Under the pieces are notes generated by a model. The model saw only the letters and a list, made by a program, of their open reading frames with translations, did not search any database and was not told the origin of the DNA. Below, in pieces: positions 1 to 64,000 of a stretch of 64,000 bases of DNA. Made by a program: the position numbers and the translations under genes. Source of the DNA: Sphingobacteriia bacterium (GTDB lineage Bacteria > Pseudomonadota > Alphaproteobacteria > Rickettsiales > 33-17); assembly GCA_017304685.1 (NCBI GenBank), contig JAFKLR010000003.1, positions 992,001 through 1,056,000 of the forward strand, in the 5' to 3' direction. How positions within the stretch are numbered: position 1 is the stretch's first letter; every line of letters starts with the position of its first letter.

Positions 1-148
1 TTTTGCGCACGAAAAACGTAACCACCCCATTTGAGGTTACATACAAGGAAAGCCCTTTCTCCTTGGTATCTTTATAATATTCCTTACCTTTAGCAGGGAG
101 TTTAAGTTTTTTGATTTCAGTAGCTGTAAAGTTAAACTCTTTTGTCAT
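1..148 (-). CDS. Tyrosine-type phage integrase, N-terminal fragment (runs off left edge)
   Basis: Reading the minus strand from the ATG at 148-146 gives an open frame to the window edge that begins MTKEFNFTATEIKKLKLPAK and continues with KDTKEKGLSLYVTSNG and a VVTFFVRK strand. This is the N-terminal DUF4102-type arm-binding domain of P4-like tyrosine integrases, which recombine an element into a tRNA gene. Only about 49 residues are visible, so the catalytic R-H-R-Y domain cannot be checked. The start lies about 150 bp from a tRNA-fMet 3' fragment, as expected for an integrase next to its own attachment site. The element therefore extends leftwards out of the window. Whether the gene is intact is unknown. 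Confidence 0.8.
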   Translation of the reverse strand, partial: MTKEFNFTATEIKKLKLPAKGKEYYKDTKEKGLSLYVTSNGVVTFFVRK

Positions 149-157
149 ATCAATCCT

Positions 158-179
158 TGGTGCCGCACTGGTGCCGCAA
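158..179. repeat. Tandem 11-bp repeat upstream of the integrase
   Basis: Two head-to-tail copies of TGGTGCCGCA(C/A) lie just upstream of the integrase start. They are markedly GC-rich against an AT-rich background. Their position between int and the att scar would suit integrase arm-type or excisionase binding sites, but that is inference. Confidence 0.5.
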
Positions 180-295
180 TATGGGTTAATTAAGATTAAA
201 TTTGATTTAATTGTTAAATGATGTATATATAGCAAGTAGTCTGAAAAGTAAAGCGATATTAAATCGCGTTAATCTACATTAAACGCTAGCCCATG

Positions 296-343
296 AGGCT
301 CATAACCTGAAGGTCGTCAGTTCAAATCTGGCCCCCGCAACCA
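296..343 (+). other. 3' fragment of tRNA-fMet (CAT anticodon): att site of an integrated element
   Basis: The stretch carries the 3' part of an initiator tRNA: the anticodon loop CTCATAA, the AGG/CCT side of the anticodon stem, a TTCAAAT T-loop with its stem, and GCCCCCGCAACCA as acceptor 3' strand plus encoded CCA. The 5' acceptor strand and D-arm are absent; the upstream bases are AT-rich and cannot pair with the acceptor end. Site-specific integration into a tRNA 3' end leaves one complete tRNA and one such fragment. Because the fragment reads rightwards and the integrase runs left, it marks the right end of the element. The intact tRNA should lie at the element's left end, outside the window. 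Confidence 0.8.
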
Positions 344-378
344 AATTTTCTTATAAATAACCTCAGGAACCTATCTTT

Positions 379-1260
379 ATGTTAGATTCTTCTTTCCTTG
401 AAGAGTATAAGCTTGAGCTAATAGAAGATTTAACAAATTTCTTAAATAAAACAATTGTAAAATTTATTTTACATTCTGATCCATATCAATCTTTAAAAAC
501 ATTTCCTGTAGAAATTCAGGCTAAAAAAACTACCGATTTATTACAAGGTTTTTTAAATGAATTAAGTTTAAATTTACCTACCCAAAAAAAATTTTCTAAT
601 AATTCAACCTCAAGTTATATATTTGAAGACTTTTTCTACAATTTAGTTATCAGATATGATTGCAGTAAAAATAATGAATTATATTTAATTACTCCTTTTG
701 GAGAAATACCTATTACTTTTCTTTTTACTAACAATAAAAAAGAACAAATTAATAAGGAGTATTTAAAAGCCTTTAAGTACGAAAAAGCCTCAGGTTATAA
801 AATATGCTCAAGTTCACGAGCTGAAGAAACAAATTGTGGGGAAATGCTTTTAAGTATTTTATCTGATTACTTTACAATAAATAACAGGGATCTTTACAAC
901 ATTCACTTTCAAAACGAGAAAGAATTATATAAAACTCAAAGCGAATTATATTTTATAAATAGTGACGACTCTACTTTTTTATATTTAAAAAAAATAAAAA
1001 CAATTAAATTACCAGCAGAAATTAGCCTCGAGGAAATATGGGAAGCTGCTTTAAAAGAAACTCTAATTTTTTCTCCATTTAAATCCCGAAGAATAAAAAC
1101 TAGCGATACTTTAATTCCTGCACATGTTGTGAGTCCTCCTATCGTATGTTATAGAACTTTTGTCAAATCTTCCGAGGCAATAACCGATAATGAATTTCAT
1201 CCAGGCAGCCCTCCTAAAAGTCCTAATATATATAAACAAATTTTACCTAGAGAAATTTAA
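379..1260 (+). CDS. Hypothetical protein, first gene right of the att scar
   Basis: A 293-residue product that I do not recognise. It starts at an ATG with a weak AGGAA about 10 nt upstream, 36 nt after the tRNA fragment. There is no signal peptide or membrane span. The N-terminal half is predicted helical, and the middle carries short beta-rich stretches (LYLITPFGEIPITFLF). The last 50 residues are proline- and serine-rich and look disordered (HPGSPPKSPNIYKQ). Base composition matches the neighbours. It lies on the host-chromosome side of the att site, so it is probably not cargo of the integrated element. It faces convergently into rfbB with only 1 nt between the stop codons. Confidence 0.6.
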   Translation: MLDSSFLEEYKLELIEDLTNFLNKTIVKFILHSDPYQSLKTFPVEIQAKKTTDLLQGFLNELSLNLPTQKKFSNNSTSSYIFEDFFYNLVIRYDCSKNNELYLITPFGEIPITFLFTNNKKEQINKEYLKAFKYEKASGYKICSSSRAEETNCGEMLLSILSDYFTINNRDLYNIHFQNEKELYKTQSELYFINSDDSTFLYLKKIKTIKLPAEISLEEIWEAALKETLIFSPFKSRRIKTSDTLIPAHVVSPPIVCYRTFVKSSEAITDNEFHPGSPPKSPNIYKQILPREI

Positions 1261-1261
1261 C

Positions 1262-2242
1262 TTATATATTAGATAAGTACCACTTTACTGTAAATTCGAG
1301 CCCTTGAGAAAAATTATACTGCAATTTATAGCCTAGTTCATTATATGCTTTACTATTGTTAATAGCATACCTGAAATCATGGCCTGGCCTATCAGTAACA
1401 AAGCTAATTTGCGATTTATAACTCTTTCCATCAGTTTTTGGCTTAATACTATCTAAAGCTTCACAAATTGCATTTACAACTTCAAGATTTTGTTTTTCAG
1501 CTTCACCACCAAAGCAATAGGTCTCCCCTATTCTTCCTTTAGTTAAAGCTAGATTTATACCATGGCAATGATCATTTACAAAAATCCAATCCCTAATATT
1601 TTTTCCATTACCATATACTGGTAAAGGTTTATTGCTTAAGGCACATTTTATCATATTAGGTATTAATTTTTCAGTATGCTGATTAGGTCCATAATTATTA
1701 CTACAATTTGTTATAATAGTAGGTAAACCATAGGTATGAAACCATGCTCTAACTAAATGATCACTTGCAGCTTTTGAGGCAGAATATGGAGAATTTGGTT
1801 TATATTGAGAATTTTCAGTGAAAGCTTCTTCATCTAAATTTAATGAACCAAACACTTCATCGGTTGAAACATGCAAGAACCTAAATTCGGATTTATTAAA
1901 GTTTTTAAAGTAATCAAGGGCGCTATTTAATAAATTATAAGTTCCAACAATATTAGTGTTTATAAATTCCTTTGGCGAATTTATTGAATTATCAACATGC
2001 GACTCAGCAGCAAAATTTACAATGGCTTGAATATTATTTTCTTCTAGTAATTTAGTTACTAATGGAATATCTCCAATATCGCCTTTAATTATTTTGACAT
2101 TTTTGGGTATAATATTTTTTTCATTAGCAGCATAAGTATATTTATCAAGTATAATAATATTATATTTATCACTAAATAAATTTACAAAGTTACTTCCAAT
2201 GAAGCCTAAACCACCAGTTACTAAAAGATTTGAAATTTGCAT
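1262..2242 (-). CDS. rfbB: dTDP-glucose 4,6-dehydratase
   Basis: An extended-SDR enzyme that converts dTDP-glucose to dTDP-4-keto-6-deoxyglucose, the first committed step towards dTDP-rhamnose and related deoxysugars. The N-terminal NAD-binding motif GGLGFIGSN, the catalytic STDEVFGS segment and the YSASKAASD (YxxxK) motif are all present, as is the RDWIFVNDHC segment typical of RmlB. I chose the ATG at 2242; the frame can be opened five codons further by a TTG, but nothing supports that start. Length (326 residues) is close to the family's usual 330-350. The partner genes rfbA, rfbC and rfbD are not nearby, so the pathway is incomplete in this window. It is divergent from the TPR lipoprotein gene. 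Confidence 0.9.
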   Translation of the reverse strand: MQISNLLVTGGLGFIGSNFVNLFSDKYNIIILDKYTYAANEKNIIPKNVKIIKGDIGDIPLVTKLLEENNIQAIVNFAAESHVDNSINSPKEFINTNIVGTYNLLNSALDYFKNFNKSEFRFLHVSTDEVFGSLNLDEEAFTENSQYKPNSPYSASKAASDHLVRAWFHTYGLPTIITNCSNNYGPNQHTEKLIPNMIKCALSNKPLPVYGNGKNIRDWIFVNDHCHGINLALTKGRIGETYCFGGEAEKQNLEVVNAICEALDSIKPKTDGKSYKSQISFVTDRPGHDFRYAINNSKAYNELGYKLQYNFSQGLEFTVKWYLSNI

Positions 2243-2299
2243 TTGACAAAGACTCAAGTTTATTCGATAAATTTTAAAAAAACATATTAGGTAATTACC

Positions 2300-2941
2300 A
2301 TGCGTTTCCTCGCCATAATATTTTTAATCCTTACTTCTTGTCAAACAATTAATATTAAAAAGTCACAAGAAGATCATTTGCAAAATGCTAGAACTATGGC
2401 TTTGAATCATCAATTTAAATTTGCTGTAGAAGAATATAAAAAAGCTAAGCATCAAAATAAATTTGATTACGAAACAAATTTTGAATACGCAAAAGTTTTA
2501 CGTGCAGCAAGCGAATTTGATGAAGCTATTAAAGTTTGTAAAGAAATTTTAGCAAGTCTTCCTATAAAAGATTCAATGTATGCAGAAGTTGCAGAGGAAA
2601 CTGCTCATAATTATTTAACTAAAGCTGATCTTGAAAATGCCGAAAAATATTTTAATGAAGTGATTACAATTGATGGTTATAGGTGGAGGGCAATTAGTCA
2701 TTTAGGTTTAATTGCTGCGATGGAAGGAAGATACGCTGAGAGTGATAATTATTTTGAAATGGCATTAGACGCAAGTAATAGAAACTATGTTGTATTAAAT
2801 AATTATGCTAATGCTAAGCTTTTAGCAAATAAATGCAAAGATGCTAAAAAACTCTTACAAGAAGCTTTAACTAAAAAAATTCCAAAAGATTTTAGACTAA
2901 AAATTGAGAGAAATTTAAAAGGCCTTAAAAATTGTAAATAA
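2300..2941 (+). CDS. TPR-repeat lipoprotein, TadD-like
   Basis: A 213-residue exported protein. The start MRFLAIIFLILTSC is a short lipoprotein signal with lipobox LTSC (lipid-attached Cys14). The rest consists of tetratricopeptide-like helical pairs: FDEAIKVCKEIL, LENAEKYFNEVITID, YAESDNYFEMALDAS and CKDAKKLLQEALT. TadD-type TPR lipoproteins act as assembly or scaffold factors in outer-membrane systems, but no tad genes are nearby, so the specific role is open. The gene stands alone and ends at a strong hairpin shared with the convergent ankyrin gene. Confidence 0.75.
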   Translation: MRFLAIIFLILTSCQTINIKKSQEDHLQNARTMALNHQFKFAVEEYKKAKHQNKFDYETNFEYAKVLRAASEFDEAIKVCKEILASLPIKDSMYAEVAEETAHNYLTKADLENAEKYFNEVITIDGYRWRAISHLGLIAAMEGRYAESDNYFEMALDASNRNYVVLNNYANAKLLANKCKDAKKLLQEALTKKIPKDFRLKIERNLKGLKNCK

Positions 2942-2992
2942 TAGTAAACCTCTACAAATAGTAAGTTTCTCATTCGTAGAAGTTTATTATTA
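2940..2992. terminator. Bidirectional hairpin between the TPR and ankyrin genes
   Basis: Two arms of about 22 nt (2940-2961 and 2971-2992) are imperfectly complementary around a TAAACYTCTACRAAT core, with a loop of about 9 nt. AT-rich flanks lie on both sides. It sits between convergent stop codons, as expected for a shared rho-independent terminator. Confidence 0.65.
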
Positions 2993-3000
2993 TTTAGATA

Positions 3001-4404
3001 TTATTTATAAATTGGTGAACGATCAGATGATGAAGAATTACTTTTTTCTTCGTATTTTGTCCTTTTAGATGAAGGTTCATCTTCACTAACTTCAATTTTA
3101 CGCTTTTGACCTTTCTTCTGATTTTCTAATTGTTCTCTTCTAATAGCCTCAATTTTAATAGGAATAAAGAGACGTAAAAATCCTGCTTTATCGTAATCCA
3201 TTGCAGCATTATTATTTAAGTCTTTAATTTCATATTTAATTCCATGTTTTGCTAAAACTTCAATTAAATACATTATATTTTGACTTACTATTTTATTATC
3301 TGCCTCTTCAACAATTGAATACAAAACTGTTTTTCCATATTTATTCTGAATATTAGGATCAACCCCTAGTTCAAGTAAATCGTTAAAAAGTTTTTTAAAT
3401 TCATTTGAGTCTTCGGTTATATCTTCAAATAATTCGTGCAATAAACTACCATTATTATTGGTAATATTAATATCAGCTCCATTACTAACTAATTGTTTGA
3501 TTATATCAATATGTCCCCTTGCTATGGCAGCATGTAAAAGAGAATCATCAACATAATCATCAGCATTTTTTAAATTAGGATTGCAGTCATGCTCTAAAAA
3601 TATTTTTAAAACTTCTATTTTATTATTTAGTGCTGCTATATAGATAGCAGAGTGATTGTCGTTAGAAGAATAACTTTGTTCAGGATTAGCACCTTTGGAA
3701 AGTAAATTTTTTATAATATCTATGTTAAACTCATCCTGAGATAATTGAGCAATTAAACTATCATTTAACCCATTAAAATATTGGAGTACCGTTGCTACTT
3801 CTGTTCCTTCTATTTCCGGATTAGTAATATTATTCTCTGTAAAAGCCACCCTTCTTTCTTTAATTAAATGCTCTAATTTTGTAGCATCATTTTCCTTTAT
3901 ACATTTCAATAATTGGAATTGACCTGCAATTACACTTACAGGGTTTTTATGACTTGAAACACCCTTATAATTTTCTAAAAATTCTTTATATTTATCAAAG
4001 TAATCTGGGTTATTAGATAAAAATTCTTGAATATACTCAATTTCTCCATAGTACGCAGCACTTATAAGCTGCATAACTGCGTTATTTTTACCTACATAAA
4101 TACCACTAATAATTTTTATAACTCTATTATTAATAGGTAATTTATTTAATTTTTCTAAATCTTTGCTTTCAATTGCTTCTTTATATAATTGAATAAGCGC
4201 TATATGATTAATAAGTGAGTCAACATAACCTTTGTTTAATATTATCTCTTTTGCTGTTTTAATAGCATTATCAAATAAACCTTTGAACTGACTATTGCTT
4301 TGCATTAAAGATAAAATATCCTTTGAGCTTAAGCCTTGTTCGTCTATGTAACTTAATTTATTCGAAAGACTTTTAATATAAGCAATGTTTGTATCTTTAC
4401 TCAT
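3001..4404 (-). CDS. Ankyrin-repeat protein with basic NLS-like C-terminus
   Basis: A 467-residue protein with no signal peptide. Residues 1-200 are helical with no obvious family. Ankyrin repeats follow at about 225-400: NIDIIKNLLSKGANP, HSAIYIAALNNKIEVLKIFL, LLHAAIARGHIDIIKQLV, SNGADINITNNNGSLLHELF, LLELGVDPNIQNKYGKTVLY. The tail from 428 is charged and low-complexity, with two basic clusters, KKGQKRK (430-436) and SSKRTK (445-450), separated by acidic residues. That pattern resembles a eukaryotic bipartite nuclear localisation signal. Ankyrin proteins of Rickettsiales are often secreted effectors, and AnkA of Anaplasma enters the host nucleus. Secretion and nuclear targeting of this protein are inference. 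Confidence 0.85.
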   Translation of the reverse strand: MSKDTNIAYIKSLSNKLSYIDEQGLSSKDILSLMQSNSQFKGLFDNAIKTAKEIILNKGYVDSLINHIALIQLYKEAIESKDLEKLNKLPINNRVIKIISGIYVGKNNAVMQLISAAYYGEIEYIQEFLSNNPDYFDKYKEFLENYKGVSSHKNPVSVIAGQFQLLKCIKENDATKLEHLIKERRVAFTENNITNPEIEGTEVATVLQYFNGLNDSLIAQLSQDEFNIDIIKNLLSKGANPEQSYSSNDNHSAIYIAALNNKIEVLKIFLEHDCNPNLKNADDYVDDSLLHAAIARGHIDIIKQLVSNGADINITNNNGSLLHELFEDITEDSNEFKKLFNDLLELGVDPNIQNKYGKTVLYSIVEEADNKIVSQNIMYLIEVLAKHGIKYEIKDLNNNAAMDYDKAGFLRLFIPIKIEAIRREQLENQKKGQKRKIEVSEDEPSSKRTKYEEKSNSSSSDRSPIYK

Positions 4405-4516
4405 CTATTAACCCTAAAATATTATATACCTATATAATAGTTAAAAAAGAGTTAAAAGTCAAGTAAAAGTAAATATTTAAATAATTTATTAATAACTTAT
4501 TGTAAAAGCGTAATTT

Positions 4517-5476
4517 TTATTTTTTATTTCTTAGTCTCTCTAAAATTCTTAGCTTCCTAACGTTTTCATTATGTTCTTTAAGTGTTTCTGAAAAATTGTG
4601 ACCACCACTTCCTGAAGTTACAAAATATATATAATTAGTTTTAGCAGGGTTAAGAGTTGCAATTATTGATGCCTTTCCAGGATTACATATTGCGGTTGGT
4701 GGTAAGCCAGAATATTTATAAGTGTTGTATTTTGAATCAATCTGAAGATCAGATCTTAATAATTTTCTATCTAACTTCCCTTTACCATTTGTTAGAGCAT
4801 AAATTATTGTAGGATCAGCTTGTAATATCATATTTTTCATTAATCTATTATGATAGACACTAGAGACTAAATCTCTTTCCACTCCAAAGCCGGTTTCTTT
4901 TTCAACAATTGAAGCAAATATAATAATTTCATCAAACGTTTTAAGAGTTGAAAGTGTAGGATTACGTTCCTTCCAAGCTATATTTAAAAATTCTTTCTGT
5001 TTTCTTTCCATTTTTTTAATAAGGTCATTTCTTTTCTCACCATACACATAATCATACGTCTCCGGCATTAAATATCCTTCTTTAGGATTATAAGTAATTT
5101 CGCCTTTTAGTTTAGGAAGCGATTCAAGTAATTTATAAATTTCATAATTCGTTAATCCTTCAGGAATAGTTACCATATTTATTTTAACTTTCCCTTCAAT
5201 CAACTTAGTTATAACATTAAAAATGCTAATTTTATTTTCTGTAAATTCGTATTCACCAAATTTAAGGTACTTACCCTTTAAAGCAAAATAACCAGTTGCT
5301 AATTTCCCATGTAACTCTGAAAGAATAATATTTTCTTCTTTTAAAGTATGAACTATTTCACCTGTACTTTTACCAGGCTCAATTATTATAACTGTATTTG
5401 ATATATTAAAAGGAATAAATATAAGGCTTATAAAAAGCATTATAAATATAAATATTGCTATGAAAAATCTCATCAT
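4517..5476 (-). CDS. mltG: Endolytic murein transglycosylase MltG (YceG family)
   Basis: An inner-membrane-anchored lytic transglycosylase that cuts nascent glycan strands. One N-terminal membrane span (residues 3-24) precedes a LysM-like segment (VIIIEPGKSTGEIVHTL) and the YceG catalytic domain. Family motifs are EGYLMPETYDY, the ASIVEKETG catalytic segment with its glutamate, VYHNRL, LQADPTIIYAL, YNTYKYSGLPPTAICNPG and AKTNYIYFV. Length of 319 is normal. In many alphaproteobacteria mltG directly follows fabF; here about 7.8 kb containing a TPS system separates them. Confidence 0.92.
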   Translation of the reverse strand: MMRFFIAIFIFIMLFISLIFIPFNISNTVIIIEPGKSTGEIVHTLKEENIILSELHGKLATGYFALKGKYLKFGEYEFTENKISIFNVITKLIEGKVKINMVTIPEGLTNYEIYKLLESLPKLKGEITYNPKEGYLMPETYDYVYGEKRNDLIKKMERKQKEFLNIAWKERNPTLSTLKTFDEIIIFASIVEKETGFGVERDLVSSVYHNRLMKNMILQADPTIIYALTNGKGKLDRKLLRSDLQIDSKYNTYKYSGLPPTAICNPGKASIIATLNPAKTNYIYFVTSGSGGHNFSETLKEHNENVRKLRILERLRNKK

Positions 5477-5506
5477 AATTTAATTAATGAATAAAAATAA
5501 TATTTA

Positions 5507-5710
5507 TTAAAATTTATCAAATGAATGATTTAATATATTTTTCATGGCTTGCTCATCTAAACTACTGCGGTTTAACATTTCTTTATTAAAAAGCTTAGTA
5601 AACTTTGGGGCGCTTTGTAAAGTATTAGAAGAAGTAGATACACTTTCTCTAAATAATTTGCTGACAAGTGGAGCTATATTTTCAACCGCTCCCGTTTTTT
5701 TATGTAACAT
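5507..5710 (-). CDS. Small hypothetical protein upstream of mltG
   Basis: A 67-residue frame starting at an ATG with an AGGT ribosome-binding-like element 6 nt upstream, ending 30 nt before mltG on the same strand, so the two may be cotranscribed. No signal peptide, membrane span or known motif is visible. The sequence is Ser/Lys/Leu-rich with amphipathic helical stretches. A 62-codon frame on the opposite strand overlaps it; I prefer the minus frame because of the AGGT element and the operon-like spacing. The function is unknown and the call is uncertain. Confidence 0.45.
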   Translation of the reverse strand: MLHKKTGAVENIAPLVSKLFRESVSTSSNTLQSAPKFTKLFNKEMLNRSSLDEQAMKNILNHSFDKF

Positions 5711-6113
5711 TTTTTACCTAAATTATATTTAAATAATAGCCAGCCTAGCTTAAGGGACAATTTTTAGAGCGTCAAATATTTATCTGGTTTTTAATAATTA
5801 AACCTTATTTTAGCTTTAATAAGTTAATAAAATATTTAACTAGATTATTTGTATTAAAAAATCATCAATACATTGTTGACGTCTTATATATCAAATGTTA
5901 CGATTATTTTACTTGAGGGGAAAATATAACCATTTTTCCTTTGTAAAATCGTCATTTTATCTATTTCTTTTGTTAATAATATAAAACTCTAACTATAACT
6001 TTTTGAATTAATACCTCCGTAAAAAATTCTAATTGATTTTATAGTTTTATATTATTTTTAAATAGATATAAGGCAATTGGTTTTCCTCTCAAGTACAATT
6101 AAAAAATAGCTTT
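5711..6113. other. Non-coding AT-rich spacer containing a long inverted repeat
   Basis: About 400 bases between the small ORF and tpsB, both on the minus strand. I see no credible ORF or structured RNA on either strand. The only clear structure is the imperfect inverted repeat at 5911-6094, listed separately. The rest is AT-rich sequence that probably carries the promoter of the small ORF and mltG. Confidence 0.6.
5911..6094. repeat. Long imperfect inverted repeat, MITE-like
   Basis: The outer arms ACTTGAGGGGAAAA (5911-5924) and TTTTCCTCTCAAGT (6081-6094) are complementary at 13 of 14 positions. A second inner pair, AATAATATAAAACT near 5975-5988 and AGTTTTATATTATT (6043-6056), also pairs, with further matches between. 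The unit is about 184 bp and codes for nothing. This is the shape of a small non-autonomous element or a large transcript hairpin downstream of tpsB. No target-site duplication is obvious. Confidence 0.5.
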
Positions 6114-7754
6114 TTAAAATATACTTTTAATTTGGAACCAAAATTGATTCTTATTATTATCGCCAACAAACTTTTTAGTTCCAGCTTTTAAAGGCCTTGA
6201 TTGAATTAATTCTAAATTTACATTTTTAAATAAATTAACATTAACTTTGGCCCCATATCCTGCCAAACTATAATCATTATATATATTTGTATCTAAACCT
6301 TGCCAACCTGTCCAAACGCTTTTATGTCTTTTAAGAGTTGCATAATCAACAAATGGACCCATTATTACATCTGCATGCTGATTTTTATAAATATTATATA
6401 ATAATTCACCTTTAAAAAGAGTACCACTATCTACTAATCCTTGTTTAGTTTTAAATCCTCTTACTCCATCTGGACCACTCAAGGAAATTTTTTCAACTGG
6501 ATCTAAATTATCAAAAGCATGTTGCCCTTTAACTTGTAAATATAAGCCAAATTTATCATTAAATTTTTGAAATTGTTCTGCTGAATAAATAATTTTTGAG
6601 AATTGACCTCCAGCTTTTGCTCCTGCATCATCTTGGATTCTATCCGAGTCATCTTTGAAACTTAGCTGACCTGCTGCTACTCCTAAACTCAAATTTGACT
6701 GTCCACCATATAATACTTTATTGTCAAATTTACCTGAAACATTTAGTTTTGCTAAATTAATATTTTTATTATTCAACGTGCCTAATGTTGTCACATTTTT
6801 AAGCTTTTTATAATCGTAACCAGTACTTATATTTACACTTTTGTTAAATTCAGTAATAATTGGCTGTGATATTCCTGCAGATATTGTATTTGCTTTACCT
6901 TCAGGTTGTAAAGAGTCAAAATATTCTTCTGGTAATTTATATTTTACGTGAGTAGCACCTAAATTTACTTTAGTTCCATAATTCCCTATAGGTAATTGAT
7001 AACCAACTCTTCCATAAATCATTCCTTTATCGCTGCTACTTAAGTCTAAAGTAAAAACATCACCTCTTTTAAAAGGGCTATTAATTTGTACAAAACCATG
7101 GCCATTATATCTACCTACTTCATTGCTACCATAATTATTACCACTTAAACCTTTTACTATTTTTTGCGTAGGAGTAGCTTTTACAATAATATCAAATATA
7201 TCCTTTTCACTGCCTTGCACTATGTCAGAAGTTATTTTTATTCCTGCCATTTCATTAGCTAATAATATAGCTTTCTCAATTTTTTTAACATTTATAAGTT
7301 CACCACTCTTGATATATGTTTCTAATATATCTCTTATAAGAGAAGTATTTATGTCTGATGATTCATTATTTATTATTATTTCACCAAATTTAGGTTCGTA
7401 TATGGTTAAAGTTATGGTATCATCATCAACCATTTGCTTCTGAATATAAACCTTTGCAAAATTATATCCTTCATCGTGGTAAAGTTTGTTAAGTTTCTCA
7501 GTTAGTGCTTGTAAATTCTCAATCGTTAAGTCTTCTGTAAGATTATCATCAATTATTGATTGCAATCTTTCTTCAGGGAAAATTGGATTTCCTTCTATTA
7601 ATAAATTAGTTACTTTAACTGTAGATAAATTTCCTGAGTTTATATTTTTTGTAGATTTTAGTTCATTTATTTCATTATCAAAAGCTAAGGTATTTTTATT
7701 ATTAAGAATATTACATGCTAAGAAAAATAAAATATATTTAACATAAACTTTCAC
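6114..7754 (-). CDS. Two-partner secretion transporter TpsB (FhaC/ShlB family)
   Basis: An outer-membrane protein that recognises and exports the TpsA partner. A signal peptide (about residues 1-24, ending TLAF) precedes two POTRA domains (about 45-195: VTNLLIEGNPIFPEERLQ and LYHDEGYNFAKVYI). The 16-strand barrel fills the rest, with alternating beta segments such as GRVGYQLPIGNYGTKVNLGA. The conserved loop-6 motif GPDGVRGF (VRGF tetrad) is near residue 427, and the chain ends in an aromatic residue, FQIKSIF, as outer-membrane barrels do. Length of 546 is normal. It is divergent from its tpsA partner across a 179-bp shared promoter region; tpsB and tpsA are more often codirectional. Confidence 0.92.
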   Translation of the reverse strand: MKVYVKYILFFLACNILNNKNTLAFDNEINELKSTKNINSGNLSTVKVTNLLIEGNPIFPEERLQSIIDDNLTEDLTIENLQALTEKLNKLYHDEGYNFAKVYIQKQMVDDDTITLTIYEPKFGEIIINNESSDINTSLIRDILETYIKSGELINVKKIEKAILLANEMAGIKITSDIVQGSEKDIFDIIVKATPTQKIVKGLSGNNYGSNEVGRYNGHGFVQINSPFKRGDVFTLDLSSSDKGMIYGRVGYQLPIGNYGTKVNLGATHVKYKLPEEYFDSLQPEGKANTISAGISQPIITEFNKSVNISTGYDYKKLKNVTTLGTLNNKNINLAKLNVSGKFDNKVLYGGQSNLSLGVAAGQLSFKDDSDRIQDDAGAKAGGQFSKIIYSAEQFQKFNDKFGLYLQVKGQHAFDNLDPVEKISLSGPDGVRGFKTKQGLVDSGTLFKGELLYNIYKNQHADVIMGPFVDYATLKRHKSVWTGWQGLDTNIYNDYSLAGYGAKVNVNLFKNVNLELIQSRPLKAGTKKFVGDNNKNQFWFQIKSIF

Positions 7755-7824
7755 AAATTACCTGACCGTTTAATTTTTTTAATAAAATCATACACTTATA
7801 ATTATTAATAATTTAACTAAAAAT

Positions 7825-7872
7825 GTAAATAGTTAATTGTATTACAAAGAAATATTTTTTTTAACTATTTAC
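7825..7872. promoter_or_regulatory. Perfect 12-bp dyad in the tpsB/tpsA divergent promoter region
   Basis: GTAAATAGTTAA (7825-7836) and its exact reverse complement TTAACTATTTAC (7861-7872) are separated by 24 nt. The flanking CTAAAA/TTTTAG bases extend the match imperfectly. The dyad lies between two divergent starts, so it could be an operator controlling both genes or a leader hairpin. A related AACTATTTAC hairpin occurs upstream of thyX. Confidence 0.4.
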
Positions 7873-7933
7873 TTTTAGATAAAAATATTTAATAATTAAT
7901 ATATTAATATTTTAACTTTTTTGAAATATAGTA

Positions 7934-10900
7934 GTGATATATAAAAAAATACTTTTTACAACGAGTTTATGGTTTTCGTTTTGCAGTAATGTGGTAGCGG
8001 ATGAAATTCCTGCTCCTTTACCTAATGCCTTACCTACTGGCGCTGATATTGTTCAAGGTAACGCTACCCTTAACTACTCAGATAATAGACTAGATATTAA
8101 TCAAAACACTCCTTCCCTTACTACTAACTGGAACTCTTTTAACATCGGTGAATCCGCAACTGTTACCTTCCATCAACCCTCTACTGACGCTATCGCTATT
8201 AATAAAGTCATTGGCTCAGATATGAGTAAAATATTCGGTAACCTCGAAGCTAATGGTAAAGTTTATCTTATTAACCCTAATGGCGTTATCTTCGGTGAAA
8301 ATGCTTCTGTCAATGTCGGTAGTATAGTTGCTTCAACATTAGACATGTTAGAAAAAGATTCCTTTAAAGGCAAGGATGGTAAGATAATAAACTATGGCTC
8401 GATTAATGCTAAAGAAATAGTAGCATTACTTGGTAAAGAGGTTATCAACGAAGGATTCATTGTCGCTAAAATGGGCGTTGCTCTTGCTTCAGGCAGTAAA
8501 ATAAAACTTGATTTTGATGGTAAAGGTTTAATCAATGTTGTTGTTGATGAGCCTATTTTAAATGGTTTAATTGAAAATAAGAAAGTCATCGTTGTTGACG
8601 GCGGTAAAATCATCATGCGTGCAAGCACTAAAGGTGAATTATTCGATGCCGCTATTAAAAACTCAGGTACCATCCAAGCTAACAGAGTTATGAAAAAAAA
8701 CGGTAAAATTTATATTGATAGTGAAGATGGTAATTTTAAAAATGAAGGTACAATAGAAGCAAACGAAGGACATATTGAAATTACTAGCAATCGATTATTT
8801 AACTCTGGTGAAATTAATACAAATGGCACTAAAGGTGGTGACATTAAGGTTAATGCCAATACTATAATCCAACAAGGTAATATAAGTGCTGACGGTACAG
8901 AAGATGATGGCGGTAAAATCGATATTGATTATGAATATAAATATATTGAATCTTCTTATGGGCAAATTAGAGCAAGAGGTAAAAATAAGGGTGGTAAAGT
9001 TAAAATCAAAGGAAATGAGAATAGCCACTATTTTACTTCCGGAGAAATTGATGCAAGCGGTGAAAAAGAAGGTGGTACAATAGCAGTAACCGCTGAAGCC
9101 TTAAAATTATTCGGCGCAGATATTAAAGCTGAAGGAAAGAATAAAGGTGGCGACATAAAAATAGGTGGTGATTTTAAGGGTCATGGCGCTATTAGTCAGG
9201 CCAAAGAAACCATAGTTAATAATTCAACTAATATTTCTGCAAAAGCTACTGAAAATGGTAGTGGAGGTAACATAGTCGTTTGGTCAGATGAAAAAACTGA
9301 ATTTACAGGTACAATAAACGCAAATGCTGGAATAAATGGTGGCAACGGTGGAAAAGTTGAGGTTTCATCTAAAAATAAATTTTATTATGGCGGTGAAGTT
9401 ACAGCAAGTGCTCCTAACGGTGAAAAAGGTGAAGTAATTCTAGATCCTAAAAATATAACTATAAGTAATACAGGAGGAGGATTTCCTTATTACGAATTAA
9501 TTGATCCTTCACCGAGTGGCGGTAACGCATTCGGTACGAATGTTAAAATATTAGGGAATGGGAATGTTGTGGTCGGAGTACCAAATGATGATGCAACAGC
9601 TTCTAATGCTGGAGCTGTTCATTTATTCCACGGAACAACTGGGTCATTAATAAGTACTTTTACAGGTGCAAGAGCTGGGGATGCTGTTGGCAGTAACTTA
9701 TACACTCTTACCGGTAATAATAACTTTGTAACTCAAAGCTCAACTGTAGGTGACGGAATTAATACAAGCGTTGGAGCAGTAACTTGGATAGATGGCACAC
9801 TTGGTAGGACTGGTTCTGTAAGTGCTGCAAATAGCCTTATGGGAAGCACTACAAACGATCAAATTGGAAATGCTGGGATTGAAACAGGAGTTGTAGCTTT
9901 AACTAACGGTAATTATGTAGTTGTAAGTCCAAATTGGGATAATGGTGCCACATCTGATGCTGGAGCAGTAACTTGGGCAGATGGAACTACAGGGAGAATA
10001 GGTTTAGTCTCAACTGCAAATAGTTTATATGGAACAACTGCAAGTGATAGAATAGGCTTTAGTGGAGTTACAGCCTTAACGAACGGACATTATGTTGTTG
10101 GTTCTCAAAATTGGAATAATGGTGGAGGTGTAGCTTTTGCTGGGGCAGCTACCTGGGGTAATGGTGGTACCGGTATAACCGGGGCTGTTTCTACTCTTAA
10201 TAGCTTATATGGTAGCACCACTGGTGATTCTGTCGGTTATAAAACATATGCTTTAACTAATGGTAATTATGTTGTAGCCAGCCCATTCTGGGCGAATGGT
10301 GGTACATCTTTAGCTGGAGCAGTAACCTGGGGTAATGGTGCCACTGGTACAACCGGAGCTGTTTCTACACTTAATAGTTTATATGGAACAACTGCAAGTG
10401 ACAGGATAGGTGGCAATGGAATCACAGCCTTAACAAATGGTCATTATGTAGTCGTAAGCTCGTTTTGGGATAATGGTGGAACTGCTGACGTTGGAGCCGT
10501 AACGTGGGGAGATGGGGCTACCGCAGGTGCTAGGCTTACTGGAGCAGTTTCTACAACTAATAGTTTATATGGAACAACCTCTAATGATAGAGTAGGTCAA
10601 ACTGGTATAACTGCACTAACTAATGGCAACTATGTGGTAAGAAGTGCTGACTGGAGTGGTGGTGGAATTAGTTTAGGAGCAGCTACATGGATTAATGGTA
10701 GTAATGGACGTACAGTTAATGGAAACACTGGAGAAGCAATTGATAATACTAACAGTTTAGTAGGACAAGTAAATTATGACCAAGTAGGTGTTGATGGTGT
10801 TTATGCTCTTACTAACGGTAATTATATAGTAGCAAGTAGCATATGGGATGCCGGTTCTGGCATTTCTAATAGAGGCGCAGTTACTTGGGGAGATGGTACT

Positions 10901-13183
10901 ACTGGTATATTTGGGAATATAACCGCATTAAATAGTTTACTAGGTAGTACGAATGGCGACCAACTTGGTCAATCCATAACTCCTTTAACAAATGGAAATT
11001 ATGTAATATTAAGTAGAACTTGGCGGAATGGTGGGGTAAACTCATTTGGTGCTGTAACATGGGCTAATGGTAGCGCAGCAATTACAGGAAGCGTTGATAC
11101 CACTAATAGTTTATATGGTACTACGCATAATGATTTATCAAATAGTAGTGTCGTAGCATTAAATAATGGAAATTATGTTGTAATAGCTCCAAATTGGGAT
11201 AATGGCGCCACATCTGAAGCTGGAGCAGTTATCTGGGGAGATGGCGCAACAGCTGGAACAAGACTTACTGGCGCAATTTCTACAGCTAATAGTATTTATG
11301 GTTCAACCGCAAATGATCAAGTTGGAAGTAATGGTATAGTAGCTTTAGCTAATAATAATTATTTGATTAATAGTCCATTATGGAATAATGGCGCTATAGC
11401 TGATGCCGGAGCAGTAACTTGGGCAGATGGAAGTAGTGGTAGCACAGGAGCTGTTTCTTCATTGAATAGCATTATTGGTACAAGCGCAAGTGCAGGAAGC
11501 AGCTTAGGAAGTTTGGATAATAATACTGTAAGTAGTTTTTTAGCTCGGTTCCCAAATGATGGTACTGGTAAAGTTTATATTGGGTTTAAAGACCCTACCT
11601 TCCTTACTTTTAATAGAGGAAGAGTAGGAAATTTTAACATTCATCCTTCCTTTTTAACTAATATATTGAATGCTGGCACTGCAGTAACATTACAAGCGAA
11701 TAATGATATTACAATTAATAGTCCTCTTACCGCTAATAATGGTGGTGGGAATGGTGGTAATTTAACCCTACAAGCAGGTAGAAGTGTTCTAATTAATGCA
11801 AATGTTACTAGTGATAATGGAAATATTACTATTATTGGTAATGAAACTACAGCTGATGGCGTCATTGATGCTCAACGTGATGCAGGTGCTGCTACTATTA
11901 CTATGGCTACAGCAACTACTCTTGATGCAGGAGCAGGTAATATCTCTATTACCTTAAAAGATGGTGCAGGTAAAACTAATACTACTAGCGGTGATATAAC
12001 TTTAAGCTCCCTTAATGCTGCACATGTTTTAGTTCAAAATGATGGGCCAACTAACGGTAGTAATATTTTGAAAAGCGCAGGCACACCTACAATTACCGCA
12101 ACTTCTGCAGCTTTTGATATTTCTAATGCCACTAATATTATTGGTTCAGTTGGTACTTCCGGAAGTCATATTTCAACAAATATTTCTAATCTTGAAGCAA
12201 GTACTCAAGGTGGAAATGTTTATATTAATAATGGCTCAACTGATTTAACTATTGGGGGAGCCACACTTGGTGGATTAACCGGTATCAATACTAATGGCGG
12301 TGATTTATTTATTACTTCAGGCTTATTTAATAACACTGAAATTATTTCAGTAAATGATTTAACTATTAACAGTGATGATGATATTAATGATAGCGCAGTT
12401 ATAACAACCACTGGAAATGCTTCATTTACGACTACTGGAGCTAATAAAAATATTACTCTAGATCAAGTAAGTTCTTATAATGGGGCTGTTAGTTTAAATA
12501 CATCAGATGGAAATGCATCAATTATAAATTTAACTACCAATCTAGATTTAGGAAATTCTACAGTTAATGGAGATTTAACCATATCTACCGTAGGAAATAT
12601 TACGGATTCAGGTAATATAAATGTTATAGGAACTAGTAGTTTTACTACTACAGGAATTGGTACCGATATTACTTTAGATAATGCTAGTAGCTATACAGGA
12701 TCTGTTAGTTTAAATACTAATGACGGAAATGCTACTTTAACTAATGTTACTAGTGATTTAGACTTAGGATCTTCTACAGTAAACGGTGACCTAATTGTAT
12801 CAACAATAGGTAATATTAGTGATTCTGGATCCTTAAATGTTAGTGGAAATTCTTCTTTTGCTACTACAGGTACAAATAAAAGAATATTACTTGATGATGT
12901 TGCAAGTAATTATGGAGGAAGTGTTACATTAACTAATAGATCCAATACGGTTGTCTATTCAAGTGTCACACCTGGAACAACGTTTGACATTACAGCACCA
13001 TTAGAACCATCAGAACCAGAAACTCCTGCTGTTAACACTTTATTCAACTCTTTTATCTCATTTATTATGAAATTAGAAGACACTTTATTTTCTTCTAATT
13101 CAGAAGAAAATTTATATAAAAGCGATAAAAAAGATTTATTAAAAACTTCTAATACAATACAAAAGAAAATTGATAATAACTAA
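7934..13183 (+). CDS. Two-partner secretion exoprotein TpsA (filamentous haemagglutinin-like adhesin)
   Basis: A 1749-residue secreted beta-helix protein. It starts at GTG, because an in-frame stop lies just upstream; no Shine-Dalgarno is seen. The signal peptide ends near VVADEI. The TPS domain (about residues 30-150) has the hallmark segments ADIVQGNATLNYSD, NWNSFNIGESATVTF and YLINPNGVIFGENASVNVG, with the NPNGV motif that TpsB recognises. Glycine-rich beta-helix repeats (about 150-500) end in EVILDPKNITI. Then come about 11 degenerate GAVTW repeats, then at least three beta repeats of the VNGDLTISTVGNITDSG type. The C-terminus is a short hydrophobic/charged tail; no CdiA-type toxin domain or immunity gene follows, so an adhesin role is likelier than contact-dependent inhibition. 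Its glycine-rich coding is less AT-rich than its neighbours. Confidence 0.92.
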   Translation: MIYKKILFTTSLWFSFCSNVVADEIPAPLPNALPTGADIVQGNATLNYSDNRLDINQNTPSLTTNWNSFNIGESATVTFHQPSTDAIAINKVIGSDMSKIFGNLEANGKVYLINPNGVIFGENASVNVGSIVASTLDMLEKDSFKGKDGKIINYGSINAKEIVALLGKEVINEGFIVAKMGVALASGSKIKLDFDGKGLINVVVDEPILNGLIENKKVIVVDGGKIIMRASTKGELFDAAIKNSGTIQANRVMKKNGKIYIDSEDGNFKNEGTIEANEGHIEITSNRLFNSGEINTNGTKGGDIKVNANTIIQQGNISADGTEDDGGKIDIDYEYKYIESSYGQIRARGKNKGGKVKIKGNENSHYFTSGEIDASGEKEGGTIAVTAEALKLFGADIKAEGKNKGGDIKIGGDFKGHGAISQAKETIVNNSTNISAKATENGSGGNIVVWSDEKTEFTGTINANAGINGGNGGKVEVSSKNKFYYGGEVTASAPNGEKGEVILDPKNITISNTGGGFPYYELIDPSPSGGNAFGTNVKILGNGNVVVGVPNDDATASNAGAVHLFHGTTGSLISTFTGARAGDAVGSNLYTLTGNNNFVTQSSTVGDGINTSVGAVTWIDGTLGRTGSVSAANSLMGSTTNDQIGNAGIETGVVALTNGNYVVVSPNWDNGATSDAGAVTWADGTTGRIGLVSTANSLYGTTASDRIGFSGVTALTNGHYVVGSQNWNNGGGVAFAGAATWGNGGTGITGAVSTLNSLYGSTTGDSVGYKTYALTNGNYVVASPFWANGGTSLAGAVTWGNGATGTTGAVSTLNSLYGTTASDRIGGNGITALTNGHYVVVSSFWDNGGTADVGAVTWGDGATAGARLTGAVSTTNSLYGTTSNDRVGQTGITALTNGNYVVRSADWSGGGISLGAATWINGSNGRTVNGNTGEAIDNTNSLVGQVNYDQVGVDGVYALTNGNYIVASSIWDAGSGISNRGAVTWGDGTTGIFGNITALNSLLGSTNGDQLGQSITPLTNGNYVILSRTWRNGGVNSFGAVTWANGSAAITGSVDTTNSLYGTTHNDLSNSSVVALNNGNYVVIAPNWDNGATSEAGAVIWGDGATAGTRLTGAISTANSIYGSTANDQVGSNGIVALANNNYLINSPLWNNGAIADAGAVTWADGSSGSTGAVSSLNSIIGTSASAGSSLGSLDNNTVSSFLARFPNDGTGKVYIGFKDPTFLTFNRGRVGNFNIHPSFLTNILNAGTAVTLQANNDITINSPLTANNGGGNGGNLTLQAGRSVLINANVTSDNGNITIIGNETTADGVIDAQRDAGAATITMATATTLDAGAGNISITLKDGAGKTNTTSGDITLSSLNAAHVLVQNDGPTNGSNILKSAGTPTITATSAAFDISNATNIIGSVGTSGSHISTNISNLEASTQGGNVYINNGSTDLTIGGATLGGLTGINTNGGDLFITSGLFNNTEIISVNDLTINSDDDINDSAVITTTGNASFTTTGANKNITLDQVSSYNGAVSLNTSDGNASIINLTTNLDLGNSTVNGDLTISTVGNITDSGNINVIGTSSFTTTGIGTDITLDNASSYTGSVSLNTNDGNATLTNVTSDLDLGSSTVNGDLIVSTIGNISDSGSLNVSGNSSFATTGTNKRILLDDVASNYGGSVTLTNRSNTVVYSSVTPGTTFDITAPLEPSEPETPAVNTLFNSFISFIMKLEDTLFSSNSEENLYKSDKKDLLKTSNTIQKKIDNN
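9540..11500 (+). repeat. About 11 degenerate 57-67-codon repeats inside tpsA
   Basis: Each unit has the pattern GAVTW-x-(D/N)G ... NSL(Y)G(S/T)T ... D.(I/V)G ... (A)LTNGNYVV.S..W.NG. The AVTW blocks fall near 9610 (degenerate, AVHLF), 9775, 9964, 10145, 10319, 10496, 10679, 10879, 11052, 11225 and 11410. Spacing is 165-200 bp. Divergence is high, so this is an old protein repeat rather than a fresh DNA expansion. Confidence 0.8.
12340..12960 (+). repeat. Three C-terminal beta repeats inside tpsA
   Basis: At least three units of about 65 residues share the order DL(T/I)(I/V)ST-GNI-DSG, then S-F-TTG, then I-LD, then GSVSLNT-DGNA, then LDLG-STVNG. The second and third copies are very similar in both DNA and protein, which suggests more recent duplication than in the AVTW array. 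Confidence 0.7.
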
Positions 13184-13223
13184 TAGTCAAAATTTATAGA
13201 AGAATAATAAAAGAGAGAGTTAA

Positions 13224-13265
13224 AAAAAATACCGGATTATGTATATAAAACAATCCGGTATTTTG
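13224..13265. terminator. Bidirectional terminator between tpsA and fabF
   Basis: AAAATACCGGATT and AATCCGGTATTTT form a near-perfect stem of about 13 bp around a 13-nt AT-rich loop, with A-runs on the left and T-runs on the right. It sits between the convergent stops of tpsA and fabF. Confidence 0.85.
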
Positions 13266-13279
13266 AAATAATTTAATGA

Positions 13280-14536
13280 TTATATCTTTTTTAACACTAA
13301 AGCTGCGTTTGTCCCACCAAATCCGAATGAATTTGAAAGTGCATATTCAATTTTTCTTTCTTTAGCTTTATAAGGCACTAAATCAATATCACAGCCTTCC
13401 GAAGGGTTATCAAGATTTAAGGTTGGGGGTGCAATTTGATCTCTAATTGCTAACGCTGAAAAAATAGCCTCAACTGCTCCTGCCGCTCCTAATAAATGAC
13501 CAATCGCTGATTTAGTTGAAGACATAGAAAGTTTATAGGCATGATCGCCAAATAATCTTTTAACTCCTCCTAATTCAATTTCATCACCTAGAGGTGTAGA
13601 AGTACCGTGGGCATTAATATAGTCAATTTTTTCAGGAGTAATTTTAGCACTTCTTAAAGCACCTTGCATAGCTCTAAAGCCACCTCTTCCTTCTGGATGA
13701 GGTGCAGTAATATGATAACCATCTCCAGTTAAACCATATCCTACTACTTCTGCATAAATTTTCGCACCACGCTTTTTAGCATGTTCATATTCTTCTAATA
13801 CTACTATCCCGGCACCTTCTCCCATTACAAAACCATCACGATCTTTATCCCATGGGCGACTTGCTTTTTCAGGAGTATCATTGAAAGCAGTTGATAAAGC
13901 TCTTGCAGCTGCAAATCCGGCAAGACCGATTCTACATACCGCCCCTTCAGTACCACCTGCGACCATTACATCTGCATCATCAAATGCAATTAAACGTGCA
14001 GCATCACCAATTGCATGCGCACCTGTTGCACACGCAGTAACTACCGCATGATTTGGCCCTCTAAAGCCATATTTTATTGAGACATGTCCAGAAACTAAGT
14101 TTATTAAACTTGCAGGAATAAAAAATGGGCTAAGCCTTCTAGGACCATTTTCATGAACCATTATTGAATTATCTTCAATTGATGGTAATCCTCCAATACC
14201 AGAACCGATTAAAACCCCTGTTCTATCTAGACTTTCATCATCTGTAGGCATCCATCCAGAATCTTCAATAGCTTCCTGGGCTGCAGCCATTCCATAAATG
14301 ATAAATTTATCCATTTTCTTTTGGTCTTTAAATGGCACAAATTTTTCGGCATCAAAACCATTAGGTTGATCTTTAGCTGGGATAACCCCTGCTACCTTTG
14401 CTGGTAAATCTGAAACATCAAAATGTTGAATATTTTTTAGGCCAGATTTACCACTAAGGATACCTTCCCATGAATTTTGAGCCCCACTTGCGATTGGGGA
14501 TACCATACCTATTCCGGTAATTACAACTCGTCTCAT
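13280..14536 (-). CDS. fabF: 3-oxoacyl-ACP synthase II
   Basis: The elongating condensing enzyme of type II fatty-acid synthesis, joining malonyl-ACP to acyl-ACP in the cytosol. The catalytic Cys169 is in VVTACATGAHAIGDA. The two active-site histidines are in NAHGTSTPLGD and SSTKSAIGHLLGAAG. Length of 418 matches FabF. It is the last gene of fabG-acpP-fabF (gap to acpP 20 nt). In many alphaproteobacteria mltG would follow directly; here a terminator and the TPS module follow. Confidence 0.96.
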   Translation of the reverse strand: MRRVVITGIGMVSPIASGAQNSWEGILSGKSGLKNIQHFDVSDLPAKVAGVIPAKDQPNGFDAEKFVPFKDQKKMDKFIIYGMAAAQEAIEDSGWMPTDDESLDRTGVLIGSGIGGLPSIEDNSIMVHENGPRRLSPFFIPASLINLVSGHVSIKYGFRGPNHAVVTACATGAHAIGDAARLIAFDDADVMVAGGTEGAVCRIGLAGFAAARALSTAFNDTPEKASRPWDKDRDGFVMGEGAGIVVLEEYEHAKKRGAKIYAEVVGYGLTGDGYHITAPHPEGRGGFRAMQGALRSAKITPEKIDYINAHGTSTPLGDEIELGGVKRLFGDHAYKLSMSSTKSAIGHLLGAAGAVEAIFSALAIRDQIAPPTLNLDNPSEGCDIDLVPYKAKERKIEYALSNSFGFGGTNAALVLKKI

Positions 14537-14556
14537 TGGACTTACTATTTTAAATG

Positions 14557-14796
14557 TTAGCTATTTACTTTTTCACGAATGAAATTAATGGCATCAGAAA
14601 CTCTTTGAATTTTTTCTGCTGCATCATCTGGAATTTCAATCTTAAACTCGTCTTCTAAAGCCATTACTAGCTCAACTTGGTCAAGACTATCAGCTCCTAA
14701 ATCGTCTGTAAATGCAGATTTATCTTCGATTTTAGATTTATCTACACCTAAATGTTCAGAAACGATTGTAAGAACTTTTTCTCTAACTTCATCCAT
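14557..14796 (-). CDS. acpP: Acyl carrier protein
   Basis: A 79-residue acidic helical protein that carries growing acyl chains on a 4'-phosphopantetheine arm. The attachment serine is Ser37 in the canonical [19 protein letters not shown] motif. Length and charge are typical. It sits between fabG and fabF with short gaps (34 and 20 nt), which implies one transcript. Confidence 0.97.
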
Positions 14797-14830
14797 AATG
14801 ATTTTCCTTGCTTAAGTTAAAAATGAAAAA

Positions 14831-15571
14831 TTAAACCATGAGCATGCCACCATTCACATGAATGGTTTGGCCGGTAATATACCTAGCCTCATTGCTCGCT
14901 AAAAATAACACCGCAGCAGCTATGTCACTTGGTTCGCCCATAAATCCTGCTGGGATATTTTTTGATATTTTATCTTTTTGATCTTGAGTTAATACGTCTG
15001 TCATTCTAGTTGCTATAAAACCAGGAGCTACAGCATTTACTGTAATTCCTCTAGTAGCAGCTTCTTGAGCAATTGATTTAGTCATACCAATCATTCCTGC
15101 TTTAGAAGCGGAATAATTAGCTTGTCCTGCATTTCCTGACACACCAACAACTGAAGATATATTTATAATCCTTCCCCATTTTGATTTCATCATATATTTT
15201 ATAGCACCACGATTCATAGCAAAAGCTGAAAACAAATTAACTTTTACTACTTCTTCAAAAGCTTCATCAGTCATACGCATTGCAAGGCCATCTTTAGTAA
15301 CACCAGCATTACAAATTAATATATCGAGTCCACCCATTGCTTCATATGCTTTATCAATTAATTCACCGGAAGCTTTTGTATCACTTAAATTACAAGCAAA
15401 AACATGAGTTTTACCTTTTAAAGTTTTTTGAAACTCAGTTAATTTTTGCTCATTTGTACCAGAGAGGCTAACTTCTGCGTTATGTTCAAGGAGATAAGTA
15501 GCTATCTCTGAGCCAATTCCACCTGTGGCACCTGTTAATAATACTTTTTTTCCTGTTAAATCAAAATGCAT
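14831..15571 (-). CDS. fabG: 3-oxoacyl-ACP reductase
   Basis: An NADPH-dependent short-chain dehydrogenase that reduces 3-ketoacyl-ACP in each elongation cycle. Seen: the cofactor motif TGATGGIGSEIA, the NAGVTKDGLAMRM segment typical of FabG, the catalytic SSVVGVSGNAGQANYSASK region with Ser, Tyr and Lys, and the C-terminal GQTIHVNGGMLMV. Length of 246 is typical. It is the first gene of the fab operon, and a promoter-like element lies just upstream. Confidence 0.96.
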   Translation of the reverse strand: MHFDLTGKKVLLTGATGGIGSEIATYLLEHNAEVSLSGTNEQKLTEFQKTLKGKTHVFACNLSDTKASGELIDKAYEAMGGLDILICNAGVTKDGLAMRMTDEAFEEVVKVNLFSAFAMNRGAIKYMMKSKWGRIINISSVVGVSGNAGQANYSASKAGMIGMTKSIAQEAATRGITVNAVAPGFIATRMTDVLTQDQKDKISKNIPAGFMGEPSDIAAAVLFLASNEARYITGQTIHVNGGMLMV

Positions 15572-15608
15572 AAATTTTAATTGTTTAGTTATTTAACACC
15601 TTTCAATT

Positions 15609-15636
15609 TGTCTAAACTAATATAAAAATTTGTCAA
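15609..15636 (-). promoter_or_regulatory. Candidate sigma-70 promoter of the fab operon
   Basis: On the minus strand a perfect -35 box TTGACA (15636-15631) is followed after 16 nt by TAGACA (15614-15609), about 40 nt before the fabG start. The -10 match is weak. There is no better candidate in the 256-bp spacer to serS, in which I see nothing else. Confidence 0.35.
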
Positions 15637-15827
15637 GTGATTAGTTATATACAATAAGTGAATATTTTTTTAGATATCCCTTATAACCGCTTGATTTTCT
15701 ATAAATTATTTAAACAACTTAATCATATTAATGTATAATTTAAAATCTCTTAAGAAATTACTATAATATATGACTGCAATTTACGTCAATATGTATAACT
15801 AAAGAAAATATAGTCACTTTAAACCTA

Positions 15828-17108
15828 CTATTTTTTCGGCTCTATTTTATCCATTCCCATAAATGGCCTTAGAACTTTTGGGATTTCAATTCCCCCATCA
15901 GCAGTTTGATGATTTTCCATAACTGATATTAAAGTCCTACTTAAGGCCATAGCAGTACCATTAAGAGTATGTACAAATGTATTGTTACCAGTAGAACTAT
16001 CTTTAAAACGTATACCTAAACGACGAGATTGGAAATCTGTACAGTTACTTGCAGACGTTACTTCCCCATACCCTCCACTTTCACCTTTTCCAGGCATCCA
16101 AGCTTCTATATCATATTTTTTATAAGCAGGCGCTCCTAAATCGCCTGAACATACTTTTACTACTTGATAAGGTATTTCTAAATCGCTATAGATTTCCTCT
16201 TCCAAAGCTAACATTTCTTCTAAAGCTTGCTCGCTTTCAGAAGGCCTTCTAAATTGATATAATTCAACTTTTGTAAATTGATGAACTCTGTATAACCCTT
16301 TACTTTCTTTACCACCTGCTCCAGCTTCAGTTCTAAAGCAATGACTAATAGCTGCATATTTTAAAGGCAGATCATCTTCTTTTAAGATTTCTTCTGAATG
16401 TAAACCTCCAACAGCAATTTCAGCAGTTGCAATCAGGCTTAAATCTGTATCTTCAATTCGATAGGTGTTAGATTCATTTCCTCTTGGAGCAAATCCAGAG
16501 CCTTGTAAAATTTTATTTCTCGCTAAATCAGGGGTTAATAGTGGTTTATAACCGTTTTGTATAGCTTTTTTAATAGCAAATTGACTTAAAGCCATTTCTA
16601 ATAGCACTAATTCATTTTTAAGGAAATAGAATTTTGCCCCAGCAACCTTAGCTCCCCCTTCAAAATCAATTAAATCTAAATCTTTTCCTAACTCTAAATG
16701 GTCTTTTGGTTTAAATGAAAATTGCCTTGGCGTTCCAACCTTTTTTGTTATAACATTATCTTCATCGGTATTACCTACAGGAGAATCAGAAGATAGCAAG
16801 TTAGGAATAGTAAGCAGCTCTTGATTAAGCTCATTTTCAACTTCAATAAATTTTTCATTTAAAGCATTAATTTGAGCTTTAAGGTTTTCACCTTCTTTTA
16901 CCAAAGCTTGTTTTTCATCAAGGGTTGCTGTAGGAAATTTTTTAGCAATTTGATTAGAAGTTGCTCTTTTTTCTTCTATTTCTAGTTTTAGTTTTTTTGT
17001 ATTTTGATAAAGATTAATTACTTTATCTACATCTGCTGTAACATTTCTATTTTTAATGCTTTCTTTAACTTTGTCAGGATTTTCAACAATAAACTTAATA
17101 TCTAGCAT
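15828..17108 (-). CDS. serS: Seryl-tRNA synthetase
   Basis: A class II aminoacyl-tRNA synthetase charging tRNA-Ser. The N-terminal coiled-coil arm (about residues 30-105, Lys/Glu-rich) grips the long variable arm of tRNA-Ser. Motif 2 is seen as FRTEAGAGGKESKGLYRVHQ and motif 3 as LNGTAMALSRTLISVMEN, followed by IPKVLRPFMG. Length of 426 is normal. It reads in the same direction as der and fabG but with its own spacers (96 nt to der). Confidence 0.96.
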   Translation of the reverse strand: MLDIKFIVENPDKVKESIKNRNVTADVDKVINLYQNTKKLKLEIEEKRATSNQIAKKFPTATLDEKQALVKEGENLKAQINALNEKFIEVENELNQELLTIPNLLSSDSPVGNTDEDNVITKKVGTPRQFSFKPKDHLELGKDLDLIDFEGGAKVAGAKFYFLKNELVLLEMALSQFAIKKAIQNGYKPLLTPDLARNKILQGSGFAPRGNESNTYRIEDTDLSLIATAEIAVGGLHSEEILKEDDLPLKYAAISHCFRTEAGAGGKESKGLYRVHQFTKVELYQFRRPSESEQALEEMLALEEEIYSDLEIPYQVVKVCSGDLGAPAYKKYDIEAWMPGKGESGGYGEVTSASNCTDFQSRRLGIRFKDSSTGNNTFVHTLNGTAMALSRTLISVMENHQTADGGIEIPKVLRPFMGMDKIEPKK

Positions 17109-17204
17109 TTTAGCGTCTCCTCATATTTATTAACTCCACCTATATTTACTATCTAAAAAAATAAATAGCAACTAGTAAGGTTAATTTTTAAGGACTAATA
17201 AAAC

Positions 17205-18551
17205 TTATTTTTCAGAAGAATAAGGATTTTTAGTTTTTCTTAAATTAAATCTTAAAGGTACAGATTTAAGTCCAAAATCTTCTCGTAAATGCCGCATCAT
17301 ATATTTTTGATAAGGTTTACTTACAAGTTCAGGATGGTTTGTAAATAATAAGAAACTTGGAGGACGCGTTTTGATTTGCCTAATATATTTTATCCTAACT
17401 CTTTTTCCGCTAGGAGCTAAAGGTAAAGGATGTTCGCTTGTTATATAATCAAGCCATTGGTTAAGCCTTCTCTTATCAAGAGTAATGTTCCACTCCTTAT
17501 GTAGCTCAATAGCCTTATCAATAAGCTTATAAATATTTATTTCATTTTGAGCAGAAAGAGTTATATAAGGTACAAAATCAAGATATTTATTAAATATCTC
17601 TATCCTTTTATCTACTAACTTTTGAATTTCATTATGGTCTTTTATATTGTCACATTTATTAAACCCTAAAATAAGACATCTACCCTCTTCTAGAACTTTT
17701 TCAGCAATTTGTAGATCTTGTACTTCAAGAGCATTATTAACGTCCATAAGTAAAATTACAATTTGCGCAAAATTAATAGCTCGTATTGAATCACTAACTG
17801 CAAGTTTTTCTAATTCATTTGTAATATTACTTTTTTTTCTCATCCCTGCAGTATCAACAAGCTTAATTTTTTGCCCTTTATACTGCCATTCTATAGCAAT
17901 TGAGTCACGTGTAATCCCAGGTTCAGGACCAGTAAGCACTCTTTCTTGCTTTAAAAGAGCATTTATTAAAGTTGATTTACCTGCATTTGGCCTTCCCGCA
18001 ATTGCAATGCTAATTACTTCTTCGTTATTTTCATTATTTTCTTTTGTAATTTCTCTCGATAGATAAGGGTCTATTACATCGAATAAACTCATTAGACCTT
18101 CACCATGTTCCGCCGAGATTACCGCATATTCCTTAAATCCAAGCGCAAAAAATTCACTTACATTTTCTTTAGCTTGTTTATTCTCAGCTTTATTAATAAG
18201 TAATACTACTGGCTTGTTTTTTTTATGTAACCATTTAGCGAAAGTTCTATCTTCAGGTAATAACCCGATTTGACCATCTACAATAAACAATACCAAATCA
18301 CAAAAACTAATTGCTTGTTCTGTTTTTAAAGTCATTCTGCTCGCAAGCTCATTTTTAGCAGCTTCTTCAAGGCCTGCTGTATCATAAACAGTAAACTCTA
18401 TAGGACCAAGTCTTGCGTGACCCTCTTTCCAATCTCGGGTGACACCTGGAGTATCTTCGACTATTGCATGTTTTGAACTTGTTAGCCTATTAAATAATGT
18501 GGATTTACCTACATTAGGTCTACCTACTAAGGCTACTTTAAAATTTTTCAT
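17205..18551 (-). CDS. der: Ribosome biogenesis GTPase Der (EngA)
   Basis: A tandem-GTPase protein needed for 50S subunit assembly. The first G domain has GRPNVGKSTLFN and DTAG near the N-terminus. The second has GRPNAGKSTLI, DTAGMRKKS and NKCD, and a KH-like domain ends the chain (KRVRIKYIRQIKTRPPSFLLF). Length of 448 is typical. It is the last gene of yfgM-bamB-der, the order also found in E. coli, which supports all three assignments. The gap to bamB is 5 nt. Confidence 0.96.
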   Translation of the reverse strand: MKNFKVALVGRPNVGKSTLFNRLTSSKHAIVEDTPGVTRDWKEGHARLGPIEFTVYDTAGLEEAAKNELASRMTLKTEQAISFCDLVLFIVDGQIGLLPEDRTFAKWLHKKNKPVVLLINKAENKQAKENVSEFFALGFKEYAVISAEHGEGLMSLFDVIDPYLSREITKENNENNEEVISIAIAGRPNAGKSTLINALLKQERVLTGPEPGITRDSIAIEWQYKGQKIKLVDTAGMRKKSNITNELEKLAVSDSIRAINFAQIVILLMDVNNALEVQDLQIAEKVLEEGRCLILGFNKCDNIKDHNEIQKLVDKRIEIFNKYLDFVPYITLSAQNEINIYKLIDKAIELHKEWNITLDKRRLNQWLDYITSEHPLPLAPSGKRVRIKYIRQIKTRPPSFLLFTNHPELVSKPYQKYMMRHLREDFGLKSVPLRFNLRKTKNPYSSEK

Positions 18552-18556
18552 TGTTA

Positions 18557-19753
18557 TTATTTTATGGATAAAAATATTAATTTATTTTTGGCAGTTAAAA
18601 TTATTTTATTATAATCTTTAAGCGCCCCTTTAATTTTGTGCTTTAAATTAATGGTAGTTTTAAGCTTACCATTTAAAGTATCAATTATATAAACCTTACC
18701 GCTATCAGCGATAATATTTGCACCTGCATTAGATAAATATAAACCAACCACTTTTTCTTTTTTATCTAATACTTTATTTACATTCCAATAAATTTCTCCC
18801 GTAAGAGCATTTAAAATATTTATATTATTGTTTACATCTGAAACTAAAGCTATATTTCCTGATACATCTAATTTGTTTATCATTTTTAATGCAACTTTCC
18901 ATATAGTATTACCATTATATTTATTTATTGCAAAAAGTCCTGACGAAAAATTTGCAAGGTAAATTATATCTCCATACATTTGAGGGGTTAGAGAAAGATT
19001 ATAAAAAACTAAACCCGTTGGATCAAATTTTGTTGCTGCAGTAAATTCCCACATTGGTTGTTGGGTCAAAATATTAACCGCCCTTAAAGTACCGTCTTTT
19101 GTTGAAAAAAAGGTTATTTCGCCATCATTGAGAAGATTTAAATTTGTTTTAGCAATAATTTCATTAGAAGAATCTTCAATTAAAAAACTTGGCATACCAC
19201 TTTGTATATCTATGCATGAAACAGAGAAATTAATTAATTGAGTACATACATTCCTATTAATTTCCATCGGGCGTGAGCGAGCAGGATAGTCAAAATTATA
19301 AGACCATACCTCATGACCATTAAGAGTATAAGATTTTATGGAGTTTGCATTAGTCAAATAAATACTATTATTAACATAAATTCTAGGATTTTTAAGCTTA
19401 CTAACTCCTTCTAAAGGAATTTCTGAAATTCCTTCTTGATTTACTAAAGCTATCCTTTTTCCTGCAATGACAAAAGTGTTTTCATATAAATTATGAATAG
19501 CTGTCACTTTACCAGAAAAATCGTTTATATTAAGAATTTTTAGGTTATCATAATCAATTGAATAACTCGGCAATTGGAGAGATGTTATATCCGATTTACT
19601 ATTTTCTACCTCTTCTTCAAAAGGGCTGACTCTTTTTCCTTCTAATTTTTTAGGGGGCTTTGAAAAAAAATCTAATTCAGAAAAAGTAGAACATGCATTT
19701 AGCACTAAAATTAATAAAATTAATAATATATTATTTCTTTTTTGAATTCTCAT
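18557..19753 (-). CDS. bamB: Outer-membrane assembly lipoprotein BamB-like (PQQ beta-propeller)
   Basis: A lipoprotein of the BAM complex that helps insert beta-barrels such as TpsB into the outer membrane. A lipoprotein signal with lipobox LNAC (Cys21) is followed by a propeller of PQQ-like blades: LTNANSIKSYTLNGHEVWSY, LYDIIYLANFSSG-type strands, GNTIWKVAL, ALTGEIYWN, SGKVYIIDTLNGKL. Length of 398 is normal. It overlaps the upstream TPR gene by 23 nt. Sequence similarity within this family is low, so the assignment rests on fold plus the conserved der-bamB-yfgM neighbourhood. Confidence 0.88.
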   Translation of the reverse strand: MRIQKRNNILLILLILVLNACSTFSELDFFSKPPKKLEGKRVSPFEEEVENSKSDITSLQLPSYSIDYDNLKILNINDFSGKVTAIHNLYENTFVIAGKRIALVNQEGISEIPLEGVSKLKNPRIYVNNSIYLTNANSIKSYTLNGHEVWSYNFDYPARSRPMEINRNVCTQLINFSVSCIDIQSGMPSFLIEDSSNEIIAKTNLNLLNDGEITFFSTKDGTLRAVNILTQQPMWEFTAATKFDPTGLVFYNLSLTPQMYGDIIYLANFSSGLFAINKYNGNTIWKVALKMINKLDVSGNIALVSDVNNNINILNALTGEIYWNVNKVLDKKEKVVGLYLSNAGANIIADSGKVYIIDTLNGKLKTTINLKHKIKGALKDYNKIILTAKNKLIFLSIK

Positions 19754-20330
19754 AATTTTTAATTTCCAAAACTTTATTATACGCTTCTACTCTGTGAACA
19801 ATTGAATTTGGAATTATCTCTTTATTCTTTAATTCGTTTAATTTAGCTGAAGCTTCTTTTATTCTATTAAAAGCTATGTCATTTAAAGCTTTAATTTCCA
19901 GATCTTTTAATTTTAAAATTTCATACGTATGATCACTATTAGCATCATGAATGCTTGATAATTCAGCGATTAACTGAAATTTACTATTTTTAAGTTTTTC
20001 AATTACTTCATTAGTAAAATTATTTAAGTGACTATTCTTATAATATAGTGCTAAGTCGGAAAGTGTTTTATGTTTAGCTTCAATTATTTCATCTAGAATT
20101 AAATTAGCTTCAACAATTTTATTACTTTCAATATGATCAATAGCCTTAATAAATTTATCCCCAAGCATCTCATTTTTTCTATGTTCTCTACTTTCGAACC
20201 ATAAAAACAGCGCTACTAACAATAGAGAAACACCTATCGCCAATAAGAAACGCGACGCATTATTGATTATAAAGCTATATATCTTCTCTTGCTTAATTTC
20301 GTCTTCTAATTCTTTTATTAGGTCGCTCAT
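19731..20330 (-). CDS. YfgM-like membrane-anchored TPR protein
   Basis: A 199-residue protein with a cytosolic N-terminus, one membrane span at about residues 28-45 (FLLAIGVSLLLVALFLWF) and a periplasmic helical-repeat domain containing ALYYKNSHL-type helices. This is the layout of the YfgM/TPR-21 family, which in E. coli is an ancillary SecYEG factor. Position directly upstream of bamB and der matches that family. The TPR repeats are degenerate. Confidence 0.75.
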   Translation of the reverse strand: MSDLIKELEDEIKQEKIYSFIINNASRFLLAIGVSLLLVALFLWFESREHRKNEMLGDKFIKAIDHIESNKIVEANLILDEIIEAKHKTLSDLALYYKNSHLNNFTNEVIEKLKNSKFQLIAELSSIHDANSDHTYEILKLKDLEIKALNDIAFNRIKEASAKLNELKNKEIIPNSIVHRVEAYNKVLEIKNYENSKKK

Positions 20331-20564
20331 AAAAGTTTTTAACCTTTGTACTTATGATTCATAAATATTAATTAAACATGTAAGTAGTGTTATGCTCTTA
20401 GTATATTTATCATTAATATTAAATGAACTCAACTGCAAAAAGCAAATAATATTAAATAATAGACATTAAGTATTCTCATTAACATATTGAAGAATATAAA
20501 TAAGCATTATTTACTAAAAGTTAGTAGCTTTAATATTATTTACTATTTATATACCTTGCCATAT

Positions 20565-20588
20565 AATTAAAGTATTAATACTTTAATT
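20565..20588. promoter_or_regulatory. Perfect 24-bp palindrome upstream of the kinase-like gene
   Basis: AATTAAAGTATT is followed immediately by its reverse complement AATACTTTAATT. The palindrome ends 14 nt before the ATG at 20603, where a repressor dimer would block transcription or a hairpin would hide the start region. The 272-bp spacer (20331-20602) holds nothing else I can name. Confidence 0.5.
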
Positions 20589-20602
20589 TTTATGAAACAA
20601 TC

Positions 20603-22084
20603 ATGCGCAATTCAAGACAGAAAAATGAAAATTCTGCTACTCCTGAAGAGAAAATTGCCGGTAAATCTTTAAAGGAAAAAATAAATGATATTTGCTTAAG
20701 ATTTAAATATAAGAGCAATATATTAGATGAGAATATTAACGAAAGAACAAATCAAGAATTTAATAACTCTAACCCTTTTAATAAAAAGAAAATAAGTCAT
20801 TACAAAATTATAAGTGAAAAAACAGAAGGCCATACCAAAGGAGCTTTTTGTTATGTAGACGATTTTAAAGAGTTCAATGGAATTTGGCTGGTAAAGGAAG
20901 CTCCAGACAGAGAAATTGTATGTGAAATTATTGGAAACTCTATTTATAAATATTTATTAAAAAATAAAGCTCCTGATTTAATATTACTCGAGAACGATTT
21001 ACCTAATAGCAAAACATTTTCCAAAAAGGTAATTATAGGATCAAAATTATTTTATCCTTATATAATGCTTAAGGAATATATTGAAAAAACAAAAACAGGA
21101 GATGGTAAAGAAGAAAATAACAACCTTTTATATAATGAGTTCTATGAAATAATTGCCGCTTCATTAATTGGTGGAGATGATGACATACATTCAAAAAATA
21201 TTTTACTAGTGAATAATCTAAATAATTTTCATTTTGTAAAAGTAGATCAAGGTAACTCTTTACAATTTTATGCCAATACTAACAGCACTCACCCTATGCA
21301 GTTACTTAAAAAAGCTATGATAAGATTTGACTATAAACCTAATTGGTTTTTAACGAATAATTTTATAAAAATATTAACTAAGAGCTTTAATATTGCACAG
21401 CAAATTGAGTTAAAACAAGGTATTAAGTTATCAATAGAAGAGCTTAAAAAAAACTTTGGGACCAGCTTATTTAATAATAGTGGCTTTAATTTATATGATT
21501 ACCAAATCGAAAATTATACTGAATTAGAAAAACACGTTTTAAGCTGTTTTGAAAATAATTTAGCAAAAATAAAAGAAGTTATTTTAGTATTAAAATTAGA
21601 AATTTTAATTAAAGAAATATCTATTAATTCATCTTCGCAAGATTCGTTAAAAAGGATACAAGCATTAGAAAGTTTAGCTACATTATTGTCAGAATATCCA
21701 AATGTAATTGACGCAAAATTAATTTGGTTTTCTGATGAAAAAAACGAAATTATTGACCCACCTCTTGCTTCTAAAATAAGTGTTACAAGGTATAGTTTTT
21801 ATCCTACCTTTGGTCATCAAATAAATAAAATGACTTTAGCAGAATACGTAGCAAAGTATTATCCACACTCAAAAAATGAAATAACATGTATAATAAACAA
21901 CGCTCAAACGTTAAATAAAAATCAAAACAATCAAACAAATACTATATTACCTAAAGTCATGAAAAGAATATCATTAAATGAACAAATTGATGGTAGCAGC
22001 CTTAGGAGTACTGAAGATAAAAGAAGAGAATCTAAATTTACTAAACACTTATCTATTAGTCCTTATTCTAAAAACAAGAAATAA
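20603..22084 (+). CDS. Atypical kinase-like protein of unknown function, candidate effector
   Basis: A 493-residue protein that I cannot place in a named family. Residues 75-225 show kinase-like motifs: GAFCYVDDF then WLVKEA with a candidate ATP-binding Lys98, YPYIMLKEYI as a hinge-like segment, GDDDIHSKNILLV (191-203) resembling the D-x-H-x-x-N catalytic loop of HipA and phosphoinositide kinases, and VKVDQGNSL (212-220) in the position of the DxG metal-binding motif. Residues 225-380 are helical. The C-terminal 60 residues are basic, polar and look disordered. There is no signal peptide or membrane span. The gene stands alone behind a perfect palindrome. A secreted effector or a HipA-like regulator is possible; both are inference. 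Confidence 0.6.
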   Translation: MRNSRQKNENSATPEEKIAGKSLKEKINDICLRFKYKSNILDENINERTNQEFNNSNPFNKKKISHYKIISEKTEGHTKGAFCYVDDFKEFNGIWLVKEAPDREIVCEIIGNSIYKYLLKNKAPDLILLENDLPNSKTFSKKVIIGSKLFYPYIMLKEYIEKTKTGDGKEENNNLLYNEFYEIIAASLIGGDDDIHSKNILLVNNLNNFHFVKVDQGNSLQFYANTNSTHPMQLLKKAMIRFDYKPNWFLTNNFIKILTKSFNIAQQIELKQGIKLSIEELKKNFGTSLFNNSGFNLYDYQIENYTELEKHVLSCFENNLAKIKEVILVLKLEILIKEISINSSSQDSLKRIQALESLATLLSEYPNVIDAKLIWFSDEKNEIIDPPLASKISVTRYSFYPTFGHQINKMTLAEYVAKYYPHSKNEITCIINNAQTLNKNQNNQTNTILPKVMKRISLNEQIDGSSLRSTEDKRRESKFTKHLSISPYSKNKK

Positions 22085-22162
22085 TATATAAAAAGGTATT
22101 GATTTTTATATAGTTTACATACTAAGGTAAGTAATACTAACATAAAAATATAAATAGAAAGA

Positions 22163-24388
22163 ATGTCTAAATCAGGTGAAGTAGTTACAGTAGATTTTAA
22201 TCAAGCATTAAGTGAAAGATACCTTTCTTATGCAATGTCCACAATAATGTCTCGTTCGCTTCCTGATGTACGCGATGGCTTAAAACCTGTACATCGCAGA
22301 TTATTATATGCAATGCTTCAATTAAAACTCGATCCGAAATCAGGTTATAAAAAATGCGCAAGAGTTGTTGGTGACGTAATAGGTAAGTACCATCCCCACG
22401 GAGATGTTGCAGTTTATGATACACTTGTAAGGCTTGCCCAAAGTTTTAGCGTCAGATATCCTCTTGTCGATGGACAAGGTAACTTTGGTTCTATTGATGG
22501 AGATAACGCAGCTGCTATGCGTTATACTGAAGCAAAATTAACTGAAGTTGCAATGATGTTACTCCAAGATATTGATAGAGAAACAGTTGATTTCAGACCA
22601 ACTTATGATTCTTTAGAACAAGAACCTATATTATTTCCTGCTAATTTTCCTAATTTACTTGCAAATGGATCTGAAGGTATTGCTGTGGGTATGGCTACAA
22701 GCATTCCTCCACATAATGTTCATGAAATTTGCGATGCTTTACTGGCTTTATTAGATAAACCATCAATTACAATTGAGGAAATAGTTAAAGATATTAAGGG
22801 TCCTGATTTTCCTACAGGCGGCATTATAGTAGAGCCTATTGAAAATATAATACAAGCATATAAAACTGGACGCGGAAATTTTAGAGTAAGAGCAAAGTGG
22901 GAACAACAAGTTTTAGCACATGGCTTATATCAAATTGTTATCACTGAAATTCCTTATCAAGTACAAAAATCAAGACTTATTGAAAAACTAGCCGATTTAT
23001 TTAGAGAAAAAAAGTTAGTTCTTATAAGCAATATTCGTGATGAATCTACTGAAACTGTTAGAATAATTATAGAACCTAAAAATCGTTCAGTTGACCCTGC
23101 AACGCTTATGGAAGCTTTGTTTAAATTAACTGAACTTGAAACAAAAATTTCACTAAATATGAATGTATTATCTAAGGATTTAGCTCCTAGGGTAATGAAT
23201 TTAAAGGAAGTTCTTGAATCTTTTATTGAACATAGAAAAGAAGTTATAATACGAAGATCAAATTATAGATTAGGACTAATTAATCAACGTCTTCATATTC
23301 TTGAAGGTTTACTTATAGCCTATTTAAATATAGATGAAGTAATAAAAATCATTCGAGAAGAAGATGAGCCGAAAGCTATAATGATGAAAAAGTGGAAGCT
23401 AAGTGACATTCAAGTAGATTCCATTTTAAATATGCGTTTAAGGTCTTTAAGAAAGTTAGAAGAATTTGAAATTAAAAAAGAACAAGATAATTTATTAAAA
23501 GAAAAAACTGAATTAGAAGAAATTATAAATAAACCAAATACTCTTCTTAAAGTATTAAAAAATGAAATTAAAGATCTTCAAAAAAGATTTGGGAATAATA
23601 CAGAAATAGGAAAAAGACGCACTGAAATTATTCATGAGCAAATTAATACACAAGTAATTGATATTAATGCATTCGTTGAAAAAGAACCTATAACAATAAT
23701 CTATTCAAAAATGGGATGGATAAGAGCCGTAAAAGGTCATGGTGATGAGGTAATCGCTGATCTAAAATTTAAAGAAGGTGATGAATTAAGTTATATAGCA
23801 AAAGGACATACAACTGATAAACTATTAATGTTCTCAAGTAATGGCAGGTTTTACACTATTCCTTGCGACAAAATTCAAAGAGGTAAAGGTTTTGGCGAGC
23901 CTATAAGAATATCAATAGATTTGGAATCAGATCACGATATTGTTTATATGAATGTACATCAAACTGGAAACAAATTATTGCTAGTAGGCAATACTGCAAA
24001 AGGCTTTATAGTTGACGAAGATTCGGTTATAGCTCAAACCAAAAATGGTAAACAAGTGATGGACACCGGAAAAGATGGAGTATTTGCTTTAGGAGCACTT
24101 CCAATTTATGGAGATCATGTTGCGGTAATTGGAGAAAATAGAAAATTACTCATTTTCCCTGTCCATGAAATTCCTTCAATGCGGAAAGGTCAAGGTGTCA
24201 CATTACAAAAATACAAACAAGGCACTGTTTCTGATGTAAAAATATTTAATATCAAGGATGGTTTAACTTGGATTAACAAAGGAAAAGAGTATAAAATTGC
24301 TGATCTTACACCTTGGATTGCACATAGAGCAACTGGTGGAAGAATGGCTCCTAATGGCTTTCCTATGAATAATAGATTCGAGTTGTAA
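22163..24388 (+). CDS. parC: DNA topoisomerase IV subunit A
   Basis: The DNA-cleaving subunit of topoisomerase IV, which decatenates daughter chromosomes with ParE. Seen: the N-terminal SYAMSTIMSRSLPDVRDGLK, the winged-helix segment HPHGDVAVYDTLVRLAQ, and the catalytic Tyr121 in AAAMRYTEAKL. A coiled-coil tower lies at about 420-480 and a shortened C-terminal propeller follows. Length of 741 and the short C-terminal domain fit ParC rather than GyrA. The position equivalent to E. coli ParC Ser80 is Val82, with Asp86 retained. Confidence 0.93.
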   Translation: MSKSGEVVTVDFNQALSERYLSYAMSTIMSRSLPDVRDGLKPVHRRLLYAMLQLKLDPKSGYKKCARVVGDVIGKYHPHGDVAVYDTLVRLAQSFSVRYPLVDGQGNFGSIDGDNAAAMRYTEAKLTEVAMMLLQDIDRETVDFRPTYDSLEQEPILFPANFPNLLANGSEGIAVGMATSIPPHNVHEICDALLALLDKPSITIEEIVKDIKGPDFPTGGIIVEPIENIIQAYKTGRGNFRVRAKWEQQVLAHGLYQIVITEIPYQVQKSRLIEKLADLFREKKLVLISNIRDESTETVRIIIEPKNRSVDPATLMEALFKLTELETKISLNMNVLSKDLAPRVMNLKEVLESFIEHRKEVIIRRSNYRLGLINQRLHILEGLLIAYLNIDEVIKIIREEDEPKAIMMKKWKLSDIQVDSILNMRLRSLRKLEEFEIKKEQDNLLKEKTELEEIINKPNTLLKVLKNEIKDLQKRFGNNTEIGKRRTEIIHEQINTQVIDINAFVEKEPITIIYSKMGWIRAVKGHGDEVIADLKFKEGDELSYIAKGHTTDKLLMFSSNGRFYTIPCDKIQRGKGFGEPIRISIDLESDHDIVYMNVHQTGNKLLLVGNTAKGFIVDEDSVIAQTKNGKQVMDTGKDGVFALGALPIYGDHVAVIGENRKLLIFPVHEIPSMRKGQGVTLQKYKQGTVSDVKIFNIKDGLTWINKGKEYKIADLTPWIAHRATGGRMAPNGFPMNNRFEL

Positions 24389-24421
24389 CATATATTAACG
24401 TCATCTTGACAATTAACAGAT

Positions 24422-24457
24422 TATTAACTATATTAACAATTATTAATATAGTTAATA
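24422..24457. promoter_or_regulatory. Perfect 15-bp inverted repeat between parC and the next gene
   Basis: TATTAACTATATTAA (24422-24436) pairs exactly with TTAATATAGTTAATA (24443-24457) across a 6-nt loop. It ends 13 nt before the next ATG and lacks a clear T-run. It may terminate parC or act as an operator for the downstream gene. Confidence 0.45.
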
Positions 24458-24470
24458 TAGTTAAATACAT

Positions 24471-24956
24471 ATGTTCATAAAACTCTTAAAATCAAATTTT
24501 CTTAAACCTATTCTTTTTAAAGCTATAGGTAGTACCTTTTTGATGACTTTTTTAAATATTCGCGCTTCTTTAATGTTACAAAATAACTCTAAAGAACAGA
24601 ATGAAAATTTTTCACTTTCAAAAATTATTTTATCTGAATTTACTATAAAACTATTATATAGTATAGGAATACAAATTTGCTGCGCGATTTCTTATAATTT
24701 ATTTTTACTTAATAGTTTTTGGTGTACAGCTCCTTATTTATACGCTGCATTGCGTATAGGGTATGACACTTATAAAGATATAAATAAGGATAACGACACA
24801 AAATCGCATAAACCAATATTTCATACCACTAATTTATTTCTTGCGGTCGGTACAGGGATAGCCGTTATAGGTTACAGCCTTGATAATAATTTTAGAGATA
24901 TTTTTAATGTTAATGATATAAAAAATGTAAGTAATGTAGTATCAATAAGTAATTAA
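24471..24956 (+). CDS. Small hypothetical membrane protein
   Basis: A 161-residue protein that I do not recognise. Hydrophobic stretches near residues 12-35, 60-95 and 125-140 (FLAVGTGIAVIGYSL) suggest three or four membrane-associated segments. The N-terminus is basic (FIKLLKSNFLKP). No catalytic motif is visible. The gene is isolated between two perfect inverted repeats, and the downstream one overlaps its last codons. Confidence 0.6.
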   Translation: MFIKLLKSNFLKPILFKAIGSTFLMTFLNIRASLMLQNNSKEQNENFSLSKIILSEFTIKLLYSIGIQICCAISYNLFLLNSFWCTAPYLYAALRIGYDTYKDINKDNDTKSHKPIFHTTNLFLAVGTGIAVIGYSLDNNFRDIFNVNDIKNVSNVVSISN

Positions 24957-24974
24957 TACTACATTACTTACATT
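24924..24974. terminator. Perfect 19-bp hairpin overlapping the 3' end of the small membrane gene
   Basis: AATGTAAGTAATGTAGTAT (24924-24942) and its exact reverse complement (24956-24974) flank a 13-nt loop, followed by a T-rich stretch. The left arm is inside the coding region of the upstream gene. The hairpin separates convergent genes and probably terminates both. Confidence 0.8.
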
Positions 24975-24985
24975 GTAATTTCTTT

Positions 24986-25549
24986 TTATTTATTCCACCT
25001 TTTTACTGCTTCAGCTACTCTTTTACCATATTCTTCAGCTGTTCTTATGTCACCTTGCGGAGGATTAGTTTCTGAAGCAGGCGCATTATCTGATTGAGCC
25101 ATAACTCCAAGCCAACTACCCATTCTATTTAAGTTATTATCATTTTTTCCTTCAGTTAATAAATGATTACTTATCCAAAGCATACCGTGTTGGGAAGCAA
25201 ATACCGAAAGATACTGAAGAGTTGTAAGCTTATCCCCGCTTAAAGATCCTGAATTTGTAAAACCTCCTGCAAGCTTATCCACCCATTTACGGTTAAACCA
25301 TGCTTTTGAAGAACTATCTGCAAATATCTTAAATTGCGCTGAGGCACCACCCATATAAGTTGGAGTACCAAATATTATTCCTTGAGCATTTTCTAAATCT
25401 TGCCATTCATTTTCTTGAATTTTGCCTTCGGCAGAAATTTTTATTAATTGACCTTGAATTCCAGTTTGCTCCACCCCTCTAGCAACTGCCTTTGCTACAA
25501 ATTCAGTATGACCAAATCCACTGTGGTATACGATACAGACTTTAGGCAT
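24986..25549 (-). CDS. Flavodoxin-fold NAD(P)H:quinone oxidoreductase, WrbA-like
   Basis: A 187-residue FMN-binding flavoprotein that probably reduces quinones by two electrons. The N-terminal phosphate-binding loop VYHSGFGHTEFVAKAVARG and the GTPTYMGGASAQFKIFAD segment, typical of WrbA/flavodoxin-like reductases, are clear. KLAGGFTNSGSLSGDKLTTL forms the second FMN loop. Length is slightly below the usual 195-200 of WrbA. It lies beside an SDR gene on the same strand (83-nt gap). Confidence 0.85.
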   Translation of the reverse strand: MPKVCIVYHSGFGHTEFVAKAVARGVEQTGIQGQLIKISAEGKIQENEWQDLENAQGIIFGTPTYMGGASAQFKIFADSSSKAWFNRKWVDKLAGGFTNSGSLSGDKLTTLQYLSVFASQHGMLWISNHLLTEGKNDNNLNRMGSWLGVMAQSDNAPASETNPPQGDIRTAEEYGKRVAEAVKRWNK

Positions 25550-25632
25550 AATAACATCCTTTTATAAAATTAATAATATAGTAATAATATAATCATACTA
25601 AAATTAATTTAAAAATCCATTAACACTTTTTA

Positions 25633-26391
25633 CTACCATGGTAAATCTTTCCCATCTTCAACATTTATGAATCTACCACTATCTTTTAATGTGGACTTTT
25701 CAATTACAGCTATAATATTTTTTGCACTTTCACTCGGATTTGCACCAGCAAAATTTGTCATACCTGTAGTAACTTTACCAGGGTGCAGCATTAAAACTTC
25801 TATATTATATTTATTTAAATCTTGAGCCAGAGCAATCATTCCTGAATTTAAAGCGGCTTTTGAAGTTCTATAAGCGTATCTCCCTTCATATTTGTCAATT
25901 ATATTTAAAGAATTGCTAGCTCTATTACTTGATATTGCAACTACCTTTTTTACTTGGCTTTTACTTAAATTATCTTGCAAAGCTAATGTTAATTTTATTG
26001 GTGCAATTGCATTAATATGGAATGATTCTAACCATTCTTTTGTATCCAAGTCTGGGGTTTTATTTGCTTTCCATGAATAAATGCTATCATTATGTATAAT
26101 TACATCGATAGGAGTATCTTTAATAACTTTTAATACCCTTTTCTCTGAACCTTCCTTAGTATGATCTACGTTCATTGTTGTAAGTAAAGCATGTTTTAAG
26201 CTTAAGAGTTCTTTAGAGCTTTTAGTTGACCGGTAGGTAGTATAAACTTTATGGCCTTTAGCCAAATACTCTTTTACTAGAGCCAAACCAATCCCTTTAT
26301 TTCCACCAGTAATAAGAACATTGTCAGCTAAAGAAATGTTAGAATTTATTATTGCTAATATTAAATATAAAAACTTTAATTGATTTTTCAT
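25633..26391 (-). CDS. Short-chain dehydrogenase/reductase with N-terminal signal peptide
   Basis: A 252-residue SDR of the C-factor-like type. The cofactor motif TGGNKGIG lies at 28-35 and the catalytic pair Tyr174/Lys178 in YRTSK, with serines at 154-155 (AISSN). The usual NNAG motif is replaced by NDS (101-103). Unusually, a Sec-type signal peptide precedes the Rossmann fold (residues 1-22, LYLILAIINSNISLA), and no alternative start codon exists between it and the cofactor motif. The product is therefore predicted to be exported or membrane-anchored. Substrate is unknown. Confidence 0.8.
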   Translation of the reverse strand: MKNQLKFLYLILAIINSNISLADNVLITGGNKGIGLALVKEYLAKGHKVYTTYRSTKSSKELLSLKHALLTTMNVDHTKEGSEKRVLKVIKDTPIDVIIHNDSIYSWKANKTPDLDTKEWLESFHINAIAPIKLTLALQDNLSKSQVKKVVAISSNRASNSLNIIDKYEGRYAYRTSKAALNSGMIALAQDLNKYNIEVLMLHPGKVTTGMTNFAGANPSESAKNIIAVIEKSTLKDSGRFINVEDGKDLPW

Positions 26392-26517
26392 CTGCTTACT
26401 ATTATTAAAATTGCTAATACATTCTGCAATTTATAGTTAAATCTTATTATAAGCAATAATAAATGATAAAACTTAACTAATAGATAATTAATACAAATCA
26501 AATATTAGAAAAAAGTT

Positions 26518-28449
26518 TTATACCATTTCTCTTTTATAGATTTTAGAAGTAATATTTAATACTTGGCTAACAATACCACCTTTATCCAATTTTGCTTCCA
26601 TTAACATTTCGGCTTGTGTGGCCTGTTCAATGAATTTATCCGGAAGATAAAGAGCGCGATAAATTAATTTACCTTGATCAAAGTAACCCTCATTTGAAAG
26701 TAATTCTAGTACTTGAGCAGAAAAACCTCCTATGGCCCCTTCTTCAAGGGTTATTAATACATCATGAGAATTTGCAAGTTTTCTAATTAAGTCTTTATCA
26801 ATTGGCTTTGCAAATCTTGCATCAGCAATCGAACACATAACACCATATTCTTGTTCTAATTCTTGTGAAGCTTGAATAACATTTTCTAATAAAGTACCTA
26901 GTGAAATAAAACCTACCTTAATACTATCTTCCATATTTTCGGTTAGCTTAATAATTCTACCTTTGCCTATTGTAAACATTTCCTCATTTTTATCTAAAGA
27001 TAGCAAGTTTGATTCACCACGGGGATATCTAAACGCTATAGGACCAAAATTATAATAAGCTGCAGTTTTAACCGCGGATGCAAGTTCATAAGCATCACTT
27101 GGTGCCATAACCACGAAATTTGGTAAGCTGCATAAATAAGTCAGATCAAAGCTCCCAGCATGTGTTGGTCCATCTGCCCCAACAAGTCCTGCCCTATCAA
27201 TTGCAAATCTTACAGGTAGATTTTGTAAAGCAACATCATGCACTACTTGATCATAAGCTCTTTGTAAAAATGTAGAATAAAGAGTACAAAACGGCTTTAA
27301 TCCTTCGCAAGCTAAACCTGCTGCAAACGTTACTGCGTGCTGCTCTGCGATTCCAACATCAAACATTCTGTCTGGAAAATGTTTAGCAAATGAATCTAAC
27401 CCCGTACCAGAAGGCATAGCTGCGGTGATCGCTATAATCTTATCATCCTCTTTTGCTATTTTAACTAAGCTTTCAGCAAAAATATTAGTATATGTTAATT
27501 TAGAATTTGCGGATTTTTTTTGCTCTCCTGTTTCCAAATCAAATATATTAACTGCATGATATTTTTCTATAGAACCTTGTGATGATGTAAAACCTTTACC
27601 TTTTTCAGTTATAATGTGCACCAAAAATGGTGAAGAAACATTTTTATCTTCTTTAATATTAGTTAAAACTGTTATTAAATCTTCCAAATCATGCCCATTA
27701 AGTGGGCCAATTGAATAAAATCCCAAATCATCAAAAATATCATTTACTGTGCTTATATTTCTAAAATATTGTTCAGTCTTTTTAACAAAATTTTCTACTC
27801 CAGATGGTAAAAATTCTAGAGCCTGTTTCGCAAAATTTCTAAAGGTTAAATATGGCTTAGAAGAGCTAATTTTAGATAAATATTTACTCATAGCGCCAGT
27901 TGGTGGCGCAATCGACATATCATTATTATTTAATATAACTATAAGCTTATTTTTTGAATAACCAGCATTATTAAATGCTTCATAAGCCATACCAGCACTA
28001 ATAGCACCATCACCAATCACTGCTACTACATGTTTATCTTCTTGTTTTAAATCTCTAGCAACGACCATACCAAGTGCTGCAGATACCGAAGTAGAGCTAT
28101 GTCCTGCTCCAAAATGGTCATATTCACTTTCTAACCTTCTAGTAAAACCAGATAAACCACCCTTCTTCCTAAGGGTAAGCATTTTGTCTTTACGGCCAGT
28201 TAAAATTTTATGAGGATATGTTTGATGTCCTATATCCCAAATTACTTTATCAAAAGGTGTTTCAAAAACGTAGTGTAATGCTATAGTTAGTTCAATTACT
28301 CCAAGCCCTGCTCCTAAATGCCCACCAGTTTGCGACACTACCTCAATGGTTTTTTGACGTAATTCTTCAGCTAAAGCTTTAAGCTCATCTATACTTAAAC
28401 CTTTTAAATCTTTAGGGTAATTTATATTATCTAAAATAGGATATTTCAT
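26518..28449 (-). CDS. dxs: 1-deoxy-D-xylulose-5-phosphate synthase
   Basis: A thiamine-diphosphate enzyme joining pyruvate and glyceraldehyde-3-phosphate, the first step of the MEP isoprenoid pathway. Seen: WDIGHQTYPHKILTGR, the ThDP motif GDGAISAGMAYEAFNNAG with NNNDMSIAPPTGAMS, and the transketolase pyrimidine domain DVGIAEQHAVTFAAGLA and DRAGLVGADGPTHAGSFD. Length of 643 is normal. With ispH elsewhere in the window this shows the organism makes isoprenoids by the MEP route. It is divergent from the ftsB-like gene. Confidence 0.96.
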   Translation of the reverse strand: MKYPILDNINYPKDLKGLSIDELKALAEELRQKTIEVVSQTGGHLGAGLGVIELTIALHYVFETPFDKVIWDIGHQTYPHKILTGRKDKMLTLRKKGGLSGFTRRLESEYDHFGAGHSSTSVSAALGMVVARDLKQEDKHVVAVIGDGAISAGMAYEAFNNAGYSKNKLIVILNNNDMSIAPPTGAMSKYLSKISSSKPYLTFRNFAKQALEFLPSGVENFVKKTEQYFRNISTVNDIFDDLGFYSIGPLNGHDLEDLITVLTNIKEDKNVSSPFLVHIITEKGKGFTSSQGSIEKYHAVNIFDLETGEQKKSANSKLTYTNIFAESLVKIAKEDDKIIAITAAMPSGTGLDSFAKHFPDRMFDVGIAEQHAVTFAAGLACEGLKPFCTLYSTFLQRAYDQVVHDVALQNLPVRFAIDRAGLVGADGPTHAGSFDLTYLCSLPNFVVMAPSDAYELASAVKTAAYYNFGPIAFRYPRGESNLLSLDKNEEMFTIGKGRIIKLTENMEDSIKVGFISLGTLLENVIQASQELEQEYGVMCSIADARFAKPIDKDLIRKLANSHDVLITLEEGAIGGFSAQVLELLSNEGYFDQGKLIYRALYLPDKFIEQATQAEMLMEAKLDKGGIVSQVLNITSKIYKREMV

Positions 28450-28612
28450 TTTTTATCTTTAAATATAACGATACTATATAAGTAGTTTTGCCAGTAAGAT
28501 AAAACATTATTTACCTACTTGCAAGTTTTGATATTATGAAATATTACATGTTATTGAAAAATGATATTTTTTGTGTTAATGTTTTAAATAAATAAGTTTA
28601 GAATCTTAAAAA

Positions 28613-28921
28613 ATGTTAATAAAATTTACAAAAACCAATATTTTAACCACTCTTATCTTAGTACTATCATTGTACTTTATCTATCACACTATTATAGGCC
28701 AACGTGGTATCTTAGCTTTAATGGACCTAACTGGAGAAGTAGAGAATTTACAAAGGGAAATTGAAGATATTAGAGCAGAAAGATTACTTTTAGATCATAA
28801 AGTCAACCTTCTTAAGTCTGAATCATTAGATTTAGACTTAGTTGAACAACAAGCTAAAGAGGTTTTAGGGCTTGCAGATCCGAAAGAAGAAGTAATTTTA
28901 TTAGAGAAAGACAAAAAATGA
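28613..28921 (+). CDS. FtsB/DivIC-family septum formation initiator
   Basis: A 102-residue single-span protein. A short cytosolic N-terminus, one membrane helix (about 11-28, ILTTLILVLSLYFIYHTII) and a periplasmic coiled coil (about 43-75, VENLQREIEDIRAERLLLDH) are followed by the conserved LDLVEQQAKEVLGLADPKE. FtsB-type proteins form a complex with FtsL and FtsQ that activates septal peptidoglycan synthesis. It overlaps the next gene by 4 nt (ATGA), so the two are translationally coupled. Confidence 0.85.
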   Translation: MLIKFTKTNILTTLILVLSLYFIYHTIIGQRGILALMDLTGEVENLQREIEDIRAERLLLDHKVNLLKSESLDLDLVEQQAKEVLGLADPKEEVILLEKDKK

Positions 28922-29397
28922 AGCATATCTTAATATCAGTAATAATTTTTTTATTAAGCACTCAGATCACTTTTGCTAAGGAAAAATTGCCTATACCAAG
29001 ATTTGTAACTATTAAATCTAATGAAGCTAATGTAAGAACTGGCCCAAATGTTCGTTACCCTGTTAAATGGGTGTTTATTAGTAAAAATGAGCCAGTAGAA
29101 ATTTTAGCTGAATTTGAGCAATGGAGAAAAATCAGAGATATTAGCGGTGAAGAAGGATGGGTGCATGAATCAATGTTAAGTGGCAAGCGATTTGTTGTAG
29201 TTAAAGCTTCCGACAACCAAATTTTATTTAAAAACTCCACTAATAATACTTATCCAGTTGTAATAGTTGAACCCGCTGTACGTGCAAAACTATTAGAATG
29301 CACTGGCGAATCGTGTCGAATCCAAGCTAAAGATTATAAAGGCTGGATAAAAAAAGACAAAATTTGGGGTGTCTATAAAAATGAGATATATAAATAA
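28918..29397 (+). CDS. Periplasmic SH3-domain protein
   Basis: A 159-residue exported protein. The signal peptide ends near TFAKEK (residue 20). Two bacterial SH3-like modules follow: SNEANVRTGPNVRYPVKWVF...WRKIRDISGEEGWVHESML, and KNSTNNTYPVVIVEPAVRAK...GWIKKDKIWGVY. Such domains usually bind cell-wall peptides. Translational coupling to the ftsB-like gene suggests a joint role at the division site or wall; that is inference. Confidence 0.82.
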   Translation: MKHILISVIIFLLSTQITFAKEKLPIPRFVTIKSNEANVRTGPNVRYPVKWVFISKNEPVEILAEFEQWRKIRDISGEEGWVHESMLSGKRFVVVKASDNQILFKNSTNNTYPVVIVEPAVRAKLLECTGESCRIQAKDYKGWIKKDKIWGVYKNEIYK

Positions 29398-29445
29398 TCT
29401 TTATTAAAAACTCTTGAATAATAAAGCCTATAAATATTTATAATC

Positions 29446-29467
29446 AAATAGTTATTTTTAACTATTT
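29446..29467. repeat. Short hairpin in the spacer before thyX
   Basis: AAATAGTTA (29446-29454) and TAACTATTT (29459-29467) form a perfect 9-bp stem with a 4-nt loop, followed by AC. The TTAACTATTTAC string also forms the right arm of the dyad in the tps promoter region. It may be a weak terminator for the SH3 gene. Confidence 0.4.
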
Positions 29468-29527
29468 ACAAATGATCATTTTTAATATTAGACTTCTCTA
29501 CTAAACTATTTAAATAAACTTTAAGTA

Positions 29528-30469
29528 ATGGTCACCATGGATAAAAATCAAGAAATTGCCGAATTACGAGCAAATACCGCTGAAACTCGTCGCGCTACAG
29601 TTCAAAGCTTAGAAGATGTTTTATATACTCCTTTCCCAGTTCTTGATCACGGCTTTGTGAGGGTTATTGATTATATGGGAGATGATAGCGCAATTGTACA
29701 GGCAGCTCGTGTATCTTATGGTAAAGGTACTAAAAAAATTAATGAAGATGCAGGCCTTATAAATTATTTAATGAGGCATAAACATACTACTCCTTTTGAG
29801 ATGTGCGATATAAAATTGCATGTTAAATTACCATTTTTCGTGGCACGTCAATGGATTAGACACAGAACTGCAAGCGTAAATGAATATTCCGCTCGTTATT
29901 CTATTTTAAATAATGAATTTTATATCCCAGAAATGGATCATATGGCTGCTCAATCAGCAAGTAATAGACAAGGAAGAGACAAATTACTTCCTTCTGATCT
30001 AGCACAAAAATTTAGAGAACTTTTAATTGAAGATTCAGAGAGATGTTATAAAAACTATGAATTAATGTTAAATCAGGATGATCAAGGAAATACTATTGAT
30101 GAAACAAGAGACGGTTTAGCTAGAGAATTAGCTAGAATGAATCTAACCTTAAATTACTATACAGAATGGTATTGGAAAACTAATTTACATAATTTATTGC
30201 ATTTCATAAGATTACGCGCTGATTCTCATGCACAATATGAAATAAGAGTATATGCAGAAGTAATCGCAGATATCGTACAGAAATGGGTACCACATACCTT
30301 TAATGCTTTCGATGAGTATGCAGTTAATTCTTATAATATATCAAGAACAGGCCTTGATGTAGTTAGAAAAATGCTTAAAGGCGAAGAAGTCACACAAGAA
30401 ACTAGTGGCATGTCAAAACGTGAATGGAATGAATTTAGTGAAGCATTAGAAATTAAAGAACATGCATGA
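29528..30469 (+). CDS. thyX: Flavin-dependent thymidylate synthase
   Basis: It makes dTMP from dUMP using FAD and methylene-tetrahydrofolate, replacing ThyA. The family signature [15 protein letters not shown] (RHRxxSxNExSxRY) is at 111-125, and [20 protein letters not shown] and [15 protein letters not shown] form the conserved C-terminal part. Length of 313 suits alphaproteobacterial ThyX. The frame opens at ATG 29528, with a second ATG three codons later (29537). It overlaps the following gene by 8 nt. Confidence 0.96.
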
Positions 30470-33400
30470 TGATAATGATAATAATTCAAAATATAATAAC
30501 CCAGATTTAGTTAATGAGACTGAAAATGGAGAAGTAGAAGGTTCAATAAGTGATAGTAAAGCAGAAAAAGGCTTAAACATTGACCCTTCTCATCTCTCTG
30601 AGAATTTACAAAAAGCTCCCTTAATTGAGAAAAAAGATAAACTTAATTTATTCAATATGATTAAAAAGTTTTATCTGACTTTTCTCATTGGGTTACTCAC
30701 AGCTATACTAATAACTAGTATTTGGGCATACCAAAATAGGTCTATTCTTATTGAAAGAGTTACAGAAAAAATTATAAGTCGCTTCTTTTTTCCTGGGAGT
30801 CAAACTGATGTTGAACACATAAAGTTATCATTTAATAAAAAAACTAAAACTTTAAATTTAGTTATTGAGAAAGTAAATATTAAAAAAAATGAAACTATTA
30901 TTTTTCAAGCTAAAAATATCCAAAGTAGTCTTTGTATTGGTGAATTACTCTTAGGTCACTTCTTACCACATTCAACTGTTGTTAATGATGGAAGCATACT
31001 TATTGATAATTTTGTAAAAGAAAAAAGAAAATCAAAAGAATCATTTTCATTTGCAGGTTTAAAAAATTATTTAAAGTCAGTACAAGAAGAAGAAAGAAAA
31101 TTTTTAGAAATTAACAATTTAACATTAATCTCTTCTTATTTTGATGATCTTCTTATTAAAAAAGCAGATTTTACTGTTAATAAAGGAGATAACAATTGGC
31201 AATTAATAGGTAAAATCTCTAGTAATTTACATGATGAAAAGTTTATCAATACGCTTAAAATTGATTACGAAAGAAAAAAATCAATAAAAATAGCTGCAGA
31301 TTTCCCTAAAGTTCCTTTATCTTTCATTTATCACTCATTATCAAAAAAGTATAGACAAACGCTTGGAGAATTTGAAGGGAATTATGAATTTACCCCAAGT
31401 TTTAATATCCTTACTGATGCAAAAGGTAATATCACGGAATGGAATATTAATGTTAAAGATGGGAAAGGCCATTACTTTTTTCCCAAATTTTTTCCAACAG
31501 AACATATTGTAGAAAGCACTAAATTAACTATTAAATATTTACCTAAAAGTCATGTAGCTAATATCGAAAATTTAGAAATAAAATTAAATGATAAAAGTAT
31601 AATAAATGCTACTACAGAGCATGACTTTAATAAAGATTCAGATCATAAAGTTGAATTAGAATTAACCAATTATAATATTGAGAATTTATATAAACATTGG
31701 CCTTTGACTACAGCTAAGAAAATTAGAGATAGTGTAATTAAAATAATCCCAACAGGTTATATTACTAATGCCAAAGCACGTTTTCATATAAACCAGGATT
31801 GGTTTACTCCAAATACAAAATTAAATGAAAATGACATATCTGCTGATTTGGTTCTAAATCACGCAGAAATAATGGCTCATAATAAGCTACCAACTATAAG
31901 TAATGCTAATGCGAAAATTAAATTTACTAGTTCTAAAGTAGATTTTTTAATTGATCATGGTGAATTTAATGGCACAAAAATTAATACAGGAAAAGTAAAT
32001 ATTCCTTTTACAAGCGAAAGTATTGTAGCAATTGAAGCTAAGAGCTCAGGACCGTTAAAAGACGTTTTTAACTATATTTTCCCATTTATTGATGAAAAGA
32101 AAGAAGAATATAATACTTTACATAAAATTAGTAAGGGTGGAGGTACTTTAGAATCAGAAGTAAGTCTCAATATCCCACTTCATAAAGAAGTCACATTTGA
32201 AAATATGGATTTAAAGTATAAAGGCAAATTAGACAACCTTACACTCAATAATTTTATTGAAACTAATAATAAAAAATTTAGCGTTAAAAATGGTTCTTTT
32301 GATATTTTATTAAACGGTAATGATTTAAAATTTAGTGGAAAAACAGAGGTAGATAACCTAACAGTTAATATTGAAGCTAATAAAAATTTAAAAGAGGCTG
32401 GTTTAAATACTACATATAGAGTTAATTTAAATAAAGATAATTTAATCAAATTATATAAGCAATTTATTGCGGATGATTTTTATCTATATGGATTTGATTT
32501 AAATGGAAAGCTTAACTTATCTATAGATTTAGTTAGTGATAATAACTTATCTGGTAAATTTTATGTAAATGGAAAAGAGGCTTTAATTAAGTATAATAAG
32601 CTTAATTATACTAAAGAAATAAATCGACCTTTTGAAATAAAAGGTACTTTCTTAATTGATGATAAAAATTTTAAAATTGCGAATACCTCATTAAATGCTT
32701 CAGACTTAACGGCAAATATTAACTTAAATTTTAACAAAGCAAAACAAAAACTGGAATTATTAGAAATTAATAACATCAAATCTATAAATAATGATTTCTC
32801 ATTAAACTATAAGAATTTAGATAAAAGTGAAATTAATGTTAAGGGTAAAAAAGCTAATTTAGGACCTTATATTGAAAATTTTCTATCTTATAAAGGTAAA
32901 GAGCGGAAATACGATAAAAATATGAATTTAAACATACATTTAGCTAATAGTATCATGGCGAATGATATTATGTTTAATAGATTTAATGTAGACATTCATT
33001 GTAGCGATATATGCCATAATTTGAATTTTTCTTATAATACTTCTAAAAGTTATTTACTTCTTAAAAAGGAAAAAATTCAGGATAAAAATACTATAAGACT
33101 TAAAACAAACAGCTTAGAGGAAGCGACGAAAGCTTTTGATCTATCAAAAAATATTAGAAACGGTAGTTTTACTATTGAAGTCACCGAAACAGAATCTAAT
33201 AAATTCGTTGGGAATGTTGAAGCTAAAAATTTTATGGTTCTTAATAATTCTGTACTTTTCACTATTCTAAGACTTACTTCAATTAGTGGTCTTATGAATA
33301 TGAAAGCAGACAATGGGATATCATTTAGTTCCTTTGCAGGCGAAATGGAATTTAATGAACCTGATAGAACTATTTTTTTAGATAATGCGTACGGGAAATC

Positions 33401-33659
33401 TGATAGTTTAGTTATCAGTGTAGAAGGTAATTATAATTTAATTACAACAGAAACTGACTTTAAAGGCGTCCTAACTCCTGACTTATATTTTAATAATCTT
33501 GTAAGTGAAATCCCTGTAATAAGCGCATTAACTGGAAATAAAAGTAAGGGTGTGTTTGGTGTAACATATAATATTCGAGGCAATACTAGTAATAGAAAAA
33601 TTAGCGTTAATCCACTCTCTATTCTTACCCCTGGCTTTTTAAGGAATATTATCAAATAA
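30462..33659 (+). CDS. AsmA/YhdP-like envelope protein
   Basis: A 1065-residue bitopic protein. An acidic, disordered cytosolic N-terminus (1-60) precedes one membrane span (about 70-90, [20 protein letters not shown]). A very long periplasmic beta-rich region follows. The C-terminal part ([58 protein letters not shown]) is the AsmA-like C-terminal domain of YhdP/DUF3971 proteins. These form bridge-like grooves thought to move phospholipids between inner and outer membranes. Length fits YhdP (about 1,000-1,270). It is coupled to thyX by overlap, though the functions are unrelated. Confidence 0.82.
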
Positions 33660-33726
33660 ACACTTTTTATTAAGCAAAAATAAGGATAAAATAAATATAG
33701 CTTAATAAAAAATTAAGGCTGTGCGT

Positions 33727-35487
33727 ATGAGTACCTTACCTAAATCTTTATATAAATTTATTTTATATTTTTTAAAACCCATAAAATGGTATTTTTTAGT
33801 ATTAATATCTTTAACTATTTTAATTAGCACACTTCCTGCTGTTGATGGGTACATTACAAAATATTTTATTGAATATCTTACTTATGATAGCATAAATCAT
33901 TTATCAGTTTTCAAATATCCAATTCTTTTTGCAGTATGGTGGGGCTTTTTAAATATTTCACACAATATATGCGAATACTGTCTAATGAAAATTATTCCAA
34001 CAACCAGAATCAATATTATAAGTCATTTAACAGATTACGCTGTCAATCATTCCCATAAATATTTTCAAGAAAATTTTACAGGTAGTATAGCAAATAAAAT
34101 TTCTGAAATGTCTAAAAGCACTTCAAAAATTATTGAAATATTTACTTCGAAAATTTTGATTAAATCTTTAATGTTAATCTTTTCAATAATAGCTGCTTAT
34201 ACAACTCATAAAACCTTTGCAATTCTTTTTAGTACTTGGAACGTAGTGTTTATTCTAGGTAATATTTACCTAATGAAATATATAGAAAATTATTCTAAAA
34301 TTTTTGCTAAAGAAAAAAGTAAAACTTTTGGAAGAAATGTTGATTTAATAACTAATATAGCAAATGTAAGATATTTTGCTAACAAACTATTTGAAATAAA
34401 TTACTTAAATAAGCAATTAAACAAAACCAGACAAGCTGATGTTAATTTAAGAAAGTTTGAAATAAAAACTTCCCTAATTAAAGGCTTAATAAATAATATT
34501 TTTATCGGACTTGTAATTTATTTTATTTCCACTTTATATATTAATAAGCAAATAAGTATAGGAGATATATCCTTAATTATTATTATTTCTTTAAATTTAA
34601 GTGATAACACTTGGACACTTGTAGAAGCCATAAGCGATTTAACTGAAGAAGTGGGAACATGTAATCAAGCATTAACCCTTATATCCAAAGAACATGACAT
34701 TAAAGATGCAACAAATGCTACAAAGTTAGTTGTTACTAAAGGCGAAATAGAATTTAAAAATGTTCATTTTAAGTATCTTCAAGATGATTGGCTATTTGAA
34801 GATTTATCTGTAAAAATTAATCCAGGTTCTAAAGTAGGGTTAGTTGGTTATTCAGGTAGTGGAAAATCTACATTTATTAATTTGATTATAAGGTTATTTG
34901 ATATTAATAAAGGTCAAATTCTTATTGATAGTCAAAATATAAGTAAAATTACTCAAGATTCTTTACGTCAAAACATTTCTTTTATACCTCAAGATCCTTT
35001 ACTCTTTCATAGAAGTTTAATGGATAATATCAGGTATGGTAAATTAAGTGCAAGTGATGATGAAGTCATTGAAGCTGCAAAACTTGCTAATGCGCATGAA
35101 TTTATTATTGAAACAGAACAAGGATATGCTTCCCTTGTAGGAGAAAGAGGGATTAAACTTTCAGGTGGTCAAAGGCAAAGAATTGCAATTGCAAGAGCGA
35201 TACTTAAAAATGCTCCAATTCTAATATTGGATGAAGCTACTTCAAGTTTAGATAGTTTAACTGAAAAAACTATACAAGATAGCTTAGCTTATTTAATGAA
35301 AGATAAAACAACAATAGTCATTGCCCATCGTCTTTCAACCCTTCTTAATATGGATAGAATTTTAGTATTTGATAAAGGTAAAATAATAGAAGATGCAAAT
35401 CACGAAGAATTATTAGCTAAAAATGGATTATATGCAAATCTTTGGAATTCACAAATTAATGGCTTTATTACTCCAAGTGTAATTTGA
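33727..35487 (+). CDS. ABC exporter, fused permease and ATPase (MsbA-like)
   Basis: An inner-membrane half-transporter of about 586 residues. The N-terminal permease domain has about six spans (for example WYFLVLISLTILIST and IFIGLVIYFISTLYI). The ATPase domain has Walker A GYSGSGKST (near 374), Q-loop FIPQDPLLF, signature LSGGQRQRIAIARA, Walker B ILILDEATSSLDS and the H-loop IVIAHRLST. I start at ATG 33727 because AAGG lies at a good distance; a GTG two codons earlier is possible. Homodimeric exporters of this class move lipids or peptides; the substrate cannot be read from sequence. Confidence 0.88.
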   Translation: MSTLPKSLYKFILYFLKPIKWYFLVLISLTILISTLPAVDGYITKYFIEYLTYDSINHLSVFKYPILFAVWWGFLNISHNICEYCLMKIIPTTRINIISHLTDYAVNHSHKYFQENFTGSIANKISEMSKSTSKIIEIFTSKILIKSLMLIFSIIAAYTTHKTFAILFSTWNVVFILGNIYLMKYIENYSKIFAKEKSKTFGRNVDLITNIANVRYFANKLFEINYLNKQLNKTRQADVNLRKFEIKTSLIKGLINNIFIGLVIYFISTLYINKQISIGDISLIIIISLNLSDNTWTLVEAISDLTEEVGTCNQALTLISKEHDIKDATNATKLVVTKGEIEFKNVHFKYLQDDWLFEDLSVKINPGSKVGLVGYSGSGKSTFINLIIRLFDINKGQILIDSQNISKITQDSLRQNISFIPQDPLLFHRSLMDNIRYGKLSASDDEVIEAAKLANAHEFIIETEQGYASLVGERGIKLSGGQRQRIAIARAILKNAPILILDEATSSLDSLTEKTIQDSLAYLMKDKTTIVIAHRLSTLLNMDRILVFDKGKIIEDANHEELLAKNGLYANLWNSQINGFITPSVI

Positions 35488-35566
35488 TTTTAAATAATGT
35501 ATTTAATTTAAAAGCAATTTATATTACCATATAATAACAATTCATTATTAACATTTATTTACTTCC

Positions 35567-36304
35567 ATGCAAATTAATGACAAGGCTCTAATTTTAACCA
35601 GAAAAAAATTTGGTGAGAGCAAATATTTACTAAGTCTTTTAACAAAAGAAAACGGTAAATTACTTGCTTATACAAATGCTAGTCGTAAAAACATGGCAAG
35701 TTATGAAATTGGAAGTTTAGTTAGTGTTAATTACTCATTTAAAGAAAATAGCAAATATGGATTTGCATCCGTTGAATTAATCAAACCTTTTGCACTTTTA
35801 GTGTTAGATAACCAAGCTAAACTTTATGCAATTACATCTGCTTGTGCTATAGTTGATCATATTATAAATGAAGGCGAGCAAAATGTTGTATTTTATGTCG
35901 CTCTATCTAAATTATTAGAAGAAATCACACATGATCAAACTTGGTTACAAACTTATTCAAAATTTGAACTTTTAGCGCTTTCAGAATCAGGATTTGGTTT
36001 AGATCTTTCTAAATGCGGTGCTACAGAAAAATGTGAAAATTTAGAATATATTTCTCCAAAAACTGGCGCTGCCATTTCACTTGAAGCGGGTAAAGAATAT
36101 TCTGATAGATTATTTAAATTACCTAAATGGTTATTAGGAAAAGGAGATTATAATTTAGAAGAAGTTTATTCTACTTTAAAAATTTCTGAATACTTTTTAA
36201 ATAAACATTTCTTTATAAATAAAAATCAAAATATTTCGATTAATAGAAATTGTTTAATGAAATATTTAAAGAAAGAATTAACTCCCTCATCAATTATGAC
36301 TTAA
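35567..36304 (+). CDS. recO: DNA repair protein RecO
   Basis: A 245-residue mediator that helps load RecA on SSB-coated gaps in the RecFOR pathway. The N-terminal OB fold (DKALILTRKKFGESKYLLSLLTKENG) and the ISPKTGAAISLEAG block after LSKCGATEKC match alphaproteobacterial RecO. The usual four-cysteine zinc site is reduced to C-x5-C. A minus-strand small ORF starts beyond its stop and converges on it with 2 nt between the stops. Confidence 0.88.
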   Translation: MQINDKALILTRKKFGESKYLLSLLTKENGKLLAYTNASRKNMASYEIGSLVSVNYSFKENSKYGFASVELIKPFALLVLDNQAKLYAITSACAIVDHIINEGEQNVVFYVALSKLLEEITHDQTWLQTYSKFELLALSESGFGLDLSKCGATEKCENLEYISPKTGAAISLEAGKEYSDRLFKLPKWLLGKGDYNLEEVYSTLKISEYFLNKHFFINKNQNISINRNCLMKYLKKELTPSSIMT

Positions 36305-36306
36305 AG

Positions 36307-36405
36307 TTAAAATATATTGTATTGAAAACTGCATTGAAGAGCTAAAATAAGGAATATAAGCTTCTGCAAGTCAGCGGTATTTACTTGTTTAAATAACTTT
36401 ACCAT
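36307..36405 (-). CDS. Candidate 32-residue small protein between recO and the amidase gene
   Basis: On the minus strand a strong AAGGAG Shine-Dalgarno lies 7 nt before ATG 36405. The frame runs 32 codons (MVKLFKQVNTADLQKLIFLI, then LALQCSFQYNIF) to TAA. The N-terminal third is basic and amphipathic, and the middle is hydrophobic (LIFLILAL), suggesting a small membrane-associated peptide. Spacers with an accidental SD this good are uncommon in AT-rich DNA, which is the main support. Conservation cannot be judged here. Confidence 0.45.
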   Translation of the reverse strand: MVKLFKQVNTADLQKLIFLILALQCSFQYNIF

Positions 36406-36474
36406 GTTATTCTCCTTTTGAAAAACTTATAACAATAATAATAACTTATTAACATTATTTGTAAAATAAATTTT

Positions 36475-37203
36475 ATGCATGTTGATATCGACCATAGCTA
36501 TCCTTCTCAAAATTTTAGTAACCGAAATAATGATCAAATTGATACAATTATTCTTCATTATACAGTCACGAACTTTGAGAAAAGTTTAAGTCTACTAACT
36601 CAACCTGAATTTAAAGTAAGTAGTCATTATTTAATTCGAGAAGATGGTAAAATCTTTAATTTAGTTGACCCAAACAAAAAAGCTTTCCATGCAGGCATGA
36701 GTTTCTGGCGTGGCAAAGATAATTTAAATGAAAATTCTATAGGAATAGAAATAGTAAATAATGGCAACGCTCCTTTTACAAATGCTCAAGTTAATTCAGT
36801 AATAGCTTTATGTCTTCATTTAAAACAGTTGTTTCCATTAATAAAAGATCAAAATATTATTGGTCATAGTGATATAGCTATTGGGAGAAAACTAGATCCT
36901 GGTAAATTTTTCCCTTGGGAAAAATTAGCAGAAACAGGAATAGGGCTTTGGACTAATTTAAAATTTACTAGTACTGACTTTGAAATTTTATATAGATTAG
37001 GTCATAAAGACTCTGAAATTTATAGACTTAAAGAGCTTTTAAAACATGTAGGTTATAAAGTTAATAATCTCAACAATGAATTTGATTTAGAATTAAAAAT
37101 GGCAATTTATGCGTTTCAGCTTCACTTCAACCCTACTCAGGCAAATGGTGAATTTAATCAAGCTACTGTAAAACTTGCCACTGCTCTAAATAATTACATT
37201 TAA
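36475..37203 (+). CDS. N-acetylmuramoyl-L-alanine amidase with peptidoglycan-binding domain (AmpD/AmiD type)
   Basis: A zinc amidase that cuts the muramoyl-peptide bond. The zinc ligands align with AmpD: His28 (IILHYT), His131 (GHSDIAIGRK) and Asp141 (DPGKFFPW), with the catalytic Lys139 between; the 10-residue His-Asp spacing matches AmpD. Residues about 165-240 form a PG-binding-1-like helical domain (LKELLKHVGYKV...AIYAFQLHF). This two-domain layout is that of AmiD, which is normally exported, yet no signal peptide or lipobox is present here. A cytosolic recycling role or non-classical export are both possible. Confidence 0.9.
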   Translation: MHVDIDHSYPSQNFSNRNNDQIDTIILHYTVTNFEKSLSLLTQPEFKVSSHYLIREDGKIFNLVDPNKKAFHAGMSFWRGKDNLNENSIGIEIVNNGNAPFTNAQVNSVIALCLHLKQLFPLIKDQNIIGHSDIAIGRKLDPGKFFPWEKLAETGIGLWTNLKFTSTDFEILYRLGHKDSEIYRLKELLKHVGYKVNNLNNEFDLELKMAIYAFQLHFNPTQANGEFNQATVKLATALNNYI

Positions 37204-37287
37204 CTTCCTATACGTACTTATAACTTGTTTTTGCTGTAGTTTTCCCTTATTATAAGGCCAAATTTTCTAAATTGAACGGAGCTTCTA

Positions 37288-38637
37288 GTGTTTGATAGTT
37301 TAAGTAGCAGTTTAAGTAAAATCTTTGATAAAATTACCAGAAAGGGAAAGATTTCTGAAGATGATTTTAACCAAGCAGCTAGAGAAATAAGAATAGCTAT
37401 GCTTGAGGCAGATGTTGCCTTACCTGTTATTAAAGAAATAATAGAAAAATTAAAAGAAAAGGCTTTAGGTGCAAACGTAATTGCGACCGTTTCTCCTGCT
37501 CAAATGATTATCAAAATTTTAAACGATCTTATTGTTGAAGTTTTAGGTTCTGAAAAACAAGATTTAAATTTAAATACCACTCCACCTGCAGTAATTTTAA
37601 TGGTAGGTTTACAAGGCGCTGGTAAAACAACCACAACTGCAAAACTTGCCCTTAAACTTAAAAATGAACGTAAGAAAGTTCTTTTAGCTTCAATTGATAC
37701 CTATCGTCCTGCAGCTCAGGAGCAATTGCAAATTTTAAGTAAAAAAATCGATGTAGCATGCACTCCTATTATTAGTGATCAAAAACCAATTGAAATTACC
37801 AAACGAGCTTTAAAAATTGCTAAAGAAGAATCTTATGATGTATTAATTCTAGATAGTGCTGGCAGACTTCATACAGATCAAGAATTAATTGATGAATTAA
37901 AAGAAGTTAAAGCGATCACTACTCCAGTAGAAACGCTTTTAGTAGCAGATAGTATGACAGGTCAGGATGCTGTTAATATTGCTAAGGAATTTAATGAGCA
38001 AGTTGGCGTTACAGGAATTATCCTTACTAGAATGGATGGTGACGCTCGTGGAGGAGCTGCACTCAGTATGCGTATGGTTGCAGGAAGCCCTATAAAATTT
38101 ATGGGTGTAGGCGAAAAGATTGATGAATTTGAAACATTCCATCCAGATAGAATAACCTCTCGTATTTTAGGTATGGGTGATATCGTTTCGCTTGTTGAGC
38201 GCGCTGCTTCGCAAATTAATGAGAAAGAAGCAGAAAAAGTTGCTAAAAAAGTAATGCAAGGTCATTTTGATATGAATGATTTAGCTTCTCAAATTAAAAA
38301 CATGAAGAAAATGGGAGGAATGGGTACAATTTTAAATCTTCTTCCTGGCATGAAGCAAATTAAAGAAAAAGTAAATGAAATGAATGTAAACGAAAAAGTA
38401 TTCGATCATCAATTAGCTATCATTTCATCTATGACCAAACAAGAAAGACGTGACCCTAAAATCATTAATGGCTCTCGTCGCAAAAGAATCGCTCAAGGTT
38501 CTGGCAGAACTATTCAAGAAGTTAATAAACTTCTAAATAATTTTGAGCAAATGCAAAAAATGATGAAGCAATTTAAAAACTTTGACCCTAAAAAATTAAT
38601 GAGATCAGGGCTTGGAAACTTATTTCCAAAAAACTAA
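37288..38637 (+). CDS. ffh: Signal recognition particle protein Ffh
   Basis: The SRP54 GTPase, which binds signal sequences of nascent proteins with 4.5S RNA and targets them to FtsY. The N domain leads to the G domain with GLQGAGKTTTTAKLA, DTYRPAAQEQL, LDSAGRLHTD and TRMDGDARGG. The methionine-rich M domain holds NMKKMGGMGTILNLLPGM and SSMTKQERRDP...RRKRIAQGSG, which bind RNA. The start is GTG with GGAG about 8 nt upstream. Length of 449 is typical. Confidence 0.97.
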   Translation: MFDSLSSSLSKIFDKITRKGKISEDDFNQAAREIRIAMLEADVALPVIKEIIEKLKEKALGANVIATVSPAQMIIKILNDLIVEVLGSEKQDLNLNTTPPAVILMVGLQGAGKTTTTAKLALKLKNERKKVLLASIDTYRPAAQEQLQILSKKIDVACTPIISDQKPIEITKRALKIAKEESYDVLILDSAGRLHTDQELIDELKEVKAITTPVETLLVADSMTGQDAVNIAKEFNEQVGVTGIILTRMDGDARGGAALSMRMVAGSPIKFMGVGEKIDEFETFHPDRITSRILGMGDIVSLVERAASQINEKEAEKVAKKVMQGHFDMNDLASQIKNMKKMGGMGTILNLLPGMKQIKEKVNEMNVNEKVFDHQLAIISSMTKQERRDPKIINGSRRKRIAQGSGRTIQEVNKLLNNFEQMQKMMKQFKNFDPKKLMRSGLGNLFPKN

Positions 38638-38685
38638 CTTTAGTTAGCTTTCTATTTATTGTCTAACCCTGATGAAGGTTACGAA

Positions 38686-39270
38686 ATGAAATTAGAAGAA
38701 TTAAAAGAACAAATAGCCACATATGTAGAAAATGATCCTTTAGCACCTAAAGGCTCTTATCCTATATTACAAATAAGTACAAGCGCAAAATTATTAATTA
38801 TAGGACAGGCGCCAGGTGTAAGAGCGCAAGTTTCAGGGCTTCCTTTTAATGACGCCTCAGGGAATAGACTTAGATCTTGGTTAAATATTTCAAGAGAACA
38901 ATTTTATGATAAAAACCTGGTTGCAATAGTTCCTATGGGTTTTTGCTATCCTGGACCTGATAAATATGGTTATGATAAAGCACCTAATATTCAACATGCA
39001 AAACTTTGGCACAAGCTACTTTTTGATTTAATGCCAAACATTGAACTTACTTTACTAGTTGGCGGATATTCACAAAAATATTATTTAGGCAATAAAGCTA
39101 AAGCAACAATGACTGAAACACTTCACTATTGGCGTGAATATTTACCAAAATATATTGTATTACCCCATCCAAGCTGGCGTAATACCGGTTGGCTTAATAA
39201 ACATACATGGTTTGAAAAGGAATTAATTCCTGAGTTAAGAAAGCGTGTTCAAAAAGCCTTAAGTATATAA
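38686..39270 (+). CDS. Uracil-DNA glycosylase-like family protein
   Basis: A 194-residue member of the UDG-like superfamily. Seen: the motif-A-like LIIGQAPGVRAQVSGLPFND and the C-terminal LPHPSWRNTGW, equivalent to the His-containing DNA-intercalation loop. Other family members excise uracil or have unresolved roles; this subgroup is usually annotated only as UDG family. I chose ATG 38686 because GAAGG sits 7 nt upstream; the frame extends back nine codons to a TTG with no such support. It overlaps the convergent YgjP-like gene by 12 nt. Confidence 0.82.
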   Translation: MKLEELKEQIATYVENDPLAPKGSYPILQISTSAKLLIIGQAPGVRAQVSGLPFNDASGNRLRSWLNISREQFYDKNLVAIVPMGFCYPGPDKYGYDKAPNIQHAKLWHKLLFDLMPNIELTLLVGGYSQKYYLGNKAKATMTETLHYWREYLPKYIVLPHPSWRNTGWLNKHTWFEKELIPELRKRVQKALSI

Positions 39271-39984
39271 TTTCAATTTCTCTTTCTTTGCTTTCCAATC
39301 AGGTATATAAAATTTTAACAAAGCATAAAATTTAGGGCTATGGTTAAAATGATATGTATGACATAACTCATGCATAATAACATATTCGATACATTCAAAA
39401 TGGGTATGAATCAATCTTCTATTTAATGTCATTTCACCTTTTTTTGACATACTGCCCCATCTAGCTTTCATAAGTCTTGTCTTAAGAGAAATTTGAATTT
39501 TAGGTGGCAATACAAAAGTTTGTAACGCCTTTACAATTAATTCATTGAAAACAGTAGTTAGAAAATTTTCATACCAATTAGAAAATAACTTTATAATTTT
39601 TTCCTTATTATAAAAACCAACGTAATCAATATAAAGGTTAGAATTTTCAAACCTAACACTATTTCTAACACTTGAATTAAGCTTTAAATTACATTCTTTA
39701 CCTAATAAAAGAAATACTTCCCCATTTTGAAAATTAATTGGCAAAATTGGGGTTTTAATTTTAAAACTATTTTCTTTTAACTTTTTAAAAATCCAAGCCT
39801 CATACTTATTAATTAAAGATACGACTTCAGTTTGATTAAATCTTTTTGGAACTTTGATAGTTATAGAACTTTTAGAACAAATTGATATAGAATAAGTTTT
39901 TCTACGTGAAGGTAGTAGCTTAAAGTTAATTACCCTTTCACCATTTACCCAATCAAACTTATCTTCTTCTGTTTTAACTAACAT
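39259..39984 (-). CDS. YgjP-like zinc metallopeptidase-fold protein (DUF45)
   Basis: A 241-residue WLM/SprT-like protein. The zinc motif HELCH in YVIMHELCHTYHFNHSPKFY is intact, and KARWGSMSKKGEMTLNRRLI is the conserved DUF45 block before it. The fold resembles archaeal and bacterial minimal zincins; the natural substrate is unsettled. It is downstream of selO on the same strand (16-nt gap), so the two may be cotranscribed. Confidence 0.88.
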   Translation of the reverse strand: MLVKTEEDKFDWVNGERVINFKLLPSRRKTYSISICSKSSITIKVPKRFNQTEVVSLINKYEAWIFKKLKENSFKIKTPILPINFQNGEVFLLLGKECNLKLNSSVRNSVRFENSNLYIDYVGFYNKEKIIKLFSNWYENFLTTVFNELIVKALQTFVLPPKIQISLKTRLMKARWGSMSKKGEMTLNRRLIHTHFECIEYVIMHELCHTYHFNHSPKFYALLKFYIPDWKAKKEKLKLYT

Positions 39985-40000
39985 TAAATAACCTAAAACT

Positions 40001-41464
40001 TTATGAAGAACAAGAAACCCATAAATTTCTTAAATGGCTTGGTGCTTGAGATGCAAAATGATTAAACTCCTCATGTTCATCAAATGGGTTTTGTAAAATA
40101 TTAATTAAATTATCTATAATTGAATAATTACAATTATCTTCGGCTGCTCTAATAGCAGTTTCAGCTATCCAGTTTCTAAAAACATATTTAGGATTTATTT
40201 TATTCATTCTTAATTTTCTTTCTTCATTATTTTGATTTAATACTTTTAACTTTGCAAAATATTTACTTAACCATTCTTTTGCTTTTTCGGAATTATCCAA
40301 TATATTAAGCCAAAAATTATTATCATTTTTTTCATTAACATCTGATAACTTTCTAAACGTTAAAGTATAATCTGCTTTTGATTCTTGCATTATTTCTAAT
40401 AATTCAACCCATAGATTGTTATCTTTAAATTCTTTTTCTACTAAACCTATTTTTTTTAACATTAAATTACTATAAGTCTCACCTAAAATTGTTTTATATC
40501 CCTTTATTATTTCATTAGTTTCTTCAATGGGGATAATATCTTGAAGTGAGTAAGCTAAAGCATATAAGTTCCACATTCCGATTGAGGGTTGTTGGTTAAA
40601 GGCATATCTTCCAGAATGATCTGAATGATTAGCTATCCAATTCTCATCATATTCTTCCATAAACCCGAAAGGTCCATAATCAATTGTAAGCCCTGTAATT
40701 GACATATTATCAGTGTTCATTACACCATGCTGAAATCCTACAGCTTGCCAATTGGCTATCAATTTTGCTGTTCGGCTTACCACTTCTTTAAACCAATCGA
40801 TATAATAATTACCATTAGGAGAAATGTGAAAATATTCTGTGATAACATGATCGATTAATTGTTTTAAAGCTTCTGGTTTACCTGAATAATAAAAATATTC
40901 AAAATGACCAAAACGAATATTTGAACCTGTCGAAATACGGGTAACAATCGCTCCTGGCTCAAGCCCTTCGCGCATTACCGGTTCATTTGTTCCAATTACA
41001 CATAGAGCTCGAGTTGTAGGTATGCTTAAACCAAACATAGCTTCACTACACAAGTATTCTCTAATTGATGAACGCATAACCGCTCTACCATCTGCAAAAC
41101 GTGAATAAGGGGTTTTACCAGAACCTTTTAATTGTATATCTACTAATTCACCATTTTTATTTCTAACTTGCCCAAGTAAAATTGCTCTTCCATCTCCTAA
41201 CTTAGGAACATAGTAACCAAATTGATGCCCCGCATATACCATTGCAAGATTTTCACTTCCCTGTAATTGCTTATTTCCTGCAAAATATTCAACAAAATTT
41301 TTATCTAGGAAAGTAGCTGGATCGAGGTCAATTAATTTTGCTGCTTCTTTATTTGCATGAACTAAAAAAGGTTTTTTAGAGACTTTTTCAGGGAGCATTT
41401 TAGTATAAAAATCTGACGGCAAGCTTGCATACTTATTTTCAAAATTTAAACAAAACTTTTCCAT
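40001..41464 (-). CDS. selO: Protein adenylyltransferase SelO (YdiU/UPF0061)
   Basis: A pseudokinase-fold enzyme that transfers AMP to Ser, Thr or Tyr of target proteins and supports redox homeostasis. Seen: YAGHQFGYYVPKLGDGRAIL, the nucleotide-binding DIQLKGSGKTPYSRFADGRA, RSSIREYLCSEAMFGLSIPT, HGVMNTDNMSITGLTIDYGP with the metal-binding Asn and Asp, and the C-terminal CSS. The terminal cysteine replaces the selenocysteine of eukaryotic SelO, as in most bacteria. Length of 487 is normal. It lies 5 nt downstream of the ndh-2 gene. Confidence 0.93.
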   Translation of the reverse strand: MEKFCLNFENKYASLPSDFYTKMLPEKVSKKPFLVHANKEAAKLIDLDPATFLDKNFVEYFAGNKQLQGSENLAMVYAGHQFGYYVPKLGDGRAILLGQVRNKNGELVDIQLKGSGKTPYSRFADGRAVMRSSIREYLCSEAMFGLSIPTTRALCVIGTNEPVMREGLEPGAIVTRISTGSNIRFGHFEYFYYSGKPEALKQLIDHVITEYFHISPNGNYYIDWFKEVVSRTAKLIANWQAVGFQHGVMNTDNMSITGLTIDYGPFGFMEEYDENWIANHSDHSGRYAFNQQPSIGMWNLYALAYSLQDIIPIEETNEIIKGYKTILGETYSNLMLKKIGLVEKEFKDNNLWVELLEIMQESKADYTLTFRKLSDVNEKNDNNFWLNILDNSEKAKEWLSKYFAKLKVLNQNNEERKLRMNKINPKYVFRNWIAETAIRAAEDNCNYSIIDNLINILQNPFDEHEEFNHFASQAPSHLRNLWVSCSS

Positions 41465-41468
41465 AATA

Positions 41469-42722
41469 CTACTTAATTATTAAACGCTCACTTCGTCTAT
41501 GAGTAATATAATTCCATATCCATTTAATAAAAACGATAATACGATTACGAAACCCTATTAAAAAATATATATGAACAACATCCCATATCAACCAAGCTAA
41601 CCAACCTTTAAGCTTAATCTTACCAAACTCATATATAGCAGAATATCTTCCTATAATAGCTAAATTTCCCCTATTATTATATATAAACTTTTTTGGAGCA
41701 TCTTTATTATTTATTTTAGCAAATATAACTTTAGAAATAAATTTACCTTCTTGGCTTGCAACGGCAGCAAGTCCCGGTAAAGATTCCCCTTTTTTATCTA
41801 AATATTCTGCTGAATCTCCAATAACAAAAATATTTGGATAATTTTCAAGAGAAAAATTAGGTTCTACCTTAATCTTATTTCCATGACTAAATTCAACATC
41901 ATTTCCTAAAATGTCTTTACTTAAGCTTGCTTTAACCCCTGCCGCCCAGATAATTAATTGGGTGTCAATAATTTCTCCATTTTCAAGAATAACTAAATTC
42001 TTGGTTAAATCTTTTACCCTTATACCTAATTTCAATGTAATTCCTTTTCTTTCTAACGAATCAACTGTGAAATCGGATAGTTTCTTATTAAAAGAGGAAA
42101 GAAGTTTTTCAGATGCTTCAATTAAGATAATTTTACTATCATTAGGATTAACATAATTAAATTCGTCTTTCAGAGTCTGTTTAATTAATTCATATAATGA
42201 ACCTGCTAGTTCAACTCCTGTGGGACCACCACCTATTATAGTAAATGTAACAAAATTCTTTTTATCAATTTCTGCTTTTTCAAAAGCTTCAAGGACTTTT
42301 GTTCTTATTAAAAGAGCATCATTAATTGTTTTTAAACTTACTACATATTTGCTCCATTCAGGATGGTTAAAATAATTAACCTCACTTCCTGTTGCAATTA
42401 TAAGATAATCATAATTGATTATCTTTCCGTCCTTTAAACAAATTTCTCTATTTTCTTTATCAACTCTTGTAACCTCTCCCATAATGACATGTACATTTTC
42501 ATATCCTTTAAATTCAGATCTTATTGGTATAGCAATATCAGAGGGTGCAAGATCAGCTGAAGCAACCTGATATAAAAATGGTTGAAAAGTATGATAATTA
42601 TTTTTATCAATTAAAGTAATTTCAATATTTTTATTCTTTTTAAGTTCATGCGCTGCTGTCAGACCTGCAAATCCTGCCCCAATAATTATTATACGAGGTT
42701 GTGTACTAGTTTTAGAATCCAT
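41469..42722 (-). CDS. ndh: Type II NADH dehydrogenase (NDH-2)
   Basis: A single-subunit membrane-associated flavoenzyme passing electrons from NADH to quinone without pumping protons. The FAD motif GAGFAGLTAAHELKK lies near residue 15, followed by YHTFQPFLYQVASADL, the NADH motif GGGPTGVELAGSL and VIGDSAEYLD. The C-terminus (WLAWLIWDVVHIYFLIGFRN) is the amphipathic membrane anchor. Length of 417 is typical. It precedes selO on the same strand; both relate to redox state. Confidence 0.92.
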   Translation of the reverse strand: MDSKTSTQPRIIIIGAGFAGLTAAHELKKNKNIEITLIDKNNYHTFQPFLYQVASADLAPSDIAIPIRSEFKGYENVHVIMGEVTRVDKENREICLKDGKIINYDYLIIATGSEVNYFNHPEWSKYVVSLKTINDALLIRTKVLEAFEKAEIDKKNFVTFTIIGGGPTGVELAGSLYELIKQTLKDEFNYVNPNDSKIILIEASEKLLSSFNKKLSDFTVDSLERKGITLKLGIRVKDLTKNLVILENGEIIDTQLIIWAAGVKASLSKDILGNDVEFSHGNKIKVEPNFSLENYPNIFVIGDSAEYLDKKGESLPGLAAVASQEGKFISKVIFAKINNKDAPKKFIYNNRGNLAIIGRYSAIYEFGKIKLKGWLAWLIWDVVHIYFLIGFRNRIIVFIKWIWNYITHRRSERLIIK

Positions 42723-42743
42723 CCCTCTATCCTTTTCTAAAAA

Positions 42744-43493
42744 TTACTCTTCATCCTGTTTTTCTTCAGCCCAATGTAATGCTTTTTCTAATTGCTCTTC
42801 TGTCATTTCCATAATACTAGTTATACCTAGCCTTCCACACATTCTTCTCACTCCCTCTTCTATTTTCTGGTTAAGAGATAATTGAAGAAGTTTTTCAACT
42901 AATTCATCTTTTCCGCTATTTGCTTCTAACAATTCAGGTTTAACGTTATCTTGCTCATTTACTACATTACTTATTTTAGGATAATCTTGTGCCTCTTCTG
43001 CAGTTATAACTCCTCCTAAAGCGTCCGCAAATTTATCTCGAATTGCAAAACCTCGTGCTCTCATTTGCAGCATTCTATTTGGATATGTAGACCACGGTCC
43101 CGGTTTACCCCATAATCCTGCTTTTTTTGCATCATCAATTGAAAAAGTTACTGTATGTGGCGTTTGACCTTTTCTTTTAATGGTACAGGTAGCTACACCA
43201 TCTTTTATAAATTCCTGAATATCTTCAAATGCAGGATGCGCTTGTACAATTGCCATTAAAGCATCGCCCCAAACACATGGACGACCATTAATAACAGCAA
43301 TATATTGTAATGCTTGTACTGGTTTTAACCCGAGGTCAGTTCCCATTTGAACTGCTACTAAAATATCTCCAGGTCGACCTTGATAAGGTTTAGGTATAAC
43401 TGTACTTTTTGAAATAATTTCTGCAAATTTAATTGCTTCATCTAAATTTTGGGGAATTAACGAAAAACTATTCTTCTTTGTAGCTTTACTCAT
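42744..43493 (-). CDS. RecT-family single-strand annealing recombinase, orphan
   Basis: A phage-type recombinase that anneals complementary single strands. The family core is clear: GDILVAVQMGTDLGLKPVQA, INGRPCVWGDALMAIV, GLWGKPGPWSTYPNRMLQMR and RGFAIRDKFADALGGV. I moved the start to ATG 43493 because GAGGAGG stands 6 nt upstream; the longer frame lacks a site. Functional RecT systems normally pair with a RecE, YqaJ or lambda-type exonuclease, none of which is adjacent, nor are other phage genes. It is likely a domesticated or remnant prophage gene. Confidence 0.88.
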   Translation of the reverse strand: MSKATKKNSFSLIPQNLDEAIKFAEIISKSTVIPKPYQGRPGDILVAVQMGTDLGLKPVQALQYIAVINGRPCVWGDALMAIVQAHPAFEDIQEFIKDGVATCTIKRKGQTPHTVTFSIDDAKKAGLWGKPGPWSTYPNRMLQMRARGFAIRDKFADALGGVITAEEAQDYPKISNVVNEQDNVKPELLEANSGKDELVEKLLQLSLNQKIEEGVRRMCGRLGITSIMEMTEEQLEKALHWAEEKQDEE

Positions 43494-43643
43494 CACTACC
43501 TCCTCAATTAAAAAGGTTATCAACTCTATTAAATTATTATTGATTAGTAATTAATGATTTATAATACTAATATATAGTTAATTATATTTTAATAAAAATT
43601 ACGAGAAATTAAAAGCTTTTTAAAAAAAATAAGTAAAAATTTA

Positions 43644-44729
43644 TTATTTTTCTAAGTAAATATAGACTTCAGCATGATGTGACCATTTAAATTGATCAAT
43701 AATGCAAGTTTTTTTTAACCTAAATCCTGCTTTATATAAATATTTTAAATCCCTTTCTAAGGTCACAGGATTGCAAGAAATTATATGTATAAATTTAACA
43801 TTAGAATTTGAAATTTCTTTAAATTGTGGTTCTGCACCATTTTTAGGTGGATTAATAATTATAGTGTCATAATTATTTAGCTCATTACAGGTAAGAGGAT
43901 GCTTAAAAATATCCCTTAAATTAAAAGTAATGTTATTAATATTATAATTTAAAATTACTTCATTAATAGAAGATTCTACTTTCTCATCGCCTTCAATAGC
44001 CAGAATAGAATGTACGTAGTCGTGAAGCAATAAACTATAAGCTCCAACTCCTGAAAATAAATCGAGTAATTTATTAGATTTATTAAGCGATTCCTTTATT
44101 AAATTTGCAACAATTTGATTCGTATCAAAGGAGGATTGTAGAAAATAGTCATTATATTTTACTAAATATTTTCCTATTTCAATATGATCATTTTCAGTTA
44201 AAACTATTTCAACATCATTATTAGAATTAAATTTTATTTCTCGTAGTTTTTTTAATTTTTCAATAATTCTATCGTGTAAAACTTCACAGCTTTCAATAGA
44301 TATAATATTGTGACTATTTTTACGATAAAATCCTATTTCTCCATCTTTAACATGAAACCTAGCTTTCCTCCGAGACTTTTCTGTAACCGGAATAAATTTT
44401 ATATTAGTATCATTAAATCCAGCCCTTCTTATAACTTCTTTAACTTGATTAACTTTAGTTTTTTGATAAAGTTCAGGGCTTAAATGCTGCATATCGCACC
44501 CACCACATATAGTAAAATATTTACAAGGCGGTGAAACTCTATCTTTACTTGAACAAAGAATATTTATAATTTCAGCTTCAATTATTTTACTATTTTCCTT
44601 GAGTAACTTTACTTCTAATACATCTCCAATTACTGCAAAAGGGACTATAACTTTTTTGTTACGATATAATCCTATACCATCTCCTTTATATCCTTGTTTT
44701 TCAATTGTAATTGTAAATATTTCAGCCAT
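43644..44729 (-). CDS. RNA uracil-5-methyltransferase (RlmD/TrmA family)
   Basis: An S-adenosylmethionine-dependent RNA m5U methyltransferase. An N-terminal TRAM domain (about 1-56, ITIEKQGYKGDGIGLYRNKK) precedes iron-sulphur ligands C59, C69, C75 and C78 (CKYFTICGGC). The methyltransferase domain has LLDLFSGVGAYSLLL for SAM binding, IIINPPKNGA and the catalytic cysteine in ISCNPVTLERDLKYL. The length of 361 is shorter than RlmD of gammaproteobacteria (about 430) but normal for alphaproteobacterial members. The exact target (23S rRNA or tRNA) is not decided. The next gene upstream is the HAD phosphatase (6-nt gap). Confidence 0.87.
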   Translation of the reverse strand: MAEIFTITIEKQGYKGDGIGLYRNKKVIVPFAVIGDVLEVKLLKENSKIIEAEIINILCSSKDRVSPPCKYFTICGGCDMQHLSPELYQKTKVNQVKEVIRRAGFNDTNIKFIPVTEKSRRKARFHVKDGEIGFYRKNSHNIISIESCEVLHDRIIEKLKKLREIKFNSNNDVEIVLTENDHIEIGKYLVKYNDYFLQSSFDTNQIVANLIKESLNKSNKLLDLFSGVGAYSLLLHDYVHSILAIEGDEKVESSINEVILNYNINNITFNLRDIFKHPLTCNELNNYDTIIINPPKNGAEPQFKEISNSNVKFIHIISCNPVTLERDLKYLYKAGFRLKKTCIIDQFKWSHHAEVYIYLEK

Positions 44730-44735
44730 AATATT

Positions 44736-45785
44736 TTAACTAATTGCTCTTAAAATTTTTTCAATTGCTTTTGGCACACCATTATTTATTACTGAAGATA
44801 TTATATAATCAGCTACTGACTTAGCCGCTTCATCTCCATCTTCAGTAATAAATAAATGCGCACCTGGTAAATAATCTTTTATTGAACAATCGTTAGTAGA
44901 TAAATCTGCACTATCTCCAAAAGAAAATATATTTTCACCATTAACCCCTAATTCCTCTGCAAATATCTTTAACCCTAGACCTTTATTTACATAATGATTA
45001 TTAAATAATAATTTTATAGTTACAATATTATCTAATGTCCTAGTTTTAGGTGAAGTAAGCATTGAAAAATGTAACGGATATTCTTGTGGTAAATTTAAAA
45101 GTTTATATAATGCATCTTTAGCGCTTAAGAAATTTTTTTCTTTAGTTATATTAAATGTATTATTAACATAATCTTCAATAAAAGGAATTTCCGCTCTTAA
45201 TATAACTAAATCATTATATAATTTATAAGCTTCTTCATTTTCGTCTGCATAAATAATATTTTTCTTAACTAAATCAAACCAATCTAAAGGTCGGTGATGG
45301 CCTAAGTATTGTTCTAAATTTCTATTTTTGTAAGCGAAATAAATAGCACCATTTTTATGTTTTATATCTAAAAAAGGTATAATATTATTTGAAAACAGTT
45401 CCCAAAGCTTATTTTTTAAACTCTCTTCAATTATACCTTCGTTAATTACCTCAATATTATTATTATATTTAATAACCCTACCAGATAAATATATACCTGG
45501 AAGCTCTCCTAACATATTTTCTAATGGGTTATAACTTGTAATATCTCTACCTGTATTAATAACGGTAATGATGCTTGGGTTAAATTTTAATTTAGATAGT
45601 ACAGTAATAACTTCATCACTAACAAAATGTGAAGATATAGCTCTATTAACTATTGTTCTATCACAATCTAAAGAAAATATGATACGATTATTTGGCTTAA
45701 AACCCTTTTCTAATAGATAGGATTTTAACTCATCTATTGAAATATTTTCTATTAGTTTGTTTTTTATATTCATTCCATTTTTCAA
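44736..45785 (-). CDS. HAD-superfamily phosphatase, third gene of an exported-kinase set
   Basis: A 349-residue haloacid-dehalogenase-fold hydrolase. Motif I is SLDCDRTIV (Asp40, Asp42, Thr44), motif II is VINTGRD (77-80), and motif IV is FSFGDSADLSTND near residue 300. An inserted cap domain fills the middle, as in Cof-type or sugar-phosphate phosphatases. There is no signal peptide, so it should act in the cytosol. Its start overlaps the end of the preceding kinase-like gene by 56 nt (44 nt if the second ATG is used), which indicates tight coupling. The substrate may be what the kinases make; that is inference. Confidence 0.8.
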   Translation of the reverse strand: MKNGMNIKNKLIENISIDELKSYLLEKGFKPNNRIIFSLDCDRTIVNRAISSHFVSDEVITVLSKLKFNPSIITVINTGRDITSYNPLENMLGELPGIYLSGRVIKYNNNIEVINEGIIEESLKNKLWELFSNNIIPFLDIKHKNGAIYFAYKNRNLEQYLGHHRPLDWFDLVKKNIIYADENEEAYKLYNDLVILRAEIPFIEDYVNNTFNITKEKNFLSAKDALYKLLNLPQEYPLHFSMLTSPKTRTLDNIVTIKLLFNNHYVNKGLGLKIFAEELGVNGENIFSFGDSADLSTNDCSIKDYLPGAHLFITEDGDEAAKSVADYIISSVINNGVPKAIEKILRAIS

Positions 45786-46935
45786 TAAAATTTAAATAAC
45801 TATCAATAACACAATATAAAACGATTTCAAATGTTTCTGGATAATGATGTAAATGTCTTTTTAATGTGGAAAGATTTACAATATATTCGGCAGCAGCACT
45901 TCTAATTTCAATTAAATATTTGTCTTCTTTTGTAATTTCAGCAAATTTTTCAATTGCTTTATCATTTATGTATTTTATCACATTAGGTTTAACGTATGAA
46001 TCACTTACAAAAAATTTATTATCTTTAAAGTTCACCCTAATATTTTCTTTTAAATGGTTATAGTTTTCATTGCTAGAATATTTGTCACTTCTTAATTTTA
46101 CAACCCAATGAAACCTTTTTATAAAATTGAGCCATTTACCTAAATCCCATGAAGGATCTTCATTATATTTGATATCCGATAAATCAATTAATTTAATATT
46201 ATAGTTAATATCCATTGTTATATTAGGTGGGTGGAAGTCTCCATGAATCACTCTTTTATTATTAACTTCTGGCAGATCGTTTAGTATTGAAATAACATTT
46301 TTGGTCATTTTTTCAATAGAAGGAATGTAATTATGATGATTATAAATTATGTCTGTTTCCACTATTTCCTTAAGTGAAAGGCCCAATTTATGTATGGTAT
46401 TATCCTTTATTAAATCTTTTATCCTTTCTTCTGCTCTATCTTTAAACATTCGTGTTTTAGAACTCTTGTTATTAACTTGAATGTCATATAGTTCCTTTAA
46501 AGCTAAAAAAACTTTTTCCTGAAATTCTATAAATTCATTGAGATTAAAATCATTATACAGTTTATTCACCGCATCATTTCCTGCATGTGGGTAATTTAAA
46601 TATTCTGAAATTAATATATTATGTGATGATTCTTTATACATTAATGGTATAGAAGTTAAATTAAATGGCTGTAATAAATTTAAATTTTTTACTTCCAAAT
46701 CAACTTTTTCACCGGTTTTAATAAATTTTTTCTTACCATCTGCATATTCAGCTATAAAATAAGAGCATTCAGTTGCTCCAAGCGTACTTACAGGAATTAT
46801 AGTAAACTCTTTTTCCCCATTTTCTTTAAAATAACTAACTATTTGATTTTTATTTAATGGTTTATTATGCGCAAATGCATTAAAAGTTAATAATAATAGG
46901 AAATTAATAATCAGTAAAAGTGTTTTAAATGGCAT
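45730..46935 (-). CDS. APH-fold kinase-like protein with signal peptide (B)
   Basis: A 401-residue protein. A Sec-type signal peptide (1-22, LLLIINFLLLLTFNAFA) is followed by an aminoglycoside-phosphotransferase/choline-kinase-like domain. The catalytic loop is HGDFHPPNI (231-239) and the metal-binding DLSD is at 251-254, in place of DxD/DFG; DPSWDLGKWLNF follows, as in the family. A candidate ATP lysine lies in KKKFIKTGE (68-76). Kinases of this fold are normally cytosolic because they need ATP, so export is odd. It overlaps the upstream kinase gene by 11 nt and the downstream HAD gene by 56 nt. Confidence 0.8.
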   Translation of the reverse strand: MPFKTLLLIINFLLLLTFNAFAHNKPLNKNQIVSYFKENGEKEFTIIPVSTLGATECSYFIAEYADGKKKFIKTGEKVDLEVKNLNLLQPFNLTSIPLMYKESSHNILISEYLNYPHAGNDAVNKLYNDFNLNEFIEFQEKVFLALKELYDIQVNNKSSKTRMFKDRAEERIKDLIKDNTIHKLGLSLKEIVETDIIYNHHNYIPSIEKMTKNVISILNDLPEVNNKRVIHGDFHPPNITMDINYNIKLIDLSDIKYNEDPSWDLGKWLNFIKRFHWVVKLRSDKYSSNENYNHLKENIRVNFKDNKFFVSDSYVKPNVIKYINDKAIEKFAEITKEDKYLIEIRSAAAEYIVNLSTLKRHLHHYPETFEIVLYCVIDSYLNFIEKWNEYKKQTNRKYFNR

Positions 46936-48304
46936 CTAAAAACCTTTCAGTAAAAGGAATATTCTTATTATTTTCTGTAGTTCCTATCACTTTATAAATT
47001 AAACCAAGTAGTTTAACTTGATCATTTGGTTCCATTTCAGTTAAATTATAAACACCTAATAATCTTAATAAAAAGCAAGACTTTAGGTATTCCTCAATTT
47101 CATTTCTAATACTTAAACCATATTTTGCTTCTGCTAATTTTATCACTTTTTCCAAATATAGTTTTATATGTAAATTGGCTATTTCCTTTCTTACTTTATT
47201 TGTTCCAAATTTGTTTACATTATCCATATAAACATATTTTTCGCTAACTATAACCGCTGGATGGATTTCTTTATTACTAAAAGTTTTCATAGCAAAATTA
47301 ATTGCTTTATTTCTTTTATTTAAATAATTGGAATAATATTTTGGATTAATATAATCAGCTAAAATGCTATTATATACTAAATAAATAACTGAATCTCCTA
47401 AAATGCTATTTTCTCCAAATGTTTCCAGATCTATATAATAAAAATTTAACTTATTATTATCTAAAATATCAGTAATAATATTCATTTCATGCCAATCGCC
47501 ATGAGATAATGCAATCAATCTTTTATTAGCTGGATTTAGGTTATTATGTGCTTTTAATATCAGGTCCTCTAAAGTTTCTTTATAAGCGACTCCGTCAATA
47601 ACCCATTTCTTTTTTACTAATTTATGCCAATTAATAATTTCATTATCTAATTTAACCTTACTCATGGTGTAAAAGCTTTCTAATCTACCTTCTACATTAT
47701 CGAGCTTTTGTGTTTGAACCCTGTGAAAATAAAATTCATCATTCTTAGCTTTAGCTATTTTATAATGTAGTGTTTTAGTGGTTAAACCATACATTTGTTC
47801 AAATATTTTTTTAAAAAGCGGATAATAAGATTCTTTTTTATTTTCATTATTTTCAATCTCAGCTATTACGTCAATTAATACACCTTTATCTTTTTTAATT
47901 TCCTCAATATATGGCTGTACTAATAACGATATATCATCAGACAATACTAAAGCTTCCGACTGAATAACTGGTAGATAATGACTTGCTCTACTGCCATTAA
48001 AAAATTCATTTTTTCCTGCTTCTTTTTCAACTAACTTAATAAATTTTTTGCCTTTATTAGTAGTTATAATTGCGCTTATTCCACGTTGCTTAAATATTAC
48101 TTTATAATTATTTTTACTATATGTGTAACCTGCTCGCTTTAGCATAGCATAAATTAAGTTTCTTACTGTAATCTCATCTTGTTGAATTTGTTTGAAAGAA
48201 GAGTCATTACTAAAATGAAATATTGCTGATGGACTTGAGTTAGCATTAATAAATATTAATAGAAAAATAATTAAAATATAACTGCATTTCCTTACATCAA
48301 TCAT
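46925..48304 (-). CDS. APH-fold kinase-like protein with signal peptide (A)
   Basis: A 459-residue protein and the first gene of the overlapping set. The N-terminus is a signal peptide (YILIIFLLIFINANSSPSA, about 9-27). The kinase-like part has a candidate ATP lysine in KGKKFIKLVEKEAG (84-97), the catalytic loop HGDWHEMNI (268-276) and the metal-binding IDLE (291-294), with LGDSVIYLVYNSI after it. The order is that of APH/choline kinases. It is a distant relative of kinase B. Since both keep the HGDxH motif, they look active. Periplasmic or host-side substrates are possible. No known family name is assigned. Confidence 0.78.
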   Translation of the reverse strand: MIDVRKCSYILIIFLLIFINANSSPSAIFHFSNDSSFKQIQQDEITVRNLIYAMLKRAGYTYSKNNYKVIFKQRGISAIITTNKGKKFIKLVEKEAGKNEFFNGSRASHYLPVIQSEALVLSDDISLLVQPYIEEIKKDKGVLIDVIAEIENNENKKESYYPLFKKIFEQMYGLTTKTLHYKIAKAKNDEFYFHRVQTQKLDNVEGRLESFYTMSKVKLDNEIINWHKLVKKKWVIDGVAYKETLEDLILKAHNNLNPANKRLIALSHGDWHEMNIITDILDNNKLNFYYIDLETFGENSILGDSVIYLVYNSILADYINPKYYSNYLNKRNKAINFAMKTFSNKEIHPAVIVSEKYVYMDNVNKFGTNKVRKEIANLHIKLYLEKVIKLAEAKYGLSIRNEIEEYLKSCFLLRLLGVYNLTEMEPNDQVKLLGLIYKVIGTTENNKNIPFTERFLDAI

Positions 48305-48421
48305 TAGAAGCGTCCCGAATAAATAATATATTTTATTAATCTATATTAATATATTATTAAGTGATTTGAATTATATCAACACTTTATTTAAATAATCAGA
48401 AAATCTTTATTTTAACTTATA

Positions 48422-49465
48422 TTATTGAATTTTAGTTTTCTGAGTAATCTCAAAATCCATTTCACCTTCATACCACAACATGTTTAACACTTTATCATTT
48501 AGAGGCTTCATACAAATTGAATCAATATTTTTTATAAAACATTCAGGATTTCCATCACATTCACGAATAAATTGTTTAACCTTGTTTATATTAAGAACTA
48601 AAAACTCTACAATTTCTTTATTTTTAAAATTAAATATGAAGTCTTTTGAAATTTTACAATCTTTTAAAAGTGTTTCTATAGCAATTGATTTGCTAATTAA
48701 ATAATTTACATATTCTTTTTCTGATTTATTAAAGATATATTCAAATTCAATACCGCAATCAATAAGTAAAGTAACATCAAAGGAATGATCAATTAAAAAT
48801 CTCATTTCTTCTTTACTATGTCGTTCGATTAAGAAAGCTGGTGAAACACCACATTTATTTATTAGGATTTTAACTTTATATGCTTTTAAAAGTAAAAGAT
48901 GAAGTTTATCTTTATTTTCTAATGCATAAAAATATCTTATAGGAAAATTACAGTCAAATATTAAGGTTTCAAAATTACTGATATTGTGTAAAATTAGTTC
49001 TTTAATTTCTGGCACAATTTTTTGCCATTTTTGTTTGGAAACGAGCCTTATCGCTATTTCTTCTCTGTAAGATTTTTGTTCTTCTAAACTTTCAATTTTT
49101 CTAGTTAGCTTTTTGTTAAAGATATTTAAAGATTCAATTACTTGAGTAACTCCATTTTTTTCCCAACCTATTTCGTTAATGTGTATATCAAGTTTATTTA
49201 TTACCTCATTAATTACCTGATCAATATATTCAATTATTTCTTTTCTAAGCTCTATAATGTTATTTACAGGAGCTGTAATAAAAACCTGAGGCTGTAGAAT
49301 TATTTTAGCAGTTAAAAAATTTGGATTACGCTTAATATTAAGAATGTTATTTACAAACTGTTTAATTGCTAAAATAATATCCTCTTTATTTTTAGCCTGC
49401 TCTAAGCTTATATCACTTACAAGCGCTTTATGGATCTCTCGCTTTTGAAGAACGTTTAGGGTCAT
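48422..49465 (-). CDS. Hypothetical protein with degenerate C-terminal repeats
   Basis: A 347-residue protein, unrecognised. I start at ATG 49465 because AAGGAG lies 5 nt upstream; the frame extends 12 codons further without a site. The N-terminal half is helical and partly coiled coil (FNKKLTRKIESLEEQKSYRE). From about residue 170 a loose unit of about 33-38 residues repeats, for example MRFLIDHSFDVTLLIDCGIE, then VNYLISKSIAIETLLKDCKI, then VEFLVLNINKVKQFIRECDG. This looks like an ankyrin-like solenoid too degenerate to call. No signal peptide. Confidence 0.6.
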   Translation of the reverse strand: MTLNVLQKREIHKALVSDISLEQAKNKEDIILAIKQFVNNILNIKRNPNFLTAKIILQPQVFITAPVNNIIELRKEIIEYIDQVINEVINKLDIHINEIGWEKNGVTQVIESLNIFNKKLTRKIESLEEQKSYREEIAIRLVSKQKWQKIVPEIKELILHNISNFETLIFDCNFPIRYFYALENKDKLHLLLLKAYKVKILINKCGVSPAFLIERHSKEEMRFLIDHSFDVTLLIDCGIEFEYIFNKSEKEYVNYLISKSIAIETLLKDCKISKDFIFNFKNKEIVEFLVLNINKVKQFIRECDGNPECFIKNIDSICMKPLNDKVLNMLWYEGEMDFEITQKTKIQ

Positions 49466-49616
49466 ATAAACTCCTTCATTTAAAACTTTATAAAAAATCA
49501 ATAAGTTATAAATATTTAATTATTTTTATTATATACATAGTCATTATAAGCATAAGGTATGCCAATTACAGACACTCCTATATAAGTCGTTGAGATATAA
49601 TAAATAATAATTTTAC

Positions 49617-49645
49617 TTGACCTTTTGAGCTTTTTTTTACATTAT
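49617..49645 (+). promoter_or_regulatory. Sigma-70-like promoter of the 66-residue ORF
   Basis: TTGACC (49617-49622) and CATTAT (49640-49645) are spaced by exactly 17 nt, and the ATG follows 35 nt downstream after an AGGGGA ribosome-binding site. Confidence 0.5.
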
Positions 49646-49680
49646 ATAGGCAAAATTTATACCAATTTAGGGGAACTGTA

Positions 49681-49881
49681 ATGGGAAAAGCAAAAACAGC
49701 TAGTAAAAACGACCCGACAACAAGGGAAAAAGCAAAAGATATTTTTTATAATGGCAAAAAAGTGAAACCTGTAAGATTCGTAAGTGAATCAGGAAGCTTT
49801 ATGGCTGCTGAAGATGAAAGCGGAAATGTTATGACTGATGAAGAAGGCAACCCAATTCCTTGGTCAAATATTACAGCTTAA
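49681..49881 (+). CDS. Small hydrophilic hypothetical protein
   Basis: A 66-residue protein with its own promoter, a good Shine-Dalgarno (AGGGGA, 7 nt upstream) and a strong terminator, so it is a real single-gene unit. The N-terminus is lysine-rich (MGKAKTASKNDPTTREKAKD). The rest has short beta-like strands (KKVKPVRFVSESGSFMAA) and ends DEEGNPIPWSNITA. No cysteine, membrane span or signal peptide. I do not recognise it. The compact, isolated, well-regulated unit suggests an abundant structural or regulatory protein, which is inference. Confidence 0.75.
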   Translation: MGKAKTASKNDPTTREKAKDIFYNGKKVKPVRFVSESGSFMAAEDESGNVMTDEEGNPIPWSNITA

Positions 49882-49903
49882 TAGTTATTCTTTTAAGAAT
49901 AAT

Positions 49904-49932
49904 AAAAAACCCCACTCTAAGTGGGGTTTTTT
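49904..49932. terminator. Strong rho-independent terminator
   Basis: AAAAAACCCCAC (49904-49915) and GTGGGGTTTTTT (49921-49932) form a perfect 12-bp stem with a 5-nt loop and T-run. It terminates the 66-residue ORF and, on the other strand, the hypothetical gene ending at 49955. Confidence 0.95.
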
Positions 49933-49954
49933 ATTATCAATTACTTGAGTAAAT

Positions 49955-50785
49955 CTATTTTTCTAAATGAGCAACCTGACATATCGGGTTATAGCTTTTA
50001 TGCCTATGGTCTTCCTCAATTGTTAAAGGAGCTTGTACAATTTCTCTAAATTGCACCTCTTTAGTTCTATATTTTTCCTTAGGATGCAGATCAGTTCTAG
50101 CATTTATAAGAGCTTGATATTCTTGAGCGCTAATATATTCATTCTCACAAATATAATTAATTAACTTATGATTAGAATTCCTAATTGCAACCCTTACTAG
50201 TCGATTCAAGTTACTTTTATCTTGAAGCTCAAAAAACTGATCTGCAGCTTCTTGAAGAAATTCATAAAAATGATTACTTTTAGCAAAATCATCAATTTTT
50301 TCTATTTTTTCTAACTGAACCCATGTTTTTTCGCAAAACTTTACTTCATTTTTCACTAACCACCACGCTTTGTCATAAGCTTCAAAGCTAAGAGCATAAG
50401 CTAAAAGAGAAAAACTAGTATCACTTACATTAAAGGAAAGCCTACGTAAGTTTTTTAAATGCTGCAAATGTTCTTTAGTACCAAATCTAATAATAGTTTT
50501 TAGGGTTTCTGGCTCAGGTGAAAGCTTTCCATTGATAATAGATTCACAAATTCTTTTAACATATTCAGCACTATTTTCTCTATTAAAAGAAGTAGTAACT
50601 TTTTGTTGGTCAATTTTAATAGACCTATTAAGTAATTCATCTATGTGTTTATCTTTTGCAGTCGCGGAAACATGCAAATTAGCTTGTAAAGGGTGTTTTC
50701 TTTCAAAGAAAACACTAGTGGAAGGCTTAATAAATTTCGAATCAAATACTTTTTTCGTAGCTTGCTTAAAAAGATTACTTAGCAT
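49955..50785 (-). CDS. Hypothetical protein with presequence-like N-terminus, paralogue 2
   Basis: A 276-residue helical protein, unrecognised. The first 25 residues (LFKQATKKVFDSKFIKPSTS) are basic with few acids and amphipathic, like a mitochondrial presequence rather than a Sec signal. The body is alpha-helical with an ankyrin-like rhythm (SFSLLAYALSFEAYDKAWWL, LVRVAIRNSNHKLINYICEN). It aligns loosely with the upstream 374-residue protein, so the two look like a tandem duplication. The gap to that gene is 48 nt on the same strand. Confidence 0.6.
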   Translation of the reverse strand: MLSNLFKQATKKVFDSKFIKPSTSVFFERKHPLQANLHVSATAKDKHIDELLNRSIKIDQQKVTTSFNRENSAEYVKRICESIINGKLSPEPETLKTIIRFGTKEHLQHLKNLRRLSFNVSDTSFSLLAYALSFEAYDKAWWLVKNEVKFCEKTWVQLEKIEKIDDFAKSNHFYEFLQEAADQFFELQDKSNLNRLVRVAIRNSNHKLINYICENEYISAQEYQALINARTDLHPKEKYRTKEVQFREIVQAPLTIEEDHRHKSYNPICQVAHLEK

Positions 50786-50833
50786 AGAAACTCCTGAAAA
50801 TTAGAAAAACAATAAATTTTAATTGAAAAACTT

Positions 50834-51958
50834 TTAGCACCCAATTGGAAGATCATGCTTAATATTCTTGTTATTAGCTTGATCATCTAATTTACTACGT
50901 TTTGACTTACTAAATTCTTTTTTATTAGTCATTTCACTGATTAATTTATCAACTAGATTACGTATATATCCTGGTATAATATATTTAGGAATTTCACCAT
51001 TACCTTTTGTACACTCGTTTAAAGTATAATTTTCTATATATCTCCAATATAAAATTCTAGGCATACTATTAATTTTGAAATTAAAATCTGTATGAGCAAT
51101 TTTATTAAATTTTTCTACAGATAGATTTTTAAAAGCTAATGTTAATATATTATAAGCTTTATCATTATTAACTTGCTGCTTACTTACATAATACACTAAT
51201 TCATGTAAAACAGACATTCCTTGCTTATCCACAATAGCAGAATCTAATCCTAATTTTAAAAAATCTTCAACATATTCAGGCTTTAAAGCTTCTTGACCGT
51301 GATTAATCAAATGCCCTACACTCCTACCATCTACTCTAAAATTTATAACTTCCTTTAATAATTCTTTAGAAGAATTATTAAACAGATAATCTAATAATTC
51401 ATAATGGCGTTTATTAAGTGTTATCTGAGTAATAGCAGCAAGAATTTCAATATCATTATTGACTCTGCTTTTTATTAATAACTCATTTAAAAAATTCTTA
51501 AAATATGAATCGTTCATATCTAAGTTACTAATATTTTTAAATATAGTTGTAATAGAATATCTTTCAATACGTGGGTCAATCATATCATGTTTTAACATCA
51601 ACCATAAAACATCATATCTTTTATTAACAGAAGCTTTTAAAATAAGTGAAATTGAGGAATCCCTTGTTCGAGTTAATTTAAAGAGCTTTTCAAATTGTAC
51701 TACTTCCCCTTTTTTACATAATAGATAATCAATAGTTTGCTCAGCTGCTTGTTCTTCAATTTCCCTTGCAATCATTGAATCCATTAGTTTACGACTTTTT
51801 GATGAAATGAAATCTTTTAAACCAAGGTTAGGTTTAGTTGTATGAAAAGCTATTTTTTGCATAGTTACAGGGAAAACAGTAGGCATAGAAGCACTATTAG
51901 ATGCGAAAGTTTTTTCTACTAGTCTAGCAAATATTCTTTTCCCAATTTTACTTAACAT
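50834..51958 (-). CDS. Hypothetical protein with presequence-like N-terminus, paralogue 1
   Basis: A 374-residue protein. The N-terminus (MLSKIGKRIFARLVEKTFAS, then NSASMPTVFPVTMQK) is rich in Arg/Lys/Ser, nearly free of acids and amphipathic, as in mitochondrial presequences. The body contains ankyrin-like helical repeats, for example SISLILKASVNKRYDVLWLM, AAITQITLNKRHYELLDYLF and ESAIVDKQGMSVLHELVYYV-like segments. The C-terminus carries a basic patch KSKRSK near residue 352. Several Rickettsiales interact with host mitochondria, so a secreted, organelle-directed effector is conceivable; nothing in the sequence proves secretion. Confidence 0.6.
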   Translation of the reverse strand: MLSKIGKRIFARLVEKTFASNSASMPTVFPVTMQKIAFHTTKPNLGLKDFISSKSRKLMDSMIAREIEEQAAEQTIDYLLCKKGEVVQFEKLFKLTRTRDSSISLILKASVNKRYDVLWLMLKHDMIDPRIERYSITTIFKNISNLDMNDSYFKNFLNELLIKSRVNNDIEILAAITQITLNKRHYELLDYLFNNSSKELLKEVINFRVDGRSVGHLINHGQEALKPEYVEDFLKLGLDSAIVDKQGMSVLHELVYYVSKQQVNNDKAYNILTLAFKNLSVEKFNKIAHTDFNFKINSMPRILYWRYIENYTLNECTKGNGEIPKYIIPGYIRNLVDKLISEMTNKKEFSKSKRSKLDDQANNKNIKHDLPIGC

Positions 51959-52049
51959 GCTACCTCACAACTTAATTACATTACTTAAAATTTATAAAAT
52001 TAATAATTTAGTACGTCAATTAAATTGTAATCAAAAGTTAAGTAATGAA

Positions 52050-52901
52050 TTAATTTTGTGACTTATTTTTTAATAAAGTTGTTCCTAAAAGAGCGGTAAT
52101 AATTAAACCTGATCCGAGAAATTGCTGGTTACTAGGGATTTCATTAAAAAAGATAAAACCAATTATTACACCAAACACTAATTCAAGATATTGAGAAGCA
52201 ATCCCAAATTTTGGTAATATTCTTAATGATAATGAGAACAATAAAACTGCAAGCGGTGACATTATGCCTATAAATATTATTGGTATAAGGGATACTTTCC
52301 AATTTAAATTTAAATCTGAACCACTTAGTAAAAATAAGGTAACCGCACCAATTAAGTTACAGGTATTTAAAATATATGCGATTTCAAAATCATTATATAC
52401 TTTTTGAAAATATATAATAAGTCGCGTGATAATGACCCAACTCATTATACTTACAAATAAAAATACTAAACCCATTTTACTTTGTAATTGCACAATATCT
52501 TCAGGATTTAAAAATACATAAGTTCCATATATAGCTAATAAAAAGCAGGCATAAAATCCTTTGTTTTTAGAGCCGGGTAATAACATATAAGTTAAAATAG
52601 GTGCGCATGAAAAAAATATTATATACCATGAGACCGGAATTTCTTTTAAACACAAAGCTTGTGTTAAGTTATGCGTTGTAATTGTAAAGAATATAGCGCA
52701 CCAAATCCATAAAGGGATTTGATTAAATTTTCTAAAAGTTCTACGAGTTAAGTAGAATAGTGTAGAAAAGGCTACAATATAGCGCAATAAAAGGAATTGA
52801 TTTATATTTGTTCCGCTTAAAGCTATTTTACAGAGCGTTGGAAGAAAAGCCCATAAAAAAGTAGCAGTTATACCTGCTGTAACACCTTTAAAAACACTCA
52901 T
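52050..52901 (-). CDS. EamA/DMT-family transporter
   Basis: A 283-residue inner-membrane protein with about ten spans arranged as two EamA repeats. Typical features are GITATFLWAFLPTLCKIALS at the start, WIWCAIFFTITTHNLTQALC, and GVIIGFIFFNEIPSNQQFLG with GLIITALLG near the end. Members exchange small metabolites; in Rickettsiales some import S-adenosylmethionine or other host metabolites. The substrate is not readable here. Its start abuts the stop of ispH with no gap, so the two are probably cotranscribed. Confidence 0.88.
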   Translation of the reverse strand: MSVFKGVTAGITATFLWAFLPTLCKIALSGTNINQFLLLRYIVAFSTLFYLTRRTFRKFNQIPLWIWCAIFFTITTHNLTQALCLKEIPVSWYIIFFSCAPILTYMLLPGSKNKGFYACFLLAIYGTYVFLNPEDIVQLQSKMGLVFLFVSIMSWVIITRLIIYFQKVYNDFEIAYILNTCNLIGAVTLFLLSGSDLNLNWKVSLIPIIFIGIMSPLAVLLFSLSLRILPKFGIASQYLELVFGVIIGFIFFNEIPSNQQFLGSGLIITALLGTTLLKNKSQN

Positions 52902-53837
52902 TTACGCTTCAACTAAAAGTTTTTTTGGTAGCTTAAATTTAGTATTCTCAATTACACCTTCCATTGTAGAAACGGAAATAGTACCAGAAATTTCTTTTAT
53001 ACGCTCAATTACTTGTTCGACCAATATTTCAGGAGCAGAAGCACCTGCGGTTATACCTACAGCTTTTTTAACATTGCTAAACCATTCAGAAACTATACTT
53101 TCAGGACCTGAAATTAAATAGCTTCTAACCCCCATTTCTTCTCCTAGATCGCGAAGTCTATTAGAATTTGAGCTATTTTTAGCTCCTATTACAAGAATCA
53201 AATCCACCATATTTGACAAATCTTTTACTGCATTTTGGCGGTTTTGAGTAGCGTAACAAATGTCTTTTAAATTAGGGCCAATTATATTTGGAAACTTGTT
53301 TTTTAAAGCTTCAATAATTTCTTTTGTCTCATCAACACTTAAGGTAGTTTGAGTTACATAACCAACTTTATTGGGATCATTAATTTGAATTTTTTCCACA
53401 TCACTTACTGACGATACAAGGGTAACAGGTTTATTTACTCTACCTGCAGTACCTATCACTTCAGGATGACCTTCATGACCGATAAGGATAATATCATACC
53501 CTTTAGCTTCTAAATTTTGAGCTTCTCTATGTACTTTGGTTACCAAAGGGCAAGTTGCATCTATAACATCAAGGTTACGAATTTCAGCGCCATTTTCAAC
53601 TTCTTCAGCTACACCATGGGCACTAAAAATTGTTACAGCGCCTTCAGGAATTTCTGCCAATTCATCGACAAATATTGCTCCTTTTGAACGTAAACTTTCC
53701 ACAACATATTTATTGTGAACAATCTCGTGTCTAACATAAACTGGAGGTCCATATTTTTTTAAAGCTTGTTCAACAATATCAATTGCTCTTTCAACACCTG
53801 CGCAAAAACCTCTAGGCTGCGCCAATATTACTTTCAT
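52902..53837 (-). CDS. ispH: 4-hydroxy-3-methylbut-2-enyl diphosphate reductase
   Basis: The last MEP-pathway enzyme, an iron-sulphur protein making IPP and DMAPP from HMBPP. The three cluster cysteines are Cys12 ([13 protein letters not shown]), Cys96 ([13 protein letters not shown]) and Cys194 ([10 protein letters not shown]). The substrate-binding residues His41, His74, His124 and Glu126 are present. Length of 311 is standard. With dxs at 26.5 kb it shows an active MEP route. The gap to zapE is 1 nt. Confidence 0.96.
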
Positions 53838-53838
53838 T

Positions 53839-54975
53839 TTACGCTCCTTTTAAAAAATCAGAAGCCGAATTTTTCTTAATATAACTTTCTGATTGCATTT
53901 CGTTAAGCCTTGAAATAGTCCTTTGGAATTCAAAAGCCCCTTTTCCATCTAAATAAAGCTCTTCAGGCTTTGTATAAGCATTACAAATTAATAGCACATT
54001 ATGATTATACATTTGATCAATAAGCATCATAAATCTTTTAGCTTCATTGTGCATTTCTAAGGACATTTTAGGGATATTATTAATAATTATCAAGGCAAAT
54101 TTCTTACAAATTTCTATATAATCTAGCTGTGATAACGGATTTTCACATAATTCTTTGAAATCTGTTAAAAGAATATTTTTATATGTTTTTCTTAATTTAA
54201 GTTCTCTACCCATAACTTCTATAGCTACCGGTTCAAATTCTAAATCTTTAAATACATTTGCAACAATATCATTTAATTTAGTTTCATTTTGTACAAAATA
54301 TACTTCTTTTAAGGCTTTTATCTTATTCATTCTATAATCTTCAGGACTTGTAAGATTATATACTTCCATTTTCATAAGTAATTGCTCAATAAAATTCCGA
54401 AAATGCTCTTTTCCATAGTCTTGCTTGTATAAATCTTCTGGTTCACGGTTAGACGTTACTACGAAAACCATACCTAATTTATAGAATTCTGCAAAAACTC
54501 TTGAAAGTATCATGGCGTCAGAAACATCTAAAAGATGCAATTCATCTAAGCAAATTATATCAAAATCTTTACAAAATTTCTCGGCTAAAGCTTGTATAGG
54601 ATCTGTGATTCCGGTATTTCTATCTTTACTCTTATTTCTAATTACATGAAGGTTTTCATGAATAATTTTTATAAAATCATGAAAATGTATAAATAACTTT
54701 CTGTCAGTCTTTACAGATTCAAAAAAAAGCTTCATTAAAAAGGTCTTACCTTTACCTACTCCTCCATAAATATATAGACCCTTAGGAGATTCAATGCTTA
54801 CGCTAAAAACTTTTCCTAAAATTTTATTAGTAATGCTTGTTTTTCTTTTTTGAAAATGGTCAAAGCGTTTTAGGAGATTATCTAAGGCAATGCTTAGATT
54901 TTCCTGCTCTTTATCAAAATTATAATTATTTTGTTTTAAATAATTTTTATATAAATTTCTAATTAATTCTGGCAT
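53839..54975 (-). CDS. zapE: AFG1-like ATPase ZapE
   Basis: A 378-residue AAA-type ATPase that in E. coli associates with the divisome and in mitochondria (AFG1/LACE1) aids protein quality control. Walker A is [17 protein letters not shown] (71-79 core), Walker B is [18 protein letters not shown], and [14 protein letters not shown] is the sensor region; [15 protein letters not shown] ends the chain. Length is normal. It is the first gene of zapE-ispH-EamA and is divergent from holB. Confidence 0.92.
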
Positions 54976-55040
54976 TTTTATGATTTATTGTACAATATAT
55001 TCTTCACTCCAATTAATAATATATTTAAAGTAAATCACCA

Positions 55041-55949
55041 ATGCAAATTTTAGGTCATAAACAACAAATTGATTTAGTTTTAAACAGAATTACTGGCGAA
55101 AGACCTATTAATAGCTGGCTATTTACAGGCCCAAAGGGTATTGGAAAAGCTACAGCAGCAAAGTTTATTGCAACTAAAGTTTTAAAAACTACCAATATAA
55201 TTCACCCTGAAATTCTCATTATAGATTCTGATTCTATTCAAAATAAACTTATACCTATTGAAAAAGTAAGAGAAGTTGGGGAGTTTGTGAAACTTACTAG
55301 TACAAACTCTGGATTCAAAATTATTATTATTGATGACATTGATTCAATAAGTATAAATGCTGCTAATGCACTTTTAAAGGTAGTGGAAGAACCAAAAACT
55401 AACGTTTTTATTTTTCTCATAAGCCATAATGTGCATAAAGTAATTAAAACTATTAAATCACGTTGTGCGATTATAAAATTTTTAGGACTTTCTTCTGATT
55501 TATGTACTCAGGTTTTAGACTCAACCCCAAATCTTCCTTCTAGTAATGAAATTATTGATTTAATGACTATAACCGATAATTGTCCGGGTAAAGTTGTAGA
55601 ATTCATTAATACAAAAGCTTTAGATTTTTATTACAAATTAATTAGTATTATTCTAAATAATTCAAAAATTTTAGATATTAAATCGCTTCCAGAAATAAAA
55701 CATGAAACTGGCTGGTTTTTAATTACAAGATTAATTAATATTTGTTTAAAATTACATTTAAATGTTCCAGTTACTCTTACCCATTTTGAGGAAGAAAATT
55801 TACCGAAAATAGCTAGTAACCTTGATAAATTTAATTTATTTAATTTATCTAATGAAGCTAATATATTACTAAATGATTTACAAAGAATTAATATGGATTA
55901 TAATCAAGTTATTTTCTTAGTAACAAAGATGTTTGAAAGGAAACAATAG
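55041..55949 (+). CDS. holB: DNA polymerase III delta' subunit
   Basis: A clamp-loader subunit that helps open the beta clamp. Seen: GHKQQIDLVLNRITGERPIN, a degenerate P-loop GPKGIGKATAAKFIA, IIIIDDIDSISINAANALLK (DEAD-box-like Walker B) and the SRC motif in IKSRCAI. The cysteine cluster of the zinc module is missing, as in some alphaproteobacterial delta' subunits. Length of 302 is normal. It reads into metG with 2 nt between them. Confidence 0.88.
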   Translation: MQILGHKQQIDLVLNRITGERPINSWLFTGPKGIGKATAAKFIATKVLKTTNIIHPEILIIDSDSIQNKLIPIEKVREVGEFVKLTSTNSGFKIIIIDDIDSISINAANALLKVVEEPKTNVFIFLISHNVHKVIKTIKSRCAIIKFLGLSSDLCTQVLDSTPNLPSSNEIIDLMTITDNCPGKVVEFINTKALDFYYKLISIILNNSKILDIKSLPEIKHETGWFLITRLINICLKLHLNVPVTLTHFEEENLPKIASNLDKFNLFNLSNEANILLNDLQRINMDYNQVIFLVTKMFERKQ

Positions 55950-55951
55950 AT

Positions 55952-57469
55952 ATGTCGAATACCTTTTATATTACTACTCCAATTTATTACGTTAATGACG
56001 TTCCACATATTGGACATGCTTATACAAGTATAGCTGCAGATGTAATGGCCAGATACCACAGATTAAATGATGAGAAAGTATATTTTCTTACAGGTACAGA
56101 CGAACATGGTCAAAAAGTTGCGAGCTCAAGCCAAAAAAATAATATGACCCCTCAAGAATTTACTGATTTTTATTCAGGTAAATTTCGTGAAATGTCAGGA
56201 AAATTAAATCTTTCAAATGATGATTTTATTAGAACTACTGAAAGCAGACATAAAAAAGCTGCGCAAGCCTTTTGGAATAAATTAAAAGATAATGGTCATA
56301 TTTACCTTGGATCATACGCTGGCTGGTATGCAATAAGAGATGAAGCTTTTTATCAAGAGTCTGAACTTGTTGACGGTAAAGCTCCAACAGGTGCTCCTGT
56401 TGAATGGGTAGAAGAGCCAAGCTATTTCTTCTCATTATCAAAATTCCAAGACAAGTTACTTAAATTTTATGAAGAAAATCCTAATTTTATTTGGCCAAAA
56501 TCTAGAAGAAATGAAGTAATAAGTTTTGTTAAATCTGGTTTAAAAGATCTTTCGGTTTCTCGTACAAGCTTTTCTTGGGGAGTACCTGTTCCTAATGACG
56601 AAAAACATGTAATGTATGTTTGGCTTGATGCTTTAACTAATTATATTTCTGCGCTTGGTTACCCTGATGAGAGTTCAGATCTTTATAAAAATTTCTGGGA
56701 TAAAGCAGTGCATTTAGTAGGGAAAGATATTTTAAGATTCCATGCTGTATACTGGCCTGCTTTCTTAATGGCAGCTGACCTTCCTTTACCAAAACAAATT
56801 ATAGCCCACGGATGGTGGACAAATGAAGGACAAAAAATTTCTAAATCTCTTGGCAATGTTATTAATCCATATGATTTAGTTAATTTTTTTGGCTTAGATC
56901 AAACCCGTTATTTTTTACTTCGTGAAGTACCATTTGGAAATGATGGAAATTATGCAAAGCTAAATGCTATTAGAAGAATTAATAGCGAATTATCAAATAA
57001 CATAGGTAACTTAAGCCAACGCACCTTATCTTTCCTAAATAAAAATTGTGGCGGAATAATTCCAAATAAACGTGATGAAGATAATTTAAGTAACGAAGTT
57101 AAAAAACTAGTTGAAGAATATCACAAAAATTTTCTTAACCATGAATTCAGTGAAGCATTAGAAACAATAATTAACATTGGTAACCTTGCAAATGCATATA
57201 TTGATGAAAAAGCTCCATGGAAATTAAAAAAAGAAAATCCAGAACTTATGGAACATTCACTTTACCATTTAATTTTCTCTATTAAAGTTATTGGTATTTT
57301 GCTTATTCCTTTCATGCCAAGCCTTGCAACTAATATGCTTGATTTACTTTCAATTCCAGAAAATGAAAGAAATTTCAAAAATATTTTCAACGAATTACAA
57401 ACTGGTATCATCTTACCAGAACCTAAAGTAATTTTCCCTAAATTAGAAGAGCAAGAAGCAGTTATTTAA
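55952..57469 (+). CDS. metG: Methionyl-tRNA synthetase
   Basis: A class I synthetase charging tRNA-Met, including the initiator. The HIGH motif is in VPHIGHAYTSIAADVMARY and the KMSKS loop is KISKSLGN. FLTGTDEHGQKVA and HGWWTNEGQ complete the active site. Length of 505 and the lack of the zinc-knuckle cysteines fit the short alphaproteobacterial type. holB-metG is the conserved order in alphaproteobacteria. Confidence 0.96.
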   Translation: MSNTFYITTPIYYVNDVPHIGHAYTSIAADVMARYHRLNDEKVYFLTGTDEHGQKVASSSQKNNMTPQEFTDFYSGKFREMSGKLNLSNDDFIRTTESRHKKAAQAFWNKLKDNGHIYLGSYAGWYAIRDEAFYQESELVDGKAPTGAPVEWVEEPSYFFSLSKFQDKLLKFYEENPNFIWPKSRRNEVISFVKSGLKDLSVSRTSFSWGVPVPNDEKHVMYVWLDALTNYISALGYPDESSDLYKNFWDKAVHLVGKDILRFHAVYWPAFLMAADLPLPKQIIAHGWWTNEGQKISKSLGNVINPYDLVNFFGLDQTRYFLLREVPFGNDGNYAKLNAIRRINSELSNNIGNLSQRTLSFLNKNCGGIIPNKRDEDNLSNEVKKLVEEYHKNFLNHEFSEALETIINIGNLANAYIDEKAPWKLKKENPELMEHSLYHLIFSIKVIGILLIPFMPSLATNMLDLLSIPENERNFKNIFNELQTGIILPEPKVIFPKLEEQEAVI

Positions 57470-57478
57470 CTGCTTCTT
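57453..57478 (+). terminator. Hairpin overlapping the metG stop codon
   Basis: AAGAAGCAGTTA (57453-57464) and TAACTGCTTCTT (57467-57478) form a perfect 12-bp stem with a 2-base loop. The stop codon TAA lies inside the structure and no T-run follows, so it is a weak or atypical terminator. Confidence 0.5.
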
Positions 57479-57624
57479 CGTCAACAAAAAATTTAAAATA
57501 TCTTTTACATAAATTTTATTTTTACTTTTTATAAAATGAATTGTAATATTAATTATATAATTGATATTAAAGGTATTTTAACCATTAAATCATTATAAAT
57601 ATATAAAATTTCTTTTGCCTTATT

Positions 57625-57653
57625 TTAGAAATTTACTCGCCTTACTGTATAAA
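57625..57653 (+). promoter_or_regulatory. Candidate promoter of the 70-residue ORF
   Basis: TTAGAA and TATAAA are spaced by 17 nt and end 25 nt before the ATG at 57679. The -35 match is weak. The rest of the 209-bp spacer after metG shows nothing else. Confidence 0.35.
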
Positions 57654-57678
57654 TTAAATTTTACTTGGAGGGTTTATC

Positions 57679-57891
57679 ATGAGTAACAGAACTAACAATT
57701 TAACTTTAGAAATAAGTTTAGATCAACAATTTCACAAAAAAAATGATGATGAAACGCATCAATATAAAATGCCTCTACATTCACATTTGTTAGATACGCC
57801 AGAGGATGATGAAAAAGCTGGTCGTATAGATGATTCCACACCTTATGCACCTGGCGCAGGTGGCGAAGTTGGTATCGGTAATAAAAGATAA
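57679..57891 (+). CDS. Small acidic hypothetical protein
   Basis: A 70-residue hydrophilic protein with a strong GGAGG site 8 nt before its ATG. The N-terminus has a short beta-like stretch (NLTLEISLDQQF). The middle is His- and Asp-rich, and the tail is glycine-rich (PYAPGAGGEVGIGNKR). No signal peptide, cysteines or membrane span. It lies 44 nt before the DUF2383-like gene on the same strand and may be cotranscribed. Function is unknown. Confidence 0.65.
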   Translation: MSNRTNNLTLEISLDQQFHKKNDDETHQYKMPLHSHLLDTPEDDEKAGRIDDSTPYAPGAGGEVGIGNKR

Positions 57892-57935
57892 GGAAATTAT
57901 CTTTATAATAATTTATTTAATAATGGAGATTATTT

Positions 57936-58448
57936 ATGAAATCTATATTTAAACGTTCCTTTTATGTAGCTTTAACATTAATTACTTTAAATGGTTTAGC
58001 TTCAGATTCAATAGCGCAACCTGCAAATAATGAAGATGTGGCAAAACATTTACAAACACTAACTCAATATGAAATTGATGGCTCATTTATTTTAAGTCAA
58101 GCTATCGATAACGTTAAAAATAAAGCATTAAAAGAAAAACTCACAAAAATGAAAGTTGAATGTGAGAGAAATATAAAAGACTTAGCAGCTTTAACTCATG
58201 AATATGGTAGAGAAGCACCTATTCATTCACGTGATTTTAAAGGATTCTTTATGCAAGGCTATGCAGCAATGCGTGGACTTGTTAGTGACAAAGGTGTAAT
58301 GAGTGCTTTACATACTAATTCAAAATTAATTTTAAATGCTTTTGAGGAAGCTTTAAATTCTGATTTACCAGACCATGTAAAAACTAGATTACAAAGAATT
58401 TATAATACTAAAAAATCCCATTTAGATTACTTTGCAAGCCAAATGTAA
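57936..58448 (+). CDS. Exported four-helix protein, DUF2383/PA2169-like
   Basis: A 170-residue protein with a Sec signal peptide (about 1-28, ending SIAQPA). The mature part is four helices resembling the ferritin-like DUF2383 (PA2169) family: VAKHLQTLTQYEIDGSFILS, then LTKMKVECERNIKDLAALTH with GREAPIH, then ILNAFEEALNSDLPDHVKTR. Family members are usually cytosolic and often stress-related; the metal-binding status is uncertain. A GGAG site precedes the ATG. A strong terminator follows. Confidence 0.72.
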   Translation: MKSIFKRSFYVALTLITLNGLASDSIAQPANNEDVAKHLQTLTQYEIDGSFILSQAIDNVKNKALKEKLTKMKVECERNIKDLAALTHEYGREAPIHSRDFKGFFMQGYAAMRGLVSDKGVMSALHTNSKLILNAFEEALNSDLPDHVKTRLQRIYNTKKSHLDYFASQM

Positions 58449-58450
58449 CT

Positions 58451-58501
58451 AAATAAATTAAAATAGGCTGGTAATTCTAACTAGCCTATTTTAATTTATT
58501 T
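58451..58501. terminator. Bidirectional terminator, perfect 19-bp stem
   Basis: AAATAAATTAAAATAGGCT (58451-58469) pairs exactly with 58483-58501 around a 13-nt loop, with A- and T-rich ends on both strands. It serves the DUF2383-like gene and overlaps the end of the convergent fliI. Confidence 0.88.
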
Positions 58502-59821
58502 ATTAGCTAAAATCTTTTCAACCTCAGTATAACAATATTCAAAATTGAAAGCATCACCAGGCGATTGTCGTAAAAAATCTTCAAATAAAGGTTGAAGTTT
58601 AATTGATAAATCAACTTCGGGGTCGCTTCCTTTTTTATAAGCACCAATTCTTATAATTTCATTCATATCATTATAAGTTGCCATAATTTGACGTGATTTT
58701 TGAACTAGCGCATATTCTTCTTTAGTATTACATCCAGGCATTGTACGAGAAATACTTTTAAGAACGTTTATTGCTGGAAATCTTCCTCTTTCTGCTATTT
58801 CTCTATCTAATATAATATGCCCATCTAATATACCTCTAACAGCATCGGAGATAGGCTCATTCGTATCATCCCCTTCGACAAGTACACTAAATAATCCTGT
58901 AATATTACCTTGTTCTGAAGTTCCAGGCCCTGCTCTTTCTAATAATTTTGGTAATTCAGAGAATACTGTTGGCGTATAACCTTTTGTAGCTGGGGGCTCA
59001 CCACATGATAAACCTATTTCTCTTTGAGCCATCGCAAACCTGGTTACACTATCCATCATAAGCAAAACTTCTTTTCCTTGATCTCTAAAATATTCAGCAA
59101 CCGACATACTTAAAAACGCTGCTTGCTTTCTAAGTAATGGAGATTCATCACTAGTTGCAACTATTACTACAGCATTTTTTAAACCTTCAGGCCCTAAGTA
59201 TTCTTCTATAAATTCCTTAAGCTCTCTTCCTCTTTCTCCAATGAGTCCAATTACCTTAACATCCGCTTTAGAATATTTCGTAATCATTGCAAGTAGCATT
59301 GATTTTCCAACACCAGATCCTGCAAAAATACCCATCCTTTGGCCATAGCAACAGGTTGTAAAAGTATTTAGTGATTTAATTCCTAAATCTAATTTTCCTT
59401 CAACTCTCCTTCTTTTATGCGAAGAAGGTGGATGAGCTTTTAAATTATAAGCAAGATTACCAAATTTAATTCCACCTAATTCATCAATTGGTTCTGCATT
59501 TGCATTAAGAATTCTACCAAGCCATGAATCATGTGGAAAACAATTACCTTGCTCAGATAAAAATTCAATTTTATTACCAGCGGCAATTCCTTGAACATCT
59601 TCATAAGGAATAAGCTTAACTTTATTATTTTCAATACCTACAACTTCACAAAGTATTTTATGATTTTGATGCGCTTCAATTAAGCACCTTGCACCAATTC
59701 CTGCAATTCCAGCAAGTCCTTCTCCTTCAATTAAAAGCCCTTTAACTGAAGTAACAAGTCCATATATTTTATAATTTGGAATGCTATTAATATCACTGCC
59801 AAGCTGGGTGAAATCAACCAT
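58496..59821 (-). CDS. fliI: Flagellum-specific ATPase FliI
   Basis: A hexameric ATPase related to F1-beta that energises export of flagellar subunits through the type III apparatus. Walker A is GIFAGSGVGKSMLL (near 170), then IGERGRELKEFIEEYLGPEG, LLMMDSVTRFAMAQREIGLS and GEPPATKGYTPTVFSELPKL, the last being diagnostic of FliI/SctN ATPases. FliI is preferred over injectisome SctN because no injectisome genes are near. The length of 441 is typical. No other flagellar gene is in the window, so it is isolated. Confidence 0.9.
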   Translation of the reverse strand: MVDFTQLGSDINSIPNYKIYGLVTSVKGLLIEGEGLAGIAGIGARCLIEAHQNHKILCEVVGIENNKVKLIPYEDVQGIAAGNKIEFLSEQGNCFPHDSWLGRILNANAEPIDELGGIKFGNLAYNLKAHPPSSHKRRRVEGKLDLGIKSLNTFTTCCYGQRMGIFAGSGVGKSMLLAMITKYSKADVKVIGLIGERGRELKEFIEEYLGPEGLKNAVVIVATSDESPLLRKQAAFLSMSVAEYFRDQGKEVLLMMDSVTRFAMAQREIGLSCGEPPATKGYTPTVFSELPKLLERAGPGTSEQGNITGLFSVLVEGDDTNEPISDAVRGILDGHIILDREIAERGRFPAINVLKSISRTMPGCNTKEEYALVQKSRQIMATYNDMNEIIRIGAYKKGSDPEVDLSIKLQPLFEDFLRQSPGDAFNFEYCYTEVEKILANK

Positions 59822-59943
59822 TTATTACTCTTTAAAATTATTTATCAAAAATAAATTTATTCTAAAATGAGTAAAATTAAAAGAAGTTTTAATATTTATA
59901 AAAAGAGTTTTGCATAAATATTATATACAAAACTCTTTAAAGA

Positions 59944-61464
59944 TCATGTAGTTTCAAGCTGTTGAACTACTTTGAAATCAATTTTATAAACGTCAAATAA
60001 ACCTGAAGTGTAGAAAATAATTATTAGAATTATCCCCACAATTTTTAGTAAAAATCCTGCCTTTGCCATATCTTTACCATTCAAATGGTCATTGATAAAT
60101 ACAAATGAATTTGGAGGAGTTGCAATTGCAAGCATAAATGAAAGAGATAGAGTAAAGGTCGCAATTAACGATACAATTAATGGATTAAAACCAAGCGCAA
60201 TACATAAAGCTGCCATAATTGGTATTACAGAAACTGATAAAGCCGTATTATTTATAAACTCAGTGATAATAGCTATAACAATTACGGAAATTAATATAAA
60301 ACTTAATTGTGTAATTTTACCATTAGCTTTTACAAAATTGCCGATAACTTTGAAAATTTCTAAGTAATTTATTGCACTACTAATTGCTATACCACCACCA
60401 AATAATAATAAAATTCCCCAGGGTAGTTTTTCAGTATCTTTCCATTCTAAGAGAAATTTACCTTTCGTTAAATTAATAGGCGTTACAAATAATAACAATC
60501 CACAGAATACAGCAATAATTTCATCATTTATTTCAAAAGTTGTGGCATTAGCTAAAAACGGCCTTACAATCCAAAGAAAAATTGTAAATAAGAAAATAAC
60601 TAATACTTTTACTTGGCTATTAGTTAAAAAATATTCTGCAAATTCTTCTTTAATGTAATGATCTAATGAATCGAATCTAAATTTTGAGCGAAAAAGTATT
60701 TTCGTTAGAATTATCCAACCTGCAAATAGCATTATTACTGAAAATGGGATACCAAAATATAACCATTTAACAAAACTTATATCTACTTCAAAAGATTCAG
60801 CAAAAAAACTTGCAAGAATAATATTTGGTGGACTACCTATTACAGTTGCAGTTCCTCCAATAGTAGCCGCATATGGAATACTAAGTAATAAACTTGTAAT
60901 AAAATTAGTTTTATATTTATTGTCTTCAACAGTATTTCCAAGCATATTTATTATACTAATAGCAATTGGAAGCATCATCATACAAGCTGCTGTATTACTC
61001 ATCCACATACTTAAAAAATACGTAGCAGACATCATACCTAATACTACTTTACTTGGATCAAAACCTATTACTTTTATAGCTCTGTATGCAATAAAACTAT
61101 GAAGATTATGCTTTTCTAGCGCAATAGCTATAAAGAAACCTCCCATGAATAAAAATATATAAGGGTTACCATAAGCGCTAAAAGTATCGTATGAACTTAA
61201 CACACCTGTTACAGGATAAAGTACTGCTGGTAAAAGAGCAGTCACAGCGTATGGTACCGGCTCAAATACCCACCAAATAATCATAAAGCTCGTACAAGCA
61301 AGAAATTTCCATACGGGTAGTGGAATTATATCTGGATTTGGAGTTAACATAAGGCTTGTAAAAACTAATGGACCTAAGAATAAACCAATTAGCTTAGTAT
61401 AAGAAATGTATTTTTGCATTTTAACCAGTGAATAATATTTACACTTATTAAAATTTAAATACAT
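59944..61464 (-). CDS. DASS (SLC13)-family anion/sodium symporter
   Basis: An inner-membrane protein of up to 506 residues with about 11-12 spans. It probably imports dicarboxylates such as succinate or malate, or phosphate/sulphate, with sodium. The family signature blocks are SNTAACMMMLPIAISIINML, IPYAATIGGTATVIGSPPN and the matching second repeat ITEFINNTALSVSVIPIM with IATPPNSFVFIN. The start is uncertain: ATG 61464 gives an extra 15 residues before an ATG at 61419; neither has a good ribosome-binding site. For an intracellular bacterium, uptake of host TCA intermediates is plausible. Confidence 0.88.
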   Translation of the reverse strand: MYLNFNKCKYYSLVKMQKYISYTKLIGLFLGPLVFTSLMLTPNPDIIPLPVWKFLACTSFMIIWWVFEPVPYAVTALLPAVLYPVTGVLSSYDTFSAYGNPYIFLFMGGFFIAIALEKHNLHSFIAYRAIKVIGFDPSKVVLGMMSATYFLSMWMSNTAACMMMLPIAISIINMLGNTVEDNKYKTNFITSLLLSIPYAATIGGTATVIGSPPNIILASFFAESFEVDISFVKWLYFGIPFSVIMLFAGWIILTKILFRSKFRFDSLDHYIKEEFAEYFLTNSQVKVLVIFLFTIFLWIVRPFLANATTFEINDEIIAVFCGLLLFVTPINLTKGKFLLEWKDTEKLPWGILLLFGGGIAISSAINYLEIFKVIGNFVKANGKITQLSFILISVIVIAIITEFINNTALSVSVIPIMAALCIALGFNPLIVSLIATFTLSLSFMLAIATPPNSFVFINDHLNGKDMAKAGFLLKIVGIILIIIFYTSGLFDVYKIDFKVVQQLETT

Positions 61465-61607
61465 TTTTCAAATTATTACAAGGAATTTATTTTAAAGTTC
61501 TACTTTCATAAGGTAAGTTTTATAAATCAATTTTTTGATTTCTAACTAGACATTATTTGTTATATAAGCTATCCTAAATTACATAATTCTTAATAATTTA
61601 ACTAACT

Positions 61608-63464
61608 ATGACTAACAAAACTCCTCTTAAATCTCTTATTATTGGAGCTATAGGTATCGTCTATGGTGATATTGGTACTAGCCCTTTATATGCTTTAAAA
61701 AATTGCTTTTTAATAGGTAATTTGCCCGTAAATGACATGAATATACTTGGACTAATTAGTATGTTTATTTGGACGTTATTTTTAGTCGTAACGATAAAAT
61801 ATGTTTGCTTAATTTTAACTATAAATAATCAAGGTGAAGGTGGAACATTAGTCATATCCTCACTTTGCCGCAAATTAAAAATAGGAAAATATCGAATTTT
61901 TCCTCTTGCTCTTGGAATAATTGCAACTTCTTTATTTTTTGGCGAAGGAATTATTACCCCTGCCATTTCTGTTTTAAGTGCGCTTGAAGGAATAGAGGTA
62001 ATTTCTCCATCACTTGAACCTTATATAATGCCGTTTTCCTTAGTTATTCTAACTCTTCTTTTCTTTTTTCAAAAACACGGCACTGGAAAAATAGGTTTAT
62101 TTTTTGGTCCTATAATGGTTTTATGGTTTATTACTTTAAGTATTTTAGGTATCTATAACATCTTTCAAATGCCAGAAATATTAAAAGCTTTCAATCCATA
62201 TTATATTGTTAATTTTATGATCAATAATGGTTTCACCGGTCTTTTAACTATTGGTGGAATTATATTAGTTATTACAGGTGTAGAAGCGTTATATGCTGAC
62301 CTTGGTCATTTTGATAGATTTTCCATCTCTCTTTCATGGCACCTTTTTATTTTTCCTGCTCTTATTTTAAATTACTTAGGTCAAGGCGCTCTCTTATTAA
62401 ACTCACCTGAAGCAATAACAAACCCATTTTATCATTTAGTGCCAGAAACACTTTTATACCCCTTAATTATATTCGCCTCTATTGCCACAATAATTGCTTC
62501 TCAATCGGTTATTTCAGGAGTATTTTCAATTGCGTGGCAAGCAACTTTAAGAAATTATTTGCCGAAAATGAAGGTAGTTTTTACCTCTTCTAAAATGGGG
62601 CAAGTTTATCTTCCAGTTGTAAATTATATACTTTATTTCCTGACTATAGGCGCTGTACTTAAATTTAAAACTTCGGAAAACTTAGCGGTTGCTTACGGTT
62701 TAAGTGTAGCTGGGGTTATGCTAATTAGTACAATTTTAGCATTCCTTCTTGCTTGGAAAGAATGGAAATGGAATAAATTTAAACTAGGTTGTCTTTTTAT
62801 TCCTTTATTTTTCTTAGACACTACATTTGTTTTAACCAATTTTATTAAATTGTTTGAGGGTGCGTGGTATACAGTTTTAATAAGCGCAATAGTAACTTAC
62901 ACTATAACAGTTTGGATTAAAGGTAATGCCTTAATAAAATATAAAAACTTACTTATCAATAAACATTTAGATACATATTTACCAAATTACCAACAAGGAT
63001 TTCCTATTCATTTACCGCACACTGCAATATTTATGAGTAAATTTATTCATAAAATACCTAATTCCTTACTAATACATTTAAAACATAATAAATTATTACA
63101 TAATAAAATTATTTTTATTTCAATTTGTCCTCAAAGCGTTCCACGTGTCTCTCTAGAAAAAAAATTTACTGTAGAGAGAATTAATATTAATTGGTTTAGA
63201 ATATTAGTAAACGTTGGCTTTAAAGAGATCATTGATTTCGATAAAATGATTGAAGTTGCAAGAGAACATCATATTTTAGGTGAGCAGGAAGAAGTTTCAA
63301 TTTTCTTTAGTCGTAGTATTCCTATCTCTTCTACATCAGGAACTTTAAATGGGTTTTCAGAAAGATTTTACATTTTCTTATATAATAACGCTCTTTCACC
63401 TCATGAGTTTTATAAAATCCCACACGATCAAGTAGTAGAACTTGGGGTCAGATTTCAAATATAA
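61608..63464 (+). CDS. kup: Low-affinity potassium transporter Kup
   Basis: A 618-residue K+/H+ symporter of the KUP/HAK family with about 12 spans and a cytosolic C-terminal domain. The signature GAIGIVYGDIGTSPLYALKN starts the protein. GEGGTLVISSLCRK, FFGEGIITPAISVLSALEG and VEALYADLGHFDRFSISLSW are also conserved. Length is normal. It is a single gene, divergent from the DASS transporter across a 143-bp spacer and convergent with tatD. Confidence 0.96.
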   Translation: MTNKTPLKSLIIGAIGIVYGDIGTSPLYALKNCFLIGNLPVNDMNILGLISMFIWTLFLVVTIKYVCLILTINNQGEGGTLVISSLCRKLKIGKYRIFPLALGIIATSLFFGEGIITPAISVLSALEGIEVISPSLEPYIMPFSLVILTLLFFFQKHGTGKIGLFFGPIMVLWFITLSILGIYNIFQMPEILKAFNPYYIVNFMINNGFTGLLTIGGIILVITGVEALYADLGHFDRFSISLSWHLFIFPALILNYLGQGALLLNSPEAITNPFYHLVPETLLYPLIIFASIATIIASQSVISGVFSIAWQATLRNYLPKMKVVFTSSKMGQVYLPVVNYILYFLTIGAVLKFKTSENLAVAYGLSVAGVMLISTILAFLLAWKEWKWNKFKLGCLFIPLFFLDTTFVLTNFIKLFEGAWYTVLISAIVTYTITVWIKGNALIKYKNLLINKHLDTYLPNYQQGFPIHLPHTAIFMSKFIHKIPNSLLIHLKHNKLLHNKIIFISICPQSVPRVSLEKKFTVERININWFRILVNVGFKEIIDFDKMIEVAREHHILGEQEEVSIFFSRSIPISSTSGTLNGFSERFYIFLYNNALSPHEFYKIPHDQVVELGVRFQI

Positions 63465-63481
63465 TTTTTGAAACGTAAGAT

Positions 63482-64000
63482 TTAAACTATATTAAATAAT
63501 TCTTTAAAATTCTTTGTAGTAATTTCTGCCACTTCATTTACATCAACTTCTTTTAATCCAGCTAAAAATTCGACTACATGTTTTGTATACCCAGGTTCAT
63601 TACGTTTGCCACGATGAGGCGTTGGCGCAAGATATGGAGCATCAGTTTCAACTAATAAATTTTTAAGAGAAACGTTTTTTATTGTTGCTTGTAATTCTTT
63701 AGCATTTTTAAAAGTTATAATACCTGAAACAGAGATATAAATACCTAATTCTAAAGCAGCTTCACATAAATTTTGAGTACCTGTAAAGCAATGAAGAAGC
63801 CCTTTAAACTTCCCTTTTTTCATTTCTTCTCTAAGTATATTTATTGTATCCTCTTCAGCATCACGCGTATGAATAATCACCGGCTTACCAGTTAAACGCG
63901 CTGCTTCAATATGATTTTTAAAACTTTGAATTTGTTTATCTTTATCAAAAGGTTCATGGTAGTAATCAAGCCCTGTTTCTCCAAAACCTATTACCTTTGA
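63482..64000 (-). CDS. tatD: TatD-family metal-dependent deoxyribonuclease (runs off right edge)
   Basis: The C-terminal 173 codons of a TIM-barrel hydrolase. The frame stays open to the window edge, with VIGFGETGLDYYHEPFD just inside it. Further motifs are PVIIHTRDAEEDT (metal ligand His), GLLHCFTGT and LLVETDAPYLAPTPHRGKRN. The family has 3'-5' exonuclease activity and roles in repair. The start lies beyond the window. A GTG at 63880 is internal and not the real start, because conserved TatD sequence continues upstream of it. It converges with kup (17 nt between stops). Confidence 0.95.
   Translation of the reverse strand, partial: SKVIGFGETGLDYYHEPFDKDKQIQSFKNHIEAARLTGKPVIIHTRDAEEDTINILREEMKKGKFKGLLHCFTGTQNLCEAALELGIYISVSGIITFKNAKELQATIKNVSLKNLLVETDAPYLAPTPHRGKRNEPGYTKHVVEFLAGLKEVDVNEVAEITTKNFKELFNIV

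What the first reader, a model, noticed from the sequence alone, without database searches (positions are those of the whole stretch)
44736..48304. Overlapping gene set of two signal-peptide-bearing APH-fold kinases and a HAD phosphatase
Two distant kinase-like proteins both keep HGD(F/W)H-x2-N and a following Asp motif, and both begin with clear signal peptides. Their genes overlap each other (11 nt) and the HAD gene (56 nt), so the three are coupled. APH/choline kinases need ATP and are normally cytosolic, so export suggests action in the periplasm or host, where host ATP could be used. A kinase pair with an antagonistic phosphatase implies a small-molecule or sugar modification cycle. I know of no described system with this layout; novelty is inference.
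Basis: partly seen in the sequence, partly recalled or inferred. Interest (0 to 1): 0.72.

Follow-up and report, generated by a model that had tools for sequence, protein, structure and literature searches.

The report
Exported kinase pair, cytosolic phosphatase
A bacterium of the order Rickettsiales carries three overlapping genes for two kinase-like proteins predicted to be exported and one phosphatase-family protein predicted to stay inside; they likely add phosphate to some small molecule outside the cytoplasm, perhaps with host ATP, and would take it off inside, a layout we did not see described in the papers our searches listed.

Summary

K2+HAD is the conserved core: five K2 relatives and five HAD relatives lie on contigs of identical length (one, 2.26 Mb, also matches a K1 relative), and the pairs co-diverge (r 0.90; 4 of 720 permutations). 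Both kinases have relatives without signal-like segments. No close match to any of the three was found in 342 other genomes of the order, so the set was probably acquired.

Best reading (inferred): exported small-molecule kinases using host-derived ATP, with a cytosolic phosphatase that resets the product. The genome has two TLC-family genes. Export, activity and substrate are untested. New variant of known enzyme kinds.

The parts
46925..48304 (-). K1: 459-aa remote APH-type kinase-like protein; K90/E100, HGDWHEMN (268-275), D292
48233..48304 (-). K1 N-terminal signal-peptide-like segment (about residues 1-24), by hydropathy rule
45730..46935 (-). K2: 401-aa APH/choline-kinase-fold protein; K73/E81, HGDFHPPN (231-238), D251
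46870..46935 (-). K2 N-terminal signal-peptide-like segment (residues 1-22, AFA cleavage-like site), by hydropathy rule
46925..46935 (-). 11-nt overlap of K1 end and K2 start
44736..45785 (-). HAD-IIB phosphatase-family protein (349 aa from TTG; 345 aa from ATG 45773), HAD motifs intact, no signal-like segment
45730..45785 (-). 56-nt overlap of K2 end and HAD start (44 nt if HAD starts at ATG 45773)
43644..44729 (-). rlmD-like 23S rRNA methyltransferase, 6 nt downstream of HAD; probably only a neighbour

Best explanation
Three overlapping genes encode two APH-type kinase-like proteins predicted to be exported (K1, K2) and a HAD-IIB phosphatase-family protein predicted to stay in the cytosol; the kinases likely phosphorylate a small hydroxylated metabolite outside the cytoplasm, probably with host-derived ATP, and the phosphatase would remove that phosphate on the cytosolic side. 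Shown by calls: gene layout, motifs, the K2 fold model, no signal-like segment in 15 of 15 HADs, co-occurrence and co-divergence of K2 and HAD, TLC genes in the genome. Inferred: Sec export, catalysis, a shared substrate, its small-molecule nature, the source of ATP. In the inferred scheme K2 and HAD share one substrate (they are the recurring core) and K1, found with them on one other contig, acts on the same or a related compound. The HAD either releases the compound after uptake of its phosphorylated form or protects the cell from product made by kinase not yet exported. Both kinases look like exported versions of cytosolic enzymes.
Confidence: 0.42

Rival explanations
1. All three proteins work in the cytosol or at the inner face of the inner membrane; the N-terminal hydrophobic segments are anchors or poor signals, and the set is an ordinary kinase/phosphatase pair of sugar or aminoalcohol metabolism.
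For: Relatives without signal-like segment exist for K2 and K1 (L006 in a same-order genome; rhizobial P0035 in a catabolic-looking cluster). HAD has no signal-like segment. ATP is assured in the cytosol.
Against: Signal-like N-termini sit on both kinases of the set, on several K2 relatives at 32-40% identity and on K1 relative P0002. Of 7 other APH-profile genes of this genome with a complete N-terminus, 6 are not hydrophobic there. K2 has an AFA cleavage-like site.
Confidence: 0.25
2. K1 and K2 are exported effector-type kinases that modify host protein, peptide or lipid, and the HAD is a cytosolic safeguard or a metabolic passenger.
Against: Two K2 relatives without signal-like segment (P0009, P0010) share contig lengths with HADs, and a third (P0014) is labelled Dojkabacteria, which fits metabolism better than a host target. 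HAD-IIB enzymes act on small phosphates (general knowledge). Secretion beyond the periplasm not tested.
Confidence: 0.2
3. The kinases inactivate an antimicrobial before it reaches the cytosol, and the HAD recycles or corrects the modification: an inside-out version of antibiotic kinase/phosphatase pairs such as AmiN/AmiO.
For: APH fold shared with antibiotic kinases; AmiN/AmiO act in self-resistance and activation of amicoumacin (passage, PMC7235827).
Against: Fold matches to antibiotic kinases are no better than to metabolic kinases; no biosynthetic genes among the neighbours scanned; a phosphatase would undo the protection.
Confidence: 0.08

Closest known systems
APH / choline kinase / maltokinase superfamily (PF01636)
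   Same: Fold of K2, Lys-Glu pair, HGDxHxxN and metal Asp; K1 by motif and remote profile match
   Different: Signal-peptide-like N-termini; own families (K2 relatives 32-40% identical); K1 has no significant Pfam match; partner is a HAD
HAD-IIB (YidA/BT4131-type) phosphatases
   Same: PF08282 and TIGR01484 above cut-off; motifs intact
   Different: Below the cut-offs of the Cof (TIGR00099) and SPP (TIGR01482) models; recurs with K2
Legionella MavQ/SidP effector kinase-phosphatase pair
   Same: Atypical kinase partnered with a phosphatase in an intracellular bacterium
   Different: PI-lipid substrate, SidP likened to CX5R phosphatases, both effectors; here a HAD without signal-like segment
AmiN/AmiO amicoumacin kinase/phosphatase
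   Same: Kinase (amicoumacin kinase structures are among K1's fold matches) and phosphatase acting on one compound
   Different: There the kinase is cytosolic and the phosphatase extracellular (recalled, from no call); here the predicted topology is the reverse
LicA choline kinase of lic operons
   Same: Kinase fold (4r77/4r7b among matches)
   Different: No cytidylyltransferase or choline transporter recognised next to it; lic gene content is recalled

Membership tests
APH-fold kinases (K2) | Fold of APH/choline kinase | tested here: met
APH-fold kinases (K2) | Lys/Glu pair, HGDxHxxN, metal-binding Asp | tested here: met
   K73, E81, H231-N238, D251
APH-fold kinases (K2) | Pfam PF01636 curated cut-off | tested here: met
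   23.4 versus 23.2 bits; 13 of 14 family rows match at E<=0.01
APH-fold kinases (K1) | Fold | tested here: inconclusive
APH-fold kinases (K1) | Catalytic motifs | tested here: met
   K90, E100, H268-N275, D292; relative P0003 lacks both Asp
APH-fold kinases (K1) | Pfam PF01636 curated cut-off | tested here: not met
   no PF01636 match at E<=1; relative P0005 does pass (28.9 bits)
APH-fold kinases (both) | Phosphotransfer activity with ATP/GTP | not testable with these tools
   no assay
HAD-IIB phosphatases | PF08282 / TIGR01484 cut-offs and HAD motifs I-IV | tested here: met
   47.3 vs 20.9 and 52.7 vs 41.8 bits; motif positions 15 of 15
Cof-type HAD (TIGR00099) | Curated cut-off | tested here: not met
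   51.6 versus 137 bits
Secreted effector kinases | Translocation out of the bacterium | not testable with these tools
   only an N-terminal hydropathy rule
lic operon choline kinase | Neighbouring lic genes (content recalled) | tested here: not met
   neighbours within 38659-57469 that match: UDG, YgjP-like, SelO, NDH2, RecT-like, RlmD, EamA, LytB, AFG1, DNA pol III delta', MetRS; others without match

The most novel reading that the evidence does not exclude
A membrane-split phosphate relay: an energy-parasitic bacterium exports two kinases that tag a host metabolite with the host's own ATP outside its inner membrane and keeps the matching phosphatase inside to release it, so host ATP drives metabolite capture without spending bacterial ATP.
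Probability: 0.2. Interest if true: 0.82.

Novelty: new variant of a known kind. Interest (0 to 1): 0.55.

Why it matters
Kinases of this fold need a nucleotide and are normally cytosolic. If two separate ones were fitted with signal peptides and kept with one cytosolic phosphatase, the set would point to phosphorylation chemistry paid for with host ATP in the periplasm or beyond, and to a new way for host-associated bacteria to obtain or modify host metabolites. It can be tested directly with recombinant proteins.

Tried and rejected
Rejected or empty. L004 (Terriglobia), the only genome-contig hit for the K2 profile, is a chance HGDFHPPN inside an unrelated-looking ORF. Weak same-order K2 hits (5 of 343 genomes besides the own one, E 4.6e-5 to 3.1e-4) cover only a part, four of them around HGD and one (G158) the N-terminal part. 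No match: K2 and HAD on plasmids, P0008 in phages; no relative of the K2, K1 or HAD profile in viral contigs. K1 on plasmids gave 89 weak records, 20 listed; three regions were opened (the last without annotation); the 9 Klebsiella and 1 Pantoea records were not. PADLOC: one weak K2 match (PD-T4-6, 0.0018, kinase-motif region), not taken as defence. PHROGs: weak matches for K2 (phrog_4098, 4.2e-5, unknown) and HAD (phrog_4901, 5.7e-6, hydrolase), none for K1. K1 and K2: BLASTP 6e-4 over 68 columns near HGD; profiles do not find each other (probability 3.4). Synteny: of 29 window ORFs compared with the rlmD surroundings of the two family relatives, L029 holds rlmD and the UDG gene, L030 rlmD only, so the insertion cannot be dated. 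Promoter-like sites were fewer than in shuffles (34 versus 49.9); terminator-like sites were more (5 versus 1.0), but none lies between HAD and rlmD and one minus-strand site (46779) lies inside K2. The RNA fold upstream of K1 is as expected by chance (z -0.08).

Full report
What is there. The minus strand of 44736-48304 holds K1 (48304..46925, 459 aa), K2 (46935..45730, 401 aa) and a HAD (45785..44736). K1 and K2 overlap by 11 nt, K2 and HAD by 56 nt from the TTG start or 44 nt from the ATG at 45773. The ATG is the better guess: the database protein has its length (345 aa) and several relatives begin at the same column. K2 has GAAAGG a few bases upstream of its ATG.

Relatives of K1. A tblastn search of plasmids gave 89 weak records, 51 Sinorhizobium, 27 Rhizobium, 9 Klebsiella, 1 Agrobacterium, 1 Pantoea. 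The Agrobacterium protein P0035 aligns with the K1 profile over 345 columns (hhalign probability 98, E 3e-13 for that one comparison), shows no hydrophobic N-terminus by eye, and lies in a cluster with an ABC transporter, a histidinol-dehydrogenase-like protein, an alcohol dehydrogenase, a HutC-type repressor and an alpha-hydroxy acid oxidase. A same-order genome, G046, holds another K1-like protein (E 7.5e-14, partial) without such a segment by eye. So K1 looks like an exported offshoot of a cytosolic, probably metabolic, family (inference).

Export. I had no SignalP. Rule: hydrophobic 10-mer of mean hydropathy at least 2.3 with a positive N-region. K2 family, 14 rows: K2, P0008, P0011, P0012, P0013 pass; P0016 and P0017 are hydrophobic without the charge and P0015 is just under (2.18), and I count these three as likely; P0007, P0009, P0010, P0014, P0018 clearly fail; P0019 lacks its N-terminus. 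K1 family, 5 rows: K1 and P0002 pass, P0005 is hydrophobic without charge, P0003 fails, P0004 lacks its N-terminus. HAD: 0 of 15. Background: with a further limit on later segments the rule flags 10 of 48 window ORFs, K1 and K2 included, at least one wrongly. Of the nine APH-profile places in this genome, besides K2: six (L013-L018) are not hydrophobic at the N-terminus, L021 is (2.57) and was not identified further, and L019 is cut by a contig end.

Pairing. The K2 and HAD searches were separate, yet the longest contigs of 5 of 13 K2 relatives have exactly the lengths of those of 5 of 14 HAD relatives: 2260404, 24386, 8851, 3821 and 3360. I take equal lengths as the same contigs. On the 3360-base one the two genes would fill about two thirds, so they must be close. 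The 2260404-base contig is also that of K1 relative P0002. I could not read these contigs, so order and overlap there are unknown. For six pairs the distance matrices correlate at r 0.90; 4 of 720 relabellings, the true one included, do as well. In the HAD tree the window protein is sister to P0021 (support 90/94); in the K2 tree P0008 is the nearest row by path but the fork is unresolved. The signal label (with the three likely ones counted as having it) needs 2 changes on the K2 tree; 11 of 500 shuffles are as low, so it is clustered but not shown to be one clade.

Distribution. Of 343 same-order genomes, the own one included: K1, the own one plus the distant partial match in G046; K2, the own one plus five weak partial matches; HAD at E<=1e-15, the own one only. 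K2 at E<=1e-8: the own genome only among 385 class and 398 phylum genomes (sets overlap and are samples). The order is Rickettsiales: contig G155:C1 of the same order is 1615277 bases long, the size of the published genome of the Acanthamoeba endosymbiont UWC8 (PMC4125780, whole text). This points to gain of the set by horizontal transfer (inference). Base composition does not help: GC of the three genes is 0.246-0.253 against 0.295 for the window, GC3 0.129-0.164 against a mean of 0.173, sd 0.023.

ATP. The genome holds two TLC-family genes; 0 of 14 control genomes has any. [quoted passage not shown]

A second kinase-phosphatase link. P0005 joins a hydrophobic N-terminus, a K1-like domain (APH 1.2e-6) and a histidine phosphatase domain (2.9e-42) in one chain, with RHG and HGG motifs (their catalytic role is recalled). 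There a phosphatase would travel with the kinase, unlike in the window.

Reading. I favour exported small-molecule kinases with a cytosolic resetting phosphatase (0.42) over an all-cytosolic set (0.25), an effector pair (0.2) and drug inactivation (0.08). The mended counts did not require a change of these odds.

Literature. Nine searches of open-licence papers ran; five aimed at this layout or its parts. No title or abstract in the capped listings describes it; most listed papers were not opened (one search listed 15 of 39, one search listed 8 of 47; one search found none). Passages were read on HopBF1 (PMC9950578), MavQ/SidP (PMC5199130, PMC8605245), AmiN/AmiO (PMC7235827), Tlc (PMC5615194) and tlc genes in Rickettsiales (PMC10847448). 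Subscription papers and preprints are not held.

Noticed in passing
P0005 (K1 relative, contig of 2685 bases): K1-like kinase domain fused to a histidine phosphatase (PF00300) behind a hydrophobic N-terminus: an apparent bifunctional exported kinase/phosphatase.
   Followed up: partly
L031:5437-6729 and L032:5647-6867: K1-like proteins without a signal-like N-terminus in rhizobial megaplasmid clusters with a HisD-like dehydrogenase, ABC transporter and HutC-type regulator; annotated hypothetical.
   Followed up: partly
L006:1009-2421 (G046): K1-like gene with an in-frame insert that looks like a mobile palindromic repeat translated within the protein (by eye).
   Followed up: no
window 42744-43523: RecT-like annealing protein (phrog_561, 2.7e-49) on the chromosome beside NDH2 and rlmD.
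   Followed up: no
window 40001-41464: SelO protein adenylyltransferase a few kb downstream (PF02696, 3.9e-143).
   Followed up: no
window 48422-49501, 49955-50785 and 50834-51958: Three ORFs upstream of K1 without a Pfam match that passes a cut-off.
   Followed up: no
plasmid records: Nine Klebsiella and one Pantoea plasmid hold weak K1 matches that were not opened.
   Followed up: no
G000:C8:49-219 (L019): APH-type gene cut off at a contig end in the own genome.
   Followed up: no
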